From Sphingobacteriales bacterium 50-39 (GTDB taxonomy: Bacteria; Bacteroidota; Bacteroidia; Chitinophagales; Chitinophagaceae): 64,000 nucleotides of DNA. A program made the position numbers and the translations under genes. The number at the start of each line of letters is the position of its first letter. The first letter of the stretch is position 1. This document shows, piece after piece, positions 1 through 64,000 of the stretch. The stretch is from assembly GCA_001898505.1 (NCBI GenBank), contig MKTZ01000005.1:62001-126000 (forward strand). Direction: 5' to 3'. The notes under the pieces are model-generated. The model saw nothing but the letters and a program-made list of their open reading frames with translations, was not told where the DNA came from and did no database searches.

Positions 1-809
1 CCATTTGATTTTTTAAAATATAGGTGGCCACCAAGTTTGCCCAGTTCCAACAGGCAGCATACAGAGATCTGGCCTTCTTCGTATTTCTGGGCGAGGTATT
101 CATCAGTAATATTATGTAGGTCTGATGCTTGCTTGACAGGGAAAAAGTCATAAAAGTCCTGTTCAGTTTCAAAGTGCCCATCAAAGGTGCATAGGATCTC
201 TTCAGCCCCTGAATCATAGCCATGATAAGGGCCCGTTATCATGATAGACCTATCAGGAAGCAGCTTGAGCTCCAACAGTTCGTTTATCGCCATGTATTCA
301 TATTCCTGTTTGGACAAAAACTTAAATAAGGAAAACGAGCCAGAGGAGGTGTCCCATGTCTTATTGGCAAAATACTGGCGGGCATAGTTAATAAAATCTT
401 CACCTGATTTTAATTTTGTGTTGACCTCTTGTCGCTGCCGATACAATTGGTCTACCATATACAGCTGGCCATTTCTTAATTTAAATGCTACTGCGTGTTG
501 CTTATTTTCGGGGTAATAACAGCGCACTTCAACAGCGCCTTCATTAAATTGCTCTGATAAGTACTGCTGGTTTAAGGTATCCAAATCGAAATCAGACTCG
601 CACGGGAAAAAATGCGAGAAACAATAATCTGTGTAAAACTCGGCATGCAAATAGCAACACATGCCAGTTGAATTAGTTGTGCCTGGAAAAAGGCAGTCAA
701 GGGTTATTTGCTGGCCATTGATGAAGTTGATCGTAACACCATTGGCGTTTTCATATAGTTTGTCGTTTTCTATCAAAAACTCGGCTATGCCGAACTTCGT
801 GGATTCCAT
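1..809 (-). CDS. Hypothetical protein, C-terminus cut by window edge
   Basis: An open frame of 269 codons starts at an ATG at 809-807 and runs off the left edge without a stop. I recognise no family. The visible protein looks cytosolic, acidic and aromatic-rich, with no signal peptide or membrane segment. It seems to hold two diverged copies of one unit: a segment with FFP, then a Leu/Tyr-rich helix and EQFNEGAVEVRCYY, recurs later as FFPVKQASD, a similar helix and KYEEGQISVCCLL. This suggests an internal duplication of about 100 residues. The next gene upstream on the same strand is an XRE regulator about 245 bp away. I can assign no function. Confidence 0.6.
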   Translation of the reverse strand, partial: MESTKFGIAEFLIENDKLYENANGVTINFINGQQITLDCLFPGTTNSTGMCCYLHAEFYTDYCFSHFFPCESDFDLDTLNQQYLSEQFNEGAVEVRCYYPENKQHAVAFKLRNGQLYMVDQLYRQRQEVNTKLKSGEDFINYARQYFANKTWDTSSGSFSLFKFLSKQEYEYMAINELLELKLLPDRSIMITGPYHGYDSGAEEILCTFDGHFETEQDFYDFFPVKQASDLHNITDEYLAQKYEEGQISVCCLLELGKLGGHLYFKKSN

Positions 810-1054
810 ATAGATTGTTTTTTGAAGTGTAGTGATCGTGTTTAATAATAACAGGCAAAGGCGCATAGCTGCGAACAAGGCTCGCCCTGCAGCAACAATC
901 AATGAAAATAAATTAGACGGAATGGAAAGGCATGTAGTGGGCTACACTATCGCCAGCAAAGACACGTAGGTGAAAAGGAATAGCATCTCAATATTACAGA
1001 TTTTGACTGATTTGACAAAACAACTTTGCCTGCCTCATAGTATTGGGGCTCCGA

Positions 1055-1348
1055 TTAAAAATCCCAAAATTCCGCGGCGGTGATTTCCAGCGCGTTATAA
1101 AGCTGCAACAGCGTAAGAATGGTAAAGTTTACCTGGCCTTTTTCAAATTTAGCCAGTTTGCTGTTATCCAGGCCTGAGGAGGCAGCAAGTTCCCTGATGG
1201 ATTGGTTTCGCTCATTCCGTAAGGCCTTGAGCCTTTTTCCAACAGCTAAAAGAAATTCTTCCCTGGGAAGATCAGTTATTGGGTTTTGAGAAACCTTGAC
1301 ATAAGGAATACCCGTGCGTTTTTTATGGAGTGTCTTTTTGTTTGACAT
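1055..1348 (-). CDS. Small XRE-family HTH transcriptional regulator
   Basis: This is a 97-residue protein with a basic N-terminal tail of about 30 residues and one Cro/C1-type helix-turn-helix from about residue 32 to 92. The recognisable core is KRLKALRNERNQSIRELA, then SGLDNSKLAKFEKGQVNFT, and the family-typical ending LLQLYNALEITAAEFWDF. It should bind DNA as a dimer. It has no sensor domain and no partner toxin is visible beside it. A second, unrelated small XRE gene lies at 4380-4613. The family call is firm; the target is unknown. Confidence 0.85.
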   Translation of the reverse strand: MSNKKTLHKKRTGIPYVKVSQNPITDLPREEFLLAVGKRLKALRNERNQSIRELAASSGLDNSKLAKFEKGQVNFTILTLLQLYNALEITAAEFWDF

Positions 1349-1603
1349 GGAATAGTTAATATACGTCGCGCTGAAAATGGCAGGAGAAGGTTAAAAATGC
1401 TATTGGACAGGAGGATAAGGCACAAACTGTTGCAATATTAAGCCTTTTAAAATAGCGAGCCAAAGGCGGCTTTATTTGCAGTAGAGGCACCAATTATTAA
1501 AATATTGCTGTATATTGATAGAGAATTGTGTCCCTCCGTTATTCTGCGCCCTGTTCCTTGCATTCCGCTCAACAGAAATGCCGTAAACAAGCACCGATTG
1601 ATC

Positions 1604-2197
1604 ATGGCAAGAAGTTGTTTAGCAAAAATGTTAGGCGACAGGAGGTATGCTTTATACCAAATAGATATCAGAACACTGATATGGGCGTTAGACCGCATGT
1701 GTGTACCTGGCGCCGGCAGGTTTACTGTGCAAAAAGTCATTAACAGGCTTGAACTTGCTTACAAGCAAGAACCTTATGCCCGGTCGCAGTTGGAAGTTGC
1801 GGGCAGGAAGCATCTCGGGCTGTTACTGGCATTAAACACCTTGTGCACGGATAAAACTGTTATACCCCATGAATTTTGGCATGGAGAAGGCTGCATACCT
1901 AACCCAAGGATCGGGCCGGAGATGGACTACAGGCAGTATTATGAAACCCACAAAGATGCGGTGATCTCTGCACTTGTAAGTACTATTGAATGCATGCCTT
2001 TAGGAACTGTTTTTACTGTCCTGGACCTGGTCAGGAAAGCACCCATACCCTACCTGTTGGTACCGGAAATGCAAAAAAAAAGCTGTTGCCTGGCGGGGTC
2101 TGTTTGCAGGCAATATCAACGTGCGGGGTACCTGGTCACCGGAAGTTTTAAACGAAAGCAATTAGAATTTATTCGCACAGATTACAACATACATTGA
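1604..2197 (+). CDS. Hypothetical protein upstream of a barrel protein
   Basis: The frame is open from a TTG at 1505, but the first ATG is at 1604 and gives 197 residues; the start is uncertain and no clear ribosome site decides it. I recognise no family. The protein looks soluble and helix-rich. The C-terminal part, around the segment FTVLDLVRKAPIPYLLVPEM, could fold as a small winged helix, but this is only a guess from pattern. One base separates the stop codon from the ATG of the next gene at 2199, so the two are probably translated together. Confidence 0.5.
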   Translation: MARSCLAKMLGDRRYALYQIDIRTLIWALDRMCVPGAGRFTVQKVINRLELAYKQEPYARSQLEVAGRKHLGLLLALNTLCTDKTVIPHEFWHGEGCIPNPRIGPEMDYRQYYETHKDAVISALVSTIECMPLGTVFTVLDLVRKAPIPYLLVPEMQKKSCCLAGSVCRQYQRAGYLVTGSFKRKQLEFIRTDYNIH

Positions 2198-2198
2198 G

Positions 2199-3410
2199 AT
2201 GAGCGCTCATAAACTATTCCAGCCGGCACTTAAAGCTTTTATAGCTCAATTCATACTTGCTGTCAATATGAGCCAGGTAAGCCTTGCGCAGCCAATGTAC
2301 AGGCCTGGTTATATAGTGTCTTCTGCAGGGGATACTACCAGGCTATTTATTCATTATAATCCGGGTGACCCCCCCGTTGAATTTGTGGACACCAGGAAAG
2401 GTAAATCCGGCGTGGATCAACGCTACCCTGCAGACAGCCTTGAGTCGGTGGTGATCACCGGCTTAAATATATTCCTTTCCAGGCAGGTGCCGGTCAGCGA
2501 AATAAAGATAACAGAAAGTGGGTACCGTTATTGGACAGATATTTCCGTAAAAAAAGTATTCCTGGAAGAGCTGGTACAGGGGCCTAAGTTTAGCCTTTTC
2601 CGCCTTGGAACCGAACATTTTTATCTCCAGGATCCGGATACGGCAATCGACAAAGGCTTTGAAGAATTAATCTACCGGGCCTTTGACGGGTGTTGTGTCG
2701 AGGAAGTATTCCAGCAGCAGCTGATCGCTTATTTAGCAGCAAATGACAGTTATGCTAAAGTGATCGAAAACGGCGGATACCAGGAAGGTTTTTTGAGGCA
2801 GGCAGTCCTGCACCTAAATGCTTCTGATGAAGCAACTGTAGTTTCGAGGAACAAAAAAATACATTTTTTTGCAGGGGCAGGCGTAGGCCGGCATGCATTA
2901 TCCGTTGGATATGAGCAACTGGAACCCTTTGCGGCGAAAGCTGCTATATCCGCCTGGGGCGGCATATACTGGCAAAGCGAAGGAGTATATGAGCGGTTTT
3001 TGAACCGCCTGGAGGCGACTTTCACGCAGTTTAACACAGGTTTCTCCGGGTGGCTCAGGGAACAATACAAACTTCCGGCGACCAGCCACAGTGTATACCA
3101 AATAAGCCCGCAGCTATCTATCCTTTACCGGGTAACAGACCGATTCCTTTATAGCCTTTATGTGGGGCCGGGGGCGGCCTATTGCAAGACCTTCGTAACG
3201 TCCCGCCTTGCGCATCCGCCTAATGAGGCAGATTATTTTCGAAAATATATGAGTTCGGATGCCCTTGTGTTTAGTGGAGAGCTGCTCCTGCAATTCAACA
3301 GGATATCTTTCGCGGCTTCCGTACAAATTGGCAATGCGAAGGATATTGGGGCTGCCGGTTACGAGATCAATTCGAAAAAAAGCCAGTTGATGGTTTACTA
3401 TCATTGGTAG
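2199..3410 (+). CDS. Outer-membrane beta-barrel-like protein of unknown role
   Basis: The protein has 403 residues with a signal-like N-terminus ending near SLAQ at residue 31. A mixed domain of about 170 residues follows. From about residue 225 to the end there are repeated amphipathic beta strands with aromatic girdles, such as FFAGAGVGRHALS, LYVGPGAAY and ISFAASVQIGNA, and the last residues are YYHW. This layout is common in Chitinophagaceae exported proteins with a small C-terminal barrel. It is probably cotranscribed with the hypothetical gene just upstream. Two hairpins with flanking A and T runs follow it. No substrate can be inferred. Confidence 0.6.
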   Translation: MSAHKLFQPALKAFIAQFILAVNMSQVSLAQPMYRPGYIVSSAGDTTRLFIHYNPGDPPVEFVDTRKGKSGVDQRYPADSLESVVITGLNIFLSRQVPVSEIKITESGYRYWTDISVKKVFLEELVQGPKFSLFRLGTEHFYLQDPDTAIDKGFEELIYRAFDGCCVEEVFQQQLIAYLAANDSYAKVIENGGYQEGFLRQAVLHLNASDEATVVSRNKKIHFFAGAGVGRHALSVGYEQLEPFAAKAAISAWGGIYWQSEGVYERFLNRLEATFTQFNTGFSGWLREQYKLPATSHSVYQISPQLSILYRVTDRFLYSLYVGPGAAYCKTFVTSRLAHPPNEADYFRKYMSSDALVFSGELLLQFNRISFAASVQIGNAKDIGAAGYEINSKKSQLMVYYHW

Positions 3411-3456
3411 GTGCACGTGGCGTGGCCATTGAAGCAGGCTTGAATGGCGCAATATT

Positions 3457-3482
3457 AAAAGCCCGCAATGACGCGGGCTTTT
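3457..3482. terminator. Bidirectional rho-independent terminator, copy 1
   Basis: Four A residues, a GCCCGC/GCGGGC stem with a six-base spacer, and four T residues form a symmetric intrinsic terminator. It lies 46 bases after the barrel-protein stop codon. It is the first half of a duplicated segment; the second copy is at 3610-3635. Confidence 0.8.
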
Positions 3483-3609
3483 ACCTATCCACAAAAAGGA
3501 AATCGGCAGATTTCTACAGAAGGGTACTAATATAACAAATAACCGGGAAATAATTTCATTTTTTATCGTTCAATAGAAAGTGGCAGCAGGGAAGAGTTTG
3601 GCATCCAAT

Positions 3610-3635
3610 AAAAAGCCCGCGGTGCAGCGGGCTTT
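3610..3635. terminator. Bidirectional rho-independent terminator, copy 2
   Basis: The same GCCCGC/GCGGGC stem, flanked by A and T runs, recurs about 154 bases after copy 1. It sits where transcripts from the + strand barrel-protein gene and the - strand gene at 3697-4263 converge, so it can serve both. Confidence 0.75.
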
Positions 3636-3696
3636 ATCCTATCTACAATATGAAAATCGGCAAATTCCTACTGAAGGATCTATATAACGACGAATC

Positions 3697-4263
3697 TCAT
3701 GCCAGGGCGATGAGAAAAGCTGCGTCTAATAATTTATGCAGTTGGTCCCTGATCAAATAAATTTCCCCGCTGTGTTCAAAGCATTCGAAGAAATCATTAT
3801 TGAAAGAGATTGCCGCATCGTCAAATTCTTCCAGGATATTCAGCCATTCATCCAGCGCCTTATTTTGGAAGAAGTACTGAAGCACGGATACAGGGCAGCC
3901 AATCTCTGATTCGGACAGTGAATGCGGCATCATATCCCATTTTGGGTGTTTGGGATGTAAGTTTGTTTCCCATAGCTTTTGAGGAGTCGTCGCTCCATAA
4001 TCGCCCGGCAGCTCTTTGGCAAGAATGGCACATGCGTGAAACAATTTTGCCAGTTCCCTTTTGAGGAACCGAAAATCGGACAGCTTTCGTTTGTCTACCC
4101 TGGAGTCGGCATTGACAGCCGTATTAAACCAATCGTCTAAGTCAATCTTTGCATCAAGGGTGAAAGGCGTAGTGTTATTGAATCCTTTCAATAACGCTAA
4201 ATGTTCTTTTAACTTATCTTTTGGGGCCGCTTTGGGCGGCTCACTTGTAAGGGTCCCTTCCAT
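3697..4263 (-). CDS. Hypothetical helical cytosolic protein
   Basis: This is a 188-residue protein without signal peptide or membrane segment. It is rich in predicted helix, with many Leu, Phe and Asp residues and a Lys/Pro-rich N-terminal tail. I recognise no domain. It converges with the barrel-protein gene across the duplicated terminators. The small XRE gene at 4380-4613 lies upstream on the same strand with a 116-bp gap, so the two may be one unit. There is no evidence for a toxin-antitoxin role beyond that adjacency. Confidence 0.6.
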   Translation of the reverse strand: MEGTLTSEPPKAAPKDKLKEHLALLKGFNNTTPFTLDAKIDLDDWFNTAVNADSRVDKRKLSDFRFLKRELAKLFHACAILAKELPGDYGATTPQKLWETNLHPKHPKWDMMPHSLSESEIGCPVSVLQYFFQNKALDEWLNILEEFDDAAISFNNDFFECFEHSGEIYLIRDQLHKLLDAAFLIALA

Positions 4264-4379
4264 GACAACTTTTTAAATATTTGTAGAAATCAGGTGATGA
4301 AAGCATGTTGTTATCTGCTTTTGGCGGACAATCTTTCATAACTTATGTTTTCAAAATACGGCACAGGAAAATATTCATT

Positions 4380-4613
4380 TCATACATCTTCCGGAAATAG
4401 TTCGTGAAAATGACAACCATAGCCCAGGGCAAGGGCCTCCATTTCGGAAAACAAAGGGTCAGCTATGCCTTCTTCAATTTTTTGAAGCCTCGCTTCATTG
4501 ATACCGGTAATGGCCGCGACTGTTCCAATAGAAAGTCTTTTCCCCTCCCGTAAGAATGTAAGATGACGGCCAATCAATTGCATCTTTTGTTTTATCGGGT
4601 CCTGCTGTAACAT
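4380..4613 (-). CDS. Small XRE-family HTH protein
   Basis: The 77-residue protein is almost entirely one Cro/C1-type helix-turn-helix. The motif is IGRHLTFLREGKRLSIGTVA, then ITGINEARLQKIEEG and the tail MEALALGYGCHFHELFPEDV. It is likely a DNA-binding regulator acting as a dimer. It lies upstream of the 188-residue hypothetical gene on the same strand. No other domain or partner is evident. Confidence 0.8.
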   Translation of the reverse strand: MLQQDPIKQKMQLIGRHLTFLREGKRLSIGTVAAITGINEARLQKIEEGIADPLFSEMEALALGYGCHFHELFPEDV

Positions 4614-4710
4614 GATCTTTTTTGTTTAGGTAAACATGAGAAAATGGACCTTCCATGGAAATGGACGGTCCCTTTAAACCTTATCCTTTTAAGGCGTCAC
4701 CTGTAGAGAC

Positions 4711-4890
4711 AGCGGCCCTATCAGAACTGTGTCCTTGCTATTCCAACCAAACATTAAAGAGGTACTGATATAGTGAATTAGTATCTTTCAATGAAAACGG
4801 CGCATAGAGATGTGCCGTTTGTTACAAAACATGTTATATATGGGCCACCTTGAAAAGCAGCGCCCATCAGAACTGTGTCCTTGCTATTCC
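4711..4890. repeat. Two copies of a 25-base direct repeat
   Basis: The sequence ATCAGAACTGTGTCCTTGCT plus ATTCC occurs identically at 4720-4744 and 4866-4890, 146 bases apart. Similarity extends a few bases upstream (CAGCGGCCCT versus CAGCGCCC). No transposase or integrase is nearby. It may be a local duplication or the scar of an excised element. Confidence 0.75.
4796..4820. terminator. Hairpin, possible terminator
   Basis: AACGGCGCAT and ATGTGCCGTT pair around an AGAG loop, with one G-T pair, followed by T residues. It lies between the two copies of the 25-base repeat and no gene ends close by, so its role is unclear. Confidence 0.45.
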
Positions 4891-5302
4891 GTATAAATTT
4901 TACATAATTTATATTGATACGATCAATGATTCAGGGCATAGTAAACGATGTAACCGAATATCGTAGATCAGGTTGTTCAAAAATCCCAGCAGCAGGCTGC
5001 CGGGGTGCTCTAATCGAACCATTGACCCTAAACTACTTTTACGGGTCCCGGGTCTTTAATAACAGGTCAGTGGCCGATTAGTACTATTCAAAGGATAATT
5101 TTTTTTGAGGAGAATCATTATTTCGTCCTACATACATAAGACAACCAAAAGAAGTTTTTGACCATGGAAAAAATGGGTTATTTTTGTATAAGTCTTTGAA
5201 CCTTGCAAATTCTTTCCGTATAACCGCCCGTGTGTCAGGTTGTTGCGCCACCATTTCATTAAGCCTATTGCGCGTACAGACGCCCAAACGAAAACCTTTT
5301 TT

Positions 5303-5917
5303 ATGTCGTTGTCTATCCTATTGCCCGGAAGCGAGAGCGAATTGAGAACGGAAGTGTTCCATAAATTTAAGAAGGGAGACCGTGCCTCCTTTAAAACAAT
5401 CTTCGATTACTATTACCTCTTTGTCATAAGGTTTGTACATGGAATCATTAACAGTTGGGAGGACGCGGAAGACATCGCCCAGGATGCGTTCGTCAACTTA
5501 TGGAAAACCAGGGAGCAACTTGAAAAGCCGGAGGCATTAAAGGCCTACCTTATGACCAGCTCAGCCAATGGTGCCAGGAATTACCTGAAAAAAAATAAGG
5601 TTACAGAACGATATGTACGTGAAATGACCCACACGATGGCGTTGACGGAAGCTGAAAAGCTGGAAGGCATCCGTGCCGAGGTCTTCAGGGACATAGAAGA
5701 GGCCATGCATATATTACCCCCCGGGTGCAGGTCTGTATTTGAAATGATCTATTTCGAAAACCTGAAAACAAAGGAAATAGCCACAAAGCTACGGATCACG
5801 CCACGCACGGTCCTGAACCAAAAAGGTAAGGCAATAAAGATGTTACGCAAAGCAATGTTGCTGCAAAATAATATCGCTTTGCTGGAGTTATTCGAGGCGT
5901 TTATCCGGCATCGGTGA
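5303..5917 (+). CDS. ECF-type RNA polymerase sigma factor, orphan
   Basis: From the ATG at 5303 the protein has 204 residues, the usual length for Bacteroidota ECF sigma factors. Region 2 is seen in FKKGDRASFKTIFDYYY, FVHGIINSWEDAEDIAQDAF and VNLWKTREQL. Region 4 is seen in LPPGCRSVFEMIYFENLKTK, then EIATKLRITPRTVLNQKGKA. An in-frame start at 5240 would add 21 atypical residues, so 5303 is preferred. Unlike the two other ECF genes in the window, no FecR gene follows. The next genes lie on the opposite strand. Its regulator and targets are unknown. Confidence 0.88.
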   Translation: MSLSILLPGSESELRTEVFHKFKKGDRASFKTIFDYYYLFVIRFVHGIINSWEDAEDIAQDAFVNLWKTREQLEKPEALKAYLMTSSANGARNYLKKNKVTERYVREMTHTMALTEAEKLEGIRAEVFRDIEEAMHILPPGCRSVFEMIYFENLKTKEIATKLRITPRTVLNQKGKAIKMLRKAMLLQNNIALLELFEAFIRHR

Positions 5918-6010
5918 ATGAGCGAAAATATCACCAATCAATGGTGTCAGAAGCAGCATAGCAGGCGCCTTCAGGTAAAACACACCACCTAATGATTGGT
6001 ACTATTCCTT

Positions 6011-6247
6011 TCAGCGAATGAGGCGATAGATTTCTTTACCAGCAGCAAGGCTGCCCTCCTTCCACCGTTCGAAAGACACCGATTCCAGTATGTCTTTGAG
6101 CCACTGCGCATGTTGGGTATAGCGGGGCGCTGTAATGAGTGTTGCGAGGCCAGGCTGGCGAAAGCACTGGGCAACGCACTCCTGAAGGGCTGCGGTATAT
6201 AATTGATTTTCCATCAGTGCAAGGCGGGAGATAAAAAGGTCGATCAT
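6011..6247 (-). pseudogene. GNAT acetyltransferase, C-terminal half (split frame)
   Basis: This 78-residue frame begins at an ATG that overlaps the stop of the frame upstream as ATGA. Its sequence looks like the second half of a GNAT fold of the type found in siderophore-related acyltransferases (MbtK/IucB-like): a helix QLYTAALQECVAQCF, the strand LATLITAPRYTQHA, and LKDILESVSFERWKEG. Alone it lacks the acetyl-CoA-binding first half. It is either the downstream part of a frameshifted gene or a translationally coupled second subunit. I favour a frameshift, but the clean ATGA overlap leaves the other possibility open. Confidence 0.55.
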
Positions 6248-6546
6248 CCATGCGCCGCCGGGATTGACAGCCCGTCTGCCGCATCGTAATACCGGGCATG
6301 ATGGACTTCGAAAAGAAAAAGGATGTCGTCCCCTACAGACGCGATGTATGCATCTGCGTAGGGCGATAAAGCGATGGCGGTATATATTTTACGCAGATCC
6401 CGGTCCGTAATATCAACACGGTAATGAGGCAACGAGAATTCGTTTGAAAAAAATGCCTGGAGTGCGGGCAGGTCCTCGGGCACGCGGACATGGCGAATGG
6501 TAACTTCAGTGCCTGCGGCAAGGACAGACGCTACAAAAGTAAACAT
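6244..6546 (-). pseudogene. GNAT acetyltransferase, N-terminal half (split frame)
   Basis: The 100-residue frame has the start of a GNAT domain: VTIRHVRVPEDLPALQAFF, then RVDITDRDLRKIYTAIAL, SPYADAYIASVGDDILFLFE and VHHARYYDAADGL. It stops after AAHG exactly where the 6011-6247 frame begins, one frame away. Joined, the two give about 175 residues, the normal size for this family. The substrate is unknown. The large barrel-protein gene lies upstream on the same strand after a 158-bp gap. Confidence 0.55.
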
Positions 6547-6704
6547 AGGAAGGCTTAGGTTATGATTAATAATCTAATCAGCGCCAACCCTGGAAATATC
6601 GGCTAAAATGTTGATGTCGGCCCAGGAAGGCCATTTTATCTGCACCGGCCCCGAAAAAATATGTAAAATTTTATAGGTGTTTCCTATTATGGAAGGCGAA
6701 GCCC

Positions 6705-9431
6705 TCATGATGGTGGTATCACAGGGCTATTTACCGGGAACTTCTTAAAATTCCAAATACTGCTCAATAGCCACAGGCGGCCGATCAGGTTTATGCGGTT
6801 TGTCTCAATGTAGTTCGGCCCCACCCCCTGGGAAATGTTCCGGGCGCTGTTAAGGATGTTAAAGAGAGACAGCCGTATTTGGCCGCTCCGGTTATGGAAT
6901 ACCTTCTTGTAGGCGGCTGCGTTCCAATAACTCAGCACCCTCGAGGGGATTGCGCCCTGTGCACCGGTATGCTGCCAGTTGTAAAAAAAAGATAGTGTGA
7001 CGGACCAGGGCATCTCATACGAAGCATTGGCAGTATAGTTCTGCACGACAAGCACGGTATTTTGCCCGGTGTTGAGGGAATACCTGTTTCCGGTACAGTC
7101 AAGGGTAGCCATGATATCCAGGAAAACCTTTTCGGACGGGTGGCAATTTATTTTTAGTTGTGCACCGGTGGATGTGAGATCTGTATAGGTATGCTGGTTG
7201 TTGAGCAGGCCATTCTGATGGTCACGTTGCCAATGCACACCCGCGCTGGCGTTCCCTTTCCTGGCCCACAGCGGAAAGCCATATGTTAATACGGCGGAGA
7301 GGGTATAGTTACCGTTTATGTTGCCGTACTGCACCTGCTGTACGCCTCCGGGGAGAAGGACGGTAAAGGCGGCGATGGCGTCCTTTATATAGCCTGCCTG
7401 GGCGTTGAGCTGCCAGTTCTGCTGGGCCTTCACATTGAAGCTGCTGAAATCAAGGGTGGCGTTGTGCTGAAAAGATTGCCGCAGAGAGGGATTGCCCAGT
7501 TTTACAAGGAGCGGGTTGGTGAGGTCAGGCAGGGGCTGGAGCTGATCGGTAGAAGGGACGATGGCAAACCCGTAATAGGCGAGTTGAAGGCTTCGGCCCG
7601 CCACAGGGGCCCAGATCATCTCTGCCCTTGGATACCAGGTGGTGAAGCGCTGGCTTAGGCTTGTGTGGCGGGAATCATTCCTGCTATCCAGGCCGGTCGC
7701 CTGCAAGGCTATCCCGAGCTGGTACCGGAACTTGTTTTTGGTAACGTTCATGCCGGTACGGAAGGTTTGCATGATTGTGCGAGTGGAGAAGTCATTGGAG
7801 GTAAGGCTGTCGGGAAGGTCAAATGCCCTGTTGGCGGTGTCGTAGTTAAAGCTTGCCTTATCGTTCCGGTCGGAACGGATGCTGACATTGTATCCTATAT
7901 CGAGGACATATCCTTTCGCCACCGGCTCGGTATAGACAGTTCTTGCTAAAAAGCTGCTGCCTTTCATGGATTGCCCGGACCGCATGTTTCGCATGGCCTG
8001 GGCGTTGATTTTACCTGTGCTGTCAAAGAGGTTCAACAGGGAATACAGCCCTGCATCCTGGTGCTGGTACTGGTTGGAGTGGTTGAGGCCCACATAAAAC
8101 GTGCGGCCCGGCCTCTGCCCTTTGCGGCGAAAATCAATTGCCGTTGAATAGGTATGGCCATAAACGTGGTTGCTGTTAACTGTCTGTCCTCTGCTGCTGG
8201 GCCAGGACCTTGCCGTATCTGTAGTTCCCTGTTGGGCCAGTGCGGCCAGGCTGTCCGAGGAACTGTTGTCACCATTGTTGAGGGTCCCCCCTGATTGAAT
8301 GGTCAGGTCCTGCATGCTGTCCAAACGAATTTCAAAGCGTGCATTCGCGCGCCATATCATATTGCTGGCCCGGGAAGTGCTCGCCCGGGTCTCCACCAGC
8401 GAAGAGTCTCCAAGGAAGGTCTGCCGGTTGGAGGACTGCAGCCGTGTCTCCCGGTTGTGATAAAAGCCGGCGTTGGCAATGGCCGTGACGTGCTGGCCAA
8501 ATTTGTCCCGGTAATTAGCGTTGGTTGATGCAACAGACTGGATGCCGCCCGACGCGGGGCCAACATTGTTTTCCGTTCCGTTAAATTGGTTATTGATGTT
8601 ATTTCCCTGGGTATTGATAAACATGTTGCGCGCGCCGCCAAGGCTTGCAGCTGTGCCCCCGGCAGTGTAACTATCCCCGTTTCCGGCGCCGGCATAAAGT
8701 TTTCCGAAATACCCCCGGCTGCGGCCTTTCCGGAGCTTGATATTGAGCGTTTTTCCGCCCGTGTTGTCCTTGATCCCCGTGAGTCTCGCCTGCTCGCTTT
8801 GGGTGTCAAACGCCTCGACTTGCGCCACCAGCTCAGCAGGAAAGTTTTGTGTAGCCGTCTTGATGTCAGCTAAAAAAAATTCTTTGCCATCCACGAGGAT
8901 CTTGTCAATTTTCTTTCCCTGCATGGTAATGGTACCATCTTTATCAATAGCCACGCCCGGCAATTTGCGCAGCAGGTCTTCTACAGTTGCATAGGCTCGG
9001 GTGGGATAAGCAGCCGTATTAAAGCCAATCGTGTCCGCTTTAACGATGACGGGCGGAATGGTAGCTTTGACGATGACCTCCATCAGAGGCTTTGACGAAG
9101 GGCGCAAACGAAAATTAACAACGGAAAAACTACTGTCGCTTGCCGTGACAAGTACGGCAATAGTATCGGGAAGGTAACCAAGATAACTGGCAGCAATATG
9201 GTATACGCCGGCCCGGGTAATGTGCAATGAAAAACCTTTGGCCCTGCTGCGTATACTTTCCGCTACCCCACCCGATCTGTCCCAATAGGACACCGTAGCA
9301 CCATCCATGGCCTCCCCAGATGCGCTGTCCCTGACCGTTCCGTGGATGGTGTAGGATATGCCGCGCATTTGTGCGTGCAGGCTGAATGAAAGCAACGCCA
9401 ATAGGATAAGAAGTGGCGCTTTGAAAAGCAT
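6705..9431 (-). CDS. TonB-dependent-type outer-membrane beta-barrel protein
   Basis: The 908-residue protein has a signal peptide ending near SFSLHAQ at residue 21. A carboxypeptidase-regulatory-like domain follows at about 25-115 (ISYTIHGTVRDSASG, YHIAASYLGYLPDTI). The plug region at about 145-235 contains VEDLLRKLPGVAIDKDGTIT and KKIDKILVDGKEFF. The rest is a long barrel. It belongs to the Bacteroidota group of outer-membrane proteins with CarboxypepD_reg and OMP_b-brl-type domains, which lack a SusD partner; none is present here. It probably moves or binds a substrate at the outer membrane, which the sequence does not reveal. It looks intact. Confidence 0.85.
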   Translation of the reverse strand: MLFKAPLLILLALLSFSLHAQMRGISYTIHGTVRDSASGEAMDGATVSYWDRSGGVAESIRSRAKGFSLHITRAGVYHIAASYLGYLPDTIAVLVTASDSSFSVVNFRLRPSSKPLMEVIVKATIPPVIVKADTIGFNTAAYPTRAYATVEDLLRKLPGVAIDKDGTITMQGKKIDKILVDGKEFFLADIKTATQNFPAELVAQVEAFDTQSEQARLTGIKDNTGGKTLNIKLRKGRSRGYFGKLYAGAGNGDSYTAGGTAASLGGARNMFINTQGNNINNQFNGTENNVGPASGGIQSVASTNANYRDKFGQHVTAIANAGFYHNRETRLQSSNRQTFLGDSSLVETRASTSRASNMIWRANARFEIRLDSMQDLTIQSGGTLNNGDNSSSDSLAALAQQGTTDTARSWPSSRGQTVNSNHVYGHTYSTAIDFRRKGQRPGRTFYVGLNHSNQYQHQDAGLYSLLNLFDSTGKINAQAMRNMRSGQSMKGSSFLARTVYTEPVAKGYVLDIGYNVSIRSDRNDKASFNYDTANRAFDLPDSLTSNDFSTRTIMQTFRTGMNVTKNKFRYQLGIALQATGLDSRNDSRHTSLSQRFTTWYPRAEMIWAPVAGRSLQLAYYGFAIVPSTDQLQPLPDLTNPLLVKLGNPSLRQSFQHNATLDFSSFNVKAQQNWQLNAQAGYIKDAIAAFTVLLPGGVQQVQYGNINGNYTLSAVLTYGFPLWARKGNASAGVHWQRDHQNGLLNNQHTYTDLTSTGAQLKINCHPSEKVFLDIMATLDCTGNRYSLNTGQNTVLVVQNYTANASYEMPWSVTLSFFYNWQHTGAQGAIPSRVLSYWNAAAYKKVFHNRSGQIRLSLFNILNSARNISQGVGPNYIETNRINLIGRLWLLSSIWNFKKFPVNSPVIPPS

Positions 9432-9612
9432 TTGTTGAAGTTATTTCAATATCGTGAGCCTGGCAAGGATTCCGTACCAATTCTCAGCGGCCAAAATAAT
9501 TCCAAATAGATAACAGGCGGGGAGTAGCCTGAATCGCGGATGATCAGCTATAGGTTAACCATTAGCGCCCCGGCCTGCAAGCGGGTTGCGGGATGAATGG
9601 ATAGCTTAGCGT

Positions 9613-10452
9613 ATGGAGATAAATTTGCCTGACATACCTGAAGGAGAATTCCGGAGACGATGGCGGAGCGCCTACGAGGCGATACAACATCATTGGGCCA
9701 GTGAGATCACCACTGTTGTATCAGACTGGAAAAAGGGTGTTATCAGTTATGCGCGTTGCGCCGAACAAGCCGGCCACAAGATTAGTGTCCTGGATACCTT
9801 GCTGTCAGGTGCGCGGGCCTATGAGCCAGGCGCTGCGCTATTATTGCTTGAATGCGCTGTGCGAATGATAGGTGCGGGGGCTAAATCGGATTCCTCCGTA
9901 ATTGATAGCAGATTCAGGCTGCGGCGTGGTATTTTGAGAAGTATAAAACCCTACATTATGAATGACCAGTGGTTGAGTGATCTTTTGGAGAAGCACTGCG
10001 GCTTGTACCGCAATGATAATAACATTGAATTGTGCCAGCTCCCGACGGGTTCTTATTATATTTATTGTGAGCACCCGGTAAGGGTGGAAAAAAACCTGGG
10101 TGTTGACCTGGGTATCTGCCAGCTTTTTGATACGGCTGATGCACTGGCGAAAGGCCTTTCCCTGGAAACCATGGAGGCCTTAAATGAATTGAACCCCGAA
10201 ACACTGCTGCCCCTGTATTATACGGGGGTCATGTCTATCAATACCTACCTGCCGATAGAAGAGCATCCTGTCAACCTGGTTTTTCGCCGGGAGAACGGCA
10301 CCACCTATTTTACAGACCAGGAGTCGGAGGCGGAATATGTGGCCGTGGACATCCTTGAGGCGCCGGAGGATTTTATCCGTCTGACGCATCAATATGCCAT
10401 CGGCGATGCCGATAGCAAAGTACGCAGGCTTCCGCGAGAGCGAAAACTGTAA
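9613..10452 (+). CDS. Hypothetical protein
   Basis: The 279-residue protein has no signal peptide or membrane segment. The first half is helical (RWRSAYEAIQHHWASEITTV, ARAYEPGAALLLLECAVRMI). The second half has more strands and ends in a basic tail, RRLPRERKL. I recognise no family. It reads away from the barrel-protein gene, sharing a 181-bp divergent promoter region with it. About 177 bp separates it from the AraC-type gene downstream. Confidence 0.6.
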   Translation: MEINLPDIPEGEFRRRWRSAYEAIQHHWASEITTVVSDWKKGVISYARCAEQAGHKISVLDTLLSGARAYEPGAALLLLECAVRMIGAGAKSDSSVIDSRFRLRRGILRSIKPYIMNDQWLSDLLEKHCGLYRNDNNIELCQLPTGSYYIYCEHPVRVEKNLGVDLGICQLFDTADALAKGLSLETMEALNELNPETLLPLYYTGVMSINTYLPIEEHPVNLVFRRENGTTYFTDQESEAEYVAVDILEAPEDFIRLTHQYAIGDADSKVRRLPRERKL

Positions 10453-10629
10453 CATACAAAGGACCTTTAGAGGGATACTACGGGTAACCCTATACGGATC
10501 ATCAAATTTTTGGGCGTGCACCGGGAAAGGACATATTTTTATTTCACGCACTGCCCTTCCTATTCCCTCCGATGGTTGCTTTGTTTAGTAGCAAGGAACC
10601 TTATTTTAATACGCAATATCTTACCTATT

Positions 10630-11022
10630 ATGATTAAAGGCCATGTCACACCGGCTGAAACCGCCAAGGTGCAGCAAGCTATTGATTACATCCAAAAAAA
10701 TTACACCACGGATATTTCCCTGGACGGCCTCGTGGAAGAGGTGCGGCTGGACAGAAAGGTTTTCCGGCAGATCTTTAAGGAATTAACGGGGACGACCGTC
10801 CACGCCTACCTGGTAGATGTAAGGATGTCCCGTGCAAAAGAGGACCTCGCCAACTGGGACCTGAGTATTGACCAGGTGGCGCACCGCAACGGTTTCCGTT
10901 CGCAAAGCCATTTCACGAAAAAATTCAGGCAGCTGATGGGCATCGCGCCAAACGGATTCCGGCTGCAGTTGATCCACAGTAAAGCGCATGTTGTTGAACC
11001 GCCACAACTGACCAGCGCATGA
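10630..11022 (+). CDS. AraC-family DNA-binding protein without sensor domain
   Basis: From the ATG at 10630 the protein has 130 residues; the frame is open from 10510, but the extra 40 residues are not typical. Nearly all of it is an AraC/XylS two-HTH domain: AIDYIQKNYTTDISLDGLVE, then DRKVFRQIFKELTGTTVHAY, and DLSIDQVAHRNGFRSQSHFT followed by KKFRQLMGIAPNGFR. No ligand-binding domain is present. Its stop overlaps the next start as ATGA, so it is coupled to the MauE-like gene. It is the best local candidate to bind the 21-bp-spaced direct repeats at 11516-11551 and 25588-25623. Confidence 0.85.
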   Translation: MIKGHVTPAETAKVQQAIDYIQKNYTTDISLDGLVEEVRLDRKVFRQIFKELTGTTVHAYLVDVRMSRAKEDLANWDLSIDQVAHRNGFRSQSHFTKKFRQLMGIAPNGFRLQLIHSKAHVVEPPQLTSA

Positions 11023-11456
11023 AAGCAAAAAAAATACTGGTCGATTCGATCAGCCTGCTCCTTGCCGTTGAATTTTTTTATGAGGGCGTGTCAAAATTAT
11101 TTTCATTCCGGGCTTATCATGCTTTTCTCTCCCACATGCCGTATGTGCAGCTTTTCAGCTGGGGGCTTGCCGTGCTGATCCCGCTTACGGAGATTGGGCT
11201 GGCGACAGGCCTCGTTTTTTCCAAGCGCCCTGTGGCCTTCCTGGTGGCTACGGTGGGCGCTCTAGTCATTTTTGTTGCCTGGATATGTTGCGTCTATTTT
11301 GTGGCGCATGTACTCTCCTGGCCTTTTGACCCCTTCTGGCTGCGGATGGTATGGCTGCATAAGATCATCATAGCGCTGGCGATGTGCTGGCTGGCGCTGG
11401 GCGCGGCCTGGGTGGCGGCATACATGAACAATCCTTCCGCCTCTTCTCCTGCATGA
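11019..11456 (+). CDS. MauE/DoxX-like membrane protein, cysteine motif missing
   Basis: The 145-residue protein has four probable membrane helices, with the family-typical start LLLAVEFFYEGVSKLFSFRA and a PLTEIGLATGL helix. MauE/DoxX-type redox-associated proteins usually carry a CSCGG-like pair before the last helix. Here that stretch reads VLSWPFDPFWLRMVW and has no cysteine pair. It is translationally coupled to the AraC-type gene. A complete version with CSCGG is encoded at 14871-15362. Its role in disulfide chemistry is therefore doubtful. Confidence 0.7.
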   Translation: MKAKKILVDSISLLLAVEFFYEGVSKLFSFRAYHAFLSHMPYVQLFSWGLAVLIPLTEIGLATGLVFSKRPVAFLVATVGALVIFVAWICCVYFVAHVLSWPFDPFWLRMVWLHKIIIALAMCWLALGAAWVAAYMNNPSASSPA

Positions 11457-11515
11457 CCCATTTGGATCATCCTCACTGAATAATAACTGCGGTTAACCAA
11501 TAACGGGGGAAATAT

Positions 11516-11582
11516 GGACTAATATTTCCCCCGAATAAACAAACATCTCCCTTGAATAGACAAGTGCACCGATCTACCTTGC
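11516..11582 (+). promoter_or_regulatory. Module 1 promoter with AraC-type direct repeats
   Basis: GGACTAATATTTCCC (11516-11530) and AAACAAACATCTCCC (11537-11551) are direct repeats exactly 21 bp apart. They run into a -33 TTG at 11552-11554 and, 20 bp later, a -7-like TACCTTGC at 11575-11582. This fits the Bacteroidota -33/-7 promoter. The same arrangement, with identical spacings, is found at 25588-25654 ahead of module 2. Transcription would start near 11588, leaving a leader of about 185 bases before the gene at 11773. Confidence 0.75.
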
Positions 11583-11772
11583 ACGTATCAATCTGCATGT
11601 TCATCAACTCTCGCGCGAAATGAAATTAAGTACATACTGGCTCTGGTTATAGCAATCCCATATATAACCCAGCGGCTGGATGCTTGCCCTACAGAGATAA
11701 GGTTTGGCAGGCTCCGCCGCCACGGGTAACCCTGGACCAATTGACACGATCATAAAATTCAACCGTTGTTGC

Positions 11773-14700
11773 ATGGAAAAGAAGGCCATTATCATCGGCG
11801 CCGGCCCGGCAGGGCTGACTGCTGCCTACGAATTACTGAAAAGGACCGATATTATCCCCATCGTGCTGGAGAAGAGCGGCGAGATCGGCGGGATCTCCCG
11901 GACGATTGATTATAAGGGCAACAGGATGGATATGGGGCCGCACCGGTTCTTTTCTAAATCCGACCGGGTGATGGAATGGTGGCTTAACATCATGCCGCTG
12001 GAACAATCGGCAGAAAAAGACCCGACAATTTCCTATCAAAATAAGCAACGAGAGGTCCATGCCACTACACAAGGGGAGGCGGGCAGCGATAAGGTGATTC
12101 TGGTGATAAAACGGCTGACCCGCATCTACTTCCTCCGGAAATTCTTCTCTTACCCTATCCAGCTCAGCCTGGATACGCTTAGGAACCTCGGAGTCATCCG
12201 TGCCATTAAAATACTGCTGTCCTTTGCCTGGGCTAAGCTTTTCCCCCGAAGCCCGGAGAAAAGCCTGGAAGATTTCCTTATCAATAAGTTTGGCTGGCAG
12301 CTCTACCGGCTGTTCTTTAAAGACTATACTGAGAAGGTCTGGGGGGTGCCCTGTAACGAGATATCTGCTGAATGGGGAGCGCAGCGGATCAAAGGTGTCT
12401 CCCTGGGCAAAGCCATCAGCCAAGCCGCCAAAAGCCTTCGTAAACGCCCTAAAAACGACTTGTCGCAAAAAGGGACAGAAACAAGCCTGATCGAACAGTT
12501 CCTGTACCCGAAGAAAGGCCCCGGGGCCCTTTGGGAAGAAGTGGCCCGCCAGGTACAAGCCATGGGCGGCAGGATCTACCTCCACCAAAACGTCCAGAAG
12601 ATCCACCAGGAAGGAGGCAAAATAACGGGCGTGGCTACGATCAACAGTGAAACGGGCCAAACAGGCGCTTGGGAAGGGGACTATTACTTCTCAACGATGC
12701 CCGTGCAGGAACTCATTGCCGGTATGGATGGCGAGGTTCCAGAAAAGGTCAAGGAAGTCGCCCAAGGGCTGCAATACCGCGATTTTATCAACGTTGGGCT
12801 GCTGCTCAGGCAAATGAACCAACCGTTAAAGGACAACTGGATATACATCCAGGAGCGGGATGTCAAGGTCGGAAGGCTGATGATCTACAATAATTGGGGG
12901 GATGGCATGGTCAAGGACCCGGGTACGGCCTGGATAGGGATGGAATATTTCTGCAACAAGACGGACGCACTGTGGGAGCAAACGGATGAATTTATACAGA
13001 ACCTGGCGATCATGGAATTGGAGAAACTTGGGCTCGCCAAGGTAGAGGATGTCCTCGATGCCACGGTAAGGAAAATGGAGAAGACCTACCCGGCCTATTT
13101 TGGTACCTATCATGAATTTGACCACATAAAGAACTATACGGACCGATTTGAAAACCTGTTCCTCATCGGCCGCAATGGCATGCATAAGTACAACAACGCG
13201 GACCATTCGATGCTTTGTGCCATGGTCGCTGTTGACAACGTTTGTGCGGGCGTCACCGCAAAAGCCAATTTGTGGGCCATCAACACGGAACAGGACTACC
13301 ATGAGGTGAAGCAAGAGCAGCCAGCTAAAAGACCCGCCAAAGCACCGGAATTACAGGTACAGCCATCTTTCCTGGATTATATATGGAAAGATAAAAGGAA
13401 CCGGGCGTACCTGCTGTTTGCCCTTGCCGCCTTTGTATTACAGTTTATCATTTTTAAATTCAAGTATCCCTTTGCGAACTACATGCCGGACTCCTACTCC
13501 TACCTCGAAGCCGCCTACACAAATGCTGATGTCAATATGTGGCCGGTAGCCTACTCGAAATTCCTTCGCATGATCAGTGTGTTCACACATGAAGACAAGA
13601 TCGTCGTTGGCCTGCAATACTTTTTCATGCAGGCCTCCACCCTTTTATTCTTTTATTCCCTGTGCTACTTTTTGAAGCCAGGTAAGGTATACCGTAACAT
13701 CATGTACATTTTCTTTGTCTTTAGCCCACTACCCTCGTACATAGCCAATTATATTTCAGCCGATGCCATGTTTATCGGTCTAAGCCTTTGCTGGGTAAGC
13801 TCCTTGTTATGGATCATCTACCAGCCCCGGCCCTGGCAGATCCCGATACAGGCCATACTGCTGTTGGCCTGCTTTACAGTGCGATACAACGCGATTTATT
13901 ACCCAGTCATTGCAGGGCTGGCATTTATTCTCTCCCGCCAGCGCTGGCTTTTAAAACTCGCTGGAATAGGCCTTGGCTGCATACTGGTCGCTTGCTCTAT
14001 CCTATATACTGCCGCCAAGATGGAAAAAATGACAGGGCAGCGACAATTCTCCGCCTTTGGCGGTTGGCAATTAGCAAATAACGCCCTATACATGTACGAA
14101 CAGATCCGCCCGGAGGACCGCAAGCCAGTCCCTGCTCGCTATGCGAAACTTGAAGCAATGGTGCGGCAGCATATGGATACACTAAAAAAGGTGAAATTGA
14201 CTTCGGATGATTCTGCAAGTACTTTCTTTTATCTATGGAGTAGCCATGGCCCCCTTATTAAGTATATGCAAAAAGAATGGAAAAATGACAGCACAAGTGG
14301 GTATTTTAAAAGATGGGCGTCCGAAGGCCCTCTGTATGCTAGTTATGCCAGCTATTTAATTAGTCAATATCCCGCAAAATTTGTTAAAGCCTTTGTATTG
14401 CCCAATGCATTTAAGTTTGTCGTCCCACCATCTGAATTCATCGGCGTCTATAATATGGGCTCGGACAGTGTCGGAAAGCTCGCAAAGGACTGGTTCAACT
14501 ATAAAAGTTTAAAAATATTAGAACACGGGAAAAAGCACACGATAATAAAGGCTGTAATCTGGGCGCCTGTTTTTGCAGCAATGGTAAATTCACTTGTAGT
14601 TATCTGCTTTATTGGCCTAATCATTTTCGGCATTTCAAGTAAGAAAAATTGGGCATATTCAATGTTTGATATTATGATTGGGGCACTATGGATATGCAAC

Positions 14701-14874
14701 CTATCTTTCAGTATCCTTGCCTCGCCTATTGTTTTACGGTATCAAATATTCCATGTATTAGTAGGGACTGTATTCTCCTTATTGGCAATAGATAGGATCA
14801 TAAGAATAGACAATAATCAAGTCGATCTAGCACCAACTACACGAATTCAGCAACTGAAAAAGATAATTAAATGA
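11773..14874 (+). CDS. FAD oxidoreductase fused to a GT-C-like membrane domain
   Basis: From the ATG at 11773 the protein has 1033 residues; an in-frame start at 11704 adds 23 unlikely residues. Residues 1-510 form a flavin amine-oxidase-type domain with the dinucleotide fold [16 protein letters not shown] and the [16 protein letters not shown] motif of NAD(P)/FAD-dependent oxidoreductases near UDP-galactopyranose mutase. From about 535 the protein becomes a multi-helix membrane domain, with DSYSY around Asp573, like the acidic loop motif of GT-C glycosyltransferases. That half is homologous to the whole 25861-27471 protein: both have DSYSY, WP-YSKFL, GGWQ-ANNALYM and a YN-G-D-V region. The fusion is unusual. 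The following MauE gene overlaps its stop by four bases. Confidence 0.8.
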
Positions 14875-15362
14875 ACAAGACCATGATTTTGGACATAGGC
14901 ACTAGTTTATTGATATTGCTTTTTGCCTATACTGCATTCGACAAATTTATCAATTACAGTGCATTTGAGGACCAGCTTTATCAGTCGCCTTTAACAAGAA
15001 GTTTCTCAAAATATTTGTCGGTTCTTTTGCCACTATTAGAACTACTTGCAGTAATACTAATGCTATTCCCATCGTATAAAAAAGCCGGCCTTTTATTAAG
15101 TACACTATTGATGTTGATGTTTACTGGATACGTGGCAGCTGTTCTAATTTTCATTCCTGACAATAACCGGCCATGTTCGTGCGGAGGAATTTTTCGCTTT
15201 TTAAGCTGGAGTCAACATCTTTTCCTGAATTCTATATTCTCAGCTCTGGCTCTTATCTGTGTGAAAACACATAATACTTTAAAGAACAATATTTCATACG
15301 AAAATCCCGGCACTGCTGTAGCAGCGTCGGCCAGGGGAAACCGAAAACCTGAAAAAGAGTAG
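14871..15362 (+). CDS. MauE/DoxX-type redox-associated membrane protein
   Basis: The 163-residue protein has four membrane helices and the diagnostic segment [20 protein letters not shown] before the last one. The CxC pair in such proteins is thought to pass electrons to or from exported disulfide proteins. It overlaps the fusion gene by ATGA and is followed by short peptide genes. About 30 extra residues at the C-terminus (from VKTHNT to RKPEKE) are not part of the family; their DNA coincides with the conserved leader element at 15307-15363. The 3' end of this gene was copied in a tandem duplication. Confidence 0.85.
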
Positions 15363-15363
15363 G
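15307..15363 (+). promoter_or_regulatory. Conserved leader RNA-like element, copy A
   Basis: A hairpin based on CTGCT/AGCAG is followed by AGGGGAAACCGAAAACCT and, after a short spacer, AGAGTAGG. The same order, with a different but pairing hairpin, recurs upstream of peptide genes at 15758, 30225 and 31390. It overlaps the end of the MauE coding sequence and precedes the peptide pseudogene at 15417. I cannot match it to a known riboswitch family. Confidence 0.6.
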
Positions 15364-15416
15364 TCAATTTTTAAAAGCAACTTACTACTTTTTATAGGCA
15401 AAAAAGTAACTCTTTT

Positions 15417-15659
15417 ATGAAAAAGTCAAGAGTATTTTTAACAGTAGCAGCACTAGCGATTGCTGTAGTTGGCGCATTTGCCTTCAAGTCCAAATTAACC
15501 GTTACATGCTAATTGGACGAAGGCGGATCTCCAGTAACTAAAACCGCAGGTGCTTTTCCATGTACCGGAATTACCGGCCAATGCACTGTAATAGATGGCG
15601 GAACTGCTTACAATGCTTATTTTGATCAGGCTTTTACCAAACCTATTTATAAGTTTTAA
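15417..15659 (+). pseudogene. Short exported peptide gene, interrupted copy
   Basis: The frame would encode 80 residues, MKKSRVFLTVAALAIAVVGA and onward, nearly identical to the intact copy at 15868. Codon 32 is TAA: the intact gene has TAC TAC where this copy has TGC TAA. After the stop the frame stays open, keeps both cysteines (FPCTG and GQC), and ends at 15659. The preserved downstream frame suggests a recent mutation, unless the stop is read through. Confidence 0.8.
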
Positions 15660-15757
15660 GCTGGAGTCAACATCTTGTCCTGAATTCTATATTCCGCTCT
15701 GGCTATTAACTGTGAAAACACATAATACTTTAAAGAACAATATTTCGTACGAAAAGT

Positions 15758-15814
15758 CCGGCACTGCTGCAGCAGCGTCGGCCAGGGGAAACCGAAAACC
15801 TGAAAAAGAGTAGG
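15758..15814 (+). promoter_or_regulatory. Conserved leader RNA-like element, copy A'
   Basis: This is the second copy of the module 1 leader element, 451 bases after the first and almost identical. Its hairpin CTGCTGCAGCAG keeps pairing despite a T to C change. It lies 54 bases before the intact peptide gene. Confidence 0.6.
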
Positions 15815-15867
15815 CCAATTTTTAAAAGCAACTTTACTACTTTTTGTATGTAAAAAGTAAATCTTTT

Positions 15868-16110
15868 ATGAAAAAGTCAAGAATGTTTTTAACAGTAGCA
15901 GCACTAGCAATTGCTGTAGTAGGCGCATTTGCATTCAAGTCCAAATTCACCGTTACATACTACTTGGACGAAGGCGGATCGCCCGTAACTAAAACAGCAA
16001 GTGCTTTTCCATGTAGTGGAACTACTGGCCAATGCACTGTAACAGACGGCGGAACTGCTTACAATGCCTATTATGATCAGGCTTTGACCAACCCTATTCA
16101 TAAACAATAG
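15868..16110 (+). CDS. Short exported peptide with a cysteine pair (DUF6520-like)
   Basis: The 80-residue product starts with MKKSRMFLTVAALAIAVVGA, a signal-peptide-like hydrophobic stretch. A small polar domain follows with two cysteines spaced FPCSGTTGQC, and it ends NPIHKQ. It resembles short Bacteroidota proteins placed in the DUF6520 group, often next to MauE and TlpA genes; that assignment is from memory. An in-frame start at 15844 is possible, but 15868 matches the paralogues. Its N-terminus is similar to the module 2 peptides (MKKSKIFIGAAT). A strong terminator follows. It may be a substrate of the neighbouring redox proteins. Confidence 0.75.
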   Translation: MKKSRMFLTVAALAIAVVGAFAFKSKFTVTYYLDEGGSPVTKTASAFPCSGTTGQCTVTDGGTAYNAYYDQALTNPIHKQ

Positions 16111-16116
16111 GTAATA

Positions 16117-16149
16117 GAGGGATTGCTTATGGCAATCCCTCCTTTTTTT
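16117..16149 (+). terminator. Rho-independent terminator of the module 1 + strand operon
   Basis: A perfect ten-base stem, GAGGGATTGC with GCAATCCCTC, is followed by C and seven T residues. It lies seven bases after the peptide stop codon and between converging operons. Confidence 0.92.
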
Positions 16150-16175
16150 GAGAAAATAAAATCATAATTAGATTT

Positions 16176-17507
16176 CTATCCATGTCTAATTACTAAAACA
16201 TTCATAGCCTTTTTCTCTAGCTTTAAATCAAGTCCTGAGCGCCTAAGACTGCGACGAACATCATTGATATCAACCATTAGGGCTTTTACTGCGATGTCGA
16301 TATTCGAATGTATTCTTGTACAATCAACAAATGGTGGACCATTTTGATGATAACTCCATAAAATTCCAATTAAGTTTCGTATTGAATAGTCATTGGCCAC
16401 GAATCCACCGTTTGGAATTTCAGTAAAAGAAAGACCTTTGGCTTTAGCCTTTAATAGATGCCTAGCGCGTGCAGTAGCAACTAATCTGTAATAGGGCATT
16501 AGACGTTTTTCTATATAAGCATGGTAGCCAAAATAATTTCCAAGGTCATTCCTCATAACTGCCATTATCTTTTCCCTGGTCCTAAGTGAGGGTGGCAAAG
16601 TCAAACTATAACAGAACAAATTCCGGCCTTGATCCCTGATCAATAACGAATCAGACGTTTCAAAAATAGGTATTGGATATGTTTCGGCATACAGGCTGTC
16701 TCTGAAATCCCAATAGCCCTTTCCAAAGTATGCGTATTTGTATAAAGTGACTAAATCAGCTCCGAGTATATCAAGTGACTTATAAACTTTACCAATTAAC
16801 GGCAACCGCATTGGTTGAACCTCTGAGTTCCAGGTCGAAAGGAGGGATCTAAATATAAAGCTTGAATCTTCTCCTCCATTCCTATTGAGTAAAAAAGGCG
16901 AATTACTATCATAATGATATATCGTTGCCCTTTTTATTGTATCATAAACTGAATGCAATTTTGGTAATTGAATAGATTGCCCAGAAATAATAGCTGCAAG
17001 ATCATCTGAATTGAGCTCAAAGGTTATATACTTCACTATACCATCAGGCGAAATAATTAATATAAAGGGACATCCATAAATGCCAAATTGCTTAAAAAGT
17101 AAGGAGTCAAATGCTATTGGCACATGCAAGTTATATTTTTGCTGAATCCTTTTATAGAGCATTCTGATTGAATTGTTACTATTGGTCATTCCGTTCGGGC
17201 TGTATTGAGAGCCGGTATATGCCACTAACAAAAACTGTGCGACTCCTCGAAATTTTGTGCTAAGACTATTAACATTTGGCATTGAGGCTAAACAACCTGA
17301 GCAGTATTCATTCCAACAATCAACAATTAGCCACTTGCCCTTAAAGTCATTTATTGAAGCTCGATTTGAGGTATAATCAATGACTTCTTCAAAATGAAAA
17401 TTAGGACATGATTCGCCTTCTTTTGGAAAACGCGCGGTATCAGCGACATCAGCCCAGACATTGCCGTTGGCCGCACAAATAAAAATGGTAAAAAACAATT
17501 TATACAT
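16176..17507 (-). CDS. TlpA-like thioredoxin-fold protein with CxxC
   Basis: The 443-residue protein has a signal peptide (about residues 1-19) and a thioredoxin-like domain at about 30-190. The redox motif is CSGC at residues 69-72 in WLIVDCWNEYCSGCLASMPN, and the cis-Pro region is YGCPFILIISPDG. A C-terminal domain of about 240 residues, unknown to me, follows. It likely acts in the periplasm as a thiol-disulfide oxidoreductase. It is the last gene of the sigma-FecR-DsbD-SusC-SusD operon, 140 bp after SusD. The module 2 counterpart at 34912-36102 has lost the CxxC. Confidence 0.8.
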   Translation of the reverse strand: MYKLFFTIFICAANGNVWADVADTARFPKEGESCPNFHFEEVIDYTSNRASINDFKGKWLIVDCWNEYCSGCLASMPNVNSLSTKFRGVAQFLLVAYTGSQYSPNGMTNSNNSIRMLYKRIQQKYNLHVPIAFDSLLFKQFGIYGCPFILIISPDGIVKYITFELNSDDLAAIISGQSIQLPKLHSVYDTIKRATIYHYDSNSPFLLNRNGGEDSSFIFRSLLSTWNSEVQPMRLPLIGKVYKSLDILGADLVTLYKYAYFGKGYWDFRDSLYAETYPIPIFETSDSLLIRDQGRNLFCYSLTLPPSLRTREKIMAVMRNDLGNYFGYHAYIEKRLMPYYRLVATARARHLLKAKAKGLSFTEIPNGGFVANDYSIRNLIGILWSYHQNGPPFVDCTRIHSNIDIAVKALMVDINDVRRSLRRSGLDLKLEKKAMNVLVIRHG

Positions 17508-17647
17508 ACTAATTCACATTTCAAACTAAAAAAGACAAATCTATTTCAGAGTACATTGGTGTACGGGGTACAACTACCTACATATCTTGGTGGTTCAATA
17601 GACAATAGAATACCTTTGATTTATACTGCAAACCATAAGTCATTGCT

Positions 17648-19102
17648 TTAATAGCCAGGATTTTGTGTAAGATTTGGATCATTACTTAGGTCAGATTGCG
17701 GCACAGGATATAAGGCCTTATTCAAATTCCAGGTACCGCCCTTTGAACTACAAACACCGCCAGGTTCTCCCATTACATTATTAATAGATCCTGTCCGTTT
17801 CAAATCAAACCAACGATGACCACATTCCGAAAATAGTTCAACTTGACGTTCATGGAGTATGGCTTGGAGCAATGAATTCTTGTCCTGCAGGCCTGAATAA
17901 TTGGGAAGGCCCGCCCTACTTCGAATAACATTCAAATCCGTTATTGCGTCCGCAACATCACCACTTTGGGCTCTACATTCCGCCCTAATCAAATATTGCT
18001 CGGCAAGCCTCAATGGTGTCGATCTCTCAATAATATCTCCCTGTGTTTGATAAACCTTATATTTGAAAGGGAAAAAGTAAGTTGTACTTCCAGTTTGGAC
18101 GCTGTCTACCCATTGAATTTTTCGATGATCGCCGCTTTCAAATGTACCCATTAACTGTGGGCTTAGCGCCGTACAGTTATAATAATTCGTTGATGGTTCA
18201 CCCAATAAAATAAAATAAGCGCCTTCATATGTATCATAGCTTGACGGTTGCGGCATCTGTAATTGCCAGATTGCTTCAGGGCTATTCACAAGGAAAACAC
18301 TATCAAGGTCCTGAGTTACCGTGAAAAATGCTGAATTACCGATCACAAGAGAAGCCATGTTTGCTGCACTATCAAATTCCCCTTCAAAAAGATAACTTCT
18401 TGCAAGCAGTGCACGTGCGGCCCACTTATTCGGTCGGACACGATCCAAAGTTGTTACAGTGTCGCTAATATCAACATAGTTATTGTTTAAAGTTGCTATT
18501 GCATCATTTAAATCGGAATTAATTTGCGCAAAAATCGTTTTTGCTGAAGCTCGCGGCATCCTTGCGTTTATCGAATAGTCACTGGTTACTACCAGTGGAA
18601 CATCACCATAAATATTTGCCAAATAAAAATACCAAAATGCTCTGAGAAATTTTGCTTCACCTATCAATTGACTAGATACCTTCTCGCTTACTCCTTTCGT
18701 AGACTTAAGCCCTTCAATTATTGCATTAGCACGATAGATATAATTGTAAGCATTTGACCATGGGCCAGGAGCTTGAACAGCCTGAAGGGCATTTGTGTAT
18801 GCCTGAACAAGTGGAAGAGATGTGCTAAAATTTTCAAGTTCATCGGCACTGAGTCCCAAATTAAGCGCTAAAAAATATAATTCAGTATTATCCGCCATTT
18901 GCGAATAAATGGAAATCAATGCAGCGGTCGAAGCCGAGCTGTTATTAAAAACATCAGGTGTAACTAATTCAGTTATAGGAGGAGAAACTTCAATCATCTT
19001 CTTACAATTTGAGAAAGTCAAAACAAGGATTAAGAAACCAATTATTAAACAACCCTTTCTTAACGTCCTTACGTACAGGCAACTGTTATATATTATATAC
19101 AT
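17648..19102 (-). CDS. SusD/RagB-family outer-membrane lipoprotein
   Basis: From the ATG at 19102, 16 bases after the SusC stop, the protein has 484 residues. A start at 19144 would overlap SusC and add 14 residues. A lipobox-type signal, FLILVLTFSNCKK, precedes the SusD fold. Typical elements are the helical repeats (LIGEAKFLRAFWYFYLANIY, GDVPLV), RANKWAARALLAR-type text, and the C-terminal LAEQYLIRAECRAQSGD, ECGHRWFDLKRTG, LYPVPQSDL and NPNLTQNPGY. It should form the lid over the SusC barrel. The ligand is unknown and no carbohydrate-active enzyme is nearby. Confidence 0.93.
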   Translation of the reverse strand: MYIIYNSCLYVRTLRKGCLIIGFLILVLTFSNCKKMIEVSPPITELVTPDVFNNSSASTAALISIYSQMADNTELYFLALNLGLSADELENFSTSLPLVQAYTNALQAVQAPGPWSNAYNYIYRANAIIEGLKSTKGVSEKVSSQLIGEAKFLRAFWYFYLANIYGDVPLVVTSDYSINARMPRASAKTIFAQINSDLNDAIATLNNNYVDISDTVTTLDRVRPNKWAARALLARSYLFEGEFDSAANMASLVIGNSAFFTVTQDLDSVFLVNSPEAIWQLQMPQPSSYDTYEGAYFILLGEPSTNYYNCTALSPQLMGTFESGDHRKIQWVDSVQTGSTTYFFPFKYKVYQTQGDIIERSTPLRLAEQYLIRAECRAQSGDVADAITDLNVIRSRAGLPNYSGLQDKNSLLQAILHERQVELFSECGHRWFDLKRTGSINNVMGEPGGVCSSKGGTWNLNKALYPVPQSDLSNDPNLTQNPGY

Positions 19103-19118
19103 TTTATAAGAATTTATT

Positions 19119-22100
19119 TTACAATGTAATATTGATTCCAGCAACTAGCATTAGTAACGGCGCGATATCATTAGTTTCTGGGTCAAAGACCTTGAAGTGG
19201 GTTATTGTAAGTAAATTTTGGCCCTGCAAATAAATTTGAACCTTTTGCAATTGGAGCCGCTCAATTAAAGGTGAGGGAAGTTCAAACGAAAGTTCAATAT
19301 TCTTCAATCTAATAAATGATGCGTCAGTAATGCTATTGGTACCGAAGCTTGCGATGTTAAAGTAGGCAGTGCTTGCAGGGGATCCATAATCTTGAGAATA
19401 TCTTTGAACTTGTGCTTCTCTTCCAGGTGATGTCCAGCGATTGAGCACTACAGTAGGTTGATTAGGATTCTGTCCAAAAGCGCCCGGAACTGTCAATGTG
19501 GTATTAAAGTAATTATATCCAGTTTGGTTTACAAATTGAATGAGAAAATCGAGCTGCCAGTTTTTATATTTAAAATGGTTATTCAAGCCCCCAAAAAAAG
19601 AAGGAGCTACTTGCTTAAAAGTAGTCAAATCATCGGGATAGGATGGTGAATAAGTGGAACCACCTTTCGTTTCGAACTGATAAATTCCTGATGAATCGTT
19701 AACACCTGAAAATTGATATAACTTTCGCGTAAATAATGATTGACCGACCACATACTGATTTGCATAACTTGATCCTTCTATATTCGGATATGAGACAAGC
19801 TTATTCTTCGGTATTGTCAAATTTACCGAAGTCATCCATGAAAAATTTTTAGTCCTAATATTCGAAGAAGTAGCTGAGATTTCAAAACCTGTATTTTGAA
19901 TAACAGCGGGAAGATTTGCTTGAACATATGAAAATCCTGTGATGCTGGGTAGTGAATATCCTACCAATTGATTGTTTGTGCGATTCCTGTAGTAACTACT
20001 ATTAATTGATATTCGGTCATTTAATAATGAAAAATCCAGCCCAAATTCTAGTTTCTTAACCAACTCCCAACTATAATATGGATTTGAAATTCGGCTAGGA
20101 TAAAGCCCGGCTAGACCTTGATACGTATTAGAATATGATGAATAAGAACTCAAATACTGATAGTCTGGAATCTGATCGTTACCTGTTGTTCCATAACTAG
20201 CCCTAATTTTCCCGTAACTTATCCATTTCATTTTATTTAAGAAGAAACGCTCCTTCGAAAATATCCAAGCAGTTCCAAATGCGCCGAAATTTCCGAACTG
20301 TTTGCCGCTTCCAAATCGACTACTTCCATCCCTTCGAGCCGTTAGGTTAATTAAATACCTCTCTTTCCAATTATAATTTAACCTTCCAAAGCCTGCAACA
20401 TATTTATATTGCAAGCTGTTTACCCCAGTAATAATTTTTGTAGAAGCTGCGGAAATATTTGGCATTAGTGCATCACTTGGATAATTTATGCCCACCATTT
20501 GAATTCTATCCTGCGAGCTATTTTGCAGTGAAGCCCCGATTAACATGTTCAAATCACCGTTTCCCAGTATCCTGTTGTAACTAAGTTGTGGTTCTATTAT
20601 TGATGATTTTATTGAATTAGTAGAAAAGCTTGCTCGTCGATTTGTAGATCGGGCTGTAGCCGGATTAAATGAAGTTATTGGTGATGCAATATAATCCTTC
20701 ATTTGGTCAGAATTGTATCCTATTGATATTTTCGCATCGAGTCCTTGAATTAACTTATAGGAAATTGAAGCATTTGCAACTAAGTTATCAGTAACTGATT
20801 TATAGGTTCGCAAGAGCAACGCGAGGGGGTTTGTCCATGTACTATTCTGCCAATTTAGGTTCCCCTGGGAATCATAGAGGGATGGAGCATCTGGAGGCAA
20901 AAAAATATATCCGAGAGTATTTGCGTTTTGATATGAGTTATTGCGATCATTGACAAACATGGCACTCGCCGTTAATTTCAACCTTTTATCTGTGGAAAGA
21001 TGAGAAAGACTTAAATGTGCATTTCCTTTTTTGTCTGCAAAATCTCCTGGCAATATAGTTGTCTGTTTATTGTATCCTCCGGTCAACAAGAATTGAGTAT
21101 TTTCATTTCCACCTGAAAAAGATATTTGACCATTGGTATATCTAGCAGTACCTCCGAAAAAGTAATGTTGCCAATCTGTATATCTAGTTGTGTCCCAATC
21201 CCCGTTAATATCGTGATCATTTCCTGAGGGAATTTGACCATCATTGGTAAACGCTTCACGGCGCATCGATAAATATTGCGAAGTATTTAGGACCTTAATT
21301 TCTCGAGCGTCCTTGCCAATTCCGTTAGCTAGAGATATGTCTAATTTTACTTTACCTGCCTTTCCTTTTTTAGTTGTAATTAACAATACTCCGTTGGCAC
21401 CGCGGGAACCGTATATGGCAGTTGCGTCAGCATCTTTTAAAATTTCCACACTTTCAATATCTCCTGGACTAAGGGCATTAAACGGGCTTTGTGAATATCC
21501 ACCGCCACCCGAGAAAAGGGTTAAGCTTTGAGATGGAATAATTACACCATCTACAACAAAAAGAGGGCTATTGCCATTTGCAATACTATTCTGTCCATTA
21601 AGTAGTAATCGAAAGGATGCACCAGGGATGGTTCCAGAGAGTTGCGTAATGGAAAGACCAGGAACTCTACCTTGCAATGCTAAAATAGGGTCTGATAAGG
21701 GTTGCCTTTGAATTTCCTCCCCTTTGACAATTGAAACGTCACCTGTATTTAGTCTCGTTGTGGTGTTGTAGTAGCCTTTAACCACGGTCTCGTCGAGGTT
21801 GTTAGCCGATGCTTTCATAGTCGCCGTGACAATTAACTCACTTTTTTCAACAACAATGGATTGGAAATATTTTTCGTAGCCAATATATGTCACCTCTAAG
21901 ACATAAGTACCTTGCGGAACATTAGGAAGAAAGAATTGCCCTTTGGCGTTGGTTACTGTGCTAATTTTGGTGTTTCGCAACAAGATTGTTGCGCCATCTA
22001 ATGGTTTACCGTCGTCGGACTGCACAGTGCCAACAATTTGGCTAAGTGGACTCGCAATTGCCGGGGCCTCTACTTTAAGTTGCGGTTGCTTTTTCTTAAT

Positions 22101-22445
22101 AAAAATGGTTTTCCCAGTAATTGAATATAAAACGGGTTGATCGCGCAGGCATTTGTCGAGGAGTTCGGTGACGGCGACATCTGTCATGTGAACAGAAACA
22201 GCCTTAGTGTCATCAAGCACCGTCTCGTTGTACATGAACACAAAATCGGTTTGTTTCTCAATGGTTTTAAAGATCGTTTTAAGCGGCAAATTATCGCCAG
22301 AAATACTCACCTTCTGTGAGTACCCTGCGGCGCTGACCTGGAGAAAGCCGGTTAGAAGAAGTATGGCTGTGAGTCGCATATACCTGGAAATAGGGTGAAC
22401 CTGCCCCTTTATGCAAAGGGGAATGGATGCATTTAAAAAAAGCAT
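19119..22445 (-). CDS. SusC/RagA-family TonB-linked outer-membrane transporter
   Basis: The protein has 1108 residues with a leader around MRLTAILLLTGFLQVSAAGY; a start at 22379 is possible. In order: an STN domain (about 45-125), which in this class signals to FecR; a carboxypeptidase-like domain (about 135-220, IVGTVQSDDGKPLDGATILL); a plug with the RagA signature DIESVEILKDADATAIYGSR; and a barrel. It imports or exports a substrate together with SusD. The STN domain and the upstream FecR and sigma genes indicate cell-surface signalling control. It looks complete. Confidence 0.93.
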   Translation of the reverse strand: MLFLNASIPLCIKGQVHPISRYMRLTAILLLTGFLQVSAAGYSQKVSISGDNLPLKTIFKTIEKQTDFVFMYNETVLDDTKAVSVHMTDVAVTELLDKCLRDQPVLYSITGKTIFIKKKQPQLKVEAPAIASPLSQIVGTVQSDDGKPLDGATILLRNTKISTVTNAKGQFFLPNVPQGTYVLEVTYIGYEKYFQSIVVEKSELIVTATMKASANNLDETVVKGYYNTTTRLNTGDVSIVKGEEIQRQPLSDPILALQGRVPGLSITQLSGTIPGASFRLLLNGQNSIANGNSPLFVVDGVIIPSQSLTLFSGGGGYSQSPFNALSPGDIESVEILKDADATAIYGSRGANGVLLITTKKGKAGKVKLDISLANGIGKDAREIKVLNTSQYLSMRREAFTNDGQIPSGNDHDINGDWDTTRYTDWQHYFFGGTARYTNGQISFSGGNENTQFLLTGGYNKQTTILPGDFADKKGNAHLSLSHLSTDKRLKLTASAMFVNDRNNSYQNANTLGYIFLPPDAPSLYDSQGNLNWQNSTWTNPLALLLRTYKSVTDNLVANASISYKLIQGLDAKISIGYNSDQMKDYIASPITSFNPATARSTNRRASFSTNSIKSSIIEPQLSYNRILGNGDLNMLIGASLQNSSQDRIQMVGINYPSDALMPNISAASTKIITGVNSLQYKYVAGFGRLNYNWKERYLINLTARRDGSSRFGSGKQFGNFGAFGTAWIFSKERFFLNKMKWISYGKIRASYGTTGNDQIPDYQYLSSYSSYSNTYQGLAGLYPSRISNPYYSWELVKKLEFGLDFSLLNDRISINSSYYRNRTNNQLVGYSLPSITGFSYVQANLPAVIQNTGFEISATSSNIRTKNFSWMTSVNLTIPKNKLVSYPNIEGSSYANQYVVGQSLFTRKLYQFSGVNDSSGIYQFETKGGSTYSPSYPDDLTTFKQVAPSFFGGLNNHFKYKNWQLDFLIQFVNQTGYNYFNTTLTVPGAFGQNPNQPTVVLNRWTSPGREAQVQRYSQDYGSPASTAYFNIASFGTNSITDASFIRLKNIELSFELPSPLIERLQLQKVQIYLQGQNLLTITHFKVFDPETNDIAPLLMLVAGINITL

Positions 22446-22888
22446 AATTTTGGATGTTTGGGGTAAACAATAAAGGATCCTGTTAAGGGATTGGTTGGAG
22501 GCCCCATACGATATAAACAGGGACGGCCTTAACGTTCCTGTTTTTTTATTAGGAGGCCCCTGGAATGTTTACCCGGAGTAGAGGCGGTAATGGGTCAGTT
22601 TTGGTTTCATACGTCGATGGTTTTAGTGTATCGTTGAATGTTTGAAAAGCATAAGGTGGAACCCGGGCGAACCGGGTTCCTGGCTGAATGCTGTAACAGC
22701 TTTATTCGAGCTGCGGACACAGCAGTTATAGACTACACATGAGAAATTGATACGAATGTCTTTGGTGGCGAAATGCTTGCATCAACTGCCATGCGTAGCT
22801 CTAATAGGGGAAAAAGGTTGAATGGCACTGCTTGAGCGGCGCTTGCAACAACGTTAGAGGCAGGAACCCAGGGATATGACGAGGGGTA
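22446..22888 (-). other. Untranslated region between DsbD-N and SusC genes
   Basis: No gene is visible in these 443 bases. They hold the susC promoter/leader and one hairpin at 22515-22547. A similar gap with a hairpin precedes the module 2 susC gene. Confidence 0.5.
22515..22547. terminator. Hairpin in the module 1 susC leader
   Basis: AAACAGGGACG pairs with CGTTCCTGTTT (one mismatch), followed on the + strand by a T run. On the - strand, the direction of the genes, the hairpin is preceded by an A run and followed by TTTATAT. It may end transcripts from the sigma-FecR-DsbD genes or form part of the susC leader. Confidence 0.5.
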
Positions 22889-23338
22889 TTATAGCGTCAA
22901 ATCAAAGGATTCCACTTTAGGCGGTAAACATTGCTTGTCGGTACAGGCCTGAAAGGTTACTGTCCCTGAAAATGAGGTTTTGACTGTGGCTTTTAAGGTA
23001 ATCTTTTGCACAAAATCAACTGTATGGGCGTATTGGTATTGTTTGATGTCCAGGGCTTCGACTGTCTGTGTCTCCTTCTGCCCTATTTCCCTGGCTGTCC
23101 CAACCGGTGTGACGAGCGGGTTTGCGCGATAAGCGATCTGTGTTGGCACAGCAATGGCCTCCTTTGGCTGCTGCTGCGCGTATATATGCCAGCCTTCCTG
23201 CATGGTCGCGGTCAAGTGGAGCTCGTAGGTAGCGTTGTCGACCTTAACGACGGAATACTTCCATTGGACCGGGTTCTGTGCCTGGGCCATATTGCATATA
23301 GTGGCCAGTGAACAAATGATGAATATGCGACTAATCAT
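22889..23338 (-). CDS. Periplasmic DsbD N-terminal-domain-like protein
   Basis: The 149-residue protein has a signal peptide ending near NMAQAQ (residue 21) and one domain like the N-terminal periplasmic part of DsbD: VQWKYSVVKVDNATYELHLT, GWHIYAQQ, and near the end VTFQACTDKQCLPPKVESFD. The two cysteines of ACTDKQC match the usual redox pair of this domain. No membrane or thioredoxin part follows. It overlaps the FecR stop by four bases, so it is coupled to the regulator. Module 2 has no counterpart. Confidence 0.82.
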   Translation of the reverse strand: MISRIFIICSLATICNMAQAQNPVQWKYSVVKVDNATYELHLTATMQEGWHIYAQQQPKEAIAVPTQIAYRANPLVTPVGTAREIGQKETQTVEALDIKQYQYAHTVDFVQKITLKATVKTSFSGTVTFQACTDKQCLPPKVESFDLTL

Positions 23339-24522
23339 GGGCTAACGACTATTTTTTTGTTTTCAATGGTAAAGTGAACATCAGGGCTTTCCAGGCCCTG
23401 GAGGACCATGGAGAGCGGCAGGTTACGTTCTATTTTCCCTTTAAATTTTTGTGGCTTAAAGTTGCCACGGTATTCCACGGAAACGTCGTACCAGCGGGCA
23501 AGCTGGATCATGACCTCGGGGAGGTCATCGCCTTCGAAATGGAAATACCCATTTTTCCAGGATATGACCTCGTCAACATCCACGCCGTGTTCCACTTTCA
23601 CAGGGCCGCGTGATTTCAGGGCTGCCCTGTCGCCGGGGTTCAGGACAGCTTTATGAGCGCCATCCGTTATTTCTACTAAACCCTCCAGCAAGGTGGTACT
23701 TTGGATGGACTCATCGTTGTAGGCGCGCACATTGAAGTGTGTGCCCAATACGCGGATCGCCATGTTTTCCTTATGTACTACGAAGGGGTGCGATGCATCC
23801 CTGGCTACCTCAAAATAAGCCTCACCTGTTAGTTCTACGTCGCGTTGTGCCCCTGCAAATGCGGAGGGGAAACGCAGCGAAGAAGCATTGTTGAGCCATA
23901 CTTTCGTGCCGTCTGAGAGCACGACCTGGTATTGGCCCCCGGCAGGCGTGGTCAGCGTATTGAACCGGATGGTAGCCGTTGCCCCTACAGCGGCGTACTT
24001 CACCTGCCCGTCTGCGGTCTTTTCCACGCGGCTGTTAACCTGGCGGGCAAGGAAACCCGTGCCCACGCTGTCGAGTACGATATGCTGGCCATTGTCCAGG
24101 GTTAATACGGCACGGTTGCCACCCGGTAAACGGTCGTTGACAGGTTGCACTGGCGTTTTTGCAACTGGCGGCGGGGTGGTCTTGCTTCTTTCCAGGAATA
24201 GCCCGGCCCCTGCAAGCAACAAGAGGACAGAGGCTGCTGCCACCCATACCCAGCGGCGGGAGATTTTCCGGACAGGCGCCTGTGGGCTGGCCAAGACCGT
24301 GTCCCAGCCAAGGGCCGACCAGTTTGCGGCACGCGCTTTTTCAGCTTCCATGAAAATAGCGGCGCTTTCAAGGATATTGTCGTCGTTGATCCGCTCTTCG
24401 AATGCCTGCCGCCTCCCCGGTTTGGCGTCGAGAAAAGCATTCAGTTCCTCCAGTTCCTCGTGCGAAATATCCTGGCCTCGGTATTTTTGGGTTAATTCCG
24501 TAATCCGTGTTTTGTCTTCCAT
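23335..24522 (-). CDS. FecR-family anti-sigma factor
   Basis: The 395-residue protein has a cytoplasmic N-terminal part (about 1-88) that should bind the sigma factor, one membrane helix (VWVAAASVLLLLAGAGLFL), and a periplasmic FecR domain (GGQYQVVLSDGTKVWLNNAS, LTGEAYFEVARDASHPFVVH, VLGTHFNVRAY). A DUF4974-type C-terminal domain follows (FHFEGDDLPEVMIQLARWYD). It should receive the signal from the SusC STN domain and release the sigma factor encoded just upstream. Confidence 0.93.
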   Translation of the reverse strand: MEDKTRITELTQKYRGQDISHEELEELNAFLDAKPGRRQAFEERINDDNILESAAIFMEAEKARAANWSALGWDTVLASPQAPVRKISRRWVWVAAASVLLLLAGAGLFLERSKTTPPPVAKTPVQPVNDRLPGGNRAVLTLDNGQHIVLDSVGTGFLARQVNSRVEKTADGQVKYAAVGATATIRFNTLTTPAGGQYQVVLSDGTKVWLNNASSLRFPSAFAGAQRDVELTGEAYFEVARDASHPFVVHKENMAIRVLGTHFNVRAYNDESIQSTTLLEGLVEITDGAHKAVLNPGDRAALKSRGPVKVEHGVDVDEVISWKNGYFHFEGDDLPEVMIQLARWYDVSVEYRGNFKPQKFKGKIERNLPLSMVLQGLESPDVHFTIENKKIVVSP

Positions 24523-24639
24523 AGTTCGAAATTTACACCCGCCTGTATATATTACTCGGCGGGTTGCGAAATGGACTAATCAAATAAAAAAAAATTTAAA
24601 AAAAAGTAACATTGGGAAAATAAATAATAAGGTAGCCCT

Positions 24640-25233
24640 CTATTTTAAAAAGAAAAACGCCACCACTGCTGTAACGACGAGTTCCGTCACGTGCCGGTTT
24701 TGCAGGGACTCACGCAGTTTTGCCAGTGCCCGGGCCAAGTGGTTCTTGACGGTATTGGCAGAGATCCCCAGCATGGCAGCGATCTCTTGATTGCTCAGCT
24801 CATCTATATAACGCAGCTTGAGGACAAGGCGTGCCCGTTCCGGCAGCGCGTCCATGCCCTTGAAAACTGTGTGCAGGAAGTCGGCGTCGAGCTCCTCGCG
24901 GGAGGAATCACCTTCCGCGGAAACCGACTTCAGGAATTGCTGCTGCCGTTCTTTTAATGTTTTGAGATCCCGGATGTAGGTGAGGGACCTGTTGCGTGCA
25001 GTCACGTAGATAAAATGCTTTACGTGCTGGAGGTCTTTGAAATCTGCGCACCTGTCAAAAAGTTTTTGAAATGTCACCAGCGCAATATCCTGGGCTTCCT
25101 GCATGTTACGTGTGATACGGAAACTGGTAAAGTAAATCTTGTCGTGATAGCGCATGAATATTTCCTGGAAGGCAGGAGGGGAGCCGCGGCTAAATTCGCG
25201 CAGCAAAATTTCGTCATCATACTTGTCAGCCAT
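24640..25233 (-). CDS. ECF-type RNA polymerase sigma factor of module 1
   Basis: From the ATG at 25233 the protein has 197 residues; the frame is open to 25335, but the first 34 residues are not family-like. Region 2 is visible in FSRGSPPAFQEIFMRYHDKI and DIALVTFQKLF. Region 4 is visible in ALPERARLVLKLRYIDELSN and QEIAAMLGISANTVKNHLAR. The end is a hydrophobic tail, ELVVTAVVAFFFLK, which the orphan sigma at 5303 lacks. FecR follows after 117 bp. It should drive the susC operon of this module. Confidence 0.92.
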   Translation of the reverse strand: MADKYDDEILLREFSRGSPPAFQEIFMRYHDKIYFTSFRITRNMQEAQDIALVTFQKLFDRCADFKDLQHVKHFIYVTARNRSLTYIRDLKTLKERQQQFLKSVSAEGDSSREELDADFLHTVFKGMDALPERARLVLKLRYIDELSNQEIAAMLGISANTVKNHLARALAKLRESLQNRHVTELVVTAVVAFFFLK

Positions 25234-25533
25234 AATAAAATTTGCGAACGGTTCAGTAGAAATTATCAAGCCTGCCGGATAAGGTTCGTAAGGCGTGTGG
25301 CTGATCACTGAAGTATCCAGCAGTCTCCCTGTCAAATGTCGACTCTAAAAAGCTAACAGTCAAGTTTTAAGCCAAGTTTTTTACAGGAAGGTTGTAAATA
25401 AGGGAAGGTTTGATCCGCCGGGCAAAGCGGCATTTAAAAATTACGATTTTTTTCAAAGCCATGGGCGAACCAGGACGGGATACTAAGCATATCCGCTATA
25501 TGTTTATAAGTGTTTACACTTAAAACAGATCGC

Positions 25534-25549
25534 GCGGGCTTAAGCCCGC
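25534..25549. promoter_or_regulatory. Perfect 16-bp palindrome
   Basis: GCGGGCTTAAGCCCGC is a perfect inverted repeat, 39 bases before the first direct repeat of the module 2 promoter. It could be an operator or the stem of a terminator without a T run. No second copy is present at the module 1 promoter. Confidence 0.45.
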
Positions 25550-25587
25550 ACAGGGGGGTACTCCCTGCTGCAGTGCTGCACCAAAAT

Positions 25588-25654
25588 GAACAAAGATTTC
25601 CCCCAAACGGACAAACATTTCCCTTGAATGGGCTAAAGGCTGCTGTTATCTTGC
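25588..25654 (+). promoter_or_regulatory. Module 2 promoter with AraC-type direct repeats
   Basis: GAACAAAGATTTCCC (25588-25602) and GGACAAACATTTCCC (25609-25623) are direct repeats 21 bp apart. They abut a -33 TTG at 25624-25626 and, 20 bp later, a -7-like TATCTTGC at 25647-25654. Every spacing equals that of the module 1 promoter at 11516-11582, and most bases agree. The leader to the first gene at 25861 would be about 200 bases. Confidence 0.78.
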
Positions 25655-25860
25655 ATACAGTTTCGGTTACGGCTAATCAATACACCAAATCTTCCCCGCC
25701 ACGCATGAAGGCGGCCTGCAAATAAGCCGGCACCGCACGGCTGTCATGTGATAGTATAGGTATAAGGCGCATGGCAGCGTGCTGCTGGTTCCCGCTCTGA
25801 TTAGAGTTTTAAATGATTAATTGTGGTATGAAATATTTGTAACAAGGAAACCTTATCTGC

Positions 25861-27471
25861 ATGAAAGATTACAACGCTACCGGCGCTGCACGCCCGGACG
25901 GAAACCTTCATATGCCACCTATAGTAAAAAATGCGCCAAGCGACAAGACCTGGGGCGCATTCCTGAGAGACCGGAGTATCTGGAGTGGTGTGCTGCTCTT
26001 TCTTCTCATCGCCGAGTTTGGTATTTTCAAGCTGTGCTATCCTTACCCGGATTTTTTCTCCGACAGTTACAGTTATATTATTGCGGCAAGCGAGCACCTC
26101 AACGCCAACATCTGGCCCATTGGTTACTCGAAATTCCTGGCAGTATTTCACTGGTTTACGCATTCAGCTGTTGCGCTCAACTTTTTCCAGTTTTTGTTCC
26201 TGGAGCTCGCGGCAATGTATTTCGGGCATACGATTGAATACTTTTTCCATACAGGGGACAAGACACGTATCTTCATGAACATTTTCCTGTATTTTAACCC
26301 ACTGTTCCTTTACCTGGCCAATTATGTAACGACCGACGCATTGTTTGTCGGCTTGAGCATCATCTGGGCTACACAACTGATCTGGGTGATCAAAAAGCCC
26401 AGCCCTTACCAGTTTATTATCATTTCGGTGGTGTTTTTTATTGCCTTCACTTTCCGGTATAATGCCATGTTTTACCCGGTCATCACTGCCCTTGCCTATT
26501 TTATTTCCAGGCAACGGGCCTGGGTAAAGGCCGTGGGTATCGTCACAGGGCCACTGCTGATCATCCCCTTTATCCTGTTTACATCCGACGCAGCTAAGAA
26601 AATGACCGGGACGGCGCAGTTCCCGCCTATCCTCGGCGGGTGGCAGTGGGCAAACAACGCCTTGTATATGCGCGGTTTTATTGAAGAAGACTCCGCGAAT
26701 TTTCCTACGGCTGAAACCCGCGAATTAGACGGCATCGCCAGCCGCTTTTTTGCGCAGCCCTCACGCCCGCAGGATGGCCTTGCATCCTATGTAGCGAACT
26801 TCTTTATCCGGCAACCGGAAGCGCCATTAAAAAAATACCTGCATAAACATTACCCAAATATAGAAACAGACGTGGACGAGGTGGTTGCCTGGGGCAAAGT
26901 TGCGCCGGTGTTCCAGCAGTATGGCCTGTTCCTGATCAAGCGCCACCCGTTGGCATTCCTCCGGTACTATATGCTGGTCAATTATAAAAACTATTTATTT
27001 CCGCCGCTTGAAAAGCTCGAGATCTACAACGTAGGGCAGGATAAAGTGTGGCCAATTGCTGCTTATTGGTTTGATTTCCCCTCGTTAAAGATCTCCGTGA
27101 TCTCTAAAAGCCTGCAAGGAATAATTTTACTCTTGTTCCCCACCCTGTTCTGTGTGTTGAATATTTATTACGGATGGAGCCTGTTCACCATGTTCAGGCG
27201 CAAGGAATGGCAAAATACCAGCAGAACCTTCAAAGGGGTAATGGGTATAGTGGCTCTTTTCCTCCTATTGAATTGCTGCTTCAGCGTATTTGCCAACATC
27301 ATCGTAATACGGTACCAGGTATTTCCCATGATCGTATTCCTGGTGTTCAGCATGCTGCTCACAGACCAGCTGGAACTAAAGAAGGCATACATGGGCAACC
27401 CGGCTCCGGGCAAACCGGACAAGAAGGGTGGTTACGGCGGTGCGCATGAACTAAGCCCCAATATTCTGTAA
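25861..27471 (+). CDS. GT-C-like multi-helix membrane protein
   Basis: The 536-residue protein has a short polar N-terminus and about ten to twelve membrane helices. After the first helix it has DSYSY with Asp68, resembling the catalytic acidic loop of GT-C glycosyltransferases that use lipid-linked sugars. It is homologous over its length to residues 535-1033 of the module 1 fusion protein (WP-YSKFL, GGWQ-ANNALYM, IYNVGQDKVW). It likely works in the inner membrane; the donor and acceptor are unknown. The lanthionine-synthetase gene follows after 18 bases, so they form one operon. Confidence 0.75.
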   Translation: MKDYNATGAARPDGNLHMPPIVKNAPSDKTWGAFLRDRSIWSGVLLFLLIAEFGIFKLCYPYPDFFSDSYSYIIAASEHLNANIWPIGYSKFLAVFHWFTHSAVALNFFQFLFLELAAMYFGHTIEYFFHTGDKTRIFMNIFLYFNPLFLYLANYVTTDALFVGLSIIWATQLIWVIKKPSPYQFIIISVVFFIAFTFRYNAMFYPVITALAYFISRQRAWVKAVGIVTGPLLIIPFILFTSDAAKKMTGTAQFPPILGGWQWANNALYMRGFIEEDSANFPTAETRELDGIASRFFAQPSRPQDGLASYVANFFIRQPEAPLKKYLHKHYPNIETDVDEVVAWGKVAPVFQQYGLFLIKRHPLAFLRYYMLVNYKNYLFPPLEKLEIYNVGQDKVWPIAAYWFDFPSLKISVISKSLQGIILLLFPTLFCVLNIYYGWSLFTMFRRKEWQNTSRTFKGVMGIVALFLLLNCCFSVFANIIVIRYQVFPMIVFLVFSMLLTDQLELKKAYMGNPAPGKPDKKGGYGGAHELSPNIL

Positions 27472-27489
27472 AACGTTAACCCACCTGTT

Positions 27490-30177
27490 ATGCAAATGCC
27501 TGTTACATCGCCAAGCGTACCCTTGTCCCCGGCCACGGGCTGGAATGAATCGGATTTTTCCACCATCCTTTCCGCGCATGGCGCAGGCTTTGAAGCGGCA
27601 GACAACTACTGGCGGGTAGGAGCACTGAAGCAGGTACAGGGATGGATACTGGACCTTTCGTTTACCTTATATGACCTGCCTGCCGGTTTGGAGGCAGTGG
27701 TGCCGATATTGCTGGTGGACAACATAGCTTTCCAGGTAATCGCTGATATGCAGACAGCCACAGATTTTGTACACGGATATGTCGGGATTGAAAAGATCGG
27801 AAAAATGGTCTCCGTGTTTTGCCCGGATGACCGTAAAGCTAACCAACTGGCTGCGGAACTGATTGCAGCAACATCAAGATTTAACGGCCCTGCTGTTTTG
27901 ACGGATAGGTACCTCGGAGGAACTGTATACGCCCGGTATGGCGCTTTCGAGCCGGTAATGGTTGAAACGAAAGCAGGAAGAAAAGAACCGCATATTTACA
28001 TGCCCGACCTCACGCTGGTGCCCGATACTGAGCAGATACCTTTCCAATTGCCTGCGTGGGTTCGCTGGCCGTTTGAAAGGCTGGCGGCGGCTGAGCCCCC
28101 GAAACCTAAAAAGGTGCTTAACCATTTTTACCGCCCGGTCGTGTTGTTAAAGGAAGATGTAAGAGGTAATGTTTACAAAGGGCTATATCTCAAAAGCCTG
28201 CTGAGGGTAAAGGACTGCGTGATCAAACAGGGGAAGAAAGGGATGACGTCGGACATATACGGCAGGGAAATGCACCACCGCCTCGCCTGGCAGTGTGCGC
28301 TACACAGGGCTATGGAAGGCATTGTGCCCCTACCTAAAATTTATGACCTGTTTGTGGTGGAGGGTGACACCTACCTGGCCATGGAATATATCAACGGCAA
28401 GGCACTATACGACCGGGTAAAAGAAATCAACCACCAGGGCGCATCCTGGCAGGGGCTGGAAAGCGCCCAACGGCTGGCGATCCTTGGTTATATCAGGGAG
28501 ATCGTCTTCCTAGTCGGGGAATTTCACAAGCAGGGTTTTGTCCACAGGGATGTCCATCCCGGCAACTTTATGGTAGATAAACAGGACCGGCTTGTCCTCA
28601 TTGATATTGAATTGGCTTATTCGGTACGGGAGCAGCAGCCCGAGCCGCCCTTTACCTACGGAACCGCGGGGTTTATGTCGCCGGAGCAACAGGATATTTT
28701 GGCACCAACCTTTAAAGAAGATATTTATGGGATTGGCGCGACGATGGTAAACCTGATGACGGGGGTATCACCTTCCAAGCTGGAGTTTGCGGGCAAGGGC
28801 CAGCTCAGCGAGGCGCTTGCCCTGATGATCGGAGACCCAGTGATGGAGGAAATGGTGATACGTTGCCTGGACAGGGCACCTGGCCGCCGACCGGAAATTG
28901 CGGAGATCCTAAGCGTCCTTGAGGCTTCGCTCGCCGCCTTGAAATCGGGGCCGAAGATCGCTTCTGAAAAAAATGAAATAGACACTGCTTTAGAAACGCA
29001 GGTTAGAACTGCCCTAAATAAAGCCCTTCGGGGGCTGGCAGAGGAGCCTGTGATCATTTCGGAGGGCCTTTGGTATTTTAAAATGGTGAAGGAGGGAAAC
29101 TTTGGTGTTCCGCAAATGCGGGAATATACAAAATACCCGGGCCTGCGCAATGGCATGGCGGGCGTGCTCCTGGCCATAGCCAAGGCCTTACAAGCGGGAT
29201 TGAGCATTGAATACCTTGTACCCAACTGCCTGAAGGCAAGGGATTATCTTGAAACGTTCCTGACAAACAGTACAGAGGTATCTAATGCTGGCTATTACGA
29301 CGGGAAAGCAGGGATAGCAGTTGCTATAGCAGAAGCTATTAAAAATGGCTTGGTGCCAGACGGCGCAAAAAACCGGGGGTTGATATACACTGCCCTCAGC
29401 AGCAGCGGCGGGGAGACAGGCGGGCTACATTACGGTGATGGCCTCGCAGGGATTGGGATGGCCGTACTGTACTGCCATCAATACCTTGAAAAAGATTATT
29501 CTACCAGGAGGTTGACCGAAATAACCAGTATCCTCTTAAGCACTCAGAACCGGGAAGGGCTTTGGGAACGCAGCGGCAGGCCAAAAAAAGACGCAGGAAA
29601 AATATCGCTGGGATTTGGCCAGGGGGACTGCGGGCTTATCTGGTACCTGCTTCACTCCTATTCCTTGTCCGGGAACAAGGCCGAAAGAAATGCGCTCGAA
29701 AGAACTGTACCCAAGTTACTGAAAGCTGCTGGCGGGATCACGGAAACAGCTATGGGCACATACCTGGAAAAAAATACTAACGGGTTGATCCTGGGCGATG
29801 AATTACCAGGGATGCTTCACACCATGATAAAAATGAGCGAAGTGCTGGGTAAACACGAATGCAGGGCCGCAGCTGAACAGGTGCTTCGCCTGCTGCCGGA
29901 TAGATTCACGAACAACAACTTTACCGCATGGAACGGGTTAGCAGCCCTGGGCGAAGCTTATCTCAGCGCATGGCATGTATTCGGCAATCACGAATGGAGG
30001 CAAAGGGCAACATGGATTGCTGCCCTGTATGCCCACCTGCATGGGAATAACCCACATGGCTATGCGTTTTGGATGACAGACGAAAGTGATGCACCCACCG
30101 CATCTTTTATGAATGGGAACAGCGGTATCATCCATTTCCTGGCTCGTTATCTGTCAGGGGGGCGGGGATTTTATTGA
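27490..30177 (+). CDS. Class III-type lanthionine synthetase (lyase-kinase-cyclase)
   Basis: The 895-residue protein has the three-part layout of LanKC/LanL enzymes, which phosphorylate Ser/Thr, eliminate phosphate and may cyclise peptides. Residues about 20-215 resemble the N-terminal lyase region (GWILDLSFTLYDL, YARYGAF at 147-153). A kinase domain spans about 220-490: Lys246 in CVIKQG, HRDVHPGNF with Asp354, IDIELA with Asp372, and GTAGFMSPEQ. A LanC-like cyclase domain spans about 550-895 (GLRNGMAG, YYDGKAG, GFGQGDCG, NGNSG). The zinc ligands of classical LanC are absent: the Cys and Cys-His positions are Gly710, Met874 and Asn875. This favours class III over class IV. Six peptide genes follow. 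Confidence 0.85.
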   Translation: MQMPVTSPSVPLSPATGWNESDFSTILSAHGAGFEAADNYWRVGALKQVQGWILDLSFTLYDLPAGLEAVVPILLVDNIAFQVIADMQTATDFVHGYVGIEKIGKMVSVFCPDDRKANQLAAELIAATSRFNGPAVLTDRYLGGTVYARYGAFEPVMVETKAGRKEPHIYMPDLTLVPDTEQIPFQLPAWVRWPFERLAAAEPPKPKKVLNHFYRPVVLLKEDVRGNVYKGLYLKSLLRVKDCVIKQGKKGMTSDIYGREMHHRLAWQCALHRAMEGIVPLPKIYDLFVVEGDTYLAMEYINGKALYDRVKEINHQGASWQGLESAQRLAILGYIREIVFLVGEFHKQGFVHRDVHPGNFMVDKQDRLVLIDIELAYSVREQQPEPPFTYGTAGFMSPEQQDILAPTFKEDIYGIGATMVNLMTGVSPSKLEFAGKGQLSEALALMIGDPVMEEMVIRCLDRAPGRRPEIAEILSVLEASLAALKSGPKIASEKNEIDTALETQVRTALNKALRGLAEEPVIISEGLWYFKMVKEGNFGVPQMREYTKYPGLRNGMAGVLLAIAKALQAGLSIEYLVPNCLKARDYLETFLTNSTEVSNAGYYDGKAGIAVAIAEAIKNGLVPDGAKNRGLIYTALSSSGGETGGLHYGDGLAGIGMAVLYCHQYLEKDYSTRRLTEITSILLSTQNREGLWERSGRPKKDAGKISLGFGQGDCGLIWYLLHSYSLSGNKAERNALERTVPKLLKAAGGITETAMGTYLEKNTNGLILGDELPGMLHTMIKMSEVLGKHECRAAAEQVLRLLPDRFTNNNFTAWNGLAALGEAYLSAWHVFGNHEWRQRATWIAALYAHLHGNNPHGYAFWMTDESDAPTASFMNGNSGIIHFLARYLSGGRGFY

Positions 30178-30224
30178 CAAAAGTTCTTTGCGCAATATCA
30201 CTGGCGAGTTAACTAAGCGGTGAA

Positions 30225-30289
30225 ACCGGGACCTGCCCCCGGAGTAAGGCAGGAAAAGGGGAAGCCGAAAACCTTGCAACAGAGTAGGC
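30225..30289 (+). promoter_or_regulatory. Conserved leader RNA-like element, copy B
   Basis: A CCTGCC/GGCAGG hairpin is followed by AAAAGGGGAAGCCGAAAACC, then T, a spacer and AGAGTAGG. The core matches copies A, A' and C while the hairpin bases differ but still pair. It lies 30 bases before peptide gene 1, in the gap after the synthetase gene, and could adjust the ratio of peptide to enzyme. Confidence 0.6.
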
Positions 30290-30318
30290 ACCATTACATA
30301 AACCTATCAATGTTTTTT

Positions 30319-30579
30319 ATGAAAAAGTCAAAAATCTTCATCGGCGCCGCTACTTTGATGTTGGCTGTTACTGCCTTTGTAGCTACTAAAGCAAATTACA
30401 AGAAATTCGCTACGTTCAGCACAGCTGTAACTGCAGCCGGCGGCGTAAAAGTTATCGGTTCCAGTATTTTCACTACTGTATCTTCTGCTGGCTCCCAGGC
30501 TTACTTAGCTACTGCTGGTGGTACAACTAAGGCTTTGTTTACCAAAGTCAACAGGACCAAGATTGCTTATCTTAAGTAG
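30319..30579 (+). CDS. Tandem short peptide 1, candidate precursor
   Basis: The 86-residue product starts at the ATG at 30319; the open frame goes back to 30220, but paralogues fix the start. A basic and hydrophobic leader, MKKSKIFIGAATLMLAVTAF, is signal-peptide-like, with a possible cut after ATKA. The rest is rich in Ser, Thr, Ala and Gly (FATFSTAVTAAGG, SIFTTVSSAGSQAYL) and ends LFTKVNRTKIAYLK. It has no cysteine. It follows the lanthionine synthetase gene and the leader element, so it is a candidate substrate, but a lanthionine ring could not form within it. Confidence 0.75.
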   Translation: MKKSKIFIGAATLMLAVTAFVATKANYKKFATFSTAVTAAGGVKVIGSSIFTTVSSAGSQAYLATAGGTTKALFTKVNRTKIAYLK

Positions 30580-30617
30580 TCCCGGTAAATTGGGAAACCA
30601 ATTTGCTTCAAAACATG

Positions 30618-30649
30618 GCATTGCGCTGGTGTACACACCGGTGCAATGC
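30618..30649 (+). terminator. Strong hairpin after peptide gene 1
   Basis: GCATTGC and GCAATGC close a long imperfect stem with GGTGT/ACACC inside, followed by TGTTTG rather than a full T run. A smaller hairpin with a GAAA loop, AAATTGG/CCAATTT, lies just before it at 30587-30604. Together they may slow transcription or protect the 3' end of the peptide 1 message. Confidence 0.5.
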
Positions 30650-30760
30650 TGTTTGTACATACCTACCCATTTTCATAACTGTTGTTTAAAAAAGCAGGGC
30701 CGCAATAAGGGCAACCTTGTCAAACGCTGGTTGATTTGAACAATATCAACGCCATTAATT

Positions 30761-31021
30761 ATGAAAGTGACATTAATCCTGGCAAGCGGTATATTAACCA
30801 TATTGAGTACGGCCGTCATTTTAGTAACGAGGGCAAATAAAAGGTTCACCGGGTTTTCTACTGCGGTAAACTGGAACGGCACGATCCGCGTAATTGGACC
30901 GAATATATTTACCACCGTAGCTGAACATGGAAGCCGCGCTTTCCTAGTAAGTGAGGGCGGTACACAGGAATGGTACCTGTTCACTAAGGTTAACCGTACA
31001 AAGCTTGCGTACCTGAAATAA
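30761..31021 (+). CDS. Tandem short peptide 2, candidate precursor
   Basis: The 86-residue product has the leader MKVTLILASGILTILSTAVI and a core aligned with peptide 1: FTGFSTAVNWNGTIRVIG, NIFTTVAEHGSRAFL, GGTQEWYLFTKVNRTKLAYL and a final K. It has no cysteine. The N-terminus differs most, while the last 15 residues are nearly the same as in peptide 1. I do not find the leader element directly upstream. Confidence 0.7.
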   Translation: MKVTLILASGILTILSTAVILVTRANKRFTGFSTAVNWNGTIRVIGPNIFTTVAEHGSRAFLVSEGGTQEWYLFTKVNRTKLAYLK

Positions 31022-31125
31022 AAACAACCCTGTCGTAACGGCGCAAAATTTCTGTAGCAGGACCGGGGCCAACATAATTGGCACCGGAGGATGCTTATAT
31101 TTTTCAAAAAAAACAATACGCTGTT

Positions 31126-31380
31126 ATGAAAAAAACGCATTTATTCGTTGTAATTGCCTTTGGTACATTATCTGTGACAGCCTTCCTGCGTGCCCAAGCC
31201 GGCAGGTTGCAAGCTGTCTTCCACACTGCCGTAACAGTCAACGGCATAAAGGTATACGCAAACTTCACCACAAATATCAGCCGGGGCTGCCCAGTTTTCC
31301 TGCTAACCGCAGCGGGAACAGCAAGAACACTTTTTACAGCCCCATACAGGCTTAAACAGGCTTACCTAAAATGCAACTGA
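31126..31380 (+). CDS. Tandem short peptide 3, two-cysteine subfamily
   Basis: From the ATG at 31126 the product has 84 residues; the frame is open from 31078. The leader is MKKTHLFVVIAFGTLSVTAF. The core reads VFHTAVTVNGIKVYANFTTN, then ISRGCPVFLLTAAGTARTLF, and ends RLKQAYLKCN. It has two cysteines, at GCP and at the penultimate residue. It pairs with peptide 6 as a second subfamily of the same family. Confidence 0.7.
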   Translation: MKKTHLFVVIAFGTLSVTAFLRAQAGRLQAVFHTAVTVNGIKVYANFTTNISRGCPVFLLTAAGTARTLFTAPYRLKQAYLKCN

Positions 31381-31389
31381 TGAATTGAA

Positions 31390-31439
31390 CCTGCACAAGA
31401 TCCCGCAGGAGGGGATGCCGAAAACCTTTTAGAGTAGGC
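31390..31439 (+). promoter_or_regulatory. Conserved leader RNA-like element, copy C
   Basis: A CCTGC/GCAGG hairpin is followed by AGGGGATGCCGAAAACCT, a four-base spacer and AGAGTAGG. It is the most compact of the four copies and lies 23 bases before the frameshifted peptide gene 4. Confidence 0.6.
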
Positions 31440-31462
31440 GAAACTTGTAAACCTTATTTTTT

Positions 31463-31731
31463 ATGAAAAAGTCGAAAATTTTTATCGGTGCTGCCACAGT
31501 TGTGCTGGTGATAACTACATACTTCTCCGCAATAGCAAACTATAAAAAATTTGCCACCTTCTCTACAGCGGTCACCGCCGCCGGTAATGTCAGGATCATT
31601 GGGTTGAATATATTTACAACCATAGCTGCCCATGGCAACCAGGTGTTCCTCCTAATGGAGGAACGCAGGAGTGGTATTTTTTCACAAAGGTAAACAGGGC
31701 AAAACCGGCCTACCTGAGAACAGGTATGTAA
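31463..31731 (+). pseudogene. Tandem short peptide 4, frameshifted
   Basis: The first 65 or so residues match peptide 1 closely: MKKSKIFIGAATVVLVITTY, NYKKFATFSTAVTAAGNVRI, NIFTTIAAHGNQVFL. At about 31652-31660 the frame is lost, and the product would end as MEERRSGIFSQR at 31693. In the neighbouring frame the family ending continues as GGTQEWYFFTKVNR, AKPAYLRTGM and a stop at 31729-31731. A single-base indel explains this. The regulatory element upstream is intact. Confidence 0.8.
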
Positions 31732-31791
31732 ACAGAAATTATCGTCATGAATTTTTATTTCAACGCAAACTACGACTATCAACTAATTACC

Positions 31792-32055
31792 ATGATTAAA
31801 AGAAAAATATCCGTCATTGCTGGCGCGGTAATCCTGGCTGCCCTCGCGGCCTCTGCCCGTATGCATGCCGCAAAAAAGTTCGCAAGCTTTTGTACCTGCG
31901 TGACGGCTGCAGGCACGGCGCGCGTTAATGGCAGTACCAATATTTTCACAACCGTTTCCAGCGCAGGCTCACAGGCATACCTTTTTACGGTGCAAGGGAC
32001 TTATAAGGTGCTGTTTACAAAAGTGAACAGGACAAAAATTTGTTACCTTAAATAG
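31792..32055 (+). CDS. Tandem short peptide 5, three cysteines
   Basis: From the ATG at 31792 the product has 87 residues; a start at 31747 is possible but unlike the family. The leader is MIKRKISVIAGAVILAALAA. The core reads KKFASFCTCVTAAGTARVNG, NIFTTVSSAGSQAYLF and LFTKVNRTKICYLK. It is a peptide 1-type sequence that has gained cysteines at FCTC and KICY. With these it could in principle form thioether or disulfide links. Confidence 0.7.
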   Translation: MIKRKISVIAGAVILAALAASARMHAAKKFASFCTCVTAAGTARVNGSTNIFTTVSSAGSQAYLFTVQGTYKVLFTKVNRTKICYLK

Positions 32056-32291
32056 GCTTAAAAAGGTTACTGCGCCTAAATTTTCAAAAACGTACTGACC
32101 TTTACCGTGCTCTTATAAGAGAAGATGGGAATTACAATTGCACATCAGTTATCGCTCTGGTTTGTAGTGAGCTTCTTTTGAAAGCCATTTTTGACCTTAT
32201 CGTAACGGCAAAAGAGATTCAATTAACAACTCGGTTCAATGGTGTTTTTTGAAAATCTGTCATCCATTTTTTGTAATATTAAAACGCTGTT

Positions 32292-32546
32292 ATGAAAAAG
32301 AAGCCCCTGTTCATTGTTTTGGCCTTTGCAACGTTATCCGTAGCCGCATATCTGCGCGCAAAGGCTACAAAGCTGCAATTAACATTCCACACCGCAGTAA
32401 CTGCGAACGGAGTAAGAGTGTATGCGAATTTCACGACAAATATGGCGGCGGGCTGCCCAACATATTTGTTGACCGCGGGGGGTATGGCGAGGACATTGTT
32501 TACGGTCGCGTACCGGGTCAAACAGGCATACCTCGTCTGCAATTGA
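32292..32546 (+). CDS. Tandem short peptide 6, two-cysteine subfamily
   Basis: The 84-residue product has the leader MKKKPLFIVLAFATLSVAAY and the core FHTAVTANGVRVYANFTTNM, AAGCPTYLLTAGGMARTLF, ending RVKQAYLVCN. It closely matches peptide 3, including both cysteines. Both genes have TCGTAACGGC 91-92 bases before the ATG and ACGCTGTT directly before it. It is the last gene of the + strand operon and converges on the protease gene with a nine-base gap. Confidence 0.7.
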   Translation: MKKKPLFIVLAFATLSVAAYLRAKATKLQLTFHTAVTANGVRVYANFTTNMAAGCPTYLLTAGGMARTLFTVAYRVKQAYLVCN

Positions 32547-32555
32547 GCAAGGCCC

Positions 32556-34163
32556 TTAGGGGTGCGCCTGGTATTTCGCTGCAAGCAGCAGCGCATTGTA
32601 GGTATTGACTATACCGCCCGAGCTACAGAGGTCGGCAAAGGGCCGGGTGATCCTGGCGGCATTGCTTCCTGGTTGTATGACCGGGTGGCTCACCTTGTAA
32701 ACAGATTGTCGGATGATGGCTGCCACCTGTGCAGCGGTGAGGTGGGGGAAGAGTTCCATAATCAGGGCCGCAAGGCCTGCGACTACCGGTGTGGCCATGC
32801 TCGTACCGTTGAAATGCTCGTATTTTGAACCAGGTATGGTGGAATAGATCCTGACACCGGGGGCAAATACATCTACTGCTGCCCTGCCATAGTTGGAGAA
32901 AGGCGCGGCCAGGGTGGAATCGTCTGCCCAACCCGAAGCGCCAACATCCAGCCAGGCTTCAGCTTCGCCGGAGCCGTCCGCATAGTGTTTGTTGGGGAAA
33001 AAGGATTGCGTACCCAGTTGGTCAAGGTTCTTGCCGTCGTTCCCGGCAGCGTGAACGATCAGGACATTGTGTTGCATCGCGTATTTTACGGCAGCGTCTA
33101 CGTCCTTCTTTCCCGGGCTGCCGTACAAGCCCAGGCTAAGGTTGATGACCCGTGCGCCATTGTCTACCGCGTACCGGATGGCAGACGCAAGGTTTGCGTC
33201 CACCATCTTTGGGTACAATGCGGAGTAGATTTTAATGGGCATGATGAGCACGCTGTCGGCAATCCCATCCACGCTATCGCCGTTTTCACGGTTGGCAGCA
33301 ATGATGCCGGCGATATGGGTGCCATGGAAGGTAAGGGGCTGGCTATGGTAAAAATCGTCTGTTGCAGAGAAGGTAAACACCCTGTCATAGCAGATGTTGG
33401 CGTTTTGTTCCAGGTACCCCGCGACGATACCGGCGCTATCGCTTCCGGTGGTAAGATGGCCAACGCAAAATGCCAGGGATTGCCGCGCTTTGTCTATGGC
33501 CTCCGTTTTAAAACTGGCAAAATCGGGGTAGGCAGGAAGTTGGGCTAAAATGGCGTCGATGATCCATTTATCTGAAGAATCCTTTTGCCGCCACTGCCGA
33601 AGCTGCGCGATCGTGGGGTTGTTTGATCCAATGTGTTCCTGCAGGGTGTCCATTATCCGCTGTGCTGATTTCACATCATCTAGTGAACGGGCCAGTTTTT
33701 CCCGGATGTCCTCGTAGTCTTTCCAAATTTTCCTGAACTGCTGGTACGGTAGCCGCAGCTCGGGCGGTACCGTAGTGTAGGACAGGCTGTCAAAGAATTG
33801 CTTTTTATGCTGGGCCAGGAAAACAAGGCTGTCACGGGAAACGGGCAGCCCTGCAAAATTCCACCCGTGCACATCATCTGTATAGCCATTGTGGTCATCG
33901 TCCAGGTGATTGCCTGGGATCTCGCCGGGGTTTGCCCACAGATGCCCTTTCAGGTCGTGATGGCTGGTATCAATGCCGCTGTCTATTACCGCGACAATGA
34001 CCTGGTACCGCTTTCCGGCAATAAGTTGTTTGTAGGCCTTCTCCGTGCTGGTGCCGGGTACCCCGTTTTCGAGCAGGTCCTTATTTTGCCAGTTATCCGA
34101 TTGCGCCAGAGCGGCCCAGGGTATGGCTGCCAGCAGCCCGGTAATGAGCATCCATGTTTTCAT
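32556..34163 (-). CDS. Exported S8 (subtilisin-type) serine protease
   Basis: The 535-residue protein has a signal peptide ending near WAALAQ (residue 21). The triad is Asp61 in AVIDSGIDTSHHDL, His280 in TFHGTHIAGIIAA and Ser455 in FNGTSMATPVVAG; Asn375 in HAAGNDG is the oxyanion residue. About 200 residues separate Asp and His, much more than in subtilisin, so a helical insertion is present. It is the last gene of the module 2 susC operon and faces the peptide genes. A role in cutting the peptides is plausible by position only; similar proteases are also common as general periplasmic enzymes in this phylum. Confidence 0.88.
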   Translation of the reverse strand: MKTWMLITGLLAAIPWAALAQSDNWQNKDLLENGVPGTSTEKAYKQLIAGKRYQVIVAVIDSGIDTSHHDLKGHLWANPGEIPGNHLDDDHNGYTDDVHGWNFAGLPVSRDSLVFLAQHKKQFFDSLSYTTVPPELRLPYQQFRKIWKDYEDIREKLARSLDDVKSAQRIMDTLQEHIGSNNPTIAQLRQWRQKDSSDKWIIDAILAQLPAYPDFASFKTEAIDKARQSLAFCVGHLTTGSDSAGIVAGYLEQNANICYDRVFTFSATDDFYHSQPLTFHGTHIAGIIAANRENGDSVDGIADSVLIMPIKIYSALYPKMVDANLASAIRYAVDNGARVINLSLGLYGSPGKKDVDAAVKYAMQHNVLIVHAAGNDGKNLDQLGTQSFFPNKHYADGSGEAEAWLDVGASGWADDSTLAAPFSNYGRAAVDVFAPGVRIYSTIPGSKYEHFNGTSMATPVVAGLAALIMELFPHLTAAQVAAIIRQSVYKVSHPVIQPGSNAARITRPFADLCSSGGIVNTYNALLLAAKYQAHP

Positions 34164-34182
34164 ACAGGCCTTTCTTGTCTGC

Positions 34183-34884
34183 TTAAAAGTGGTTTACCTG
34201 AAAAACGGTTAAGGGTGTAGGGGAATTGGGGTCCGAAGAACCTGCAATGACGACGCTGTTATTCTTGTGATCCGTATAATACCATGTAAAGGTTGTCAGG
34301 AGGTCGCCGGTGGCGGGGTCGCGGATTTCAAAATTGTATCCGCCCGGGCCGTTAATGTCGGCGTTATATGGTACAAATGGGCTGACCCCTTTATAGGAAA
34401 GCGTGGCAACGTCGCCTTGTGTGCCTCCTTCCAGGTTAATCGCCAGTGCCTTGCTGTCTCCGGACAAATTGATAAATCGTACGCCGGCTGAATCGGAAGT
34501 AAAATTGACGATATTGTCCCTTAGCAGTAAGGTATCCGGATGGGTCGTATCCCCTGTTAGATAAAGCGAATAGATGCCGCCGCTGGCAAAAGGTATGTCA
34601 GCTGTTAATATTGCTTTTGTCGTGTCGGTGTTCTGGATAATACTAACCGGCTTTGTGCCGCTGGGTGGCGAGTACAAGGAAAAACCGGTATAACCGAGAG
34701 ATATTGAATTGGAAAAATATTTGGGCGCGTCCTTCGAGAATAGGACATATAAGCTATTCGAGGTCGGAATGGCGTTCACCACGACGACCGAGGCCGGTGT
34801 TACCGGGTTCACGGTTTTGGAACAGCCGGATAACGCAGCGGCTATCAGGATGGCGCAGGTGGTAAAGTAAGAACGGAAATTCAT
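34183..34884 (-). CDS. Lipoprotein with DUF4397-like domain
   Basis: The 233-residue protein has a lipoprotein signal, LIAAALSGCSKT, with the acceptor Cys at residue 22. The rest is a beta-rich domain: ASVVVVNAIPTSNSLYVLF, GGIYSLYLTGDTTHPDTLLL, and VRFINLSGDSKALAINLEGG, which resembles the DUF4397 pattern of an N-A-x-P start and VRFINLS repeat. It is likely anchored in the outer membrane. It lies between the TlpA-like and protease genes of the module 2 operon. Its function is unknown. Confidence 0.72.
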   Translation of the reverse strand: MNFRSYFTTCAILIAAALSGCSKTVNPVTPASVVVVNAIPTSNSLYVLFSKDAPKYFSNSISLGYTGFSLYSPPSGTKPVSIIQNTDTTKAILTADIPFASGGIYSLYLTGDTTHPDTLLLRDNIVNFTSDSAGVRFINLSGDSKALAINLEGGTQGDVATLSYKGVSPFVPYNADINGPGGYNFEIRDPATGDLLTTFTWYYTDHKNNSVVIAGSSDPNSPTPLTVFQVNHF

Positions 34885-34911
34885 TTTAATGTGTTTAAAC
34901 GTTTTAGATTA

Positions 34912-36102
34912 TTACCGGTTTTCCGCCGGTTCAGGGTTCAGGATGGTATCGAGATACCATCGAAGTTCAAGGCCGTAAACATCCCAGGCTACAATGTTTC
35001 CCTCCGTATCTAAAAGGACGTTCGTGGTGTTGGGGCCAGCCAATGACCCGAGTTCATGGTACACTGTGTCAACAACAGCCTCTCCTCTAAGGTCAATCAC
35101 ATTTTGCCAGGGGTACTGCTCTGTCTGAAGCGTTTGTTTCCAGGTGTCCAATTTTGTATCTGTCGATACTGCCACGACGTTCAGCCCTTTATTATGATAT
35201 TGCTGGTACATCGCTTTTAACTCTGCATCAAAAGCAGCCCTGTTATAAGAATTGGTAGCCCAGAACCTCACCAGCGTCAGCTTGCCCTTCGAAGGAAGAT
35301 CCTTCAGAGAAACAGTTTTGCCCTGGCCGTCCGGCAGGCTAAAATCAGGCATTTTTTTACCAACCAGGAGGGGTAAGCGCTGTTGGAGCATTTTGCCTGG
35401 CACGCTTGCCCGTAGATGGCCATCCATCTGGTCGTAGACATCAGCCCAGCCGCCGTCGTGGTCACCGCCCTCATACATCGCCAGCAGGCCCGCGGCAGGG
35501 AGGAATAAGGGGTCCAGGTGGTTAAGAAAGCGGTTATTCAGGCCCTGGCGGATGCCTTTTCTTGCCCGCATCAGGCCGTCTACCAGTTTCCTGTCATACC
35601 CGATGGAGTCCCGGATTTTCTGCAGTTCATGGTCGATCATCCCGGTGGATTGGGAATACATGTCGTCTATAGCCCAGATCAGGTGAAAGGCTGTATTGGT
35701 AGGGCTGCCATCAGAAACCAGGATACGGTCCAGCAACTGCATCCGCTCTTTGCTGATATCTTTGTCATAGCGCAACTGGATAGCCTGGTTGTTGTCAATA
35801 AACATCCGGTACACATGGTCAATCCTCGGAAGCCACATCCAATATACTCTCGGCCCATCGGGTACATGGCCTTCGATATGAAATTCCCCATTTTTGACAA
35901 ACGCCGAATCCCGGTGCACTTCGACCGCCTCTCCCGGGTTATATACCATCATATTCATCAGTACTTTATCACCATCCTTCAAGCCGTTAATATGGCCGGT
36001 GAGTGAATAGCCGTCATTTTTTTGGGCAACTACAGAGATTGGGGACAGGGTTATTGTGATAGCGACAAGGTTAAGGAAAAGGTTTCTTTTTCCGTTGTAC
36101 AT
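34912..36102 (-). CDS. TlpA-like protein lacking the CxxC motif
   Basis: The 396-residue protein has a signal peptide (to about VVAQ, residue 27) and a DUF4369-type beta domain (about 30-120: YSLTGHINGLKDGDKVLM). A helical linker leads to a thioredoxin/AhpC-like domain at about 248-390 (MPDFSLPDGQGKTVSLKDLP, LTLVRFWATNSYNRAAFDAE). The usual FWAxWCxxC is replaced by FWATNSYNRAAF, so both active cysteines are gone. It cannot act as a dithiol oxidoreductase and may instead bind a partner. It occupies the place of the intact TlpA of module 1. Confidence 0.8.
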   Translation of the reverse strand: MYNGKRNLFLNLVAITITLSPISVVAQKNDGYSLTGHINGLKDGDKVLMNMMVYNPGEAVEVHRDSAFVKNGEFHIEGHVPDGPRVYWMWLPRIDHVYRMFIDNNQAIQLRYDKDISKERMQLLDRILVSDGSPTNTAFHLIWAIDDMYSQSTGMIDHELQKIRDSIGYDRKLVDGLMRARKGIRQGLNNRFLNHLDPLFLPAAGLLAMYEGGDHDGGWADVYDQMDGHLRASVPGKMLQQRLPLLVGKKMPDFSLPDGQGKTVSLKDLPSKGKLTLVRFWATNSYNRAAFDAELKAMYQQYHNKGLNVVAVSTDTKLDTWKQTLQTEQYPWQNVIDLRGEAVVDTVYHELGSLAGPNTTNVLLDTEGNIVAWDVYGLELRWYLDTILNPEPAENR

Positions 36103-36139
36103 CGTTGTGGTGGTTTAATAGTTATAATATACTTTTTGG

Positions 36140-37606
36140 CTAATTATATCCTGGGTTTTGTACCAGGTTGGGATCGGTAATAAGTTCTGTCGCAGGTATA
36201 GGCCATAGCTTGACCTCCGGGCGCCACCCTGCCCTGCTTCCCAGCACCGCGTCTGCCTCTCCTCTACGTTTCAGGTCGAACCAGCGGTGGCCCCATTCTG
36301 CAAAGAATTCAACCCGGCGCTCCTGGGCTATAGCCGCGAGAGTACCTGCCTGGTCAAGCGATGGGTCCAGGTCGTTCAACCCAGCCCTGCGGCGAATCAT
36401 GTTAATGTCGTCCTGCGCTCCTGCCAGGTCTGTACCTGTCTTTGCACGCGCCTCGGCGCGGATGAGGTATTGTTCCGCATAGCGCAGCACCATATAGTAC
36501 TCCGTAACGCCACCGGCAGTGCCCACTTTCACTTTGTATTTGAATGGGAAGAAATAGTACTTTCCACCAAATTTGGTACTGTCCACCCAGTCGCTGCGGC
36601 GAAGGTCGTTTGGTTCGAACACACCCAACAGGCCAGCCGTCAGGCTATAAGCAGCGCTCGATGTATGGCTTGTGGGGATGAGGTTGGTACCTTCGACCGT
36701 GGCGTATTTATTGGTAGCTGCATCCTGGGTCTGCCATTGGAGGATGGCCTCATCGCTGTTCTTCAGGAATACGGAATCAGGGTCACCCGGCAGCCTGAAC
36801 AGGCCGGAATTAATCATCAGGGATGCCTGCTGTTCGGCATTGGCCCAATCTCCTTTATACAGGTATACCCTTGCCAGCAAGGCGGTGGCTGCCCATTTGT
36901 TCGCGCGGATCTTCTCACCGCCCCCTGCCGAATAATCACTGGGCAAGGCTGCCTGGGCGTCCGTGAGGTCCTGTATAATCTGGCTATATACGCTATCTAC
37001 AGGAGACCTTTTGAGCAGGTTGATCTTGGACCATTCGGATTGCGTCACGATGGGAATGTCACCAAAGAGATTCACGAGGTAGAAGTGCGCAAAAGCCCGC
37101 AAGAATTTTGCCTCCCCCCTAAGTGTTGTCTTGAGCGCCGGCGATACCCCCTTTGAAGCGGACAGGCTTTCAATCGCAGCATTGGCCTGGTAAATTTGGT
37201 TATAGGCAGGAGTCCAGAACGACATCCCTATCTGCCCATCCGTTGAAAGGAAAGAATATTTTTGGAACTGGGAGTATAAGAATCCGGCTATATTAAGCTC
37301 GTCGGAACTTGCCCCTCCCGCTATGGTAGTGAGCCCATTGGCGTACCGGAGATTGTAAAAAGTAGACCCGGAATTCATCTGGCTGTAAATGGAGGCAATG
37401 GCCGCATTGGCGTTGGGATCATTTTCGAACAATTTTTCTATTGTTATAGTATTATTTGGCTGGGGGATTTCCACCAACTTATTGCAGGAGCAAAAGAAAA
37501 GAATCAAGAAAGCAACAATCCACGGCCCCATTAAGAGCTCAATGAGTGTTTTCGTCCTGATAGTTGGTGCGAAGATCAATTTAATTATTTCAGAGCTGTA
37601 ACGCAT
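36140..37606 (-). CDS. SusD/RagB-family outer-membrane lipoprotein
   Basis: The 488-residue protein has a lipobox-type signal in AFLILFFCSCNKLVEIPQPN; an internal start at MGPWIV is possible. It has the SusD hallmarks LRGEAKFLRAFAHFYLVNLF, GDIPIVTQSEW, RANKWAATALLARVYLYKGD, LRYAEQYLIRAEARAKTGTD, EWGHRWFDLKRRG and LITDPNLVQNPGY. It starts nine bases after the SusC stop. It should pair with that transporter. No glycoside hydrolase is nearby, so the ligand need not be a sugar. Confidence 0.93.
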   Translation of the reverse strand: MRYSSEIIKLIFAPTIRTKTLIELLMGPWIVAFLILFFCSCNKLVEIPQPNNTITIEKLFENDPNANAAIASIYSQMNSGSTFYNLRYANGLTTIAGGASSDELNIAGFLYSQFQKYSFLSTDGQIGMSFWTPAYNQIYQANAAIESLSASKGVSPALKTTLRGEAKFLRAFAHFYLVNLFGDIPIVTQSEWSKINLLKRSPVDSVYSQIIQDLTDAQAALPSDYSAGGGEKIRANKWAATALLARVYLYKGDWANAEQQASLMINSGLFRLPGDPDSVFLKNSDEAILQWQTQDAATNKYATVEGTNLIPTSHTSSAAYSLTAGLLGVFEPNDLRRSDWVDSTKFGGKYYFFPFKYKVKVGTAGGVTEYYMVLRYAEQYLIRAEARAKTGTDLAGAQDDINMIRRRAGLNDLDPSLDQAGTLAAIAQERRVEFFAEWGHRWFDLKRRGEADAVLGSRAGWRPEVKLWPIPATELITDPNLVQNPGYN

Positions 37607-37615
37607 ATAATTCTT

Positions 37616-40600
37616 TTAAAAGTGAACAGAAATCCCGCCTACAACTGTCTTTGTAGGTGGCAGGCTGGATAAATTCTGCGATTCGGGGTCAGCGCCTTTA
37701 TAACTGGTGATCAGAAGCAGGTTGTTGGCATGGACAAACAAGGTGCATCCCTGGATGCTCAGCATTTTGGCTGCTTTAGCCGGGATATTCCAGCTAAGGG
37801 AAAGGTTGGCAAGCCTGACGAAAGAAGCATCTGTGAAGACGCCGTCTGAATTTGTATAGAAGTAGTTATAAGATGACGAATATGGATTCTGTGTGAAGGC
37901 TGCATAGGGTTTTGTATCACCGGGCTGCTGCCACCGGTTAAAGGCTTCCACAAGGGTGTTGGCATTGAGTGTACCCGGTATATTATTTACCAGTGCATTC
38001 GGCCCTTTTTGTTTTTTGAAGTTGAAAAACATGCTCAGGTTAAATCCGGCATACGTAAAATTCGTACCAAACCCTCCAAAATATTGTGGGCTAAGGTCAA
38101 CGGGATACGTATCGTCAGGGCGCTGCGCCGTATAGTCAAAGGTTAGCTGGCCGTCGTGGTTCCTGTCCTCGAAAGTAAAAGTACCGGTGAGCGGGTCGAT
38201 ACCTGTAAAATGAAGCACGCGCTGGATATTAAGCGGCTTACCTATGAGGTATTTTCCCGCAAAAGGCGACAGTGCCAGGTTCGGATAAGCCAGCAAACGG
38301 TTGCGGTTGAAGGAGATATTGAAGTCTACCGACCAGGTAAATTTAGGCGTTTCAACGACCTTTACCGCTGCACTGTATTCCCAGCCGTCATTTTGGAGGG
38401 AGGCAGCGGAATTAGCGGTAACGCTGCTGAAACCTGTAAGGGTCGGCAGCGGGTATGCGATCAACTGGTTACTGCACCTGTTGCGATAGTATGCGAGTTG
38501 CATGGTAATGCGATCTTTTAATATCCCGGCATTAAACGCGACCTCCAGCTTCTTGTTAACCTGCCATTGGTAATTGGGATTTGCCTGCACAGTTGGACGG
38601 TATGTAGTGACACCACCGTAAGGGAACGTGTAATTCGATGTGTATTGTGTTAGGTATTGATAGTCACCGATAGCATCCGAACCCGTAGTACCATAACTTG
38701 CCCTTAATTTGCCAAAGCTCAGGACCGGCAAATGCTTTTTAAACCATGGCTCTTCCGTGAAAATCCATGCAGCGGCCACCGAACCGAAGTTGCCGAACTG
38801 CTTGCCGGGGCCAAATCTTGACGATCCGTCACGCCTTCCGTTGAAATTGATGATATATTTATCGGACCAGTTATAGGTGATCCTTCCAAATGCTGCTGCA
38901 TACCGGTATTGGCCGTTAAACTGGCTAACGGTTTTGCTGGGAGCGCTGGACAGGTTACTAAGCAGGTCATCAGTCGTATAACCGTCTCCTTCTATGGTCA
39001 TCCCGTCGGTATTGGTTTGCTGCACCGATGCGCCTGCGAGGACATTTAACTTGCCTCCTCCGATGATCGTATTATAAGTCAATTGCGGCTCAGCGATCCA
39101 GTTACGGTTGTTGTTATACCCCCAGGTTGAAGTACCTGTTGGCTGCTGTTCCGGGTCCAGTGAAGAGATGGGCCGGAGCAAGGTCTGGGTATTCCATGCA
39201 TTGTTGTAACCAAGATTGACCGAGGCAGATAGGTCTGCGACTATGTTGTAGGTAAGCAGCATGCTGGCGTTGAGGAAATTTGTCTTGGCCGAGTACGGTT
39301 GATTTAATACAAAGAATGGAAAAGCAGACCTGGCGTTGGCGTTGTCGCCCTGTCCTCCCCAGCCCGCCCAGTTCAGCTTGCCGTTCTGATCATAGATGGC
39401 CGGTGCATCCGGCGCCATAGCGGCTACGCCGGGTATGGTTACCATATCTGATTTGGCCAGGGAATACGTGGTGGCAAAACCAAGCTTAAAGCGCTGGTTC
39501 GAGGAACGGTGCTGCAGATTAAAAGATAACGAGCCACGCTGGTCAGCCCCGCTTGCGGTGGTGATATCCGAGACACGGTTATACGTTCCTCCAAGCCGGT
39601 ACGAGGTCTGCGCGTTGCCCCCGGAAAGGCCGGCAGTGATATTCGTCGCCTGCCCGGTTTTGCCATACAACGCCTTTTGCCAGTTGGTATACCGGGTAGT
39701 ATCCCAGGTCCCGTTTATATCGAAGTCTGCTATTGGGTCAGGGCTGACACCGTCGTTCCGGAAAGCCTCGTGGCGCATTGCCAGGTATTGCTGGGTGTTC
39801 AGCAGGTCATAGTACCTGGACACATGGGTCACGCCCTGTTGTACGTTGAGGTCGAACCTGGTCTGCCCGGGCTTGCCTTTTTTAGTGGTAATGAGGATGA
39901 CCCCATTCGCGCCCCTTGATCCGTAGATGGCCGTGGCGTCAGCATCCTTCAGAATCTCTATGCTCTCAATGTCGGCAGGGTTGATGCTGAAGAGCGGGCT
40001 CTGGCCCCCGGCGGGGCCGCCCATGCCGTTTTGAAGGAACCCGGGTGATCCGTAAATATAGTACCCATCATTCAGCCCTACAATGGTCAGGGGTACGCCG
40101 TCGATGACATAGAGCGGGTCCGAATGCATGGTTGTGCTCAATGCGCCGCGGCCGCGCAGTTCCAGCTTGACGGGTGCGGTCCCAAAGCCGCTCGTCTGTG
40201 TAACCTCAAGGCCAGGAACTTTTCCTTCCAGCATAAGGACCGGGTTCATGATAGGCTGCTTTTCGATCTCGTCTGCGGTGATCTTGCCGATGTTGCCAGT
40301 GGTCAGGCGCTGGCTCGTCGTGCCGTAGGCCTGGACCACGGTCTTGTCCAGCTCGTTGACGGCAACCTGCAGATACACTTCCAGGTACTTATTATCCGGG
40401 ATCACCATCTCCCTGCGGCCATAGCCTACATAAGTGATGACCAGCGTCATACCAGGCGCAGCCCGGGGAAATTGAAACTCGCCCTTTTCATTTGTCAGTA
40501 TTTTAACCGTTGACCCTTTTATGGAAACGGTCGCCGCAGACAAAGGTTGGCGGGATTCATTGAAAACGACCCCGCGTACAGGAATGGAATCAGCGGGCGC

Positions 40601-40984
40601 CGGAGGAATGGGTTGGCCGCCTTTGCCCCGGACAATAATGACTTTCTTGATGATCTCATAAGTAAGCGGCTGGCCGCTAAATCCCAGTTCGAGGACCTCC
40701 GCCAGGGTGGCATTCTGCACGTGAATGTTGATCGCCCTCGCGGCCTGTTTAAATTGATTTTGCAGGAGGTACTGATAACCGGTCTGCCTGCTCACCTCCT
40801 TGAGAAATGTTTCAAGGGTGCCGTTCGAGATCGAGAGATTGACCCGCTCTTGCGAGTTCGCTTTGTTTGCGCTCGCCGCCAGCGCGAGGCCGAAAAGCAG
40901 TATTAGGGTCAACTTCATAATCACAAAAGTTTTGGTTAACCGCCGCCGCGGGACTTTTTCCCGGCAGGGCATAATAATTTGCAT
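37616..40984 (-). CDS. SusC/RagA-family TonB-linked outer-membrane transporter
   Basis: The protein has 1122 residues with a leader around MKLTLILLFGLALAASANKA; a start at 40918 is also possible. In order come an STN domain (about 45-125), a carboxypeptidase-like domain (about 135-215, VRGVVFNESRQPLSAATVSI), a plug with DIESIEILKDADATAIYGSR, and a barrel. The STN domain and the FecR and sigma genes upstream again indicate transenvelope signalling. It aligns well with the module 1 SusC, including the GKQFGNFG and ASYGTTG regions. Confidence 0.93.
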   Translation of the reverse strand: MQIIMPCREKVPRRRLTKTFVIMKLTLILLFGLALAASANKANSQERVNLSISNGTLETFLKEVSRQTGYQYLLQNQFKQAARAINIHVQNATLAEVLELGFSGQPLTYEIIKKVIIVRGKGGQPIPPAPADSIPVRGVVFNESRQPLSAATVSIKGSTVKILTNEKGEFQFPRAAPGMTLVITYVGYGRREMVIPDNKYLEVYLQVAVNELDKTVVQAYGTTSQRLTTGNIGKITADEIEKQPIMNPVLMLEGKVPGLEVTQTSGFGTAPVKLELRGRGALSTTMHSDPLYVIDGVPLTIVGLNDGYYIYGSPGFLQNGMGGPAGGQSPLFSINPADIESIEILKDADATAIYGSRGANGVILITTKKGKPGQTRFDLNVQQGVTHVSRYYDLLNTQQYLAMRHEAFRNDGVSPDPIADFDINGTWDTTRYTNWQKALYGKTGQATNITAGLSGGNAQTSYRLGGTYNRVSDITTASGADQRGSLSFNLQHRSSNQRFKLGFATTYSLAKSDMVTIPGVAAMAPDAPAIYDQNGKLNWAGWGGQGDNANARSAFPFFVLNQPYSAKTNFLNASMLLTYNIVADLSASVNLGYNNAWNTQTLLRPISSLDPEQQPTGTSTWGYNNNRNWIAEPQLTYNTIIGGGKLNVLAGASVQQTNTDGMTIEGDGYTTDDLLSNLSSAPSKTVSQFNGQYRYAAAFGRITYNWSDKYIINFNGRRDGSSRFGPGKQFGNFGSVAAAWIFTEEPWFKKHLPVLSFGKLRASYGTTGSDAIGDYQYLTQYTSNYTFPYGGVTTYRPTVQANPNYQWQVNKKLEVAFNAGILKDRITMQLAYYRNRCSNQLIAYPLPTLTGFSSVTANSAASLQNDGWEYSAAVKVVETPKFTWSVDFNISFNRNRLLAYPNLALSPFAGKYLIGKPLNIQRVLHFTGIDPLTGTFTFEDRNHDGQLTFDYTAQRPDDTYPVDLSPQYFGGFGTNFTYAGFNLSMFFNFKKQKGPNALVNNIPGTLNANTLVEAFNRWQQPGDTKPYAAFTQNPYSSSYNYFYTNSDGVFTDASFVRLANLSLSWNIPAKAAKMLSIQGCTLFVHANNLLLITSYKGADPESQNLSSLPPTKTVVGGISVHF

Positions 40985-41355
40985 AACTTTAATTGTTTTT
41001 GGGGTGATAAATTCAGTTCGTTTAACTCTTTTGTCCTGCCCCTAAACGCTGCCGGGCCCGCCGCGAACGGGACCCGGTTTTTTCTTGGGACAGGGTACGG
41101 AAAGCATTATTTTTTTGAGCCTTACCTCCTGTTTTTTTTCATTGGACAAAACAGGGATCTGTTACAACCCCTGTGTTTAACGGTCAATGGCATGCTGATC
41201 AGCAGCACCCAGCTATGTTGAGAAGAATTTTCCTATTGGCAATCATCTTCTGAAGCGTCCCCGCTGAGCGGAAAAGCTCCGATAAATAGGCAGTTTAATG
41301 GACGGCTTCTTTCATCCGTACCAGAGGGTTGAAATAGGATAGTGCTGCACCCGCA
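40985..41355 (-). other. Untranslated region between FecR and SusC genes
   Basis: No gene is visible in these 371 bases. They hold the susC promoter/leader, with a GC-rich hairpin at 41052-41083, in the same relative place as the hairpin before the module 1 susC. Confidence 0.5.
41052..41083. terminator. GC-rich hairpin in the module 2 susC leader
   Basis: CCGGGCCCG pairs with CGGGACCCGG (one bulged A), followed on the + strand by six T residues. On the gene strand it is preceded by an A run, and it lies about 70 bases before the susC start. It may be a terminator for antisense transcription or a structured leader. Confidence 0.55.
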
Positions 41356-42528
41356 TCAGGGCAGCACTGTGATGGTTTTTCCTTCAATTTTAAAGTGGTA
41401 GCCGCTCGCTTCGAGGAAACTGAGCACATCGCCCGCCATATTGTTGCGGCTAATGCGGCCCGATACAAGCTGTTCCGGGGCCTTTCCTTCGAAACGAACA
41501 TCAATTCCGTACCAGCGGGAAAGCTGCCGCATGACCGCACGAATATCGGCGTCGCTGAACTCAAAATACCCGTCTTTCCAGGCAGTGACCGCTGAAGTGT
41601 CAGCATGATCAACCAGGGAGACTCCCTGGCCCGATATGGCCGCCTGGCCAGGCTTTATCAAGACTGTTTTGCCGTTATTGGCAACACTTACCATTCCCTC
41701 CAGCAAAGTAGTAGTTATCCCGTTTTCGTCCGGGTAGGCGTTGATGTTAAAATGGGTGCCAAGGACAGTAACGGCAGTGTTCCCTACCTGGACCCGGAAT
41801 GGGTGTAACTGGTCTTTTGCTACCTCGAGGTATGCTTCCCCGGTAAGGGTGACCAGGCGTTGCCCGCCAGAGAATGCTGTCGGGTAGCGCAAAGAAGAGA
41901 GGTCGTTCAGCCAAACTTTGGAACCGTCTGGCAGGACAACCTTGTATTGGCCGCCTGAAGGCGTAGCAAGGACGTTGTACCCAACCGGCACTTTCGGTTT
42001 ATCCCCGATAACATAGGTCAGCTGACCGCCCGCGATTTTTTGGACAACCGCCGCGCCCTGGTGGGCAAGGACCCCATTGGCCGCGCTGTCGAGGACAATC
42101 TGCTGCCCGTTATCGAGGACAAGGACCGCCTTTGATCCCCCGGGTGCCAGCCTGGGGCTGGAATTACCTGCGATGGGGGCCGTTTGATAAGGCGTGCTAG
42201 TTCTGAACAGGTAATATATTAACCCGGCAGCCATTACAATAATGACGGCTGCAGCGGCAACAAAAAGCCTGCGGTTTGCACGAAGCGGGATGGTTCGCGG
42301 GCTGGAAGTAACGCGCTCAAAATCTTCCTGCATGGCCTCATCGGCTTCCCGTAGGATACCCAGGCCCTCGATAGCAAATTGCTCCAGCAGGCGATCTTCG
42401 AAACGTTTGTTGTTCTCGAGACTGGACGCGCGCCATTGTTCAAGGGATGCCTCTTCCTCCGGTGTCAGTGTACCTTGTTGAAATTTTCTAATAAGTTCCT
42501 TTAACCTGTTTTTTTCCTGTTCTTCCAT
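41356..42528 (-). CDS. FecR-family anti-sigma factor
   Basis: The 390-residue protein has a cytoplasmic N-terminus (LKELIRKFQQGTLTPEEEAS), one membrane helix (LFVAAAAVIIVMAAGLIYYL), a FecR domain (GGQYKVVLPDGSKVWLNDLS, LTGEAYLEVAKDQLHPFRVQ, VLGTHFNINAYPDE) and a DUF4974-type end (FEFSDADIRAVMRQLSRWYG). It should hold the sigma factor encoded upstream until SusC signals. Unlike module 1, no DsbD-N gene is attached to it. Confidence 0.93.
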   Translation of the reverse strand: MEEQEKNRLKELIRKFQQGTLTPEEEASLEQWRASSLENNKRFEDRLLEQFAIEGLGILREADEAMQEDFERVTSSPRTIPLRANRRLFVAAAAVIIVMAAGLIYYLFRTSTPYQTAPIAGNSSPRLAPGGSKAVLVLDNGQQIVLDSAANGVLAHQGAAVVQKIAGGQLTYVIGDKPKVPVGYNVLATPSGGQYKVVLPDGSKVWLNDLSSLRYPTAFSGGQRLVTLTGEAYLEVAKDQLHPFRVQVGNTAVTVLGTHFNINAYPDENGITTTLLEGMVSVANNGKTVLIKPGQAAISGQGVSLVDHADTSAVTAWKDGYFEFSDADIRAVMRQLSRWYGIDVRFEGKAPEQLVSGRISRNNMAGDVLSFLEASGYHFKIEGKTITVLP

Positions 42529-42648
42529 GGGTTACTGTCATTGTGCTCTATAGTAAAAACGGGAAGGCCAGCATTTATGGAAGCCCGGAAATGAAATTTT
42601 TTTAAAAAATGGATTTGCGTTTGCCGGGGATACAATCAGACAAGATAT

Positions 42649-43233
42649 TTACCAGAAAAATGCAAGCAAAAAGATGGCCATTTCAACGGCATGGCGCTGC
42701 TGCAGTAATTCCCGGAGGATAGAGAGGCCACGTTGCCGTGCGTCTGTCACTGCCCTGACAGAGATATTTAAGGTCGCGGCAACCTCGGTATATTTTTTTT
42801 CACCGAGGAACAGCAGTTCGATGACCTCCCTCGAACGGGGAGGCAGCTTTTTAATGCTCTCTTCTAATTGCTGGATCAGACAGTAATCCAGTTCATCATT
42901 TACCTGGTCGTATGCTTCACGGATAGCGTAGGCAAGATCCCTCGCGTGAATGGCAGCCGTCTTTCTCCTGGCGAGGACATCCAGGCATTGGTTCCTGGCG
43001 GAAATATATAAAAATGCTCTTATGTTGGTGAGAGAATTAAAATCGCGGCATTTTCGGAAAAGGTTAATAAAGGCATGCGCAGTTACATCTTGCGCGTCCT
43101 CCCTTGTGCCCAGCAGTTTGCGGCACAGGTAGTAGATTTCCTTATAAAACTTTGTATAGACCTCCTCAACGGCCTCTTTTCTTTCCATATGGAAATCCCC
43201 AATAAACTGATCAGATTCGAGGTACCCGGCCAT
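42649..43233 (-). CDS. ECF-type RNA polymerase sigma factor of module 2
   Basis: The 194-residue protein shows region 2 (VEEVYTKFYKEIYYLCRKLL, REDAQDVTAHAFINLFRKC, IRAFLYISARNQCLDVLARR) and region 4 (LPPRSREVIELLFLGEKKYT, EVAATLNISVRAVTDARQRG). It ends in a hydrophobic tail, VEMAIFLLAFFW, like the module 1 sigma. A start at residue 16 (MERKEA) is possible. FecR follows after 120 bp. Confidence 0.92.
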   Translation of the reverse strand: MAGYLESDQFIGDFHMERKEAVEEVYTKFYKEIYYLCRKLLGTREDAQDVTAHAFINLFRKCRDFNSLTNIRAFLYISARNQCLDVLARRKTAAIHARDLAYAIREAYDQVNDELDYCLIQQLEESIKKLPPRSREVIELLFLGEKKYTEVAATLNISVRAVTDARQRGLSILRELLQQRHAVEMAIFLLAFFW

Positions 43234-43731
43234 ACATGCACAATGTTTAACACGATGAAAATAGTTTGCCGGATAAGATTTATATACTGTTTGTGGCTAT
43301 TAAGGTACCAGCAGTTCCGTTACCAAATTACGCCCGTATACGAATACATTCAAAGTTTTTTTTGCAGGAACGGCCTAAAACGAACTTTTTCCCGGCGCCG
43401 CTAAATAATATAAAAATTTACGCTTTGGTATAGACGGCGGATTAAAAGATTGTTATAAGATCTCATCTCTTGACCGGGAGACATGTAGAAAATAAAAATA
43501 TTATCTCTACTACAAGCTTTACATAATAAATATCACCCCGTGATACATGCAAATATTACCGACAAATAAGTGTTTTCATTTATTATTATTTAGCCTCTGC
43601 CAGCAAATACGTAAGGGTTTTTCATTAATCAGGGTATTTTAAAGGAGACCTCATTAATCGTTGATGGCATTAGCCATTCTATAGCGTTTATTCCCTGGAT
43701 GCACTGGCCATTACTATAACTGAACCTTATT
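43234..43731. other. Divergent intergenic region of about 500 bp
   Basis: These bases separate the - strand sigma gene from the + strand Crp/Fnr gene. They are AT-rich on the right and should contain both promoters. I see no gene, repeat or strong hairpin. Confidence 0.5.
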
Positions 43732-44331
43732 ATGGAAGAACTGATGTCCTATATTCAACAGATCGCTCCGTTACCTCCTGTTCTCCTCAACATGATCACG
43801 GGCATGATGCGTGAACAATATATCCCGCGAAAGGCATTTCTTTTCAAGGAGGGAAAAATAAACGATCATGTACATTTCATCATAAAAGGGCTGGTATGGT
43901 GCTTTAAGCGCTGGCCCGCCCTTCCTGGCGGTGAAGAACGGGAAGTGGCAAAATGGTTTTTCATGGACCGCGATATTATTGCGTCCCGCCAAAGCTATGA
44001 CCTCCAGGCCCCGAGCCGTGAAAACTTCCAGGCGCTTGAACCAACCTTTGTGCTCTCAACTACCTTCCGGGAGCTTGATCAATTCACCAGGGAGAACCCT
44101 GCGTTCCTGCTGCACAGCCTGGCTATCTCGAGCCGTTACAGCGGCCTTTTTTACAATGTACTTGACCTGAAACCCGCCCTCCGCCCGTTTGAGCGTTACC
44201 AGATACTCCTGGATGCCTACCCAGCACTGATACAGCGGGTCCCGGCGAAATACCTCGCAACGGCAATTGGTATGCATCCGACAACCATCAGCAGGATCAG
44301 GGCCAAAGGCAATTTTGATAGCCCCCGCTAA
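43732..44331 (+). CDS. Crp/Fnr-type regulator 1
   Basis: The 199-residue protein has a cyclic-nucleotide-binding-like beta domain (about 15-125: RKAFLFKEGKINDHVHFIIK, GLVWCFKRW) and a short C-terminal helix-turn-helix (VPAKYLATAIGMHPTTISRI). The sequence APSRENFQALEPT matches the Bacteroidota Crp/Fnr group. No Fnr-type cysteine cluster is present. It is similar to the next gene (both begin MEEL-SY and share PSREN-QALE). Its target is unknown; it lies between module 2 and the conjugative element. Confidence 0.85.
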   Translation: MEELMSYIQQIAPLPPVLLNMITGMMREQYIPRKAFLFKEGKINDHVHFIIKGLVWCFKRWPALPGGEEREVAKWFFMDRDIIASRQSYDLQAPSRENFQALEPTFVLSTTFRELDQFTRENPAFLLHSLAISSRYSGLFYNVLDLKPALRPFERYQILLDAYPALIQRVPAKYLATAIGMHPTTISRIRAKGNFDSPR

Positions 44332-44820
44332 TTTTTTTCACGATCATCTCTTGTATTTTTATATCAGTTTCAGCCGACCGCCATTTATACCTATCATAAG
44401 CCATCGTTAGCTTGCCTACACAGTACCAGTCCGAGCCCGGTACCTACCTCTTTCCCCTTTACACCAGCTTTATAAAAAACCTGTAGCGATGAATAAGTAT
44501 TTATGCTTACTGAACATCATTTTATTGCACCCCGGATACCGAAACGCGGGACCAATTTCAAGCGTATGTATTTTAACGTGGTGTTATGAAAAAAATCATC
44601 CGCCCTGGCTTAAAATCTTTGAACCTAGTAGAATTTGTATTCCTTTCAGTCGTAATTTTAATCTGTCTGCCTACCGGCATGACGAAACGTCTTTAGAAAG
44701 CAAATTTTTCAAACCTGCCTTTTTTTTTAATTACTGCACATGCGCTAACGAACACCATTGCCCCATTGTGGGCTTGATACTGCTTTGCCCTTATTCTTTT
44801 ACATTTTAAAGCGTTATTAC
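44332..44820. other. Intergenic region of about 490 bp between Crp genes
   Basis: I see no convincing gene. A 106-codon frame from 44489 and a 36-codon frame from 44586 (MKKIIRPGLKSLNLVEF) lack family support. The region probably contains the promoter of the second Crp/Fnr gene. Confidence 0.45.
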
Positions 44821-45387
44821 ATGGAAGAACTGTTGTCTTACTTGCAGGGTATTTTCCCAATGAGTGATGAACTCCTTGATTATTTGCGCAAGCACCTCCA
44901 GGTAAAAAAGCTGGAAAGGAATGATATGTTGCTGAGGGAGGGAAGGGTATGCTCTCACATCTACTTTATCCTTACTGGGGTTATGCGTTGTTATTATGAG
45001 AAACGTGGCCTTGAGGTCAATAACTGGGTATACCGGGAAGGTGATGTAATAGTATCTGTGAGTAGCTTTTTTACGCAGCGGCCAAGCAGGGAAAATATTC
45101 AGGCATTGGAGGATACAATCCTTATAGGCGTTAGCTTCCAGGAATATGCGTTCATGAAGAAGAACTTTCTTGAGTTTAACTACATCAGGGCTGAATTACT
45201 GGAAAAATATTATTCCATTGCTGATGACTGGGCATTTGACATTAAAATGGAACCGGCTAAAGAAAAATACAAAAGCCTCAAAAAACGGCAGCCATGGCTC
45301 TTTGGCCGTATCCAGGCGAAACAAATAGCCTCCCTGCTCGCCATGAAAGAAGAAACGCTTAGCCGCATCCGTAAAAAACTTGATTGA
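44821..45387 (+). CDS. Crp/Fnr-type regulator 2
   Basis: From the ATG at 44821 the protein has 188 residues; the longer frame from 44758 adds atypical sequence. The cNMP-like domain (RNDMLLREGRVCSHIYFILT, GVMRCYYEKRG, REGDVIVSVSSFFTQRPSRE) is followed by an HTH (IQAKQIASLLAMKEETLSRI). It is a paralogue of the gene before it. The pair may regulate accessory genes or the conjugative element. Confidence 0.85.
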   Translation: MEELLSYLQGIFPMSDELLDYLRKHLQVKKLERNDMLLREGRVCSHIYFILTGVMRCYYEKRGLEVNNWVYREGDVIVSVSSFFTQRPSRENIQALEDTILIGVSFQEYAFMKKNFLEFNYIRAELLEKYYSIADDWAFDIKMEPAKEKYKSLKKRQPWLFGRIQAKQIASLLAMKEETLSRIRKKLD

Positions 45388-45559
45388 GTTGATTTGGGTC
45401 AATTCAGCCAGCCAACTTCCAATGTAACTTCATAGTAAGATACCGTAGAAAGTGTGCCGGCCGGCTACCACCCCGGCATGGCCCTGGCCGGGCTATGCTA
45501 CCTATGATCTGTTGTCTTGATTTTTTAACCGGGCCATTGCCGCCTATAAAGGTATTGCC

Positions 45560-46438
45560 ATGTCTTATCCTCTGCTCGAAATAAACCTTCCTCGTCCATT
45601 CGACCAAATGTACCAGGAGCTTATTGCCTCAACGGAAAAAACCGAACAGGCCACAGGGCGCGTTATTGACGCCGCCAGGCTTACTGCCCAAGTATGTTTT
45701 GAAACGCTTATAGCGGTGAAAAACCATGTTATTGAGGAAGGATTTGCTGACCACCTGGCCGAGATCCGTTTTTTTAAGCATGTGAAGCCATTATTTGCCC
45801 GGTGGCACTTGTATTACCAGGAATTGTACGAATTCGAAAAACGTAAGCCCGTCGGCGGCAAGGAGGCAGAGATTCATTATCTCCAAAAGAAATTGCTCGC
45901 ACTTCAAGGCCATTATGAGGAACATGCAGAATTGTACCAATATTTGCGCGAGAACGCCACGCACCAGGATGAACTATATTATTTACGGCAGCAATCGCCA
46001 AACCCAATCAGCATCTCGACGGCAAAAGCAGACGCAGACCCGCGCTTCTCCACGCCAATGGATTCCCAAACTGCTGAAATTTTAAAAAATGCCTTGATGG
46101 AGGAATACATCCTGCGGGCGATGAACAAGATAGGCGGGGCGTCAAAGGAAAACTCAATTTACGCGGAGGAAGACGATCTATTTTGGACGGGGCCAGTTAA
46201 CGGGCTGGGCTTGCTGCTCCGTACACTGGTGAAAGCTGGCTATATAAACAACGGCAATGTTGCTATGACTAAGGTCGTTGAGCGGACAGAGCGTTTTCTG
46301 CACGTAAATATGAACAACTTCAACCGTGCCATTCAAGAAACAAGGATAAAAAAAGACCCTTTCGAATTCTTAAAAGGGTTGATCAAAGTATCACAAGCCG
46401 ATTTCAATAACCTCGACGACAACCCAAGATATATGTAA
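45560..46438 (+). CDS. rteC: RteC-family regulator of a conjugative element
   Basis: The 292-residue protein matches RteC: FFKHVKPLFARWHLYYQELY, EKRKPVGGKEAEIHYLQKKL, YRLREN-like text and DPRFSTPMDSQTAEILKNAL. A C-terminal helical domain (LLLRTLVKAGYINNGNVAMT, FNRAIQETRIKK) follows. In CTnDOT, RteC controls transcription of excision genes. Its position ahead of the transfer genes marks the start of the conjugative element's backbone in this window. No RteA/RteB two-component pair is visible. Confidence 0.87.
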   Translation: MSYPLLEINLPRPFDQMYQELIASTEKTEQATGRVIDAARLTAQVCFETLIAVKNHVIEEGFADHLAEIRFFKHVKPLFARWHLYYQELYEFEKRKPVGGKEAEIHYLQKKLLALQGHYEEHAELYQYLRENATHQDELYYLRQQSPNPISISTAKADADPRFSTPMDSQTAEILKNALMEEYILRAMNKIGGASKENSIYAEEDDLFWTGPVNGLGLLLRTLVKAGYINNGNVAMTKVVERTERFLHVNMNNFNRAIQETRIKKDPFEFLKGLIKVSQADFNNLDDNPRYM

Positions 46439-46459
46439 TAGAAAGTACTGTACTTACCA

Positions 46460-46942
46460 TCAATTGGACGTGAGTTTTTTGCCTATAACATTCCTTATAG
46501 CTGATTTTTTAAGCCCGGCTTTCCGCATTTCGCCCTCGTCCCGATAACGCCTTCCAGGCCTGCTCCCCGGGCCAGCGGGCCTTACCGGGCTGCTAATGCC
46601 GCCACCACCTTCGCCGCTTTCGCGGTCCCATTTATCGAGCATGTCGCGTATAAAAGAGGGAACGGAAAAATTAACTTTGATGCCTCCCACTCTTACAAAA
46701 ACCCCAGACAACATCATCTTGAGGTCAGCCGATGACATTGTATAAAATCTCGTAACAGGGTGCCCGGTAATAACGCCATAGAGCCAATAGATCACAATAC
46801 GCGCGTTCCTACTTGCCGGTGGCCTCCTGCAAATAGACCTCTTTTGGCCATGCTCAATATAGCACAAAGCTACCTGGTCAGGGTCACATTCCACCACACC
46901 TCCCGGTGGATTTGGGCAATTACAAATATTCTTTCCTGCCAT
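46460..46942 (-). CDS. Hypothetical protein of the conjugative element
   Basis: The 160-residue protein has an N-terminal cysteine-rich segment (NICNCPNPPGGVVECD, ALCYIEHG, SICRRPP), then a core with VIYWLYGVITGHPVTRFYTM and a basic, Gly/Pro-rich C-terminus. I recognise no family. The four to six clustered cysteines could bind a metal, but that is speculative. It lies seven bases after the next gene on the same strand, so the two are cotranscribed away from the tra operon. Confidence 0.5.
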   Translation of the reverse strand: MAGKNICNCPNPPGGVVECDPDQVALCYIEHGQKRSICRRPPASRNARIVIYWLYGVITGHPVTRFYTMSSADLKMMLSGVFVRVGGIKVNFSVPSFIRDMLDKWDRESGEGGGGISSPVRPAGPGSRPGRRYRDEGEMRKAGLKKSAIRNVIGKKLTSN

Positions 46943-46949
46943 TTATTGC

Positions 46950-47492
46950 TCATTTAGCTTTCAACGTAAACAAATCGCCTTTAACCTTCACTGTGTATCC
47001 GGGCAAGCTTGGGTTTAAATACTTCAGCTTTGCCAGGGCATCCCCAACGCCTGTAGCGTGTACTTCCCGTTCCGTTAGGACAGCCTTTAGCTGTGCTGCG
47101 CTAAAATTCTCAAACTGCACAAATTTTTTTCCCGTTTCAACGATAATATTAGCCATCGCCTCAAAGGTAGTTCCAGGCGCAACACTGAAACTGAGCCCAT
47201 CCGGTGGCGGCGGCGGGTCCCTCTTCGGGTACCCAAACCAAACAGTGAAAAATAAAGCGGCTCCCGCTGTTCCGGATACAGCCAGCGTACCGGTTTGTCC
47301 AATAGTTGTGCTTAGGTTGAACAACGCACTTCCCGAAATAAACCACCCTGCGCAGCCACCGCACAAGGCGGTGAGAAAATGAAGGGTGTTGTATTGGCTA
47401 TGGCTCAGATCGTTCTTTTTAAAAAAACTGACCATTAAGAAGGCTACCAAAACTGCGGCGAAAATAACGCCTACAAAGAATTTTGCATCCAT
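46950..47492 (-). CDS. Hypothetical membrane protein of the conjugative element
   Basis: The 180-residue protein has three predicted membrane helices in the first 95 residues (FFVGVIFAAVLVAFLMVSFF, LHFLTALCGGCAGWFISG, AVSGTAGAALFFTVWFG). A proline linker and a soluble C-terminal domain of about 80 residues follow (FSAAQLKAVLTEREVHATGV). I recognise no family. It shares a divergent promoter region of about 290 bp with the tra operon, a spot where CTn elements often carry variable genes. Confidence 0.55.
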   Translation of the reverse strand: MDAKFFVGVIFAAVLVAFLMVSFFKKNDLSHSQYNTLHFLTALCGGCAGWFISGSALFNLSTTIGQTGTLAVSGTAGAALFFTVWFGYPKRDPPPPPDGLSFSVAPGTTFEAMANIIVETGKKFVQFENFSAAQLKAVLTEREVHATGVGDALAKLKYLNPSLPGYTVKVKGDLFTLKAK

Positions 47493-47785
47493 AGACGAAA
47501 ATTTGAGGAAATATAATCATAAAAAAATATTATCCAAAATACAGGCTGGCCTCCTTGCTACCCGTCATTTCCCGTGGAACATACATTCACCTACAGGGGG
47601 GACATGTGACAACATGCCTTCCCGGTGCCTTCCTTAGCTATATCAGTAGGTCTCAAACCGCCCTTCTTACCAAAGCCACAACTAAAATCACGAAAGAAAT
47701 ATTTTAAAAAAACTTCTTCCCCTACAGGTGCCCGGTGTGAAACAGCCCCTCGCTGCTAACGGAAATTTGAATAAAAATAAGCACC

Positions 47786-48286
47786 ATGTTTCATTCCATC
47801 AGCTGGCAACAATTCTTCACCGCAATAGCGATTGTATATGCGCTCTACTACCTGTTTATAGGGGTTGTTTATTTCCGTAAGGACGCCTTCGCTATCATAA
47901 AGGGCCAAAGGCCGCAGGAAGGAACCAGCAACAGTTTCGAAAAAAATACCGCCTACGAGGATCCACAGGAAGACCCTGCTCCCTGGGAAGAACAGGACAC
48001 GTATTCGACGGAACCAGATACCCGGGACACGGAGACAGGGTTGTTCACAGTTGCATATGAGCTGGCGGAAGAAATTAAAATACTCCTGAAAGATGCGGGA
48101 TACCGGCGGCTCATCCGCCAGGAACTCGTGCAGGCCCTGAAAAGCCTTATTAGCCGGCCCCCTTACGACCAGTTAGCGCAAACAGGGTTCCGAAACGCCA
48201 TCAATAACCTGATAGCAACAGAAGCAATGCGCCAATGTACCTACGAGCTTACGCAAGAGGAACTGTCCATGGTCTGGACGCAATAA
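47786..48286 (+). CDS. Hypothetical tra-operon membrane protein
   Basis: The 166-residue protein has one N-terminal membrane helix (FFTAIAIVYALYYLFIGVVY), an acidic low-complexity linker (EDPQEDPAPWEEQD) and a helical C-terminal region (LAEEIKILLKDAGYRRLIRQ). It is the first gene of the + strand transfer operon, 109 bp before the TraE-like gene. Small proteins of this shape are common in that place in Bacteroidota conjugative elements. I cannot name it more closely. Confidence 0.6.
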   Translation: MFHSISWQQFFTAIAIVYALYYLFIGVVYFRKDAFAIIKGQRPQEGTSNSFEKNTAYEDPQEDPAPWEEQDTYSTEPDTRDTETGLFTVAYELAEEIKILLKDAGYRRLIRQELVQALKSLISRPPYDQLAQTGFRNAINNLIATEAMRQCTYELTQEELSMVWTQ

Positions 48287-48401
48287 AATACTGACTCTGT
48301 ACGCCTGGCTGCCCCGTGGTGAAAAGGAAAAGGAGAAGGGAGGGCGGCTGGGTGGCAGGGTTAGCCTACCGGATTTTTACAACACAAAATACAAAGTGAG
48401 T

Positions 48402-48707
48402 ATGAAAAAGAGAGATTGGAAAATTGTATTAATGGCCGTGCTATGCCTGTATGGAACGGTAGTCTTTGCACAGGATGGCAACACAGGCATCAACCAGGCT
48501 AATACCACCATCAGGGGATATTTTGACGCGGGTGTGAACCTTATGTACGCCATCGGCGCAGTCCTTGGCCTAGTCGGCGCGGTAAAAGTTTATCAAAAAT
48601 GGAATGCGGGTGACCACGACACCTCCAAGGTAGCGGCAAGCTGGTTTGGGAGCTGCATCTTCCTCGTCGTTGTAGCAACCGTTCTGAAATCCTTCTTCTT
48701 GAATTAG
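48402..48707 (+). CDS. traE: TraE-type conjugative transposon protein (DUF4134)
   Basis: The 101-residue protein starts at the ATG at 48402 (a GTG at 48396 is in frame). It has a signal sequence ending near VVFAQ and two membrane helices (NLMYAIGAVLGLVGAVKVYQ, WFGSCIFLVVVATVLKSFF). The motif NAGDHDTSKVAASWFGSCIF is typical of DUF4134/TraE, a small VirB2-like or VirB3-like inner-membrane part of the mating apparatus. Confidence 0.88.
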   Translation: MKKRDWKIVLMAVLCLYGTVVFAQDGNTGINQANTTIRGYFDAGVNLMYAIGAVLGLVGAVKVYQKWNAGDHDTSKVAASWFGSCIFLVVVATVLKSFFLN

Positions 48708-48713
48708 CGGATA

Positions 48714-49166
48714 ATGTACCAGGAACTCACCATATCATTTCAACGGCACCTTGCCACGAGCCATCCTGACCTGCTGGCGCAGCTTCAGGATGAAGGAGAG
48801 CTTGGGACATGGCTGACAGAAAAGATCGACGCTGTAATTCCAATAGCGAAGCAGTTGCGGATGCAAAATACACCTGCGTTCATCATTATGGAAACATGTA
48901 TGCATGAACTGGTGAAGCAGCTACCCGTATCCCGCTTCAACTATATCTCATCGGTCCTGGAAGAAGAGTTTGAAGCAGACTATTTCCGCCTAAGCGAAAT
49001 GGGTGTGCTGACCTACGAGGTGTTGAACATGATGGAAGCGTGTGCACCGGTACTTGACGCTATGGCGTTTTCCGCTGATAATGAAGACAACCCCAATATC
49101 CATTATGCCGTTACCGGGGCCCTGAAAGACTACCTGGATTCAAAACAAGTGAGCATGAAAATGTGA
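48714..49166 (+). CDS. Hypothetical tra-operon protein (DUF1896-like)
   Basis: The 150-residue protein is soluble and helical. Its start, MYQELTISFQRHLATSHPDL, recalls short Bacteroidota element proteins such as DUF1896, but the match is weak. It lies six bases after traE and three before the large methylase-helicase gene, so it is clearly part of the operon. Its function is unknown. Confidence 0.55.
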   Translation: MYQELTISFQRHLATSHPDLLAQLQDEGELGTWLTEKIDAVIPIAKQLRMQNTPAFIIMETCMHELVKQLPVSRFNYISSVLEEEFEADYFRLSEMGVLTYEVLNMMEACAPVLDAMAFSADNEDNPNIHYAVTGALKDYLDSKQVSMKM

Positions 49167-49169
49167 GTT

Positions 49170-52100
49170 ATGGCCTACAACAGTCATCAGAAATTGCTTG
49201 ATAATATGGCGGCGCTGGAAATAGCGTTAACCTACACTACTGGCACAAAATTATCACAGGGACAGGTTGAGCAGTTACAACGCTATTCCGGCTTTGGCGG
49301 CCTTAAAGGCATACTTTATCCCTATGGGCCAAAAGAGGACTGGAAAAACGCATCAAAAGCGGACCTGGCACTGTATGAGCCTTTTACGGAACTCCACTCA
49401 ATGCTTATCAAAATGCTTGGCGTGGACCTCTATAAAAAAGCCATAAGCGGTGTCCACAATAGTGTGCTGACCGCATTTTACACACCCGAGTTTATACCCA
49501 AAACCATCTTTGAAACGCTCGCAGCACATGGGATTTATCCAAAGCGGATGTATGAGCCCAGCAGTGGCGCAGGTATCTTTCTGACAGAAGCCGCAAAACG
49601 TTTTCCGGGAATGGAGATCATCAATGCCGTCGAGAAAGATTATCTTACCGGGCGCGTTCTGCAGGCATTAGCCTCCTCCCTACCCGTCGCATGTAAAGTG
49701 TCCATTGGCGGATTCGAAGAAATGCCCGTATCTGATAACGGGAAGTATGACCTGATCGCAAGCAATATCCCCTTTGGCAACTTCAGGGTGTTTGACCCGC
49801 TGCTTGAAAACTCCCTTACCGATAAGATCCACAATTATTTTTTCGCCAAAGGCCTCGATAAGCTGGGCACAGGTGGAATCATGGCTTTCATTACTTCGGA
49901 TGGCTTTCTCAATTCGCCGTCCAACAGGGAGGCCCGTGAATACCTGTTCCGCCACGCCGACCTGGTAACCGCAGCCGTCTTGCCTGACAATCTCATGAAA
50001 GATACAGGCAATACCGAATCGCCGAGTCATCTCATTATTGTCCAGAAACACAATCACAATCTGCTGAACTCCCCTGAGGAGATCCTGGAGACGGTGGAAC
50101 GGACAAACGAATTTGGCTCATACCACATTAACAAGTATTTGTCTGAAGGCAGCGCCCTTGTGCTCGGCAATGAAAAAAAGCCAGGCAAAAACCAGTACGG
50201 TGCAGCGCACGAGGTGGTATGGCACCGGGGAAGCCTCGATGAACTTGCCCAACCATTAAAGGAACGGCTCTTCCATGACTTTCAGGGGAAAGTAAATGGC
50301 CTGAGTTTTCAATCGGTCACTTATGCGGCGCCAAGAGAGGAGGAAAAACCAAAAAAGAAACTTACGCTGTTACCCCAGCCTGCACAGTCCAGTAATTCGA
50401 CCGCAGCTCAAATGGGAATCTTTGATACCGCACCGCTCGAAACGCTTGGGAGGGCCGGGGCATACATCACAGCCGAGGACGAGCAAAAGATTCAACGTAA
50501 AACAGCCCGCATTGTTAGTATAATAGAAACAGAGGAGCATCCGGAACATGAATCGATCGTGCTGATTGCCGCAAAAACCGACAAACGCCAATACGCATAC
50601 CGCTTTTATAGCAACATAAAAGAAATAAGCCTTCCTTCAAAGTGGATGGACTCTTTGGAGCTGTCAGGGCATATCGCTGGCCTATCAGCTGACCTGCGCA
50701 GGTATGATCATAACTTCTTGTACCAAGGCGACAAAAGTATGGAAGCCAGCTTCGCCTTAAAAAACAGTGCACCCCAGCTTTTCACTGGTATAAAGCCTTT
50801 TTACAAAAACGGCGTCCTGGTATTTCACGAAGGCCGAATTGGAAACCTTTCCGACATTGATAAGGAAAATGACCAGGCCAGTTTCAAGGGGTTGGATTTC
50901 AACGAGAAAGACAGGCGTTTTTTTGAACAATATGTCCGCATCCGGGACTTATATTTTACACTCTTCGACTATGAGAAGGCCGAAGGAAAAGAGCACCAGC
51001 CATTACGATTGCAATTGAACGACGCCTATGACACCTTTACAGGAGCCTACGGCGTGCTGAATACCGCCTCAAATGCAAAGTTAATCAGGGAAGACCAGGC
51101 GCTGGGGCTGGTAGTTCTGGGTTCATTAGAAAGGTTAGAAAGCAGCAGGTATGTGAAAGCAGATTTTTTGGTCAGCGCTCTGCTGAAGTCACGTGAAAGA
51201 TTTCATACGGAAGATCCCGCGGAGGCGTTGGCAGTGTGCCTGAATGAATACGGTGTGGTGAAAATCCCTGCTATCGCTGATACTATGCGGCTTGACGAAT
51301 CGGATGTCATTACAACGTTAGGGGATCATATATACCTGAACCCAACGACAGGGACCTGGGAGGCAAAGGATCAATTTTTAAGCGGTAATGTTGTCCGTAA
51401 ACTTGAAGAGGCCCAGGCCTCATATCCAGAAGGTGTACAAGTTGACCCACAAATTCACCGCAGCATCGAAGCGCTCCGCAAGGTGCAGCCAGATAAAATC
51501 CCATTTGAATTGCTTGACTTTAACTTGGGCGAACGCTGGATTCCGTTAAAGTTCTATGAACAATTTGCCTCCAGTGTGTTCGAGACGGAAACATCCATCC
51601 GCTATTTTAATGCTGCCGACGCATTCAAAGTGACCACAAAAAAAGGAAATGCGAAAACTGACCAGGAATATGCGATCCAGCCAAAGAGCGGGCAAAAAAT
51701 GTATGGCCCCACGTTGCTGGAACATGCCCTGGAAAACACCACCCCTTATTTCAGTTATGAGGTCACTGTTGGGGATGAGACGATACGCAGGCCCGATAAC
51801 GACGCCATACAGTTGGCGCATGAAAAGGTCGAATCCCTTCGGGGCGGTTTTATCCAATGGATTCAACAGCTGCCCAAAGAGGACAAGAATTTCCTAGTTG
51901 ATCTGTATAACCGGACCTATAACTGTTATGTGCTGCGGGAATATAGCGGAGACCACTTGAGTTTCCCTGGCCTGGACCGCGAACGGCTTGGGATCACTGA
52001 CCCATACGCTTCACAAAAAAGTGCCGTGTGGAGAATTGTCCAAAACAGAGGCGCATTGATTGACCACGAGGTGGGCCTGGGGAAAACATTAACCATGGTC

Positions 52101-54692
52101 ATGGCAGCTATGGAAATGAAACGGCTGCAGGTGATCCGCAAACCGGCCATCCTCGCACTCAAGGCTAATGTCGCCCAGATCACCGAAACGTTCCGGAAAG
52201 CCTATCCCCGGGCCCGGATACTTGCCCCTTCAGAAGAGGATTTCACACCTGCTAAAAGGCAGCGGCTATTCTATGCGATAAAGAATAACAATTGGGACTG
52301 CGTTATCATGACCCATGACCAATTCGGTAAGATCCCGCAGGCGTACGAGGTACAGCAGGAAATCCTCCAGCGCGAACTTGACAATGTCACCAAGAACCTC
52401 AACACGGTCGAAGACCTGGGCGGCGATATCAGCAGGAGTATGCGTAAGGGCCTTGAAATCCGGAAAAATAATCTTGATAACAAGTTAAAATTTGTCATGG
52501 CGCAGCTTGAGGCCAAGAAAGACCAGGATATCAGCTTCCTTGACCTTGGTATTGACCATCTTTTTGTGGACGAGTCACATAAGTTTAAGAACCTCACATT
52601 TAACACCCGCCATACCAGGGTAGCGGGCCTGGGCAATATTGATGGAAGCCAGAAAGCGCTCAATATGCTTTTTGCAGTCAGGACCCTTCAGCGCCAATTT
52701 GATGCAGATCTCTGCGTCACCTTTCTTTCGGGTACCCCCATCTCCAATAGCCTGACAGAAATGTACCTGATCTTCAAGTACCTGCGGCCCAAGGAAATGG
52801 AACGCCAGCATATTGAAAATTTTGATGCCTGGGCTGCCGTCTTTGCCAGGAAAACAGTTGATTTCGAGTTTTCCGTCACCAACGAGATCATCGCCAAGGA
52901 ACGTTTCCGCCATTTTATCAAGGTCCCAGAGTTGGCCATGTTCTACAATGAAATTACCGACTATAAGACCGCCAAACATATCAAGCTTGACAAACCCGAC
53001 CTAGCCGAAGAATTAAGCAACATTAAACCGACGCCGGACCAGCAAGATTTTATACAAAAACTCATGGCATTTGCCCAGACAGGTGACGGTACTCTACTCG
53101 GCCGCGGCCCGCTGACGGAGTCAGAAGATAAAGGCCGCATGCTCATTGCCACCAATTATGCAAAGAAAATGGCTACTGACATGCGTTTGATCAGCCCTTC
53201 ATACGCCGATCATCCGGATAATAAGGTAAATGTCTGTGCCAGGCATGTAGCGAGAATCTATAGTGGCAGTTCAGAGCATAAAGGGACACAGATCATTTTC
53301 TGTGATATAGGAACCCCAAAGCCGGGCGAATTTAATATTTACGACGCCCTGAAGGAGAAGCTTATCCGTGATTTTAATATACCCGCCCATGAAATAACAT
53401 TTATTCATGATTGGGGGACAGAGAAACTAAAAAAAGAACTTTTTAAGAAAATGAACAGAGGGGCTATCCGGGTACTGATTGGCAGCACGGAAAAAGCAGG
53501 CACTGGCCTGAATGTCCAACGCCGTGTTGTCGCGATGCATCATATTGATATCCCCTGGAAACCGGCTGAGCTTGAACAACGCAACGGGAGGGGCGCCCGC
53601 CAGGGAAATATCCTTGCCCGGGAAGAATATGGCAATAAGGTCAAGAGCTATATATATGCCGTTGAACAAACCCTTGATAATTATAAGTTCAACCTGCTGA
53701 AAAATAAGCAAACCTTCATCAGCCAGATGAAGAACTCGGCACTCCATGTCCGTACCATAGACGAAGGGGCAATGGATGAACAAACAGGGATGAATTTCTC
53801 CGAGTACATAGCCATCCTCTCAGGGGACACCACCCTTTTGGAAAAATCAAAGCTGGAAAAGAAAATATCTGTAGTAGAAAGTTTACGTGGAGCCCATTTC
53901 AAGGATATAACGCAGGCAAAATGGCAACTGGAGTCGCTTGAACAAAATGCTCAAAGTGACCGGGAAATAATCCTGCGGCTATCCGCAGATGAAGTTTCCT
54001 ACAAGGCCGTCTTAAAACTTGAAAAAGACGGCACAAAATCAAACCCCATTCAGTTGGCAGGTTTGTCTACTGACGATCCTGAAACAATTGGCAGGTATAT
54101 TATCGGATTGTACTCGAGTTTCAGGCCGGCGGATGACTGGCGTGAGGAAAAGAGCATCGGCACATTGTATGGCTTCGACCTGGTTATCCGCAGCCAAAAA
54201 AAGGTCTTACTCGCGGACGAGCTTTTCCCGTATGAAAATAACCTATATGCGGAAAGCAAAACAACGGGTATAAAATACACCTATAACGGTGGCACGCCAA
54301 ACGTCGATAATCCAAAGTACGCAGCGCGTTATTTCCTGAATGCCATAGACCGCGTTTCTGCACTGATCGGGCACCATACTAAAAGTATTGAAGACGCGAA
54401 CAAGGACATCCCGCGCCTCCGCGACCTCGTTAACAAGCCATTCCCCAGGGAAGGCGAACTGCAGGCCATGCGCCTGGAGCTATCAGGCCTTGAAAGGAAA
54501 ATCGCCCTGAACATCCAACATAAAAAAGAATTAACACAACCATCACCTGGTAAGGATGGCAACGGGCCGCCACAAAAAATACCAGCAGCCGGTAGTAAAG
54601 TTATAAAGCTGCCGAATGCTGAGGAAGCAATGAAGTCTGACCCACCCAACCCCGAAATACCCATCATCAAACCTGTCAGAAAAGCACGCTAA
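49170..54692 (+). CDS. Giant DNA methylase-SNF2-type helicase fusion
   Basis: The 1840-residue protein has an N-terminal N6-adenine methyltransferase-like part: [12 protein letters not shown] near 127-138 and the variant motif SNIPFG at 198-203 in place of NPPF/Y. A long middle follows. The C-terminal helicase core has GLGKT at 969-973, DESH at 1134-1137, [15 protein letters not shown], and motif [14 protein letters not shown] with [12 protein letters not shown]. It resembles mobile-element methylase-helicases such as phage DarB-like proteins, which are thought to protect or process incoming DNA. It lies in the transfer operon, but its task there is not proven. The methylase motif may or may not be active. 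Confidence 0.85.
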
Positions 54693-54702
54693 AATAAAAA
54701 AT

Positions 54703-55509
54703 ATGAATAACGAAAAAAGTTCGCCGGCCCCCGGGCGAGCACTCCCGGAACACACCATTGGCAATACCGTTTTCGTAGTAGATGTGGCGAAGGCTGAGCT
54801 GCGAAAAAAGACGAATTACCGCAAACGAATATCATTCCACGATATGGACTATGAAGGCACGCATTATTCGTTGTGGTACGATGACAAGCAAACACAACTG
54901 GCAAAATACAAAGTACCAAATATGGTCAGGCTCGACCCGGAAGGAATGGCCTTAAAGTATAACAAAACGTTTTGGGAATTGGAAGGAAAGACAGATTTCG
55001 AAGTGATCGTCGACCAGGCTTTTTATAAGGAAAGAATAGGGGGCAGGCAGCCAACCATCCAGATCGGCGAACACAAATACTATGTAGACTTTCACTGGGG
55101 AATGCTTCGGCCGCATATCGACCATGACAAGCAAATAAAGCATTGGCCGCAGGACCTGGTATTCGATGAGCTTGAAAGTATCAACCACGACACAGCCTAC
55201 CAGTTCTTCTTCGATGCTAAAAAACAGTCCGTATTTGAGTTCGATGAGGACATCCTTTTGATCCCGCCGGATATATTTCTGGTAACCATCCCTGCTGAAG
55301 AGAAACTTGACCCGTTCGCCTACGCCCGAAAATGGAACGAGCCAGTTGAGCAATACCTGATGAAAAACCCGCCTCAGCGGCATTTCGAAGCAAGCCTCGT
55401 CCCGGCTGGCCAAACCTTTCTGAAGGACATGGTAGAAGAAAACCGGAAGAGGTTTAAGGAGGATGATGGCATGAACCCAAATGATGATAAAGCAAAAAAG
55501 AAAAAGTGA
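54703..55509 (+). CDS. Repeat protein A flanking traF (two units)
   Basis: The 268-residue protein consists of two copies of a unit of about 110 residues: one starting HTIGNTVFVVDVAKAELRKK and one starting PTIQIGEHKYYVDFHWGMLR. Each unit ends in an LDP-G-A or LDPFAYA motif (VRLDPEGMALKYN; KLDPFAYARKWN). A basic tail follows. It is related to the 55831-56886 protein, which has three units. I recognise no named family. It is probably cytosolic and is linked to traF, whose start overlaps its stop. Confidence 0.65.
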   Translation: MNNEKSSPAPGRALPEHTIGNTVFVVDVAKAELRKKTNYRKRISFHDMDYEGTHYSLWYDDKQTQLAKYKVPNMVRLDPEGMALKYNKTFWELEGKTDFEVIVDQAFYKERIGGRQPTIQIGEHKYYVDFHWGMLRPHIDHDKQIKHWPQDLVFDELESINHDTAYQFFFDAKKQSVFEFDEDILLIPPDIFLVTIPAEEKLDPFAYARKWNEPVEQYLMKNPPQRHFEASLVPAGQTFLKDMVEENRKRFKEDDGMNPNDDKAKKKK

Positions 55510-55820
55510 TGGAAAACAGCGTCTATTCTGTGAATAAGGGGATCAATGTCAGTATTGAATTCAAGGGCCTGAAAGCCCAATATATCTGGTACCTGGGCGG
55601 AGGGATCGTCGGGTTGTTAATCCTCTTTGCGGCACTTTATATCGCCGGCGTCAATAATTACATCTGTCTCGGGATCATTCTCATAGCGGGTACGGGCGTC
55701 GTAACCTATGTTTATAAGCTCAGCCATAAATATGGCGAATATGGGTTGATGAAAAAAGCGGCCCGGAAAAAGGTCCCGTCCGTGATTCGGAGTAGTAGCC
55801 GTAAGCCATTTCAATTATAA
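55509..55820 (+). CDS. traF: TraF-type conjugative transposon protein (DUF4133)
   Basis: The 103-residue protein starts at an ATG overlapping the previous stop by one base. It has the DUF4133/TraF hallmarks YSVNKGINVSIEFKGLKAQY, two membrane helices (WYLGGGIVGLLILFAALYIA, YICLGIILIAGTGVVTYV) and HKYGEYGLMKKAA. It is a VirB3-like inner-membrane part of the transfer machine. It lies between two paralogous repeat proteins. Confidence 0.9.
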   Translation: MENSVYSVNKGINVSIEFKGLKAQYIWYLGGGIVGLLILFAALYIAGVNNYICLGIILIAGTGVVTYVYKLSHKYGEYGLMKKAARKKVPSVIRSSSRKPFQL

Positions 55821-55830
55821 AAAGAACAGT

Positions 55831-56886
55831 ATGCCAAGTCAATTACCAACTATAGATTTAGCAGGGACGGAATTCTTTGTGGATGTAGCCCTGAAGCAAT
55901 TCCGGCAGGCGGGCGACCCGTTGAACACGATACAATTTAACGATATACAACGACGGGTGGACGCAAGCTTCATCCTGGCCTATGATATCAAGTCGAAAGG
56001 TTTGTACCCATGGGAAAATGCTTCGAAGCCTTATCCCCCGCATGTCATTGAAATTGATGTACCCGCACCGCATGTTTTAGACCCCGTCGCTTTTGAACCA
56101 ATTCACCGCGGCCATCCGCGGCCCACCTTTTGGATCGGCGAAACAGCTTTTGAAGTGGATGTATTCAACATGGAGCTCATTGAAAAAGATGACCCGGGCA
56201 ATAAGATCCGCTTTGGCTGGATGGATGATCATGGGGACTATTACGAATTCCCCTTTGACAGGAAAGATAAAACCATGTCTTTTCTACAATCGGATGACCG
56301 GGTTTTCGTCCGCGTGCCCCAGATGACGCAGCTTGATCCCGTTGGGATGGCAAACAAGCACGGATTAGCTGTCCATTACGTACTCGGCAAGACGGATTTC
56401 GAACTGATGGTCGATCAAACACTGTTGGCGCGCCGAAAAAATGGCGAGCTGCCAACCCTGAGGATTGGAGATACTGAACTGGTGGTGGATATTCCCAGGG
56501 ACGGCCTGAGGGAAAAAGGCAGCACGGCTGTAGTGGTCGACTTTGGCAGGTTGAGGGCCCACGAAGATGACGTACTCTCTCCTTTCTATTTCGATACCAA
56601 AACAGCACGAGCCTGGGAGCCGCCTGCAGGCTTGCTGTCCATCCCCGACAGTATTGTCATGGCTAAAATTCCCCCGGAAGAAGCCCTTGATCCTTATGGG
56701 TATGCCATTGAGCATCATGTTAGCCAATATGGCATCCTAAAGCTGCACCCGCCATTGCTTCATTTCAGGGCGGAAGTATATGATATAAGCCAGTCCGGGC
56801 TCCCGAAACTGGTCCAGGCAAACCGCCTGTCGTTCAACGCCCCCGAAAAAGAAGGAGAACCTCTAACCAACGGCAAAAGAATATAA
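55831..56886 (+). CDS. Repeat protein B flanking traF (three units)
   Basis: The 351-residue protein has three units of the same kind as the 54703 protein. They start PTIDLAGTEFFVDVALKQFR, PTFWIGETAFEVDVFNMELI and PTLRIGDTELVVDIPRDGLR. Each has an LDP motif near its end (VLDPVAFEP, QLDPVGMANKHG, ALDPYGYAIEHH). The section LGKTDFELMVDQTLLARRKN matches EGKTDFEVIVDQAFYKERIG of protein A. It has no signal peptide. It ends five bases before traG. Its function is unknown. Confidence 0.65.
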   Translation: MPSQLPTIDLAGTEFFVDVALKQFRQAGDPLNTIQFNDIQRRVDASFILAYDIKSKGLYPWENASKPYPPHVIEIDVPAPHVLDPVAFEPIHRGHPRPTFWIGETAFEVDVFNMELIEKDDPGNKIRFGWMDDHGDYYEFPFDRKDKTMSFLQSDDRVFVRVPQMTQLDPVGMANKHGLAVHYVLGKTDFELMVDQTLLARRKNGELPTLRIGDTELVVDIPRDGLREKGSTAVVVDFGRLRAHEDDVLSPFYFDTKTARAWEPPAGLLSIPDSIVMAKIPPEEALDPYGYAIEHHVSQYGILKLHPPLLHFRAEVYDISQSGLPKLVQANRLSFNAPEKEGEPLTNGKRI

Positions 56887-56891
56887 CAACT

Positions 56892-59348
56892 ATGCAAAGA
56901 GAACTCAAAGATATATTACCCATACTCGGTATCGAGGACGACTGCATCCTGTCAAAACAAGGAGACTATACAGTCTGTTACAAGGTCGTTAAGCCTGAAA
57001 TCTTTTCGTTATCAGGTGATGAGTTTGAAGCCCTCCACCAGGCGTTCATACGGGCGCTGAAAGTCCTTCCCAAAAACAGCATATTTACCATGCAGGACTG
57101 GTTTACGACCATGAAATACCAGGCTGATTTTGAAAAGGCCGGCGACAGCTTTTTTGGCAGGGCAAGCGAGCGGTTTTTCAATGAACGGCCCTACCTGGAC
57201 CATACCTGTTATATATTTCTTACCAAAAAGCCGGCAGGAAGAAAAATGGTGACTTCCGCCGTCTCCAGCCTCCTTCGAAGGTCTATCATACCTGCTGAAC
57301 CCATGAATGAACATGCGGTACAGGATTTTCTGGATGCTTGCGGGCAGTTCAGCCGGATTTTGCAAGACAGCGGCCTTGTCAAAATGCAACGCTTGACAAA
57401 GGCGCAAATCATGAGTGGAAAATCGACCGCGGGTGTCATGGAACAATACTGCAGCCTCAGTTCCGAAAGGGCATACGCGGCCAGGGACCTTGCGTTCGGC
57501 AATGACTTCAAAATAGGCGATAATTACTGCCAGCTCTTTACCCTTGGGGATGCAGAGGACATGCCGGCATTGGTAGGCCCAAGGATCACCTACGATAAAT
57601 ATTCGACAGACCGTACAAAATTCAGCACAGGATTTGCCTCGGTGCTCGGCCAATTGCTACCCTGTAACCACCTGTTCAGCCAATATATCTTTATTGACGA
57701 TGCGCAGCAAACGTTGAAAAAGTTAGAAAGCCGCAGGCTCCGCCTACAATCTTTATCGGGCTATTCCCGCCAAAATGCGATCAGCCATGATGCCGTTAAC
57801 AGTTTCCTGAATGAAGCCATCGGCGACCAGCGCCAGCCAGTAAAAGCCCATTTCAATATCCTTGCCTGGACGGATAGCAAAGACCAGGTAAAGGACATCC
57901 GCAACATGATCTCCAGCGCCCTGGCGCAGATTGAGGCAACGCCAAGGCAGGAAACCGCTGGTGCCTCACAAATATGGTGGGCGGGCATACCGGGCAATGC
58001 TGCTGAGTTCCCCGTGAATGAAACCTTTGACACCTTTCTCGAACAGGCAACCTGCCTTTTCAACATGGAGTCGGGTTACCGGGACTCTCCCAGCCCGTTC
58101 GGCATCCGGCTGGTGGACCGGACTACCGGCCATCCGCTGCATGTAGACATCAGCGACGAACCCATGCGTAGGGGCATCATAAGCAACCGCAATAAAGCCG
58201 TATTCGGCGGGAGTGGCTCAGGGAAATCTGTATGCATGAACCACCTCATGCGCAGTTACTTTGAACAGGGCGCCCATTGCCTCATCGTTGACGTAGGGGG
58301 TTCCTACAAAGGGCTCTGTGACCTTCTTGGCGGGTATTATTTCACCTACGAAGAAAAGAAACCCATCCGGTTCAATCCATTCTACATTGCGGAAGGCGAT
58401 ACCCTCGACACGGAAAAAAAAGAAAGCATTAAAACGTTGCTGCTGGCTTTGTGGAAAAAGGACGACGAGCAATTCAGGCGCTCCGAATATGTTGCCTTAT
58501 CAAATGCCCTTACGCATTACTTCGAGTATCTCTCGAAGAACCCGGATATCTTCCCCGGCTTTAATTCGTTCTACGAGTTCCTGCAGACGTCTTTTGTAAG
58601 TATATTAAAAACGGATAACGTCAAAGAGAAAGACTTTGATGTCGATAACTTCCTGTATGTGCTGCGCCCTTATTATTCTGGCGGAGAGTTTGACTATCTC
58701 CTGAACGCATCGGAAAACCTGGATGTCCTGCAACAAAGATTTATTGTCTTCGAACTCGACAACGTGAAAGATCATCCCATACTGTTTCCCGTAGTTACCC
58801 TCATTATTATGGAACTGTTCATCAGCAAGATGCGAAAGTTAAAAGGCGTTCGTAAAGTAATCACGATAGAGGAGGCCTGGAAGGCCATTGCGAAGGCAGG
58901 CATGGCGGAATTCATCAAGTACCTGTACAAGACTGTCCGAAAATTCTTTGGGGAAGCGATTGTGGTCACCCAGGAAGTGGATGACATCATTAGTTCACCC
59001 ATCATCAAAGAAGCCATCCTCAACAATGCAGACTGCAAAATACTGCTGGATATGCGCAAGTTCCAGAACAAATTCGATGCCTTGCAGGCCACGCTGGGTA
59101 TGACGGACAAAGGAAAGGCGCTGGTGCTGTCCCTGAACAGGGCAAATGACCCAACCAGGAAATACCGGGAGATGTACATTGACTTAGGGGGTATGGAAAT
59201 GAAGGTGTATGGATTTGAGCCCTCCCCCGAGGAATATTATGCCTACACCACAGAGGAAAAAGAAAAAATGAAAGTCATGGAATATGCGGCGAGATATGGC
59301 AGCATCCGAAAGGGTATTCAAATGCTTGTGCAGGATTTACGGAAATAA
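56892..59348 (+). CDS. traG: TraG-type VirB4-like conjugation ATPase
   Basis: The 818-residue protein is the main ATPase of the mating apparatus. Its N-terminal part (about 1-400) is typical of TraG (DILPILGIEDDCILSKQGDY, FTMQDWFTTMKYQADFEKAG). Walker A is GGSGSGKS with Lys445, Walker B is VITIEEAWKAIAKAG, and motifs VVTQEVDDIISSPIIKEAIL and NADCKILLDMRKF follow. It acts at the inner membrane, powering assembly of the channel. It looks intact. Confidence 0.93.
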   Translation: MQRELKDILPILGIEDDCILSKQGDYTVCYKVVKPEIFSLSGDEFEALHQAFIRALKVLPKNSIFTMQDWFTTMKYQADFEKAGDSFFGRASERFFNERPYLDHTCYIFLTKKPAGRKMVTSAVSSLLRRSIIPAEPMNEHAVQDFLDACGQFSRILQDSGLVKMQRLTKAQIMSGKSTAGVMEQYCSLSSERAYAARDLAFGNDFKIGDNYCQLFTLGDAEDMPALVGPRITYDKYSTDRTKFSTGFASVLGQLLPCNHLFSQYIFIDDAQQTLKKLESRRLRLQSLSGYSRQNAISHDAVNSFLNEAIGDQRQPVKAHFNILAWTDSKDQVKDIRNMISSALAQIEATPRQETAGASQIWWAGIPGNAAEFPVNETFDTFLEQATCLFNMESGYRDSPSPFGIRLVDRTTGHPLHVDISDEPMRRGIISNRNKAVFGGSGSGKSVCMNHLMRSYFEQGAHCLIVDVGGSYKGLCDLLGGYYFTYEEKKPIRFNPFYIAEGDTLDTEKKESIKTLLLALWKKDDEQFRRSEYVALSNALTHYFEYLSKNPDIFPGFNSFYEFLQTSFVSILKTDNVKEKDFDVDNFLYVLRPYYSGGEFDYLLNASENLDVLQQRFIVFELDNVKDHPILFPVVTLIIMELFISKMRKLKGVRKVITIEEAWKAIAKAGMAEFIKYLYKTVRKFFGEAIVVTQEVDDIISSPIIKEAILNNADCKILLDMRKFQNKFDALQATLGMTDKGKALVLSLNRANDPTRKYREMYIDLGGMEMKVYGFEPSPEEYYAYTTEEKEKMKVMEYAARYGSIRKGIQMLVQDLRK

Positions 59349-59376
59349 ACTTTTTTCAAACAAAAATTTAAACATT

Positions 59377-59778
59377 ATGCGATTGAATCAAATTAAACCC
59401 ATGTTACGAAAGATCTGGCTTTTCGCCTGCGCAAGGACTGTGCAATATTTTGGCGTAACCTCCATGATGCTGTCTGCCTATAGCAGGTCCTATGAAGAGT
59501 ACCCCTGGAAGGTAACTGAAACCATCCGTTTTCAATGCCTGAGTATGCTCTCCGGGCTCTACCTGGTAGAACATTCTATCACAAAGCAAAACCGCATGCC
59601 TGACGGCCAGTTAAAAACCGAAGTAGAAAGCAGGAAGGAATGGAGAGCAACCTTTACCAGTTGCGGTAATGTGCTTACAGGGCTGGGGAAGGATTGGGAT
59701 AATGTCATCGCCTTTTATCCCGAAAAGATGAAGATTCTTCTTGAAGGGGTTGACTACGATGTAAAATTATCCGTATGA
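59377..59778 (+). CDS. Hypothetical tra-operon protein
   Basis: From the ATG at 59377 the protein has 133 residues (the open frame begins at 59284 inside traG). It has one weakly hydrophobic helix (LFACARTVQYFGVTSMMLSA) and a helical body with FRQCLSMLSG-like text. It overlaps the next gene by four bases. I recognise no family. Confidence 0.55.
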   Translation: MRLNQIKPMLRKIWLFACARTVQYFGVTSMMLSAYSRSYEEYPWKVTETIRFQCLSMLSGLYLVEHSITKQNRMPDGQLKTEVESRKEWRATFTSCGNVLTGLGKDWDNVIAFYPEKMKILLEGVDYDVKLSV

Positions 59779-60446
59779 AAAAGATCGTCATTTGTTTGTG
59801 TAGTGCATTGTTTTTAGCAGGCTGGGGGCAGCAGGCAAAAGCACAGGACCCTACAGAAATTATCAAGGAAGGTGTCAAGAAGGTCATTCGTGCCGTAGAC
59901 CTGCAAATACAACGTATCCAGACAAAAACGATCTGGCTGCAAGAAGCCCAAAAGACCCTGGAAAATGCCATGCAGAAATTGCACCTGGATGAAATAACCG
60001 ATTGGGTGCAAAAACAGAAAGACCTGTACAGTGAATATTTCGATGAACTCTGGAAAGTAAAAACATTCATCGCCTATTACGACCGCATCAAAGAAGTAAC
60101 GGCGAGGCAGATCGACCTGGTAAATGCTTATAAGAGCGCCTGGGCATTGTTAAAAAACGACAAGCATTTTACGGCGGCTGAGCTGGAACATATGCAGGAC
60201 GTATATGCTGGTATCATTGATGAAAGCATCAGGAATCTTGACCAGGTAGTGCTTATCATCAAGTCGTTTGACACCCAGATGTCAGATGCAGACCGTCTTG
60301 CTATCATCAACCGCGCGGCTGACCGGATTGAAGCGAATTACACGGATCTCAACCGGTTTAATAACCAAAATGCCCTGCTCAGCCTTCAGCGCGCCCAGGA
60401 TGAAGACGATGCAGAACTGGTAAAGAAGATGTATGGCCTTGAATAG
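59775..60446 (+). CDS. Exported helical transfer protein (TraI-like)
   Basis: The 223-residue protein has a signal peptide ending near QQAKAQ (residue 23), then an all-helical periplasmic part: VKKVIRAVDLQIQRIQTKTI, WLQEAQKTLENAMQKLHL, and an end FNNQNALLSLQRAQDEDDAE. It resembles the protein annotated TraI in some Sphingobacteriales elements, which is not the relaxase TraI of other systems. It is paralogous to 61538-62173, which shares the ending FNNQ, SLL-S-QRA, DDA and K-YG. It overlaps the next gene by 14 bases. Confidence 0.7.
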   Translation: MKKIVICLCSALFLAGWGQQAKAQDPTEIIKEGVKKVIRAVDLQIQRIQTKTIWLQEAQKTLENAMQKLHLDEITDWVQKQKDLYSEYFDELWKVKTFIAYYDRIKEVTARQIDLVNAYKSAWALLKNDKHFTAAELEHMQDVYAGIIDESIRNLDQVVLIIKSFDTQMSDADRLAIINRAADRIEANYTDLNRFNNQNALLSLQRAQDEDDAELVKKMYGLE

Positions 60447-60888
60447 AGACATATTGGACATAGCGGTAGTAAAGCAGGCCAAGGAGAACCTGTACTGGCT
60501 GGCGGCAAAAAAATTCACGGAAAAGAACCTCCGTTTCCCTGGAAAAAAGGGCTGGCTGGAAGACAATATTACCCGGAAATACCAGGAAGCCCTCGCAGGC
60601 ATCCGTGTACACCCTGTCAGCCGCGAGTTCAGCCAGGAAATTACGGGCTTCTTTAACAACGAGGACCTGGTCCATTTTGTGTTTCGTTACCGGGTTGATC
60701 CGCCTGGAAACAACCTTCAGTTAGTATGCCTCACGGCACGGCTGGGTGAAAACAGGAAAATGTTTTTAACGCCAACCATTTTCGACCTCCCTACGGCAAA
60801 TGAGATCTATGGCACGCTGGCAGGGGAAAGAGTTGAAAAGAATGAAAAAGAATATAATACGAAAGAATTATTAAGAATGCATTTATGA
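60433..60888 (+). CDS. Hypothetical tra-operon protein
   Basis: The 151-residue protein appears soluble (ILDIAVVKQAKENLYWLAAK, KFTEKNLRFPGKKGW, VHFVFRYRVDPPGNNLQLVC). It has no signal peptide. It starts inside the end of the TraI-like gene and its stop overlaps the next start. I recognise no family. Confidence 0.55.
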   Translation: MALNRDILDIAVVKQAKENLYWLAAKKFTEKNLRFPGKKGWLEDNITRKYQEALAGIRVHPVSREFSQEITGFFNNEDLVHFVFRYRVDPPGNNLQLVCLTARLGENRKMFLTPTIFDLPTANEIYGTLAGERVEKNEKEYNTKELLRMHL

Positions 60889-61532
60889 AGAAGGAAGTCA
60901 TCATTATAACATTTTTTTTCGCCGCTTTCACCCTGCGGCTGCAGGCGCAGACTTTCAACGAGTGGTTCAGGCAGAATAAAACCCAACTAAAATACCTCGG
61001 CCAGCAGATCGCAGCGCTGGAGGCATATGCTTCCGCAGTGGAAAAAGGGTATGCGATTGTAAAAACAGGCACGGACATTATCGGGAATATGAAACGGGGC
61101 GACTTGTCATTGCACAGCAATTATTTTGCCTCGCTGATGACGGTGAAGCCCGGTGTGCTCGCTTATACAGGCACCTTGAATGCGCAGTGGGCAAGAGACC
61201 AGGTGTACCAGCTGGCAACCAGCACAAAAACGGAAGCAGGTGTATCTGGCGTATGCTCCGCATCCGAACTGCAAAAAATTCAAACCTTTTTCGCTGCTCT
61301 TATTACAGCAACCGATGAAACCTGGGCAACATTTTCAGCAATAAACAGTGGCGGTAACTTTCAGATGACCGATGGGCAGCGCATTGACCGGTCGGAAGCG
61401 CTTGCCCGTACGCTATCTGAGCAATACCGGGCTGCGCTGACGTACAGCCAGGCGGTGCATAGTATTTGCCGGGGGCGTTTACAGGAACTATTTGATGCCA
61501 TGAGCGGTGAAAATCTTATTAACGACAAATAA
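60885..61532 (+). CDS. Exported hypothetical transfer protein
   Basis: The 215-residue protein has a signal peptide ending near LRLQAQ (residue 22) and an all-helical body: FNEWFRQNKTQLKYLGQQIA, ALEAYASAVEKGYAIVKTGT, DIIGNMKRGDLSLHSNYFAS. The last part resembles YKIIEGGYTAIRDLSHGNFD of the next gene, so the two are distantly related. Two cysteines (SGVCSAS, HSICRG) may form a disulfide. It is likely periplasmic. Confidence 0.6.
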   Translation: MKKEVIIITFFFAAFTLRLQAQTFNEWFRQNKTQLKYLGQQIAALEAYASAVEKGYAIVKTGTDIIGNMKRGDLSLHSNYFASLMTVKPGVLAYTGTLNAQWARDQVYQLATSTKTEAGVSGVCSASELQKIQTFFAALITATDETWATFSAINSGGNFQMTDGQRIDRSEALARTLSEQYRAALTYSQAVHSICRGRLQELFDAMSGENLINDK

Positions 61533-61537
61533 GCGGT

Positions 61538-62173
61538 ATGAAAAAATGTCTTTGGATAATCCTGATCTGCTCCTGCTGCCTGGCAGCGGAACGTAGCTAC
61601 GCCCAATCGTTTGAAGCGCAGCAGTTGTTGCTGGATTGGGAAAAATTGACCCAATTGAAGAAGATACTCTCCGACATGTATGAAGGTTACAAGATCATTG
61701 AGGGCGGCTATACCGCTATCAGGGACCTTTCCCATGGCAATTTCGACTTGCATAAAGCCTTCCTGGACGGGTTGCTGGCTGTTAGCCCTGCTGTGCGTAA
61801 TTATTACAAGGTCGCAGAGATCATCAGCTATCAACTGGCCATCGTAAAAGAATATAAACAGGCTTATAGCGCATTTCACTCCAGCGGAGCCTTCTCGCCC
61901 AATGAGCTCTTGTATCTGAGCCAGGTCTACAGCCGCCTGTTTGATCAGAGTGTTCAAACGCTGAACACCCTGATCAACGTGCTCACCGATGGCTCCATGC
62001 GGGCTTCGGATGATGAGCGGCTTCGACAGATCGACTTTCTTCACAAGGATATGCTCGGTAAACTGACCTTTCTGCGCCAATTCAATAACCAGGCGTCGCT
62101 CTTATCCACACAACGCGCAGTTGACATGGACGATGCAACATTTATCGAAAAACTCTACGGTATAAAACACTAA
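61538..62173 (+). CDS. Exported helical transfer protein, TraI-like paralogue
   Basis: The 211-residue protein has a signal peptide ending near RSYAQS and a helical body (LLLDWEKLTQLKKILSDMYE, GYKIIEGGYTAIRDLSHGNF). Its ending, LTFLRQFNNQASLLSTQRAV followed by DMDDATFIEKLYGIKH, matches that of 59775-60446. It probably arose by duplication within the operon. TraJ follows after 12 bases. Confidence 0.68.
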   Translation: MKKCLWIILICSCCLAAERSYAQSFEAQQLLLDWEKLTQLKKILSDMYEGYKIIEGGYTAIRDLSHGNFDLHKAFLDGLLAVSPAVRNYYKVAEIISYQLAIVKEYKQAYSAFHSSGAFSPNELLYLSQVYSRLFDQSVQTLNTLINVLTDGSMRASDDERLRQIDFLHKDMLGKLTFLRQFNNQASLLSTQRAVDMDDATFIEKLYGIKH

Positions 62174-62185
62174 CCAGTCAATGAT

Positions 62186-63379
62186 ATGAAACGATATGTA
62201 AAATGCATCCCCTGGATGCTACCGGGGATCCTATTGCCTGCCCTTGCCCACGCACAGGGTGGGATCGCCAACGACCTGAAAGGCATGCAGGGTGTGCTCA
62301 AGACACTATATGACCAAATGATCCCGCAATGTGCGGCGCTAATTGACGTTGGCCGCGGGCTCGCCGGGTTCGCAGCCATTTGGTACATAGGGGCAAGGGT
62401 ATGGCGCCACATAGCCAATGCGGAACCGGTAGATTTTTACCCTCTGTTTCGCCCTTTTGTTATCGCGCTGATAGTCGGATTGTTTCCTGCTGTGATCGGC
62501 CTGATGAATGATGTCATGAGCCCTACGGTGACCGGGACGGAAAAAATGGTGCAGAACTCCGACCAGGCAGTAGCCGTCCTTTTGAAAGCTAAAGAGGATG
62601 CAGTAAAGCAGACCGACCAATACCAGTGGTTCGTCGGACCGACAGGGAGTGGTGACGAGGAGCTTTGGGAGAAATACTCAGGGGATGCCAGCACTGGTAC
62701 ATGGTCCGGCATCACGAATCCTTTTAAGTTCGCTATGGCCAAGCTCAGTTACAACTTCCGGAACGAGGTAAAGCTGGCACTTAGCGAAATTTTGCAGGTA
62801 TTATACCAAGCTGCCGCCTTGTGCATCAACACGCTCAGGACATTCAATCTGATCATTCTCGCCATATTGGGCCCAATTGTGTTCGGGCTGTCGGTATTCG
62901 ATGGGTTTCAGCATACCCTCCGGGCCTGGATTGCCCGGTACATGAACGTCTTTCTCTGGCTCCCCGTTGCCAACATCTTCGGCGCCGTCATTGGCAATAT
63001 TCAGGAGAACATGCTGAAACTCGATCTCGCCCAGATACAGGCGCGGGGCGATACGTATTTCAGCGCTACCGATGCAGGGTACCTGATCTTCCTGGTGATC
63101 GGGATCGTGGGTTATTTCACCGTTCCGACGATCGCGGGGCATATCGTAGAAGTGGGCGGCCATGGTGCATTGGTAGAAAAGGTCACCAAGATGTCCAAGA
63201 GCACCTCCGGCACTGCAGCTACCGCCGCAGGCACCGCTACGGGCGGCATCTTGTCACGCGCAGGGCAAGGCGCACAAAATCTTCTCCGCGCGCCATCAGA
63301 CATTGTACGAGGGTACAGGGAAGGCGGCAACGCCAATAAAAGCCAGCACCGGCACGACAAACTCAGTGGAAAAAAATAA
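62186..63379 (+). CDS. traJ: TraJ-type conjugative transposon membrane protein
   Basis: The 397-residue protein has a signal-like N-terminus and several membrane helices, with the TraJ text LKGMQGVLKTLYDQMIPQCA, DVGRGLAGFAAIWYIGARVW, EPVDFYPLFRPFVIALIVGL and IVFGLSVFDGFQHTLRAWIA. It ends in a Gly/Ala-rich, basic tail. It corresponds to the VirB6-like channel part of the apparatus and precedes traK, as in CTnDOT. Confidence 0.92.
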   Translation: MKRYVKCIPWMLPGILLPALAHAQGGIANDLKGMQGVLKTLYDQMIPQCAALIDVGRGLAGFAAIWYIGARVWRHIANAEPVDFYPLFRPFVIALIVGLFPAVIGLMNDVMSPTVTGTEKMVQNSDQAVAVLLKAKEDAVKQTDQYQWFVGPTGSGDEELWEKYSGDASTGTWSGITNPFKFAMAKLSYNFRNEVKLALSEILQVLYQAAALCINTLRTFNLIILAILGPIVFGLSVFDGFQHTLRAWIARYMNVFLWLPVANIFGAVIGNIQENMLKLDLAQIQARGDTYFSATDAGYLIFLVIGIVGYFTVPTIAGHIVEVGGHGALVEKVTKMSKSTSGTAATAAGTATGGILSRAGQGAQNLLRAPSDIVRGYREGGNANKSQHRHDKLSGKK

Positions 63380-63391
63380 TTGACCAAACCT

Positions 63392-64000
63392 ATGTTCAAG
63401 AAATTAAAAAATATCGACACGGCATTCCGTCATGTAAGAGGGTTCTCTATAGCATTTTTAGCCGCCTGTGTTCTACTGACCAGCTTTGCGGTTTATAAAA
63501 GCTATGAAGCGTCCGGACGCGCCAGCCAGCGAATATTTATCCTGGCAAATGGAAAGACCCTTGAAGCTTTCGCAGCCGACAGGAAGGACAATATACCTGT
63601 AGAGGCAAAAGATCACATACGCACCTTTCACAGGCTGTTTTTTAGCCTGGACCCGGATGATAAGGTCATTCAGGACAACATCAACAAAGCGCTCTATCTG
63701 GCAGATGCCAGCGCAAGGCGTATGTACGGCAACCTGAAAGAGGCAGGCTATTTCACGAATATCATTGCCGGCAATATCAGCCAGGAAATCACGGTGGACA
63801 GTATCAGCCTGGATGTTAACCAGTACCCCTATCATTTCCGCTGTTTTGCCACTGAGCAAATCATCCGCTCTTCAAGCGTTTTGACCCGAAGCCTCGTGAC
63901 AGAAGGGTTCCTGCGCAACGTGGCACGCTCGGAAAATAACAGCCACGGTTTTCTCATCGAGCGGTTGGAGACCATCGAAAACAAAGACATCAAAGTACAA
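63392..64000 (+). CDS. traK: TraK-type conjugative transposon protein, cut by edge
   Basis: The first 203 residues are visible. An N-terminal membrane helix (GFSIAFLAACVLLTSFAVYK) is followed by a VirB8-like domain (RKDNIPVEAKDHIRTFHRLF, DPDDKVIQDNINKALYLAD, YLFN-like strand NQYPYHFRCFATEQIIRSS). This matches TraK of CTn elements in place and sequence. The remaining C-terminus lies outside the window. Confidence 0.9.
   Translation, partial: MFKKLKNIDTAFRHVRGFSIAFLAACVLLTSFAVYKSYEASGRASQRIFILANGKTLEAFAADRKDNIPVEAKDHIRTFHRLFFSLDPDDKVIQDNINKALYLADASARRMYGNLKEAGYFTNIIAGNISQEITVDSISLDVNQYPYHFRCFATEQIIRSSSVLTRSLVTEGFLRNVARSENNSHGFLIERLETIENKDIKVQ

Follow-up and report, generated by a model that had tools for sequence, protein, structure and literature searches.

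A LanKC-derived protein beside tandem mini-protein genes in Bacteroidota, possibly a peptide kinase

What does a lanthionine synthetase-like protein do when some of the peptides encoded directly behind it have no cysteine? This question is raised by a locus in the window, the whole stretch of 64,000 nucleotides that was analysed (Table 1). A sequence-only reading had described a synthetase followed by six paralogous peptide genes. The synthetase and same-strand paralogues 3' of it are indeed present, but p4 is broken by a frameshift, its 3' part giving a family match in a different frame (31654-31719, E 0.03), so that the intact copies number five. Peptides p2, p3, p5 and p6 are 48-63% identical to p1, and chance open reading frames are ruled out by the five intact paralogues and by relatives in other genomes. 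The answer preferred here, tentatively and with somewhat less than even confidence, is that the synthetase may be a LanKC-derived kinase of secreted Ser/Thr-rich mini-proteins and not a lanthionine maker.

Table 1. Features of the synthetase locus and of the second cassette (positions in the window)
Feature	Position	Strand	Details
FAD oxidoreductase fused to GT-C-like membrane domain (second cassette)	11704..14874	+	PF01593; own profiles
MauE (second cassette)	14871..15362	+	PF07291, E 1.7e-26
DUF805b RNA 5' of broken peptide gene	15331..15365	+	40 bits
Peptide copy bearing in-frame stop (second cassette)	15417..15675	+	
DUF805b RNA 5' of intact peptide	15782..15816	+	41.5 bits
Intact peptide (second cassette)	15868..16110	+	80 aa, 2 Cys
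Thioredoxin-like protein, SusD, SusC with STN (second cassette)	16176..22445	-	
FecR and ECF sigma factor, upstream of second cassette's SusC	23335..25335	-	
Multi-spanning membrane protein, weakly GT-C glycosyltransferase-like; adjoins synthetase	25861..27471	+	536 aa
LanKC/LanL-like synthetase	27490..30177	+	895 aa; lyase-type, kinase, cyclase-type domains
DUF805b RNA (RF02914), 28 nt 5' of p1	30255..30290	+	50 bits (gathering score 35.6)
Peptide p1	30319..30579	+	86 aa, 0 Cys
Peptide p2	30761..31021	+	86 aa, 0 Cys
Peptide p3	31126..31380	+	84 aa, 2 Cys
Second DUF805b-like RNA, 22 nt 5' of p4	31408..31440	+	33.5 bits, slightly below gathering score
Peptide p4, frameshifted	31463..31719	+	open 31463-31693, remainder in another frame from 31654
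Peptide p5	31792..32055	+	87 aa, 3 Cys
Peptide p6	32292..32546	+	84 aa, 2 Cys
S8 subtilase, convergent; putative processing protease	32556..34163	-	PF00082, E 3.6e-51
DUF4397 protein	34183..34884	-	PF14344, E 4e-16
TlpA/AhpC-TSA thioredoxin-like protein with DUF4369	34912..36102	-	
SusD/RagB	36140..37606	-	PF14322, PF07980
SusC-type TonB-dependent receptor with STN domain	37616..40984	-	Plug, STN
FecR anti-sigma	41356..42528	-	PF04773, E 7e-18

The synthetase carries a RamC_N lyase-type domain (residues 48-198), a protein kinase domain and a LANC_like domain (551-890) in one chain, a domain order shared with LanKC (ThurKC, RamC/AmfT, NorKC) and with LanL (VenL). The NCBIfam model of class IV LanL scored higher (325.2 bits, cut-off 650) than that of class III LanKC (241.8 bits, cut-off 575), both scores lying below the curated equivalog cut-offs. 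As read from alignments, zinc ligands are absent from the cyclase-type domain, as in LanKC and unlike in LanL, which makes the protein class III-like; adjoining precursor genes are a further feature shared with LanKC. A strict class III or IV label is ruled out by the cut-offs, the zinc ligands and the lyase residues, and the earlier designation "class III-type" agrees with the three domains and the missing zinc ligands but not with the profile scores.

Seven lyase residues are kept by all 17 controls, which were picked by the His-fixing pattern GW[KRIV].H or, failing that, by taking the longest ORF. Four of them are replaced in the window enzyme by alignment (K53I, H55D, K82Q and Y110F), and Lys105, Asp139 and Arg149 are retained. 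The residues at ThurKC Lys65, His67 and Lys94 are I, D and Q, in departure from LanKC lyases, the numbering being transferred by motif and spacing with ThurKC itself outside the alignment; those at VenL Lys51, His53 and Tyr108 (PMC2843593, accessible text) are I, D and F. The Lys65 equivalent is kept in only 1 of the 25 full-length Bacteroidota enzymes, as against 17/17 controls, although this Lys is the only lyase loss in 14 of the 25, and most homologues retain the His and Lys of the lyase. The kinase, in contrast, has all its catalytic residues (K246, D354, N359, D372), and the corresponding Lys, Asp, Asn and Asp are retained in 28 of 29 Bacteroidota proteins, the exception being L058. It is also the domain of the window protein that has drifted least (identity ratio 0.91, compared with 0.83 for the lyase and 0.81 for the cyclase). 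The earlier suggestion that the enzyme may only phosphorylate gains support, as a conjecture on its chemistry, from the loss of lyase residues in an enzyme whose kinase residues are intact. According to the accessible text of PMC10604976, ThurKC K65A showed no turnover, K94A left the peptide unmodified and H67A gave dehydrated and phosphorylated intermediates; since the peptide was unmodified and not phosphorylated with K65A and K94A, lyase loss could also mean zero modification.

The peptides also differ from LanKC precursors. Their N-terminus is signal-like, with a basic start and a hydrophobic stretch; a model of low confidence (mean pLDDT 49) places a helix at residues 3-27. The LELQL-like leader motif, searched as [LI]x[LI]Q in the first 45 residues, occurs in 0 of 108 cassette peptides. 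Core cysteines, counted like Lys and His after residue 25 and expected of class III precursors, are lacking in p1 and p2 and present in p3, p5 and p6. The sequence-only reading had listed peptides 1, 2 and 4 as cysteine-free, which is correct for p1 and p2 and, in the frameshifted p4, for the open part; lanthionine rings are impossible in p1 and p2, as it had stated. Among 11 aligned relatives Leu, Thr and Tyr make up the invariant or nearly invariant columns beyond the start, and no conserved Lys or His nucleophile was found apart from the initial MK. The comparison set for Ser/Thr content consisted of unrelated ORFs of 150-600 aa, mostly non-secreted.

A neighbourhood comparison supports the view that synthetase and peptides belong together beyond chance, as had been proposed. 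For 23 of the 25 full-length synthetase homologues, peptides with a similar N-terminus are encoded within 4 kb, and for 19 within 1 kb; these counts are not fully independent, because 64 peptides first chosen by eye in LanKC-type loci were used to build the leader profile (counts in L253-L292 are independent). The profile missed p2, masked by a spurious opposite-strand ORF, and at least loci L266 and L267, whose peptides are visible by eye; in the peptide counts, the five intact peptides of the window were entered by hand, p4 and the second-cassette peptide were left out, and L254 was dropped because it duplicates L051. In 394 genomes, peptides related to those of the window over their full length (E < 1e-10) gave eight rows, seven in this genome and one in G065, and all eight adjoin a synthetase. 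Outside the cluster, the sole match of the close peptide profile in this genome (E < 0.01) stands directly behind a second LanKC homologue. The loci with cysteine-free peptides, five in all, make up a single synthetase clade (fork 90/92, moderate support). In L043 and L081, each with a cysteine-free peptide, the lyase has lost a single Lys only. Of the 394 family genomes, 32 encode a synthetase homologue, either whole or as a split part, so the pathway, previously thought unusual for the phylum, is not unusual in this group. A scan of genome contigs returned 80 loci, mostly generic Ser/Thr kinases, of which just two, from Olivibacter jilunii (L088) and Chitinophaga pinensis (L089), were used as relatives and 12 further loci served solely as handles for finding control genomes; the 12 loci from viral contigs each match just part of the kinase region.

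The window peptide type is part of a wider Bacteroidota cassette, often without a synthetase, which comprises a DUF805b RNA leader, the signal-like peptide N-terminus, a GT-C-like membrane protein, MauE, thioredoxin-like proteins and SusC/SusD. The second cassette of the window has no synthetase, and same-type peptides were found in 20 of 37 synthetase-free loci with a GT-C-like protein (from the best 40 of 100 listed, most of those already known beside LanKC being skipped). The sequence-only reading had held that the link would be only positional if homologous peptides mostly occurred without a synthetase; because of these loci this is partly the case for the wider family, but the eight rows of close relatives all stand beside one. 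All 15 DUF805b matches at gathering score lie directly 5' of a peptide gene. This genome has three LanKC-type genes, and each of them adjoins a relative of the GT-C-like protein at 25861-27471. Pfam gave no match for this protein itself; two of 36 relatives match PMT_2 and two DUF6020, weakly (E<=0.1). Structural evidence for a GT-C fold was too weak to use, the AlphaFold model being poor (pLDDT 44), and no relative with a solved structure was found at E<=1.

Non-zero cysteine counts are even in 45 of 51 cases in synthetase loci and in 30 of 31 in synthetase-free loci (from the best 40 of 100 listed). Even counts with or without a synthetase fit disulfides better than lanthionines, so the cysteines of the cysteine-bearing peptides probably form disulfides, judging from the sequences, although the odd count of p5 speaks against such parity. 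Missing cysteines are therefore less telling than previously held.

It seems that the locus could be one of the Bacteroidota cassettes making small mini-proteins that are rich in Ser/Thr and carry a signal-peptide-like N-terminus. The DUF805b RNA, observed in the leader of p1, probably controls this gene. The LanKC-type protein would bind the peptides while they are still in the cytoplasm, their N-terminus possibly doubling as enzyme leader and Sec signal. The kinase would be the working part and phosphorylate Ser/Thr, candidate sites being the near-invariant Thr of F-T-T and F-T motifs, and the lyase-type domain would serve mainly as a scaffold or leader binder; as its residues are mostly lost, phosphate elimination may be absent or poor and lanthionine would not be made. 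The peptides would then be exported via Sec, cleaved and finished outside by other cassette proteins: the GT-C-like protein might glycosylate them, as weak profile matches of its relatives suggest, thioredoxin-like proteins or MauE might form disulfides in the cysteine-bearing members, and the S8 protease may be among the finishers. The adjacent SusC/SusD, with FecR under its sigma factor, are a candidate receptor or importer. The full scenario, in which a Bacteroidota lanthipeptide synthetase lineage became a peptide kinase yielding secreted phosphopeptides from cysteine-free mini-proteins with a DUF805b leader, decorated outside and with a dedicated SusC/SusD-FecR receptor to read them, is doubtful as a whole.

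The same observations can be read in other ways. The synthetase may be decaying or serving another substrate while the rest of the cassette matures the peptides, the neighbourhood being merely inherited. The many loci with this peptide type and no synthetase, including the second cassette, agree with this, as do the lyase and cyclase drift; the branch of the window protein (1.32) is the longest in its clade and one peptide of six is broken, so decay would fit too. The intact open reading frame and kinase residues, the proximity kept in 23/25 loci and the cysteine-free peptides tracking a single clade argue against it, and this explanation is considered rather unlikely. Also unlikely is an ordinary dehydratase, whose lyase would work via remaining or substitute residues to convert Ser/Thr into Dha/Dhb, with lanthionines in the cysteine-bearing copies and the cysteine-free ones staying dehydrated or reacting with Lys or the N-terminus. 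All three domains are full length in 25/25 homologues; the retained Lys105, Asp139 and Arg149 suggest that some elimination may remain in the window enzyme, and the 14 homologues short of one Lys only make elimination by an altered mechanism possible. In one LanKC subgroup, that of noursin, labionin formation is accompanied by addition of His to Dhb (PMC10206099, accessible text). The near-general loss of the Lys65 equivalent, the four replaced residues and the even cysteine counts stand against a dehydratase, as does the lack of His after residue 25 in p1 and p5.

A third possibility, that phosphorylation and dehydration are followed by ring closure through Lys, His or Tyr on the cysteine-free peptides, a new crosslink class, is highly improbable: it requires a lyase activity that the window residues do not support, and the aligned relatives revealed no shared nucleophile, even though the metal-free cyclase-type domain is retained, p1 and p2 have seven and four Lys after residue 25, and the His-to-butyrine link of noursin is a precedent. 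The noursin-type LanKC_Hbt resembles the supposed system in using a non-Cys nucleophile, but noursin, by the same source, needs Cys too, for labionin. The peptide kinase remains the preferred reading.

If this reading is true, lanthionine synthetase homology would cease to imply a lanthionine product, and mining that drops cysteine-free ORFs, as the RODEO survey of 2020 did (PMC7268733, accessible text), would miss such substrates. The DUF805b RNA would gain a target in these genomes, and a testable secreted mini-protein cassette would be defined, with versions with and without a synthetase in one window. A likeness in export exists with Bacteroidota MNIO RiPPs, whose precursors, according to the accessible part of PMC12636315, have SPI/SPII signals, are modified in the cytoplasm and often lie beside SusC/SusD; there an MNIO, which recognises a C-terminal motif, takes the place of the LanKC. 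A literature search found nothing on DUF805b or DUF6520 and, in the accessible text of its sources, no account of a Bacteroidota LanKC with cysteine-free precursors. PF25816 was matched in four of the 395 genomes of the class that were scanned. The DUF6520 (PF20130) small proteins have an N-terminus similar to that of the cassette peptides; among the window peptides p1 alone shows a match, far below the Pfam cut-off (E 0.34, 11.7 bits versus 25.4), and at E<=0.01 the family is matched by 10 of 64 cassette peptides, the best with 3.6e-7.

The sequence-only reading of a lyase-kinase-cyclase protein followed by six paralogous peptide genes was confirmed by domain matches and paralogy, except that five of these genes are intact and the fourth, p4, is frameshifted. 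The absence of cysteine claimed for some of the peptides holds for p1 and p2; p3, p5 and p6 contain two, three and two cysteines. The best NCBIfam scores of the synthetase, to LanL (325 bits) and LanKC (242 bits), are both under the cut-offs. SusC/SusD, FecR and CtnDOT-type genes, together with the relatives found, suggest that the genome is of a Bacteroidota.

Features of the window, and DUF805b RNA at other homologous or comparison loci
Feature	Position or locus	Content
Synthetase, 895 aa	27490-30177	RamC_N lyase-type, kinase and LanC-like domains
Second cassette, synthetase-free	11704-16110	FAD oxidoreductase fused to GT-C-like membrane domain, MauE, two peptides
DUF805b RNA	30255-30290, 15331-15365, 15782-15816	
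DUF805b RNA, sub-threshold	31408-31440	22 nt spacing
DUF805b RNA, other loci	L043, L046, L047, L081, L264, L265, L278, L284, L288	
Large methylase/helicase-like protein	49170-54692	
TraG ATPase	56892-59348	
CtnDOT TraJ	62186-63379	

The peptide-synthetase locus is real and conserved. A profile built from the five intact peptides, run against the whole 7.9-Mb genome (E<0.01), found its own cluster and one other gene, which directly follows a second LanKC homologue in this genome, a protein 38% identical to the window synthetase. A synthetase or part of one occurs in 32 of 394 family genomes. In the same 394 genomes, eight rows represent full-length peptide relatives at E<1e-10; seven of them come from the genome of the window, and all eight lie beside a synthetase. 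Around 25 full-length synthetases (15 from the 394-genome search, nine more of the same genus and one from Olivibacter), such peptides lie within 4 kb in 23 cases and within 1 kb in 19, being downstream on the same strand in 20 of the 23. This proximity, together with the eight neighbouring relatives, argues for a link beyond chance. No peptides were found within 4 kb of the synthetase at L045 and L058; the latter sits on a 6-kb contig, and its LanKC homologue (L058:2000-4567) has degenerate kinase catalytic residues.

It is possible that the synthetase is positional or decayed. The link had been expected to be only positional if homologous peptides mostly occurred alone; at the level of the wider family they partly do, and the same peptide type also occurs without a synthetase. 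Among 40 fetched places with a GT-C-like protein, 37 lack a synthetase, and 20 of the 37 contain peptides matching our profile of the signal-like N-terminus, trained on 64 peptides picked by eye in LanKC-type loci. Within the window, this profile matches genes of the two cassettes only. The second cassette, with one broken and one intact peptide, is convergent with genes of a thioredoxin-like protein, SusD and SusC; G+C is 0.38-0.39 there (14001-22000) versus about 0.50 around. Further peptides accompany MauE and SusD on contig C1 of the same genome and probably likewise on C10. The partners recurring across the 25 synthetase loci are SusD (20), the GT-C-like protein (18) and MauE (13). The 536-aa membrane protein encoded upstream of the window synthetase has relatives in 57 of the 394 genomes, and at 11 of 100 listed places a complete or partial synthetase lies no more than 13 kb away. 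The GT-C label of this protein is weak; its relatives matched PMT_2 in 2/36 and DUF6020 in 2/36 cases (E up to 0.1), a search for relatives of solved structure gave none up to E = 1, and the predicted model was too poor to use.

Residue losses are seen in the lyase domain, where the comparison used residues invariant in all 17 controls (15 actinobacterial proteins, PDB 8car and 9wj0). Of the 25 full-length Bacteroidota proteins, only L085 retains the Lys equivalent to ThurKC Lys65 and VenL Lys51, and 19 retain the His. In the window protein I, D, Q and F replace Lys, His, Lys and Tyr, a loss of all four found in it alone among the 25, while Lys105, Asp139 and Arg149 are retained. In ThurKC, K65A is reported to give no turnover, K94A to leave the peptide unmodified and H67A to yield a mixture of dehydrated and phosphorylated peptide (PMC10604976). 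Where the Lys94 position was compared here, the paper on VenL points to Arg83 (PMC2843593). The kinase is the least drifted domain of the window protein, and the four catalytic residues of this domain (Lys, Asp, Asn, Asp) are retained in 28 of 29 proteins having kinase and lyase and in 2 of 2 kinase-cyclase proteins compared. The cyclase zinc set was found in none of the aligned Bacteroidota proteins, though the actinobacterial controls aligned poorly there. Probably, the window enzyme does not make lanthionine here.

An even number of cysteines is required by disulfides, not by lanthionine. Synthetase loci contain 59 peptides, eight of them Cys-free, and 45 of the 51 non-zero counts are even, as are 30 of 31 at synthetase-free loci; kinship among the peptides weakens these statistics, and with one commonest count per locus the values are 18/19 and 17/17. 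The rule spans counts of two, four and six in different loci, and p5 of the window is an exception. Ser and Thr make up 22.6% (n = 60 peptides) and 25.4% (n = 36) of the mature parts versus 12.1% in 373 other ORFs. Across 11 peptides of five loci Thr52, Thr53 and Thr75 are among the near-invariant positions and Tyr84 is invariant; the three threonines are candidate phosphorylation sites. What was observed is the order of the genes, the lost residues, the cysteine pattern and the place of the RNA; beyond this, we suggest that Ser/Thr would be phosphorylated in the cytoplasm ahead of Sec export, with little or no phosphate elimination, that the peptides may be finished later, outside the cell, and that SusC/SusD could act as receptor or importer. 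Bacteroidota RiPP precursors of MNIO enzymes, located near SusC/SusD, are described with signal peptides (PMC12636315), so the signal-like N-terminus of the window peptides is not new in itself.

In the tree, the five loci with a Cys-free peptide, namely the window, L042, L043, L081 and L084, have synthetases that group in a single fork with support of 90/92, which indicates that such peptides are a long-standing feature of one clade; the window, L043 and L081 form a subgroup (97/89). The window branch is the longest of the five (1.32), and the enzyme thus evolves fast.

The search for DUF805b (RF02914) covered 282 kb, made up of the window and 13 loci. All 15 matches at gathering score end 25-54 nt ahead of a peptide start, whether or not a synthetase is present; none was found at this score in L042, L260, L290 and L291. 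Spacing is bimodal, 22-28 nt (22 being the sub-threshold match) and 48-54 nt. Genome-wide, four matches above the cut-off and one of 33.5 bits all precede peptide genes, with 150 of 2991 candidates scored and eight weaker matches (≤24 bits) outside this count.

Other architectures were also observed. The third LanKC-type gene of the genome (L078, contig C9) encodes a 463-aa lyase-kinase without cyclase, accompanied by a GT-C-like protein, MauE and peptides. Kinase-cyclase proteins without a lyase domain occur at L052, L053, L055, L056, L061 and L089, with separate lyase-kinase proteins beside them at L055 and L056; the peptides of these six loci are of another type (N-terminus ASAVTAA...P.K, often two Cys). 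The synthetase-free loci L263, L261, L266, L267 and L274 carry long Thr/Tyr-rich peptides, some Cys-free. Conjugative transposon genes, listed in the table as TraG ATPase, CtnDOT TraJ and the large methylase/helicase-like protein, lie within 44000-64000 of the window.
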